Part shown: positions 1 through 24,234 of the stretch, one piece after another
Layout of the letters: each line of letters starts with the position of its first letter
How positions within the stretch are numbered: position 1 is the stretch's first letter
DNA from: a virus
Virus record (IMG/VR): IMGVR_UViG_3300025128_000325
Coordinates: 1 to 24,234 of that record
Direction: 5' to 3' (one strand)
DNA: 24,234 nucleotides
Notes under the pieces: model-generated
Seen by the model: the letters and a program-made list of their open reading frames with translations, nothing else
What the model was told of the DNA's origin: nothing
Databases searched by the model: none
Translations under genes and position numbers: made by a program

Positions 1-1886
1 CAGTATCAGCATTAGCTGCTCCCGGATTATCTAATCGAGTTGATATAGCTTATTTTACAGTTCTTGATGGATCATCTGGAACTAACTCATTTCCAACAGG
101 TACAGTAGCAGGTGGTAACTATACTAAAGCTACTAAAGGTTCAAGAAACTTTGAAGGAATTCGTACAGTATCGTGGGAAGGAGTAGAACCTGCACCATCA
201 ACTACTGTTGGTGACTATGTTATTACTCAAATGCAAGGTGATACAGGAAATACTGGTGCTACGGGAAATACTGGTGCTACGGGAGATCCGGGTTCTACTG
301 GAAGTACGGGTCAAAGACAAACTACAGGCGTTATATATTATACAGCTCAATCAGCTAATGCACCTACTAGACCTACTAATGGAACTAGTGGTGGTACAAG
401 TAATGCTACTTGGGATTGGAGCGCAGGTAATTTTTCTACGCTACCAAGTAATTGGTCAATGAGTCCACCGACTCCTAATCCTACTGATACAAACTCTTAT
501 TGGCAATCAGCTTTTAGTTCTTACGAAGCTACTAATGGTGGTACTACAAACTTAACATTTGAAGCACCTACAAAGATTATAGTGTTTGATGGTATCGTTA
601 AGTTTACTAATAGTAATAACTCTATAGCTTCAACTTCCGGTGGTTCTACAACAACTGTGTTCTTTCCAAAAGTATTTAGGCAATCAGGTATACCTACTTC
701 ATTAGCAAAGAATGATGTGTGGATTGATACCGATGATAACCAAATGTATATCGCACAAATAGCTGGAGCTGATGCAGTTACTACAGGTGAATGGGAAAGA
801 TCGGTAGATGCAACTGCTCAGTCTGCTGCAAACACTGCTACTACTAATGCAGCTACAGCACAGACAACAGCTAATACCGCAGTCACTAACGCAGCAACTG
901 CTCAAGCTGCTGCAGATAATAAATCAAAAACATTTAAGCAAGATACTATGCCGAGCGCAACAGCAGTAGGTGATATATGGATTGATACTAACGATAGTAA
1001 TAAAATGTATTTTGCTACTAACGCTAATGCTGGTCCATCTAGTGCTGGTGGAACTCCATCTAATTGGATACTAGAAGACTTTGCTTCAGTTATTAATGCG
1101 AATACTACAACTATTGATGGCGGTAAAATTACTGCAAACTCTGTCACTGCAACCCAAATAACTGCAAATACTATTACAGCAAATCAAATAGCTACAAATG
1201 CAATAACTGCAGACGAAATAAATGCAGGTGCTATTACAGCTGCTAAGTTAGATGCAGATGCAATAACAGGTAAGAATATTCTTATAGGTGATCTTGCAGT
1301 AAACACAAGCACAGGAGCTGTAACTGGCGGTGAAGGGTTTAAAGCTATAGGCACTGGAACTGGTGCTGGTATAGTCGCTATGGGTGATAGTACAACTAAT
1401 ATAAGTGTGCATCCTAGCTCTGGATTATTAACATTAAACGGTGATATTGTTGCAACTGGAAATTTAAATGCAAACTCAGTAACAACTAGTGCTACTTTGT
1501 TTCCATCAGCTTTAGTTATAACGAGTAACACCTATCAAGATTTAGGTACTATTACATTATCAGTAACTGAGGGTATGACAGGAGCTTTTTGGTTTTCAGG
1601 ATTTATTAGTTTTCCTTCAGAAGCTGGTAATGGATCAATATATCCGGGTCCAATGGCTGTACGTTTATTATATCCAGATGGATCTATAGCGTATCAATTT
1701 ACAGAAAATGTAAATGGTCGAGGTGGACAAGCTGTAAGAATTGACGGTCTTGCTTTGTTTACAGCTGTATCAGGAGCAACTTCTATGCCTGTTAAACTTC
1801 AAGGTGCTATAGCTTCTGCAGATACAAATATAAGAGATACAACATTATCTGGGTTTGCACTACTAGGAATAGGATTAAAACGATGA
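1..1886 (+). CDS. Tail fibre / tail tip adhesin (5'-truncated)
   Basis: The frame starting at base 3 is open from the window edge to the stop at 1884-1886, so the true start lies to the left. In order it shows a short globular part, a collagen-like Gly-X-Thr stretch (237-311), two copies of a module with a WIDT core (669-1083) separated by an Ala/Thr-rich probable coiled coil, and a ladder of ITAxxI-type repeats (about 1120-1280) like those in the C-terminal part of lambda gpJ-type tip proteins. It ends in a beta-rich domain of about 130 residues, the usual place for receptor binding. The protein would form a trimeric fibre or tip that recognises the host surface. The next gene overlaps its stop (ATGA). 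The role as a fibre is well supported by architecture. Whether it is a side fibre or a tip cannot be decided here. Confidence 0.8.
   Translation, partial: VSALAAPGLSNRVDIAYFTVLDGSSGTNSFPTGTVAGGNYTKATKGSRNFEGIRTVSWEGVEPAPSTTVGDYVITQMQGDTGNTGATGNTGATGDPGSTGSTGQRQTTGVIYYTAQSANAPTRPTNGTSGGTSNATWDWSAGNFSTLPSNWSMSPPTPNPTDTNSYWQSAFSSYEATNGGTTNLTFEAPTKIIVFDGIVKFTNSNNSIASTSGGSTTTVFFPKVFRQSGIPTSLAKNDVWIDTDDNQMYIAQIAGADAVTTGEWERSVDATAQSAANTATTNAATAQTTANTAVTNAATAQAAADNKSKTFKQDTMPSATAVGDIWIDTNDSNKMYFATNANAGPSSAGGTPSNWILEDFASVINANTTTIDGGKITANSVTATQITANTITANQIATNAITADEINAGAITAAKLDADAITGKNILIGDLAVNTSTGAVTGGEGFKAIGTGTGAGIVAMGDSTTNISVHPSSGLLTLNGDIVATGNLNANSVTTSATLFPSALVITSNTYQDLGTITLSVTEGMTGAFWFSGFISFPSEAGNGSIYPGPMAVRLLYPDGSIAYQFTENVNGRGGQAVRIDGLALFTAVSGATSMPVKLQGAIASADTNIRDTTLSGFALLGIGLKR
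237..311 (+). repeat. Collagen-like Gly-X-Thr/Pro repeat in tail fibre
   Basis: Eight Gly-X-Y triplets in a row, mostly with Thr at Y. Two exact 18-base copies (GGAAATACTGGTGCTACG) lie at 246-263 and 264-281. Collagen-like segments are common trimerising stalks in phage fibres. The exact DNA repeat gives scope for length change by slippage. Confidence 0.85.
669..1083 (+). repeat. Duplicated WIDT-core module in tail fibre
   Basis: Two related protein modules: 669-816 begins K-V-F-R-Q and contains DVWIDTDDNQMY; 927-1083 begins K-T-F-K-Q and contains DIWIDTNDSNKMY. Both end with a Trp followed by acidic residues. The linker (817-926) is an Ala/Thr/Asn-rich probable coiled coil. The copies are clearly diverged, so the duplication is old. 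Confidence 0.75.
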
Positions 1887-2278
1887 GTGATTATACAATT
1901 TATAATACTTCAACTGGAGTAATAATAGCTAACTTACAAGCTGATTCTGATTCTTTAGCAGATCTTAATACACCTACTGGACATCAGTGGATTAAACAAA
2001 AGTCTGACTCTGAAACACAAAGAGTTGTAGATGGTAGTATAGTATCTAAAACAAGTACAGACTTAGCAGCTGCTACGTTATTAACTGATACATACAATGC
2101 AGAATCTAAACGATTAGAGTTATTAGCTAAGTCTGATTATGTGCAAACTGTAGACTTTAATGCGAAGCTATCAGATTCTGCTAGAACTAATTGGCAGAAT
2201 TATAGACAAGCATTACGAGATGTTCCAGATCAATCTGGTTATCCATCTAGTATCACATGGCCTACAAAGCCAACATAA
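1883..2278 (+). CDS. Tail assembly chaperone-like protein (Phage_tail_APC type)
   Basis: 131 residues. The C-terminal third carries the pattern typical of the Phage_tail_APC family: a basic/Leu stretch ending in SDYVQT, then W-Q-N-Y-R-Q-A-L-R-D-V-P-D-Q and finally SSITWPTKP. Members sit next to fibre genes in many phages and are thought to act as fibre or tail assembly chaperones or as small fibre-associated subunits. The start overlaps the fibre stop by four bases (ATGA), indicating translational coupling, with AGGA-type Shine-Dalgarno sequences inside the fibre gene. The N-terminal half is not recognised. Confidence 0.75.
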   Translation: MSDYTIYNTSTGVIIANLQADSDSLADLNTPTGHQWIKQKSDSETQRVVDGSIVSKTSTDLAAATLLTDTYNAESKRLELLAKSDYVQTVDFNAKLSDSARTNWQNYRQALRDVPDQSGYPSSITWPTKPT

Positions 2279-2287
2279 GGAAAACAC

Positions 2288-2689
2288 ATGAGGATGTTAG
2301 GACACGAGGAGTTAACCCTTAGATGGGGAGAGATAGCTCCTGAAGTAGAGAAATCATTAGCGCATGGACTAGGAGATATAACTTCCTATGACTTGTTCAT
2401 TGAAAATCTCAAGGGAATCGCACAGTGTTGGGTTCTCGAAGAAGAGGGCAAACTAAAAGCTGTAGCTATAACAAGGATACTTGAGTACACTAAGTACAAA
2501 GAGTTTGTTATAGTTACTACAACTGGTAAAGGTTGGTTCAAGTATGGACCACCTATACTAGAGAAGTTTGAAGAATTTGCAAAAGAGATGGGATGTAAGT
2601 ATGCATCTATCTATGGTAGAAAAGGTTGGGCAAGAGCCTTGCCAAAAGAATATAAACAACCTTTTACGGTTTTAATGAAGGAGTTATAA
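2288..2689 (+). CDS. gp13-like internal virion protein with GNAT-like fold
   Basis: 133 residues, close in size to T7 gp13 (138), and placed as gp13 is, just before the ejection-protein genes. The order of short strands and helices, with a central beta strand (WVLEEEGKLKAVAIT), a K-G-W-F-K-Y-G turn and a following amphipathic helix, resembles GNAT acetyltransferases. The classic Q/RxxGxG/A acetyl-CoA loop is not clear, so enzymatic activity is doubtful. In T7 gp13 is needed for assembly of the internal core. AAGGAA precedes the ATG at a good distance. Assignment rests on position, length and general fold pattern rather than on a decisive motif. Confidence 0.55.
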   Translation: MRMLGHEELTLRWGEIAPEVEKSLAHGLGDITSYDLFIENLKGIAQCWVLEEEGKLKAVAITRILEYTKYKEFVIVTTTGKGWFKYGPPILEKFEEFAKEMGCKYASIYGRKGWARALPKEYKQPFTVLMKEL

Positions 2690-2690
2690 T

Positions 2691-3434
2691 ATGTATTTTA
2701 ACCCACTAAGTCCAACGAAATGGACACAACATCCTCATACACAAGTACGATGGGGAGGAGGTGGAGGATCATCAACTACAACAGGTGTACCTGATTGGTT
2801 ACGTCCTCAAGTAGAGAAAGCTGCAAACGATGCTACAGCATTGTATGATGAAGGTGCTTTAAGTAATGTAGCTGGATTAACACCAGAGCAAATGGATGCA
2901 TACAATAGAAAACTAGAGCTTGGTAAACAAGGTGGTATGTTGGATCAACTAGCAGCTGATTCTTATGGAGCTGCAGGAGCTTATAGAGATGCTGCACAAG
3001 GCACTGGTCTGTTTGGATCTGATGCTTTGGGTCAACAGATCACGGCAATGAAAGATACTATTGGTGATGCACAGATGGCTCAGTTAGGTCAACTACAAGG
3101 TAATGCATCTTTTGGTGGTAATTTAGGATCTGCAAGATCAGAGGCTATGAATGCTGCAGCTTTATCTAAGACTGCTGGTGAAATGGGAGCAGCTGAACTT
3201 GCTAACAGACGTAACGCTTCTTTAAGTGGAGCGCAAGGTGTTATTGGATCTGGTTCTACTATTGGTCAACAAATGGGTCAAGGTGTATCAGCTACAGAAG
3301 GTGTAGGGTCTGCAATACAACAACAGAATCAAAACGAAGCTGACGCTGGATATCAAGGTATACAAAGATTGTTTGGTCTTTATGGATCTCCTGCTGTTGG
3401 TCAGAAAACTGTTTCGTCTGGAGGTGGTAAATAA
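2691..3434 (+). CDS. Putative internal virion protein, gp14-like by position
   Basis: 247 residues, rich in Ala, Gly and Gln. The N-terminus has a run of five glycines followed by Ser/Thr (residues 23-31). Most of the rest looks helical (LTPEQMDAYNRKLELG and later AMNAAALSKTAGEMGAAELA). No enzyme motif is seen. It lies where T7 has gp14, the first internal core protein. AAGGAG is just inside the end of the previous gene and there is a one-base gap. The next gene starts in its stop codon (TAATG). A structural, possibly ejected, protein is the most likely role. The exact equivalence is an inference. Confidence 0.5.
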   Translation: MYFNPLSPTKWTQHPHTQVRWGGGGGSSTTTGVPDWLRPQVEKAANDATALYDEGALSNVAGLTPEQMDAYNRKLELGKQGGMLDQLAADSYGAAGAYRDAAQGTGLFGSDALGQQITAMKDTIGDAQMAQLGQLQGNASFGGNLGSARSEAMNAAALSKTAGEMGAAELANRRNASLSGAQGVIGSGSTIGQQMGQGVSATEGVGSAIQQQNQNEADAGYQGIQRLFGLYGSPAVGQKTVSSGGGK

Positions 3435-4666
3435 TGGCTGGTATGTTACAAGGAATGGGAGGTAGTCTCTCTGAAGAAGATCTAAAAAAGTTTGGACCTA
3501 TAATAGCATCACAAGGACCAATGCCAACACCGTCTTTAGATGGTAACTTAATACAAGCTGGTTCTACAGGTAATGCAGCTGCACCGTTAGCTGGGTATTT
3601 AAACAAAACAAGTACAGGTAATCCTGTTATATCATATGTGCCACCACATTTAAGACCTGAAGATGATGCACCTGAAGATGGAGAGGGATCTCCTAACGAT
3701 GGTATCACAGATGGTGAAGATCCTATAGACTCTGATGGTGATGGTATACCAGATACAATTCTTCCACCCGGAGGCTTCTACGATGTCGGAGGGGGAGGAG
3801 ACAATCCTGATGGTATGGGTGGTCAAGTTGGAGATGTATCTTATTACGGTGGTGGATATAATTCTTTTACAGATATGATTGATGGTGGTGGACCGGGAAT
3901 GTTTGGTGGTCAACATCAAGGTATGTTTAGTAATGTAGGTAATGCTATATCAGGTGTATTAGGACAAGATAACATAGCTAATACAGGTAATATCTCTTAT
4001 GCATATAACCCTGCAAGTAATAATTCTGTTAATACAGCACCACATCCCGGAATACAATACACAGCACCTGCTGCTGCAGTACTAGGTCTAGCAGATCAAA
4101 CAGTTGATAACTGGAGTGCTGGTCAAGAAGATGGTGGTGATGCTAGTAGTGGTGGTAGTCCAAGTAGTGATGGGAGTGGTCAGGCTGGTGACGTAAATAA
4201 TGATCCTAATTCTATGAGTATGGGTGGCCCTGTAGAATACTATGCTAAAGGATCAATGTGTCCTAAGTGTGGTAAATCAAACTGTGGATGTGGTTATAAT
4301 CAAGGTGGTCCTGTCCAATACAAAAAGTATGGTGGATCTATATGGGATACTGAGAACCAATTAAGAATACAACAACCTGCATTAGATCAGAAACGTAGAC
4401 AAGCACCGATGGCTCAGAAGAGTTCTGGTGGACTCCTTGGGACTATCATGGGAATCGGTAAGATGGCGTCTGTATTAACTGGTAATCCGTTGATGGCTAT
4501 GTTTGGTGAGGGTGGTTCTGTAAAAAATACACCTGTATTAGGACCATTAAGTAGTAGACAGATGAAGATGGAATCTCACATGAAGAATGAAGCTCGTAAA
4601 GATATGAAGTTTGCTATTGATGAGAAGCGTAAACAAGAATTACATATGAATAAACTTAGATCATAA
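3434..4666 (+). CDS. Gly/Asp-rich virion protein with Ca-binding-like and Cys motifs
   Basis: 410 residues of low complexity. Residues 75-107 are acidic and end in DSDGDGIPD, the signature of thrombospondin type-3/EF-hand-like calcium loops. Residues 115-260 are Gly/Asn/Ser-rich. Residues 276-286 hold a compact Cys set (CPKCGKSNCGC) that could bind zinc. GG(P/S)V motifs occur at residues 264, 291 and 360. The C-terminus (370-410) is a charged helix rich in Lys and Met. There are no membrane segments apart from a weak one near residues 333-358. Its place between gp14-like and gp15/16-like genes suggests a structural or internal virion protein. I do not recognise the family. Confidence 0.55.
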   Translation: MAGMLQGMGGSLSEEDLKKFGPIIASQGPMPTPSLDGNLIQAGSTGNAAAPLAGYLNKTSTGNPVISYVPPHLRPEDDAPEDGEGSPNDGITDGEDPIDSDGDGIPDTILPPGGFYDVGGGGDNPDGMGGQVGDVSYYGGGYNSFTDMIDGGGPGMFGGQHQGMFSNVGNAISGVLGQDNIANTGNISYAYNPASNNSVNTAPHPGIQYTAPAAAVLGLADQTVDNWSAGQEDGGDASSGGSPSSDGSGQAGDVNNDPNSMSMGGPVEYYAKGSMCPKCGKSNCGCGYNQGGPVQYKKYGGSIWDTENQLRIQQPALDQKRRQAPMAQKSSGGLLGTIMGIGKMASVLTGNPLMAMFGEGGSVKNTPVLGPLSSRQMKMESHMKNEARKDMKFAIDEKRKQELHMNKLRS

Positions 4667-5416
4667 TATAGGAGAAGTAATATGCCTAAACATCCCGGAC
4701 GTCCGAAGGGATCGGATACAGTTCCTGCTTGGTTAACACCCGGAGAATTTGTTATGAACGCTGAAGCTGCTCGTATGTTTGCTCCTCAGATACAAGCTAT
4801 GAATGATCGTGGGAGAGCCGTACAAAAGGCTCAAGGGGGTACAATACCTGAGATGGGAACAGTACCTATTCCAACGACACCTAACCCCAGTGCTGCTTAT
4901 CACGAAGGTGGTGCAGTTACAAAGTCTATTGTACCAAAAGCTAGGAAACAACCTCCAGCTTGGATGAATCAAATAGAGATGAGAGAGGGTGGATTAAAAA
5001 GAGAAATCTATATAGACTCTGAAGGGTATCCTACAGTAGGTATAGGTCATAGATTACCTGACGAATATAAAAGTAAAAAAGGTCAAGTGTTATTCTCTGA
5101 TGATCAATTAAATAAATGGTTTACTGAAGACATTGCAAAAGCTACTACTAATGCTTCTGACAACATATCTAATTTTGATTCTTTAGATAGTAATGTACAA
5201 GGTGCATTAATTAATCAAGCTTTTCAATTAGGTGGAACTGGTCAGAAAGGTTTTGAAAAAATGATTAAAGCTATTGAAGATGGAGATATGAATAAAGCAG
5301 CTTCTGAAGCTTTAGATTCAAACTGGTTTAGTCAAACTCCAAAGAGAGCATTAGATTTAGCTAGTATACTTAGAGGTGAGGAACCCAAAATGGAATATAA
5401 TAAAGGTGGACCAGTA
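4223..5416 (+). repeat. Recurring GG(P/S/A)V motif in two adjacent virion genes
   Basis: The motif GG[PSA]V is coded at 4223, 4304 and 4511 in the 410-residue protein and at 4907 and 5405 in the 1166-residue protein. Several copies are followed by Tyr-rich text (GGPVEYY, GGPVQYKKYGG, GGPVPRYYG). The last two copies bracket the lysozyme domain. They may be flexible joints, binding motifs or processing sites; the sequence alone cannot say which. Confidence 0.5.
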
Positions 5417-8182
5417 CCAAGATACTATGGATTAGGAAGTTTTGTACGATCATTGTTTGGTACAGATGATGATGATGATAGGTTTACTATGCCAGATGCA
5501 ACTGCTTTGTCAGGTACTCCTAACTATATGTTCAGTAATAAAAATGATATTGTAGTACCTCCAAATGTACAAACTAAAATAAACACCGATGGTAGTTGGT
5601 TTAATTCAGAATATGCTGGAGAGCCATTACATATGGGAGATTCAAATTTTGATGTACCAGAACCTCCTAAGTTTTCTGATCAAGATTTAATTCAGAACTC
5701 TTCAAATGCTTTAAAAGATGTACCACTTATATCCTTAAAGGACGATGACTTAGGTGCATTAAAAGAGTTAGGTAATGATGACGCAGAAGATATTCTTAAA
5801 CAAAGAAGAATAGCAAATGAGTATGGATCATACGTACCAACTAATTTTAATCCTGAAAGAAGAAGATTAGAAGATGAAGCATATAATAGATTTGGTATGA
5901 ATCTAAATGATGATAATACTTTATCTCCTGTAGAAAAACCAGTAAATCTTGATCCAAGGATAGGTGTATCTGAATACTATGGAGTTCCTAAAGACTATGG
6001 AAGTGGTATGAGTTTGAATGAAGATGCACGAGCATCATTACCACCTAGGTTTATGGACCCACGTACAAGAAAAATACCAACTGGTCCTGCAAGTTATGAT
6101 CAAATGCCACCAAGAAGAACGGCAGATATAGATATAGGTGAAGGTTCATTTGGTTATGGACAATTTAAAAGACCTGACGATCCTACTTTTAAACAGTTAA
6201 TACGAGATGGTGAAGGTAATAATGTTTTAAGAGGAGACTTAGGGATGCCTATGGACCCTGTTAATGTAGATTCAAATGACCCAAGGGTAGGTGTACCTGA
6301 ATACTATGGAGTTCCTAAAGTAAACGAATCAAAAAGGGGTCGTATAGGAGAAAAAGTTGAACCTGTAGTTGAATCAACATTCTTAGCTAATGCTACACCA
6401 GAGCAAATAGATCAGTATAATACTGAAAAGGAAAGACGTGAACTAGAAAAGAAAACTATTGGTAAAACAGGGTTGAATGTTAATGAAGCAGAAAGACAAG
6501 AAATCTATAAACAGAAAGTTCTAGAAGCAGAAGAATTTATTGAAACTGGATCTGAAGAAGCGTTTGCTAAAGCAAAGAATGAAAAAGAAAGATTAGAAGT
6601 TGTTGAGAAAATAAAAAAGGCTAATGCATTAATTGCAAACTCTAAAACTAAAGCTAGAATAGAAGCTAATAAAGATAAGTTATTAAAGAGAGGTCAAGCT
6701 ACACAAATTAATCAAGAATTAGATAGTAAAATATCTGCTCTTCAAAAGGAATTAGGAACAGCTACAGATCCTAATCATAAAGCATTTTTAGAAAAAGAAA
6801 TAGATAGGTTACAAGGTAATAAAGTTGATACTACTACAGATGTATTAAGTAAAGATGATTCTAGTAGTGATGGTGGTAATGTAAGCCCTAAGAATTCTCC
6901 AGAAGTTAACTTAGATAATTCAGAAAAATCTAACAATCAGCAATTAGAAAATGATCCTACTATTGAAGATAAAGGGAAGAACGCTCCACCAGAAGTTAAA
7001 GCAGCTGCAGTAGATGAAATAAAAAGTGTCTTTGGTGAGATGTTTGATGTTGAAGAACTTACACGAATGGCTATACTATATCTAGGTGCTAGGGCAACTG
7101 GTGCATCTGGATCACAAGCTATGGCATTTGCTGGTAAGAGTTACCTATCTCGATTAGATAATAAGTATAAACAGAATAAGTTTAATGAACATTACAATTC
7201 ATTACTTAAAGGTAATAATTTTACAAGGGATTCTATGGAACTTTATAAGTATACTAAAGATCCTAATGTCTTAGTTACTAAATCATCTTTACGAAAAGGA
7301 AGTGTATCAGGAGATCCTAAAGGTGAAGTGTTTTACACAAAAGCTAATGTAAGAGGTGTAAGAGGTCAGAAATTAAGATTGTTTAAAAATGATGAAGTAG
7401 ATTCAACTGGTAAGAAAACAGGTAATACATTTTATACAACATCTGATGGAACACCTATAAGTCAACAACAGTTAGAGATGTATTTTACTACTGATGAATC
7501 TACTATACCGGAAACTGATGCGTACATAAAATCAAGAAATGAAGTTGCAACAGGGATACGTCCTGTGATAAAAGAAAAGATTGATATGTTTAAACCTACT
7601 GATACTAATGAAGGTAATCCTGCAATGTATAAGATTGTAGGTAATCATAAAGAAAAAATTACAATGGAAGTAGCTAAATTTTCTAAAGATCTTCAATTAA
7701 AAGAAGGTCAAATGGTGACTGCAAATATTATTGAGAATGCTTTTGGTAAACTACAAGATGATATTGATGATGGTTTTTATGATGATGTTAGCACTATAAC
7801 ATTTACTGATTACTTAGATCGAGCTTATATAGGTACGAAGGTAGGTAATGAGAAATACTTTACATATGAGACTTCAAATGGTAAATCAAAAACAGACTCA
7901 GCTAAAGATGTTGATATTGCACTTGATGGATTAACTAGAGGTGTTAAGTCAAAGGGTGGTGGTAAATGGATAAATACTCCTCCTATTGTCATTAATGATT
8001 TGTTATTAAGACAAGCTAAAATTAAACTTGGAAATGGTGAAGGTAGTATGAATGATGCAGAAAGAGCTAAATTTAATGCAGCTTATGAAAAGTCAATTAA
8101 AACTAAACCACAATCAAAAATGTTATTCTATTTAGAAACTGAAATTAATGAATTAAATTATGATGATTATTTTAAAAGATAA
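4682..8182 (+). CDS. Internal virion protein with embedded T4-type lysozyme domain
   Basis: 1166 residues. After an N-terminal segment of about 50 residues (MPKHPGRPKGSDTVPAWLTP) there is a GH24-like lysozyme domain at about 95-232. REGG (Glu102), YIDSEGYP (Asp112) and PTVGIGH (Thr118) match the catalytic Glu11-Asp20-Thr26 arrangement of T4 lysozyme, and a helical C-lobe with W-F and P-x-R elements follows. The long middle (250-750) is charged and low-complexity, with a duplicated DPR(I/V)GV(S/P)EYYGVPK motif. From about 770 a segment F-D-V-E-E-L-T-R-M-A resembles helical regions in marine T7-like internal proteins. The expected job is local peptidoglycan cutting during DNA ejection, as T7 gp16 does with a different enzyme fold. 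The Shine-Dalgarno is AGGAGAAGTAAT before ATG. Confidence 0.8.
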   Translation: MPKHPGRPKGSDTVPAWLTPGEFVMNAEAARMFAPQIQAMNDRGRAVQKAQGGTIPEMGTVPIPTTPNPSAAYHEGGAVTKSIVPKARKQPPAWMNQIEMREGGLKREIYIDSEGYPTVGIGHRLPDEYKSKKGQVLFSDDQLNKWFTEDIAKATTNASDNISNFDSLDSNVQGALINQAFQLGGTGQKGFEKMIKAIEDGDMNKAASEALDSNWFSQTPKRALDLASILRGEEPKMEYNKGGPVPRYYGLGSFVRSLFGTDDDDDRFTMPDATALSGTPNYMFSNKNDIVVPPNVQTKINTDGSWFNSEYAGEPLHMGDSNFDVPEPPKFSDQDLIQNSSNALKDVPLISLKDDDLGALKELGNDDAEDILKQRRIANEYGSYVPTNFNPERRRLEDEAYNRFGMNLNDDNTLSPVEKPVNLDPRIGVSEYYGVPKDYGSGMSLNEDARASLPPRFMDPRTRKIPTGPASYDQMPPRRTADIDIGEGSFGYGQFKRPDDPTFKQLIRDGEGNNVLRGDLGMPMDPVNVDSNDPRVGVPEYYGVPKVNESKRGRIGEKVEPVVESTFLANATPEQIDQYNTEKERRELEKKTIGKTGLNVNEAERQEIYKQKVLEAEEFIETGSEEAFAKAKNEKERLEVVEKIKKANALIANSKTKARIEANKDKLLKRGQATQINQELDSKISALQKELGTATDPNHKAFLEKEIDRLQGNKVDTTTDVLSKDDSSSDGGNVSPKNSPEVNLDNSEKSNNQQLENDPTIEDKGKNAPPEVKAAAVDEIKSVFGEMFDVEELTRMAILYLGARATGASGSQAMAFAGKSYLSRLDNKYKQNKFNEHYNSLLKGNNFTRDSMELYKYTKDPNVLVTKSSLRKGSVSGDPKGEVFYTKANVRGVRGQKLRLFKNDEVDSTGKKTGNTFYTTSDGTPISQQQLEMYFTTDESTIPETDAYIKSRNEVATGIRPVIKEKIDMFKPTDTNEGNPAMYKIVGNHKEKITMEVAKFSKDLQLKEGQMVTANIIENAFGKLQDDIDDGFYDDVSTITFTDYLDRAYIGTKVGNEKYFTYETSNGKSKTDSAKDVDIALDGLTRGVKSKGGGKWINTPPIVINDLLLRQAKIKLGNGEGSMNDAERAKFNAAYEKSIKTKPQSKMLFYLETEINELNYDDYFKR
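5951..6319 (+). repeat. Duplicated DPR-GV-EYYGVPK motif in lysozyme-bearing virion protein
   Basis: Two 14-residue copies, DPRIGVSEYYGVPK (5951-5992) and DPRVGVPEYYGVPK (6278-6319), in the otherwise low-complexity middle of the 1166-residue protein. The conservation inside diverged surroundings suggests a short functional peptide, perhaps for docking to another virion protein. Confidence 0.7.
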
Positions 8183-8206
8183 ACATAAACTCTTAAGGAG
8201 AGATAT

Positions 8207-11200
8207 ATGGGATTAATAAATGATGTAGTCCAACAAGACAACAGGCAGTTAGGGCAGACTGGATTTTCATTCCTTGATGCTGATACTCTCCAAAAAGGTC
8301 AAGGTGAAAACGCTAAAAAGTATAGGCTTATGGGGTATGATTCTCCAGAAGTTGCAAAGATAATAGGTGGTAAGTTCAAAGCTGGCACAGCTGGTGGAGA
8401 ACAAGCCACTCAGACTATCTGGGAATTAGCAAACAAATTTGGATATACAAACATAAAGCCACAAGTTGATGATAAAGGTAATGAAGTATTAGATTCAACT
8501 GGTACTCGTACTATGGCTGATTTGTATAATGAAAATGGTGAATCTTTTAAAGATAAACTTTTACAAGAAGGTATATTTAATCCAACAAGAAGGTTTGCTA
8601 CTGATCGAGATAGGATGATATCTTCTCTTGGAGATATAGATAGGTCATACAATGCTTTAAATAATGTTAAGCTTACTGGTGATGATGAGGTTTGGGATAA
8701 AGCTGCAAGCGTCTTAAGGAAAGCAGAGCATGATGAAGGTGAGAAAAGGTTAGGCTTAAAAGGTGTAGCTCCTACAGAAGCTGCACTAGAAGCTGCCAAT
8801 GCGTTAGGGTATGGTGATTACTTTTTACAAAACACTGTAGCTACTAGACGTAGAGATAGAAACTTAAACAATGAATCACTCAATCCTCTATCGGATTCGT
8901 GGGAGAAGGGGTGGTTAAGTGTATTAGAATCATCATACGGATTCCTTGAGATGGCAGGTGATACTTTAGGATCTGAATATGTATCTGAGATAGGTGAAGA
9001 AGGAGTTCAAAGAGCCAGAGAAAATATGGCTTACTATGGTACTGCTCTTACAGATTACAGAGATGTTAATGGTGTAATGGATGCTATATCCTTTGTCAGT
9101 AATAACATGGCTCTATCATTACCATACATGGCTGTTACAGTAGGTGGTATGATGGCTGGTAATCTTGCAACACCGGGCATAGCTGCATTAGGTTTAGGAG
9201 CTAAAGGATTTCAAGCTGCAAAGTATGGAGCGCAAACCCTTGCACCTTCTTCTGTTTATGCAGGTATGACTTGGAACGAGATGGAAGGAGAGAAGAGTGC
9301 TGCTATTGCTTTTGGATCTGGTATTGCTCAAGCAACATTAGATAGGCTAGGTATCTTTGGAATATCTAGAGTTGGTAAAGCACCTAAGAAACTGTTTAAT
9401 GAAGCCAGTGAACAACTAACAAACCTTCAGAAAACAATTAGGTTAGGTAAAACTAAAAACGGAACATACAAAAAGAACAAACTTGGTAAAGCAGCTGAAG
9501 AAGCTGAGACTATATTTAATAGATTAGCAGGTAGTTCTTTAGGTGTACAGTTTGGTCTAACTGCTGCGAAAGAGCTGACTAGGGAACAAGCTGAACAAGT
9601 AGTTGCTTCTGCTTCTCGTAGAGAAATAGCTAATATGTTTAAAGATGGTGCTAAGATTGCTAAAGAACAGTATGCTGGTAAGAAAGTTATAATGGATCTT
9701 GTAGGTAATACAGGACGAGCTGGATTATCAGAAGGTATTACTGAACTTGGGCAAGAAGTAACTGGTTATGTATCTGCTGTTATCGGATCAGATAAACTAT
9801 TTGATATGAATGAACTTAAGCATCGTGCAATTACAGCAGCTATCGTGGGTACTGCAGTAGGTGGTCCATTAGGCGCACCGGGAACTGTAGTGAATGCAGC
9901 AGCTTGGCACAATGTAGATAGACTGATAGGTAATGCAGAGCTAAATGAAGCATCTGAAAGCTATCAGTTTGCTGAACAAGAATCAGATTTAAAAACTAAT
10001 TTACAGAATGCTAAAGATACTAGACAAGAAATAGAAGTAAACAAATCTAAAAAAAATACTATACCAATAACATCTCTTGATGAGAAAGCAACTAGAGAAG
10101 AATCAAGACAGAAAGATGAGAATATTGAAGATAGAGTTTTAAATGCATTAAAGAAATTTCCTAATTTATTTAAAGGAGCAACTGCTGCAATCTTTGATAA
10201 GACATTAATGAGAGATTCTGCTATTGCTAGAAAGATGGGTTCCCAATTTGGAGCATTTCTTCAAAAAATAAATCCGGGATCTACTTATGAATCTAGTAAA
10301 TTATTAAATAGATCTTTCTTAAGAAATATAGTTGAAGATCCTGATGTTTATTATAATGCTGTTATGGGTAATAACAAGAACACAAGAGCTAACAGACGAT
10401 CAGCTAGTGAACGTATGTATAAACTATGGGAACTTAGTCAAGATAAAAACGGTAACTTTAATAAAAATAAATCTAGAAAACAAGCAAAGCAATTAAACAT
10501 GACTGACGCTGAAGCGAATGCTCATATTGGACTTATTGAAAGTTTACAAAGATTATCTGATGAAGGTTTGAAACAATCTAGAGCAAGTGGATTATCTCTT
10601 AAAAAACTTAGAAGTTATATGTCAAAGTATAGATCTATAAGTGTTAAAGCTATAGCTAAAAACAGACCAAAGTTTGAAGCAGCTTTAATGTCTGAATATA
10701 AAATATCTCAGAACGAAGCAAAAGAAATAACAGATCGTATCCTTAGTAATAATATAACTAATATAGATGAAGCATTTACTGTTGCAAAAGGGGAACTAAC
10801 TCCGGGATTTGCACATGAACGTACAATGAAACTCTCTGAAAAAGAAAGTATGAAAGAGTTTTTAGAACAAGATGTGTTTGCTAACGTCGCTTCTTACACG
10901 CATAGTTTATCTAGACATGTAGCACATCATCAATTTGTTGGTAAGGATGGAGAAGTATTAGCTTGGGAACTTAAAAAGATGGAGCTAGAGCTAACTCCTA
11001 AATATGGTGCTGAAAAAGCTAGACAGATAACTGACAAGGTTGCTCTTGGGATGAAGAACTATCTTGACGCAGAGTCAGGTAACTACAAACGAGCTACTAG
11101 TGATGCAGGTAAAAAGTTAGAATCAATTCAAAGAAGCTTTATGTTGTTTACAACACTGGCTGGATTACCTCTTGCTACTATATCTTCTTTTGTTGAATTA

Positions 11201-12454
11201 GCTTTAACAGGTAGATCATTAACAGCAAGTCAATTAAATGGTTTATTTAAAGCACAGGGTAAAGAACTTGCTAATACATTATATAGAGGTATGATTGATA
11301 TAGCTAATAAAGCACCTGCCGTAAATGTAAGTGAAGCTAATACAATGAGTGAAGCTCAAATTGTATTAAAGAATTTAGGGTATCATGAGTATGATGTAGG
11401 TGCTGCTACAACTGTAGGTGCTACTGAGATCAATGCTTGGCAACAAGATATAATGAAGTCATTCTTTAAATGGAATGGTCTTCAAGGTTGGACTAACTAC
11501 ACTCGTGCTGTAAGAGCATCTATCGCTGTTGATTTTATAAATGATAAATTAAAAATAATTCATACATATAATATACAGAATGTAGATGGTAAAGCACCTA
11601 TGACTAGGGAAGTTCAATTAGCTAGAGAGTCTTTACGAAATCTAGGTATGGATGTTGACTTCATGGTTGACTTATTTGAACGATTTGAAAACAATGGTGA
11701 TGGTCAATCTGCTAATCAAGTATTTAAAATGGATGCAACTATACCAGATGCTCATGTACCAGAAGGTGAATTACCATTACGTACAAGTATACTATCTAAA
11801 CAAGAAGAACAGATGCGTAACGAAAACATCAATGAAGCTATGTTTAATTTTATTAATGAAGCAGTTGCATTACCTATGTCTTCAAACAGACCATTGATCT
11901 ATCAAGATCCTAGGTTTGCTTTATTCTTTCAGTTCCAAGGTTTCATGGCAACATTCACAGCTAATCATATTCCTCGTATGTGGGGTGAGTACGTTAAACG
12001 TGGTTCACCTGAGATGAAGTATAGTGCATTTGCTACAATGGCAACTATGATCCTGTTAGGGTTCACTTCACAAGCATTGAAAGATATGATTAAATATGAA
12101 GAAGGTGAGAATGAATACTTAGACACACCAAGATATATTAGAAGGGGTATTACTTCGTCTGGATTACTTGGTACATATGAACGTGTTCTTGATCAGTTCT
12201 TTCCAATGTACACTACCACTGCACCTAAAGATGAAGCGAATGGTAGATGGATGCTTCGTACAATAGCGAGTGAATCTCCTGCTGCAAGTAACCTTAAGAG
12301 ACTTGTAGATGGATTTGGTAATATAATAGAAGGTGAAGTTGGATCTGGTGTTAGAAAGATTGCAAAGTCTACACCTTTTATAGGCTCAGTTAATAGAGCA
12401 ACTAATCAAATCGGTGAAGCTGCAGGTAAGTTAGATTTTAAAGATCAAGAATAG
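8207..12454 (+). CDS. Giant ejection protein with N-terminal SNase-like nuclease domain
   Basis: 1415 residues, placed where T7 has gp15/gp16. Residues about 18-128 match staphylococcal nuclease: DADTL (Asp26), YRLMGYDSPE (Arg40, Asp45, Glu48) and TRTMADLYNENGESFKDKLL (Arg101). The spacings 14, 5 and 3 between Asp26, Arg40, Asp45 and Glu48 equal those between Asp21, Arg35, Asp40 and Glu43 of the enzyme, so a Ca-dependent nuclease is plausible. Hydrophobic, Gly/Ala-rich stretches at about 301-332, 540-565, 978-1000 and 1270-1290 could insert in a membrane, as the T7 ejection tunnel does. The C-terminal third resembles domains found at the ends of large phage polyvalent proteins (LPD38-like), by memory of pattern only. 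It would be packaged in the core and ejected. The Shine-Dalgarno is AAGGAGAG. Confidence 0.75.
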   Translation: MGLINDVVQQDNRQLGQTGFSFLDADTLQKGQGENAKKYRLMGYDSPEVAKIIGGKFKAGTAGGEQATQTIWELANKFGYTNIKPQVDDKGNEVLDSTGTRTMADLYNENGESFKDKLLQEGIFNPTRRFATDRDRMISSLGDIDRSYNALNNVKLTGDDEVWDKAASVLRKAEHDEGEKRLGLKGVAPTEAALEAANALGYGDYFLQNTVATRRRDRNLNNESLNPLSDSWEKGWLSVLESSYGFLEMAGDTLGSEYVSEIGEEGVQRARENMAYYGTALTDYRDVNGVMDAISFVSNNMALSLPYMAVTVGGMMAGNLATPGIAALGLGAKGFQAAKYGAQTLAPSSVYAGMTWNEMEGEKSAAIAFGSGIAQATLDRLGIFGISRVGKAPKKLFNEASEQLTNLQKTIRLGKTKNGTYKKNKLGKAAEEAETIFNRLAGSSLGVQFGLTAAKELTREQAEQVVASASRREIANMFKDGAKIAKEQYAGKKVIMDLVGNTGRAGLSEGITELGQEVTGYVSAVIGSDKLFDMNELKHRAITAAIVGTAVGGPLGAPGTVVNAAAWHNVDRLIGNAELNEASESYQFAEQESDLKTNLQNAKDTRQEIEVNKSKKNTIPITSLDEKATREESRQKDENIEDRVLNALKKFPNLFKGATAAIFDKTLMRDSAIARKMGSQFGAFLQKINPGSTYESSKLLNRSFLRNIVEDPDVYYNAVMGNNKNTRANRRSASERMYKLWELSQDKNGNFNKNKSRKQAKQLNMTDAEANAHIGLIESLQRLSDEGLKQSRASGLSLKKLRSYMSKYRSISVKAIAKNRPKFEAALMSEYKISQNEAKEITDRILSNNITNIDEAFTVAKGELTPGFAHERTMKLSEKESMKEFLEQDVFANVASYTHSLSRHVAHHQFVGKDGEVLAWELKKMELELTPKYGAEKARQITDKVALGMKNYLDAESGNYKRATSDAGKKLESIQRSFMLFTTLAGLPLATISSFVELALTGRSLTASQLNGLFKAQGKELANTLYRGMIDIANKAPAVNVSEANTMSEAQIVLKNLGYHEYDVGAATTVGATEINAWQQDIMKSFFKWNGLQGWTNYTRAVRASIAVDFINDKLKIIHTYNIQNVDGKAPMTREVQLARESLRNLGMDVDFMVDLFERFENNGDGQSANQVFKMDATIPDAHVPEGELPLRTSILSKQEEQMRNENINEAMFNFINEAVALPMSSNRPLIYQDPRFALFFQFQGFMATFTANHIPRMWGEYVKRGSPEMKYSAFATMATMILLGFTSQALKDMIKYEEGENEYLDTPRYIRRGITSSGLLGTYERVLDQFFPMYTTTAPKDEANGRWMLRTIASESPAASNLKRLVDGFGNIIEGEVGSGVRKIAKSTPFIGSVNRATNQIGEAAGKLDFKDQE

Positions 12455-12463
12455 GAGAGTACT

Positions 12464-15400
12464 ATGGTAGTAAATGTTCAAAGCAGTTTTGATTTTGGCA
12501 AAGACCAGAAGGAAGACATTGTAAAAGAACAAACTAGTGCAGAAGCATTAAAGAAATCTTCTAATATTGCTTTAGAAAACTTACAAGAAGATAAAAAAGT
12601 AACCCTTCCTGTTGAACAGGTGGGGTCTACTTCTAACCTTATAGATTTTGAAAGTGTTAGAAATCCTAATTACACTCAGTCATCTGGAGCTAATCTTATT
12701 GATTATGTTATTAATAAACCAGATGCTATTGATGAGTATCAAGATAATACTATAGGTGCAAAAGAAGGTGTTGAATCTGATTTACCTATGGGATTTAATG
12801 CATTATCAAATGAAGCTCAAGAAGAACTTAAAAGATTTAATCGTGTAGGTGATACGATAGTAGATAGGTATAATAAAGTACCTAATACTAATGAACAGGC
12901 TGATGGTAATATGTTACCAAGAATAACAAGTATAATCGATCATACTAGAGCTGGTTTTGATATACCTACTCAAATTGAGCCTGATCCTAAAGCACTAAAC
13001 ATGACTCATGGAGAGCTTAGAGCATCGTTAGAACCACAGAATCAATCTATAGAAGGTACTGCAAGAGCTAATGCAACAGCGCAACCTTTAGGTAAGATAC
13101 TAAATAGGTTTGATTCTATAGAAAGAATACCTGTTGCTAATAAATATAAGACTGTAATAAAACCTGATATGCTTGCTATTGGATTAGCATTAACAGAAAA
13201 AAGTTTTGCTGAAGGAATGTATTCAGATCCTAAAGCTTACAAAGAAGCTATGTTAGAAGAGGCATCTAATCAAGAATTAGACTCTGAACAAAAGGCAGAA
13301 GTCTATAAAAAGATAAAAGACTTTGAAGATAAGATGGCAAGTGGTGACACTACTGCACCAATGGTAGCAAAGAACCAAGGATTAGAAGTGTTAGGTCGTG
13401 AGATTGCTCAAGAGTATCTTATAAAAACAGGTAGGCAAGATAGGATTGGTGAGATAGATTCTATAGAAGCTCAACATCTTGCAGGTTATTTTAAAGAACT
13501 ATGGTCTAAGAATCATTCTGTAGATGGTGATAATATATTTAGAGATGGTACTGGACTTGTTACTCGACAAGACTCTACACAAGATGGTACTCAAATTAAT
13601 TATCAGTTAACTCCATTAGGGGTTGAATATCTAACAGGAAGATCGGGTGGAAGTAGAGATGTATTAAACATATTATTCCCACCTAAAAATGTAAGACCTT
13701 CTAAACGTCCTCTACCACAAGGAAGACTTCCCGGTGCTGTAGGTGAGATGGTTAGAGATATGTCTGGTATCTTAGGTACAAATAAAAAATCATTTCCTAA
13801 AGATGAATATCTTCAAGAAGCTATGAATAATTTATCTACTATAGGACACGTTGTTAATAAGAGAAGAAATAAACTTCTATTAATAACAGCACTACCTTCT
13901 ATTGCACAATTAAACCCTGCGACAACAGAGGGTTCTAGGAATCCTGAAATGTGGATGGCTGAAATAAACAGCCTAGGCACTAAGAAGTACGAAGGGATTA
14001 TGGCTGAGAAGATAGCTCAAGATAGGAGAAGACAAGCTGCTAAAGATAGGGATGAAGAGTTTACAGAAGTTGCAATCAATCCTGCAGAAGAGTTTGCTAG
14101 GTTAAAGATAAAAGCTTCTAGAACTTTACAATCTATTCAGATGGAAAGAGAGGGTGAAAACTTTTTAACTTATTCTTTGCAAGGTTACTCAGGCAGAATT
14201 GCACCACAACAAACTTTATTTAATCCAACGTCTAATAAAGATGTTAGATTTGTAACAACATCAGGTGCAGCTGTTCAAGTAACTAAAGGTAGTAAGAAAG
14301 AAAAAGTATTAAGACAGATGTATGCTTTAATGTTGTTACCATCTATATCAAAAGGTGTAGCAGATGCTGAAGGACAAGGTACAGCTCGTGGAGCTGATAT
14401 GTTATTGCCAGAGGCAAGAGAGTTTCAACTCGAAGCTAATACTCGTCAGTTATATGAGTGGGGTCAGAGGTTAAGTACAGCTTTAGACAATACTATGTCT
14501 GATACATTATATGAGACTATAGCTAACGAAGTAGTTGGAGATGTAGATTACCAGCAATCTACTGCTGCTAAATCAAATTTAAGTCTTGGGTTAGATCCCT
14601 CTATAAGAGAAGATAAAGAACTTATAGATGCTATTGCAAAAAGAGGTGAAGATGGGTTAGCATTTATGGATGGTGTTATTGATTTCTATAATTATAAAAA
14701 TGCTATGGATAAAGGTATACCATTTCGTACATTCTTTAATGCTTATATAGATGGTAAGACTAATGGTCTTGCAACTAATGGGTTTCAACATGGACATTTA
14801 CCAACAGGTTTTGCAACTGGTGTTATACGTAATGGAAATATATCTTTATTAGATGGAGATAAAGATCTTAGAGATTATCTTCAAGAGATTAACTTACAAA
14901 TATTAGAAAATGATATAGGTGGATCTGCTACTGGTAATTTTAATAAAGTACTTGATGATTTTATGGTTGTATCTCGTGTTGTATTTTCAGATAGAGAACT
15001 TAACAAACAAACTACTATGACTTGGGGATATGGTGCAGAGCTTGCTACATTTAAAAAATCTATTGATGATGTAATAGATAAGTTTGTTGCTAAATATCAA
15101 TTTGAAAGTCAGAAAGGTCAATTATCACCAGAAGGTTTAACATTTTTACAATCACTAGATAAAGTGATGGGAGTTGGAACAGTTACGACTAGAACTGGAG
15201 ATAGTAGTCTACCTTCAGATATAAGAGAAGCGTTTGTAGAAAATATACATGCTTTATATGTTAAAGGTTTACAACAAACCCTATCACCTGATGTTATTAA
15301 AGCTAGAACTTTATTAAGAGGAGCTGCTATGGCTCATACTTTTCTAGATGAGCTTATGGTTTTTAAAACTCACAGTGGATATGAACTTAATGTAGGTGGT

Positions 15401-16249
15401 AAAGTATCTAAAGGATTAACAGCTGATACTAAATCAGGTAAATATGGATTTGATACTGTTGATGGTAAAGGTAATACAATAACTCAATATAATTATGAGA
15501 CTGCACAAACACCACAAGCAAAGACATCTCAAAAAGATGCAGGAGAAGTCACTTGGGGTGGAGCATTACCAGCACCTATACAATCTATTGATGGATCTGT
15601 TGTTGCTATGACTGTAGCAGGTGATAGTTGGAAAAGATTAAGTACTAACGCTAAGAAACCATATGTGCATACAATATATGATGCATTTAAAATGGATGTA
15701 GATAGTTATGAAACTGTTTTAGCTGAGTCTAATAAGAATTGGATGAAGATAAATGAAGATTGGAACTACATGCAACAAGCTCTTGAGTCTTTAGAAAATG
15801 CAATGGGTAAGTTTAAAAAGAAACTTAATACTAACCCTGATGCACCAATACCTAAACATACTGTTGATTATATAATGCATTTGTTTAGTCCTGTAAGAGA
15901 AGGTAGTAAAACTACTAATTTAAAATATAAATTAATTAAGCTAGATGATGAGCTACGTTTTATAAGTGCAGCAACTTCAAAACAAAGAAATAAAATAGCT
16001 TCTCTTATTGAGAGAGATCTTTACAATATTTTAACAAGGTCAGGTAAAGAACTTAAAGATGTAACTATGAGAGAGTATTCAATGTTTGTATCTAAATTTG
16101 CTTCAAGATTAAACTTAAGAAATCAAATGAGATCTCACATAGGTCTTATGAATAAAAATAAAAAAATCCTTCTAAAGAAAATAAAAGAAGAAGGACTAGG
16201 CTTTGACTTTAATGGTGAGTTTATACCATTACAGTACTACGCCCACTAA
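12464..16249 (+). CDS. Virion-encoded single-subunit RNA polymerase (second RNAP)
   Basis: 1261 residues, last gene of the virion-protein operon. From about residue 565 it follows the T7 RNA polymerase motif order. GYSGR (Arg578) is followed by LFNPTSNKDVRF, like the T7 GR motif and its FNPQGND. Motif A is YIDGKTNG (Asp763). Motif B has Arg844, Lys848 and Tyr856 in DRELNKQTTMTWGYG, with the exact spacing of T7 Arg627, Lys631 and Tyr639. PIQSIDGS (1038-1045) corresponds to the T7 VHSQDGS element. Motif C is IYDAF (Asp1073) instead of HDSF. The first 430 residues are unrecognised, and about 190 residues follow motif C. Its place behind ejection proteins suggests packaging and injection, as for phage N4 virion RNA polymerase. 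Catalytic residues are intact, so activity is expected. Virion location is an inference. The Shine-Dalgarno is AGGAGAG. Confidence 0.8.
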   Translation: MVVNVQSSFDFGKDQKEDIVKEQTSAEALKKSSNIALENLQEDKKVTLPVEQVGSTSNLIDFESVRNPNYTQSSGANLIDYVINKPDAIDEYQDNTIGAKEGVESDLPMGFNALSNEAQEELKRFNRVGDTIVDRYNKVPNTNEQADGNMLPRITSIIDHTRAGFDIPTQIEPDPKALNMTHGELRASLEPQNQSIEGTARANATAQPLGKILNRFDSIERIPVANKYKTVIKPDMLAIGLALTEKSFAEGMYSDPKAYKEAMLEEASNQELDSEQKAEVYKKIKDFEDKMASGDTTAPMVAKNQGLEVLGREIAQEYLIKTGRQDRIGEIDSIEAQHLAGYFKELWSKNHSVDGDNIFRDGTGLVTRQDSTQDGTQINYQLTPLGVEYLTGRSGGSRDVLNILFPPKNVRPSKRPLPQGRLPGAVGEMVRDMSGILGTNKKSFPKDEYLQEAMNNLSTIGHVVNKRRNKLLLITALPSIAQLNPATTEGSRNPEMWMAEINSLGTKKYEGIMAEKIAQDRRRQAAKDRDEEFTEVAINPAEEFARLKIKASRTLQSIQMEREGENFLTYSLQGYSGRIAPQQTLFNPTSNKDVRFVTTSGAAVQVTKGSKKEKVLRQMYALMLLPSISKGVADAEGQGTARGADMLLPEAREFQLEANTRQLYEWGQRLSTALDNTMSDTLYETIANEVVGDVDYQQSTAAKSNLSLGLDPSIREDKELIDAIAKRGEDGLAFMDGVIDFYNYKNAMDKGIPFRTFFNAYIDGKTNGLATNGFQHGHLPTGFATGVIRNGNISLLDGDKDLRDYLQEINLQILENDIGGSATGNFNKVLDDFMVVSRVVFSDRELNKQTTMTWGYGAELATFKKSIDDVIDKFVAKYQFESQKGQLSPEGLTFLQSLDKVMGVGTVTTRTGDSSLPSDIREAFVENIHALYVKGLQQTLSPDVIKARTLLRGAAMAHTFLDELMVFKTHSGYELNVGGKVSKGLTADTKSGKYGFDTVDGKGNTITQYNYETAQTPQAKTSQKDAGEVTWGGALPAPIQSIDGSVVAMTVAGDSWKRLSTNAKKPYVHTIYDAFKMDVDSYETVLAESNKNWMKINEDWNYMQQALESLENAMGKFKKKLNTNPDAPIPKHTVDYIMHLFSPVREGSKTTNLKYKLIKLDDELRFISAATSKQRNKIASLIERDLYNILTRSGKELKDVTMREYSMFVSKFASRLNLRNQMRSHIGLMNKNKKILLKKIKEEGLGFDFNGEFIPLQYYAH

Positions 16250-16298
16250 AAAAAATACCCCACTAGGAATCCGTAATGGAAACTTAGTGGGGTTTTTT
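16248..16298. terminator. Bidirectional intrinsic terminator between convergent operons
   Basis: An inverted repeat pairs CCCCACTA (16258-16265) with TAGTGGGG (16285-16292). A smaller inner stem TCC/GGA can form around a GTAAT loop. It is followed by six T on the + strand (16293-16298) and preceded by an A run (16248-16255) that serves as the T tract for the - strand. The stop codons of both converging operons lie at its edges, so it can end transcription from both sides. Confidence 0.9.
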
Positions 16299-16301
16299 AT
16301 T

Positions 16302-16547
16302 TTATTTAAGCATACCTTTCTTCGCCAACATTATTTTAATGTCTCGTTCAGCTTTAGATCTATTCTCTTTAGCTTGTTTCTCTGGTATACCTGCATCAAT
16401 GTTTTCTTGATAGACAATATCTAACATGGCATCATTGATCTTCGGTGTGTTTGCAATTTCAGGATCTAGATTGTATTTCTCTACATACTCCTCGTCCTTT
16501 ATTCCTGCACCTCGGAGTGCTAAATAATTGTAATCTTTCTTAGTCAT
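16302..16547 (-). CDS. Small protein of unknown function
   Basis: 81 residues, charged and mostly helical. There are no Cys, no membrane segment and no motif I recognise. AGGAGG lies five bases before the ATG and the gap to the RNA polymerase stop is eight bases, so it is a real, co-transcribed gene. It is the last gene of the replication operon, directly before the terminator. The location next to the RNA polymerase gene makes a role in transcription possible, but nothing in the sequence shows it. Confidence 0.7.
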   Translation of the reverse strand: MTKKDYNYLALRGAGIKDEEYVEKYNLDPEIANTPKINDAMLDIVYQENIDAGIPEKQAKENRSKAERDIKIMLAKKGMLK

Positions 16548-16555
16548 AATTCCTC

Positions 16556-18865
16556 CTATGCAAAGAAGTAGTCAGAGTCTTGGATATCGTTGATATCTAA
16601 TTCACCTAACTGTGGTTGTTGTACATCTAGACCCTCATGGTCTTCAGATATTAGCTCTTGTTCGAGCCAGTTGTAGAAGTTATCTACATCGTACATGTCT
16701 ATAAAGACTCTCTTGGTTATCCCAATGAGATGCTCTACGTCACATGCATGGGTTGAGAAGCTGTCATGTACTGCACCAAACTCTCCATGCCACTGATCTA
16801 CTACGAGAGCCATGTGACTTGCGTCGAGTGAGTGTATTACATTAGGTGATATGCCACACAAGAAACCTTGTATGTCAGGATAGTCAGTTGCTGTTTGAGC
16901 AACATGGTTTATCCCTTGATGACCACCAGTAGCTTTCTTGAATCCTGCAATAGTACCTCTACCTTTCTTACGTTCCATTCTAAACTTTGTGTATTCAACA
17001 TCAAAGCCAGATGGCGTAGTCCATTTAACTCTATCAGCACCATTACCATGTACAAGAATTGATTTGTATTTAGATGTAAACTTAACAAGATCATCTAACT
17101 CTTCAATCTCTTTATCAGTTATGTCCTTTGTCTTGAACAACTCTGATCTTCTTTCTACAGCTTCTTTGTATTCTTCTCCTGCTGGATTACCTTCTTGATC
17201 AACTTTCTTGAAGGAACCAAGCTCATACTTTGCAAGCTCCTGAAGGTAACTCATAGTTTGTAGGGGTCCGGGACATACATTATTGATTGCTTTGATTAGT
17301 ATCTTAGCAAACTTATTGCAGTCATCCTGAGTAATCCCATACTCTGTATGATAGTCTTCAGCTTTACAATCGAAGAACATGTTCTCAGCTATCTTCTTAG
17401 CACCTGCTGAGTATGCACGAGTCATACTACCACGTTTAGTAATACCTTTACGTATACTTTTCATTGGCATACGACTGAGTATATCAACTAATCGTTCATC
17501 ATCTGTTAAGTTGATTAGTTCTTTTGCAGTTTGTACATAGAAGTCTTTCTGGATTTCCCTAGGAATAAGACCTACCAGATCACCTGTTCGGTTATCTTTA
17601 GAGATAGCACCTAAGTGCTGCCATCCATTGTTAGATCCATCAATAGGTATTGGAAGATTCGTCATGAATATTCTTTTATCTTTGAGAGCTTTGTGATAAT
17701 CAGACCACTCGATACAACAAGCTAAGAATGTTACTATCTTTTCTGCTGTTGTATCAATCACACCATCAGTACCTAAGTCAATAAGACTATCCATGTTCTC
17801 ATTGACCCATCGTACCCTATCGTCCAGAGTCATCTTATCCACTGAGATATTATCTAGACCTTCTTCTTCTAGGTATGATTTGTAGTCTGCTTCGCACCAC
17901 TCTGGTATCTCATCGATTCCATAGCTTGCATTAAAGCTTGTAGCTGTATGTACTGCTAACCAATACAAACCTTCTTGTGTCATAGGTTTAGCTCTTGCGA
18001 ACTTCAACATGCCACGAGAGATGTCTGATCCCTGATAGTTTAGGAATGGTTCTTTGTAGTACAATCGTCCTCTATAGTCAGCATCTAAGTACTGATAGAA
18101 TACATCTTCATCTTTTAGTATGTTAGCTTTAGCTATAATAAAGCTCCATTCAAGTGCTTGACTACGACGCTTTAGTTCTTTTGCATCGTTGTCAGTGAAT
18201 GGTACAGAGCTAGAGAATATTTCTCTGTTCTTTTCTATAACTTCTAACACTCTTCTATTGATTCTCCATCCAGAGTTTTGCAGTTTATCTATTGACCGAA
18301 TGTATGGTCTGTCTAGTTCTAGATAATCCTTACCAGTTCTACCTTTTATCACAGGGAATTGTACTGATCCAGACTTCTGCATCATACTGTTGATCTTCCT
18401 TGGTGGTGTGACTGTTGTGTGTAATAGATTAACTCTAGAGAACATACCCGGTATGTCTGCCAGTTCTACCCATCGAGCTGTTGCAGATATTATATAACTA
18501 GTATTCCTAGTCTTAGGATAATAGATATCTACAAAGCCACATTGAAAGAATGCTTCAATGAATAGATCACCTAATCTTATTTGATTAAGCCAAGTCAGTT
18601 CCCTTCCTACTGATCTACTCACTTCTCTTCCTATCTTGGAAGATGCATTCGTTAAGCTAGCTGTTCCTACAGGATTAGAACTACTGCTTGTTGTAAACAA
18701 TATTTGTATAATCTGAAGGGAGTTCTTTACGAACCCCTCCATGTTTACTTCATACTCTTTATCGTATTGCAGAACAACTGCACCTGTATTTGCTTTTGGA
18801 TTCTTAGTGTTGACAGTCCTCACTTTATCAATGAGGTAGTCGATCACCTCATAAATAGGCTGCAT
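16556..18865 (-). CDS. T7-type single-subunit RNA polymerase
   Basis: 769 residues. Complete catalytic set: DYRGRLYY (Asp263-Arg267) followed by NYQGSD, motif A PIDGSNNGWQH (Asp409), motif B TKRGSMTRAYSAG (Lys477, Tyr485), VIHSLDASHM (677-686) and motif C VHDSFSTH (Asp701). The C-terminus DSDYFFA matches the ESDFAFA foot of T7 RNA polymerase. The GR motif is at residue 265 compared with about 423 in T7, so the N-terminal promoter-binding domain is some 160 residues shorter. The start is supported by AGGAGAA ending inside the primase gene, and an upstream in-frame extension seems unlikely. It would transcribe phage genes from phage promoters. Unlike T7, where it is gene 1, it lies near the distal end of the operon. 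Confidence 0.95.
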   Translation of the reverse strand: MQPIYEVIDYLIDKVRTVNTKNPKANTGAVVLQYDKEYEVNMEGFVKNSLQIIQILFTTSSSSNPVGTASLTNASSKIGREVSRSVGRELTWLNQIRLGDLFIEAFFQCGFVDIYYPKTRNTSYIISATARWVELADIPGMFSRVNLLHTTVTPPRKINSMMQKSGSVQFPVIKGRTGKDYLELDRPYIRSIDKLQNSGWRINRRVLEVIEKNREIFSSSVPFTDNDAKELKRRSQALEWSFIIAKANILKDEDVFYQYLDADYRGRLYYKEPFLNYQGSDISRGMLKFARAKPMTQEGLYWLAVHTATSFNASYGIDEIPEWCEADYKSYLEEEGLDNISVDKMTLDDRVRWVNENMDSLIDLGTDGVIDTTAEKIVTFLACCIEWSDYHKALKDKRIFMTNLPIPIDGSNNGWQHLGAISKDNRTGDLVGLIPREIQKDFYVQTAKELINLTDDERLVDILSRMPMKSIRKGITKRGSMTRAYSAGAKKIAENMFFDCKAEDYHTEYGITQDDCNKFAKILIKAINNVCPGPLQTMSYLQELAKYELGSFKKVDQEGNPAGEEYKEAVERRSELFKTKDITDKEIEELDDLVKFTSKYKSILVHGNGADRVKWTTPSGFDVEYTKFRMERKKGRGTIAGFKKATGGHQGINHVAQTATDYPDIQGFLCGISPNVIHSLDASHMALVVDQWHGEFGAVHDSFSTHACDVEHLIGITKRVFIDMYDVDNFYNWLEQELISEDHEGLDVQQPQLGELDINDIQDSDYFFA

Positions 18866-18868
18866 ATA

Positions 18869-20497
18869 TTATTCTCCTGTTGCTACAAAGTCAAAATCAA
18901 ATCCTCCTGTAGCAGTTAATCGGCTTGTATTGTGGTCATAGATTGCTGAACCTGCATTACCAGTTAGTCCAGTGAACCTAGATTTCAATACTCTAAACTT
19001 TATAACATTTCTCTCAGCATCTGATTCTGATACCAGATTTCTAGCGAAACTTATAATGTCAAACGAGATCTGTTTGATAGAACCAGATCCCTTGATGTCA
19101 TCGATAGAGGCTAGCTTACCCTCTTCGAAACTCTTAGTGCCACCTTGTGCTTTACGTAGGTGGGATATAAGACCCAACCATATGTTGTGTCTCTTAACAA
19201 TCTTAAGTAAGTCAGACATAATCTTATCAACTGCTTCATTACCTGAGAGGCCTTCAGATCCCTCAGAAACAGCGATAGTGATGTGATCTAGTACCAAGTA
19301 CTTACAACCCATCAATGCCATGTATTCGATCTTCTCAATGAGACTGGAGTCGCTTACAGATCCTGCATGATCTAGTAGTATCAATCTCTCATCACCAAAG
19401 ACTCTCTTGAAGCCATGTCTAGCTTCGTCTGGTGTTATTGGAGTGGGGTTCATTGTACCTCTACGAAGTTGCATAGATATAAACTTCTCTGCAGTATCTC
19501 CAATGCTTTCCTCAAGAGATATCAAACCTATCTTATCTTCTGTTTTATCTAGAAGATCTAAGATAACTTCTTTAATCACAGTACTCTTACCACTACCAGT
19601 ACCACTAGTGAATAGGGTAATTTCACCATGTCTAATACCTTTAACTTTCTTATTTAGTCCTTCTAAACAGTCAGGGTAAGGGATAGATTCTACGTTTTGT
19701 CTTTCAACAAACTGTTTCCATATCTGTTCTCCTGTTACAATACCTGCAGGTGACCAAGGTTGGGCATCCCATATGCATCTTTGTAATACTTCTGGACCCA
19801 GATCCTTTAAGACGTCACAGGCGTCCTTTCTAGGTAGGGAAGCGACTTTTACCTTACCCACCCCTATCATCTTAGCTACAGCCGCTGTACAGGCTTCTCC
19901 TGCCTCGTCCTGATCAAACGCTAGTACAATAGTTTCAAACCTGTTGATCCAATCTCTTTGTTCAAGCACTACTTTTGTAGCAGATGCAGAGGGTATAGAC
20001 ACACAAGAATAGAATCTTTTGTATCTTCTATAGAATGCTTCAGCGACTGCCATAGCATCTAGCTCACCTTCAGTGATGACTAACATCTTATTTGTATTCG
20101 ATACATTCTGACCGAATAACTCTACGTTTGAAAAGTTACCATGTATTCTAAAATCTTTTGGTAACATTCTTTCTTTATAAGCTACTATCTTACCCTTTCG
20201 AGTGTATGGATAGTAGTGTGACCCCGGTTTTCCATCTGGGGTTGTTGACATTTTTACACCATAGTGATCTGTTACTTCCTTAGAGATGTTACGACTAGGT
20301 ATAGGATAACTAGTATAACTAGTAATGTCGGTGACGATATCATAATTTGTATGGGTGATTGGTTCATCCCTTTCCTCAGTTACATTTAATTTCTTTGATC
20401 GATTACAACTAAAACAGGTTCCAACTCCATCGTCATAGGATGCAAATGCATCTGATGATCCACAGAAGTCGCATGGACCCATTGTATATCTACTCAT
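18869..20497 (-). CDS. Bifunctional DNA primase-helicase (T7 gp4-like)
   Basis: 542 residues, close to T7 gp4 (566). An N-terminal zinc ribbon (Cys9, Cys12, Cys28, Cys31) recognises the priming site. A TOPRIM primase fold follows, with TEGELDA (Glu143) and FDQDEAG (Asp195, Asp197). The RecA-type hexameric helicase has Walker A GTGSGKS (299-305), LEES (about 328-331), Walker B LVLDH (Asp404) and the SHLRKA element (His446). The C-terminal tail FDFDF is acidic and aromatic like the gp4 tail that contacts the polymerase. It unwinds DNA and lays down primers at the fork together with the polymerase encoded upstream. The gap to the RNA polymerase gene is three bases. Confidence 0.95.
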   Translation of the reverse strand: MSRYTMGPCDFCGSSDAFASYDDGVGTCFSCNRSKKLNVTEERDEPITHTNYDIVTDITSYTSYPIPSRNISKEVTDHYGVKMSTTPDGKPGSHYYPYTRKGKIVAYKERMLPKDFRIHGNFSNVELFGQNVSNTNKMLVITEGELDAMAVAEAFYRRYKRFYSCVSIPSASATKVVLEQRDWINRFETIVLAFDQDEAGEACTAAVAKMIGVGKVKVASLPRKDACDVLKDLGPEVLQRCIWDAQPWSPAGIVTGEQIWKQFVERQNVESIPYPDCLEGLNKKVKGIRHGEITLFTSGTGSGKSTVIKEVILDLLDKTEDKIGLISLEESIGDTAEKFISMQLRRGTMNPTPITPDEARHGFKRVFGDERLILLDHAGSVSDSSLIEKIEYMALMGCKYLVLDHITIAVSEGSEGLSGNEAVDKIMSDLLKIVKRHNIWLGLISHLRKAQGGTKSFEEGKLASIDDIKGSGSIKQISFDIISFARNLVSESDAERNVIKFRVLKSRFTGLTGNAGSAIYDHNTSRLTATGGFDFDFVATGE

Positions 20498-20556
20498 TGG
20501 TACTCTCTTTCTGCCTTTAGCTTTCTATTCTTTGATCTATTCATCTTCGTTTTCAT
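20494..20556 (-). CDS. Possible 20-codon basic leader peptide before primase
   Basis: In the 69-base gap before the primase-helicase an ATG-started frame of 20 codons, rich in Lys and Arg, stops in an ATGA overlap with the primase start. Such coupling is typical of real phage genes, but no good Shine-Dalgarno sequence precedes it and it may be chance. Its last codons contain the GAGAG that serves as primase ribosome binding site. Confidence 0.25.
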   Translation of the reverse strand: MKTKMNRSKNRKLKAEREYQ

Positions 20557-20566
20557 TTTACGTAGA

Positions 20567-20935
20567 TTACTCTTCTTGTTCTTGCTCTTTATAAACTCTG
20601 ACTCGAATATATTCTTCTCCTTTTGGGACGATTCGTTTTCTGAGTTTGATTTTGTATACTTTGTTATCATTGAAGTCCTCGAATATTCCTTGATACGTAT
20701 CTAATATTGGTTTAATTATATTGTCGAGATCAGCTCCTCTATTTGAGAAGCCACCCTCAACCTCGAATGTTACTTGGTTAATTCCAAAAGGCCACTCTAC
20801 TTCCTTGAGGAACTCACCGATATCCTCTTGGTACTTAACATACTCAGGACTCTTGAAGGATCTTTTCCCCCTCGCTCCCAGCATCTTGTTTGCACTCAGG
20901 GGTTTTATCTTGAATAGATGACTTAACATCTTCAT
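20567..20935 (-). CDS. RusA-like Holliday junction resolvase
   Basis: 122 residues, the length of RusA (120). The core ADLDNIIKPILD gives Asp69, Asp71 and Lys75, and FNDNKV supplies Asp90. These match Asp70, Asp72, Lys76 and Asp91 of E. coli RusA almost position for position. The N-terminal strand (FKIKPLSANKM) and K-R-S-F-K-S also fit. It would cut branched DNA made by replication and recombination before packaging, filling the place of T7 endonuclease I. The start lies inside the exonuclease gene behind GGGAGGAA. ATG codons at 20935 and 20929 are both possible, and the second has the better spacing. The overlap with the exonuclease gene is 92 bases. Confidence 0.85.
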   Translation of the reverse strand: MKMLSHLFKIKPLSANKMLGARGKRSFKSPEYVKYQEDIGEFLKEVEWPFGINQVTFEVEGGFSNRGADLDNIIKPILDTYQGIFEDFNDNKVYKIKLRKRIVPKGEEYIRVRVYKEQEQEE

Positions 20936-21608
20936 ATTCCTCCCATGTTTTCAACATAGATAATAATCTTAGAGATATCTTAGGATCACCTGCGTCATGA
21001 TCAACCCATGCTTTCTTTACATATCTCCACATTACATCAGTACCTACACCTTCTAAGATCTTTTCAGCTTTCTTAGGTCCAATCCCTTTGATTCCGGGGA
21101 TGTTATCTGTACGATCACCAGTTAGACATTGGATCATAAGAAGTTTGTGAGCTTCATCATCATCAATAAATGTATGTGTTTTCTTATTAAAGTTGTAATG
21201 ATTTCCGGGGATCTGTAACAAGTCTTTATCTATACCTGCGATTATGTATTGATCATCTGCTTCACGAGCTTCGTAAGCCCATATAGAAACTAAGTCATCA
21301 GCTTCCATACCATGTGCAGGTATTGCTCCCCATCTTTTAATGATGTGATCATGACCATAGTACAAGAAGCTTTTAAGTTCTTCCTTAAGGTCTGGTCTGT
21401 TTTGTTTGTATGGTTTATAAATTTCTTTTCTAAAGTTACCTTTACCTTTAATGGCAACCTTTAGTTCACCACCGAAACAATTACCTTCAATCTCAAGCAT
21501 GAGTGAATCAATGTTTTTCTTTACGTGTATTTTAGTTTTTGCTATACAAGCTGCTTTGAAATAAACAGAATCAGCATCAACTAACACGAGTGGTATTTCA
21601 TTGTGCAT
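20844..21608 (-). CDS. 5'-3' exonuclease / flap endonuclease (T7 gp6-like)
   Basis: 254 residues with all landmarks of the FEN family: Asp11 and Asp13 (VDADS), the YKxxYKQNRP helical arch (64-72), GMEADD (Glu102, Asp104, Asp105), GIDKDLLQ (Asp127, Asp129), and LTGDRTDNIPGIKGIGPKKA (162-181), which holds the last metal ligands and the helix-3-turn-helix. It removes RNA primers and takes part in host DNA degradation and recombination, as gp6 does in T7. It starts inside the HNH gene (11-base overlap). The last 30 codons, lysine- and glutamate-rich, are also read in another frame as the start of the RusA-like gene. Confidence 0.92.
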   Translation of the reverse strand: MHNEIPLVLVDADSVYFKAACIAKTKIHVKKNIDSLMLEIEGNCFGGELKVAIKGKGNFRKEIYKPYKQNRPDLKEELKSFLYYGHDHIIKRWGAIPAHGMEADDLVSIWAYEAREADDQYIIAGIDKDLLQIPGNHYNFNKKTHTFIDDDEAHKLLMIQCLTGDRTDNIPGIKGIGPKKAEKILEGVGTDVMWRYVKKAWVDHDAGDPKISLRLLSMLKTWEEYEDVKSSIQDKTPECKQDAGSEGEKILQES

Positions 21609-21942
21609 ACTTACTCCTTTCTTTATAAGTATCTTGGTTTACATATGTCTTTACTGCATGGCAGTTTTTACATAGCACTCTACATTTAGAGAGTTCTTTC
21701 TTTACTGTAGTCCATCTCTTAGATGAGATAGTTCTACCCTCACTGACAGTGAAAGCTTTCTTTCCGGGTTCTATATGGTCAAGGTCAAGAGCTACACCAT
21801 TAGCATTGTAGCCACATCGTTCGCAACCCTTCATCCTTTTCCATCTATGTATTATATCTTTACGATATCTTTGTCTTACCCATCTAGAAGTATACTTACA
21901 GCCATTATAGTTTCTACCCTTCGGTATTCCTTTACTCGCCAT
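21598..21942 (-). CDS. HNH endonuclease
   Basis: 114 residues. Two zinc-binding Cys pairs (Cys40/Cys43 and Cys91/Cys94) flank the HNH core ALDLDHIEPG (Asp55, His56) and CKNCH (His95). The N-terminus is basic. It is joined to the polymerase gene by a TAATG overlap and to the exonuclease gene by 11 bases. Freestanding HNH genes between replication genes are often homing endonucleases. The tight coupling on both sides suggests it has become part of the operon. Its target is unknown. Confidence 0.9.
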   Translation of the reverse strand: MASKGIPKGRNYNGCKYTSRWVRQRYRKDIIHRWKRMKGCERCGYNANGVALDLDHIEPGKKAFTVSEGRTISSKRWTTVKKELSKCRVLCKNCHAVKTYVNQDTYKERSKYAQ

Positions 21943-23774
21943 TAGTGTACATCTGCGTAGCTTGTGCCAACAACATAGTTACCACCATCCATACATTCAA
22001 CACCAAAAGTCTTAGGTGCTTCTCTGAAGGATTCCTGTAGTATCTCACCCACACGATTAGCATCTTTCTTTGATGCAACGTATGCAATTTCGTCATGGTA
22101 GAACAATCTAGGTTCAGCTTTTAGTCCTTCCTCTTTAATCTTCTTCATAGAATAAGATAAGGCAGCTTTACATGTGATACCTTCAGTCGTTTGAAGTAGG
22201 TAGTTTAAGCATTGATGTTCTGAGTTAGCAAATACAGGTCTGCCATCTAGTGCAGGGAACCATCCAGCTCCTTGACTGTGGAAAGTATTTGTCCATGTCT
22301 CACTCACCCACTTACGTAGATCATCTAATCCTTTGATACCTTTTGCAAACTTAGCTCTAGATTCTTTACCTACTTTAGCATTTGATTTACCAGTAAGTAC
22401 TTGACCAAGTTTAGCATCACCAGCTCCGAAGAGATAGGCATACAGGTAGCTTTTCGCTATACCTCTTGAGCATCCTAGGGAGTCGGCATTTCTTTGGTGT
22501 TGATCACCATAACATACCTCATGTGTGAAGTCTTCGTTACCAACGTAGTGACATAGACCACGTAATTGATTACCTGAACTATCTGCACCTACGACAACCA
22601 TATCATCGTCTGCTACAAATAATTCTCTTAGTTCTTTACCCCAAGGTGCATTCACACTAGGTAAGTTAACGATGATTTCATGTCTTGCTCTGAACGTAGG
22701 AGTACCTATGACCCACATGTTACCATGAATACGTCCATCCTTTACCTGCTCCAACCAGCCTCGTATAACAGAGGAACGATTTCGTAAGGTATAGTACTCG
22801 TCAATCATTTCTCCTAGCTCACCGAGCTTTAAAAGCGATGTGGTGGTAAGTTTAGGTGTAGTAGTTACCCAAGACCCATCTGGCATACGTTTCTTAATGA
22901 ACTCGTCTGGTTTCCAACCTTTCTTCGTTAGTAACCACTCTTTGACAAGATCTAGTTGCCCTAATGTCACACCATTTACAGTGAACCTTTGGAACTCTGT
23001 ACCTGCTGGCATTACGTGTGTATCTTCACACTTCACTTCATATCCTAGGTACTCTGAAAGAATTCGTGCAGTTACAATAGTGTAATCACCATTCTTTTTG
23101 TACTTAGGTGTCTTAGGTATTTTATCGATGTAGGTTTTATGTTCACCTAGTTCAGGCTCTATGGTACTACATATAGTATCCATCTTATCTTCCATCCTTT
23201 TAAGGTTTTTGTGTGCAAGTTCTACATCAAACTTCCAACCCTTTTCTCTAGCCATTACATTGAATACAGCTGCATCATGTTCTATTCGTAATCCCTTTCC
23301 GATTAAGGGGTTCTTAGAACTGATTTTATTGTATTCTTCTATTAGGTTATTGAAGACATCAACATTAAGTTTAACATCTTGGACACAGTATCGAAGCATC
23401 TCTCTACTGTAGGCACTCCAATCATCGTAGTGGATCTTAGAGTTGTTTAGGTGTTCTCCCCATCCTGCAAGACCTTGCTTGTGGGTACGTCTGTAGCGTA
23501 GGACTTGTGACATGATCCATGTATCGTAACATTTCTTTGAGTTAAGATCGGTTCCATACAGTTTGTCGACTTGTACGTTGTCAAATCCGATGATGTTATG
23601 CCCGATAAGTACTTGGGCGTTGTTGAGAAGCGATACCCCATCTTTGATAGGAGGGAGTTTATCGTCGTGGTCAGAGTATCTATATACATTTCCAGTCTCC
23701 ATGTTCTGTGCAACCAAACACCATATTACAGTTGCGTCAAATCCATCTGTTTCTATGTCATAACATAGTCTCAT
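21942..23774 (-). CDS. Family A DNA polymerase with 3'-5' exonuclease (T7 gp5-like)
   Basis: Exonuclease motifs are YDIETDG (Asp9, Glu11), GHNIIGFD (Asp68) and YCVQDV (Asp136), numbered from a GTG three codons upstream of the ATG chosen here. Polymerase motif A is GADSSGNQLR (Asp401). The O-helix has Arg440, Lys444, Tyr448 and Phe452 in SRGIAKSYLYAYLFGAG. Motif C is YHDE (Asp564, Glu565). It copies the genome with proofreading. At about 610 residues it is shorter than T7 gp5 (704), so any thioredoxin-binding insert must be small. ATG at 23774 is preferred over GTG at 23783 because GAAAG sits eight bases before it and it follows the upstream stop by one base. Confidence 0.95.
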   Translation of the reverse strand: MRLCYDIETDGFDATVIWCLVAQNMETGNVYRYSDHDDKLPPIKDGVSLLNNAQVLIGHNIIGFDNVQVDKLYGTDLNSKKCYDTWIMSQVLRYRRTHKQGLAGWGEHLNNSKIHYDDWSAYSREMLRYCVQDVKLNVDVFNNLIEEYNKISSKNPLIGKGLRIEHDAAVFNVMAREKGWKFDVELAHKNLKRMEDKMDTICSTIEPELGEHKTYIDKIPKTPKYKKNGDYTIVTARILSEYLGYEVKCEDTHVMPAGTEFQRFTVNGVTLGQLDLVKEWLLTKKGWKPDEFIKKRMPDGSWVTTTPKLTTTSLLKLGELGEMIDEYYTLRNRSSVIRGWLEQVKDGRIHGNMWVIGTPTFRARHEIIVNLPSVNAPWGKELRELFVADDDMVVVGADSSGNQLRGLCHYVGNEDFTHEVCYGDQHQRNADSLGCSRGIAKSYLYAYLFGAGDAKLGQVLTGKSNAKVGKESRAKFAKGIKGLDDLRKWVSETWTNTFHSQGAGWFPALDGRPVFANSEHQCLNYLLQTTEGITCKAALSYSMKKIKEEGLKAEPRLFYHDEIAYVASKKDANRVGEILQESFREAPKTFGVECMDGGNYVVGTSYADVH

Positions 23775-23775
23775 A

Positions 23776-23937
23776 TTATTCACTTTCTTTGTTTGTACAC
23801 TTTGGACAAATTCTTAGTTTGTCAAAGTTCATTCTGTTATATTTTACTTTACATCTCATACATGTGTATTCAGCTTGAAGCTTTTCAGCTATGAAATCCC
23901 AATAACCTAAGCCATCTAAGTCTTTATCATATGTCAT
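23776..23937 (-). CDS. Small zinc-ribbon protein
   Basis: 53 residues with two Cys pairs, CMRC and CPKC, set 16 residues apart, typical of a zinc ribbon that binds nucleic acid or protein. The frame extends upstream to 23979, but ATG at 23937 follows AAGGAAAGGAAG and overlaps the previous gene by only 11 bases, so it is the likely start. It stops one base before the polymerase ATG. It is co-expressed with the replication proteins. No further function can be named. Confidence 0.65.
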   Translation of the reverse strand: MTYDKDLDGLGYWDFIAEKLQAEYTCMRCKVKYNRMNFDKLRICPKCTNKESE

Positions 23938-24175
23938 TTGCTTCCTTTCCTTCAAGTTGATTGATACGCATTTCAGCATATCGTATGACTTTTCGTAAAT
24001 CTGTTATCTCTGATGTTATCTCATCTTGACCATCATATAATTTGAAACCAGCTCTCATGGCATACTTTACAATATTACCACGCCAGAACTCTGCACCATT
24101 TTGCATAATGAAAACAATAGGTTCTATCGTCCATCTCGTATAGTGGTTTGGTCTTTCTACAACATCTTGTGTCAT
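23927..24175 (-). CDS. DUF3310 family protein
   Basis: 82 residues. The pattern V-x-R-P-N-H-Y, then IEPIVFI, GNIVKYAMRAG and a final D-L-R-K-V-I-R-Y-A-E is that of DUF3310, a small family common in phage early/replication regions and sometimes labelled SaV-like or nucleotide kinase without firm proof. It is the first gene of the operon visible here, with AGAAAGGA before the ATG. The biochemical role is not established. Confidence 0.85.
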   Translation of the reverse strand: MTQDVVERPNHYTRWTIEPIVFIMQNGAEFWRGNIVKYAMRAGFKLYDGQDEITSEITDLRKVIRYAEMRINQLEGKEANDI

Positions 24176-24234
24176 AACATATCCTTTCTTTTTATAATTT
24201 CTATATACCCCTTAAAGAGAATACTCTCTATTAT
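24176..24234 (-). promoter_or_regulatory. Leader of replication operon with hairpin, candidate promoter
   Basis: The 59 bases upstream of the DUF3310 gene are AT-rich and non-coding in this strand. AGAGA (24216-24220) and TCTCT (24225-24229) form a perfect 5-bp stem with a 4-base loop. Downstream, in the direction of the genes, follow TTTAAGGGGTATATAG and then the ribosome binding site. A 5-7 bp hairpin with a small loop is what phage N4 virion RNA polymerase uses as promoter, so this is a candidate start for the injected polymerase. With one copy and the window ending here, the call is weak. Confidence 0.35.

Follow-up and report, generated by a model that had tools for sequence, protein, structure and literature searches.

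The window, a 24,234-bp IMG/VR virus record, carries a run of three ejection-type genes, the last of which is predicted to encode a compact single-subunit RNA polymerase of the virion type (vRNAP; Table 1). The original prediction had placed a lysozyme in the first of these proteins and a nuclease in the second. The lysozyme is recovered as a Pfam domain, while the nuclease is weakly supported, with an SNase match (E=0.0015) in one relative and none in the window protein itself. A terminator starts 7 bp past the vRNAP gene and, as read from the sequence, ends the late unit; its loop exceeds the limit of the hairpin scan used here. The T7-type RNA polymerase expected some 300 bases away on the other strand lies 306 bp from the vRNAP stop codon, and a sigma-70 scan between the two polymerase genes gave nothing exceeding shuffled sequences. 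Wherever a relative's contig is long enough to judge, the same layout returns: ejection proteins 1 and 2 are followed by vRNAP, and this run converges with one of T7-type RNAP, primase/helicase and PolA. The vRNAP gene is thus not singular but recurs across a lineage whose nearest cultured member to the window phage is Roseobacter phage CRP-7. Though it had been described as T7-type, the window phage is no kin of T7 within the Autographiviridae and groups with the CRP-7-like marine podoviruses.

Table 1. Position and principal evidence for the features of the window (numbered on the window itself) and for the corresponding gene of CRP-7.
Feature	Coordinates	Strand	Remarks
Ejection-type protein 1	4682..8182	+	1166 aa, 0 Cys; lysozyme domain near N terminus, Pfam Phage_lysozyme 2.1e-9
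Ejection-type protein 2	8207..12454	+	1415 aa, 0 Cys; PHROG virion structural protein 5.8e-19; possible SNase-like N terminus
Compact virion-type single-subunit RNA polymerase (vRNAP, predicted)	12464..16249	+	1261 aa, ATG start, third ejection-type protein
YSGR, residues 575-578 (TxxGR/DxxGR motif)	14186..14197	+	R578 = N4 R424 (hhalign); GR invariant, 18 homologues
NPTSNKDVR, residues 587-595	14222..14248	+	K592/R595 = N4 K437/R440; K and R invariant, 18 homologues
Motif A DGKTNG, residues 763-768	14750..14767	+	Catalytic Asp763 = N4 D559 (hhalign); DGKT invariant
Motif B RELNKQTTMTWGYG, residues 844-857	14993..15034	+	R844/K848/Y856 = N4 R666/K670/Y678; R, K, M invariant
QSIDGS, residues 1040-1045	15581..15598	+	D1043 = N4 D929; D 17/18, E 1/18
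Motif C YDAF, residues 1072-1075	15677..15688	+	Catalytic Asp1073 = N4 D951; DA invariant
C-terminal QYYAH	16232..16246	+	Same end in most homologues (alignment)
Terminator, bidirectional	16257..16298	+	ACCCCACTA / 19-nt loop / TAGTGGGGT and T run; A run on other side
T7-type single-chain RNA polymerase	16556..18865	-	769 aa, 9 Cys; Pfam RNA_pol 2.6e-56; convergent with vRNAP
T7-type primase/helicase	18869..20497	-	phrog_239 E=1.1e-144
Family A DNA polymerase	21942..23783	-	Pfam DNA_pol_A 6e-17
CRP-7 gp33 (QBQ72826, hypothetical protein)	L004:9860-13567		1235 aa, vRNAP slot

Some further features of these genomes were recorded. A 44-bp direct repeat, 93% identical, lies inside the lysozyme-bearing gene (5950-5993 and 6277-6320), and an HNH endonuclease gene (21598-21942, minus strand) lies between the PolA and exonuclease genes. 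One contig, L120, which is binned in a Bacteroidetes MAG (UBA10340), keeps the vRNAP, T7-type RNAP and helicase end; the bin is a weak hint as to the host, at odds with Roseobacter as the host of CRP-7.

The open reading frame and all of the polymerase landmarks that had been claimed for it were confirmed at 12464-16249 on the plus strand, including LFNPTSNKD (residues 585-593), and R844, K848 and Y856 of motif B have the same 4/8 spacing as Arg627, Lys631 and Tyr639 of T7 RNAP. The polymerase domain reaches the C terminus, with no N4-like C-terminal domain (CTD). As a single sequence the protein gave no convincing match in Pfam, PHROGs, NCBIfam or the PDB, and tblastn against 50,697 GenBank phage records gave nothing useful, so that family profiles were needed for its identification. 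Matches to armadillo repeats and to prenylcysteine lyase were judged spurious. A direct scan with the protein returned one identical copy (L001) and one relative of 72% identity (L002), and scans with a two-sequence profile gave the same two contigs and no others. Since the neighbouring T7-type RNAP is 37% identical to gp30 of CRP-7, its closest GenBank match, we scanned IMG/VR with an alignment of this RNAP and, in each of the 56 resulting loci, read the gene convergent with it. An alignment built from these convergent genes found 23 loci. Four of the wider family's members had no relative among GenBank phages.

Among 18 homologues, which are 24-76% identical to the window protein, Gly577, Arg578, Lys592, Arg595, the Asp-Gly-Lys-Thr beginning at 763, Arg844, Lys848, Met852 and Asp1073 are invariant, and position 856 is tyrosine in all but one (17/18). 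Invariance over such a range of identity indicates that the landmark motifs are more than chance resemblances. With a cut-off as permissive as E=10, 12 of the 18 matched a PHROG annotated as RNA polymerase (best 1.8e-5), and one member matched the PHROG for virion RNA polymerase at 8e-4. The exception at position 856 is the protein of L021 (12619-16680), which has phenylalanine at the position of T7 Tyr639 (VMTEAFGKE) and a 6-aa insertion between the arginine and lysine of motif B. In T7 RNAP the Y639F mutation relaxes sugar discrimination.

Profile-profile comparison with hhalign relates the family to 12 Schitoviridae vRNAPs with E=2e-12 and a probability of 97.7 over 713 columns. In global mode the family scored 7e-19 with the Schitoviridae vRNAPs and 2e-11 with T7-type RNAPs; the ejection-protein-2 families, used as a control, gave 0.2-0.8. 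Beyond the pairs in Table 1, the alignment places Asn587 and Pro588 opposite Asn432 and Pro433 of the N4 enzyme, and Asn767 and Gly768 opposite Asn563 and Gly564. Except for Glu557, all of the catalytic and NTP-contacting residues of N4 that were tested correspond to identical residues in the window family that are invariant or nearly so; they include Lys437 and Arg440, which contact the initiating NTP (PMC4496689).

An AlphaFold2 model of residues 213-1261 (pLDDT 75, pTM 0.71) superposes on T7 RNAP with a Z-score of 23.4 (539 residues, 4.3 Å) and on the N4 mini-vRNAP 2po4 with a Z-score of 20.5 (609 residues, 5.0 Å). The best 50 matches listed by Foldseek, where E went down to 2e-14, and by VIA were all single-subunit RNAPs from T7, mitochondria or N4. 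The predicted model agrees with the expectation of a right-hand palm bringing Asp763 and Asp1073 together: besides the superpositions, Asp763 lies at the end of a strand and Asp1073 at the turn of a strand-turn-strand, with Arg844 and Lys848 on a helix. Motifs A, B and C are common to the whole polymerase superfamily, and by themselves would suit a family A DNA polymerase or a primase as well as an RNA polymerase. This reading is nevertheless highly improbable, as all of the listed structural matches are RNAPs, the GR motif and the equivalent of Tyr639 are both present, and the phage encodes a separate PolA and primase/helicase. Profile, structure and conservation thus strongly support the original proposal of a second, compact single-subunit RNAP beside the T7-type one, and, from its homology, its predicted fold and its intact catalytic residues, we regard it as near certain that the window protein is a single-subunit RNA polymerase.

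The gene in the same slot of CRP-7, gp33, is of similar size, faces a convergent T7-type RNAP and encodes no cysteine. It contains the motif-like blocks GTQPVRIDSNSG, DARQSNAG, KDYARGLVVAGLYGK, QGGDST and AIHDA, and hhalign aligns blocks of the protein to motif A, motif B, QSIDGS and motif C of the window family. Its motif B reads K...R, however, with the arginine and lysine swapped relative to the R...K of the window protein. The direct profile match between the CRP-7 group and the window family is weak (E=0.006), but the two are connected through an intermediate group, group B, which matches the window family at 1.2e-7 and the CRP-7 group at 2.3e-6. A merged 'CRP-7 family' alignment had given E=1e-18 to the window family; it was dropped as it mixed two groups, and the values from the split groups are used here. 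The AlphaFold2 model of a close CRP-7-type relative had a pLDDT of 48 and was too poor for use. We take gp33 for a probable, though unproven, vRNAP that has diverged and whose catalysis may be altered. Of RNAPs, the text of the CRP-7 paper mentions just the Autographivirinae-like one (PMC6918029).

Not one cysteine is found in 15 relatives of the window vRNAP (18,217 residues), nor in 16 proteins from the same slot on the CRP-7 side, 31 proteins in all with the relatives. The N4 enzyme, gp50, likewise has none in 3500 residues. By contrast, the T7-type RNAPs paired with these slot proteins contain 9-14 each. Virion proteins are often poor in cysteine, so this supports injection without proving it. 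The N4 vRNAP is the third ejection protein of its phage (PMC12633501). Taken together, the gene order, the lack of cysteine and the homology to N4 make it likely that the window vRNAP is packaged in the virion and injected. An active RNAP made late in the cell for the late genes, and left unpackaged, would also account for the position of the gene in the late unit. We think this improbable, more so than the loss of catalysis considered below, since cysteine is missing from every relative, unlike the adjoining intracellular RNAP, since the gene adjoins lysozyme-bearing ejection-type genes and is homologous to an injected enzyme, and since a T7-type RNAP is already present for the later genes.

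It is also conceivable that the protein keeps the polymerase fold and has lost catalysis, serving mainly as a part of the inner membrane or ejectosome in the role of T7 gp16; it does fill the slot of the third ejection protein. The swapped motif B of the CRP-7 type and the absence of the motif B arginine from group B suggest that some lineages may be degenerate. In the window family, by contrast, the catalytic residues are invariant at 24-76% identity, a constraint not needed in a protein with a purely structural role, and for the window protein we consider this reading unlikely.

Our preferred reading, which we hold to be very probable from the sequences and the predicted structure, is that of an active, compact virion RNAP. 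As a late product of the structural operon it would enter the particle along with the other two ejection proteins, and would be injected either before the genome or with it. Early genes would be transcribed in the cell by its single-subunit RNAP domain (approximately residues 409-1261), and the enzyme might also help to pull the DNA in, as has been proposed for N4. The T7-type RNAP, encoded in the early/middle operon, would then take over the later genes. We infer both the early-gene role and the hand-over.

The promoter that this enzyme would use is probably different from the GNA-loop hairpin of N4, given that the N4 contact residues are unconserved and that hairpins of the N4 type are lacking in the early regions of relatives. 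The promoter-contacting residues of N4, Lys114, Arg119, Trp129, Lys849, Asp901 and Arg904, are not conserved in the window-family alignment, and nor is Glu557; N4's own relatives also vary at these promoter-contact positions. A scan for C-GNA-G hairpins gave, as a positive control, three sites in the first 6 kb of N4 (0.08 expected), in agreement with its three known early promoters. Run on CRP-7 and four relatives (G001-G004), the scan that recovered all three gave no site in any early region. It gave one 5-bp case in the early region of a fifth relative, G006, and one case inside a gene in the window, which does not extend to the early end of its genome.

Several other repeats were seen in related genomes. 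An early intergenic region of L112 (3348-3439) has tandem palindromes, four or five in number and spaced at about 21 bp, which are also found in L113 (minus strand) and L117 (minus strand); the stems are largely kept and the loops varied among these three genomes, which are about 80-95% identical. The array is a candidate promoter, operator or origin. The divergent early/late intergenic region of L113 (7335-7895) is rich in CTCTCAG-type repeats. Hairpins with 3-nt loops precede an opposite-strand gene of ~130 aa (L112:7022-7038 and its equivalents, and L116:1420-1432), with AGGTTCTNNNAGAACCT in three genomes and a C-GAA-G hairpin in G006, and these may be terminators.

If the window vRNAP acts in this way, the annotation of a T7-type RNAP in CRP-7-like phages may be half the story, and their early transcription may be independent of the host RNAP. 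At about one third of the size of the N4 enzyme, it suggests that the large N4 domains are apparently dispensable for an injected polymerase. It would offer a minimal system for studying how a polymerase crosses a narrow tail and then refolds, and compact vRNAPs might serve as a new supply of small phage RNAPs. It is possible, though we propose it only tentatively, that a widespread marine podophage lineage including CRP-7 injects compact vRNAPs with a promoter unlike those of T7 and N4, that injection of a polymerase is a general podophage strategy, and that the giant Schitoviridae enzyme is a late elaboration of an enzyme of ~1200 residues.

With T7 RNAP and its Autographiviridae relatives the window vRNAP shares the fold and the catalytic residues. 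The T7 enzyme, however, is an early gene product with 12 cysteines that stays outside the virion, and the window phage has a separate homologue of it. The third ejection protein of the T7 gp16 type has a transglycosylase and no polymerase, whereas the third protein here has the predicted RNAP fold, and the lysozyme domain sits in ejection protein 1. Virion RNAPs have been described as unique to the Schitoviridae (PMC12633501). The nearest published proposal, a putative vRNAP of Stenotrophomonas phage StenR_269, also lies outside that family; the protein likewise has no cysteine, but is 2270 aa long (PMC10747016). An HHpred search gave its authors no function, and their models were of low confidence, the proposal being a guess from size, helix content and the lack of cysteine (PMC10747016).

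The closest known system is N4 gp50 (Schitoviridae; mini-vRNAP structures 2PO4, 3C2P and 3C3L). The two enzymes share the single-subunit RNAP core, with GR/NP..K..R, DG.TNG, R...K.......YG and motif C in register. Both genes are third in an ejection operon, at the end of the late cluster and convergent with early genes, and neither protein has cysteine. The window vRNAP does not have the giant three-domain form (~3400-3500 aa, with a large CTD) of N4-like vRNAPs: it has 1261 aa against 3500 (1117-1369 aa in complete relatives), lacks the CTD of ~1400 aa and has only ~400 aa before the RNAP domain. The partner differs as well, a single-chain T7-type RNAP standing in place of the heterodimeric RNAPII of N4, and the phage has a T7-type primase/helicase. 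The major head protein of N4 had no match in five relatives of the window phage, in a search run without a positive control. An RNAP of the injected type is known from N4-type phages, and what is new here is that it has about one third of the size, belongs to a different lineage and stands beside a T7-type RNAP.
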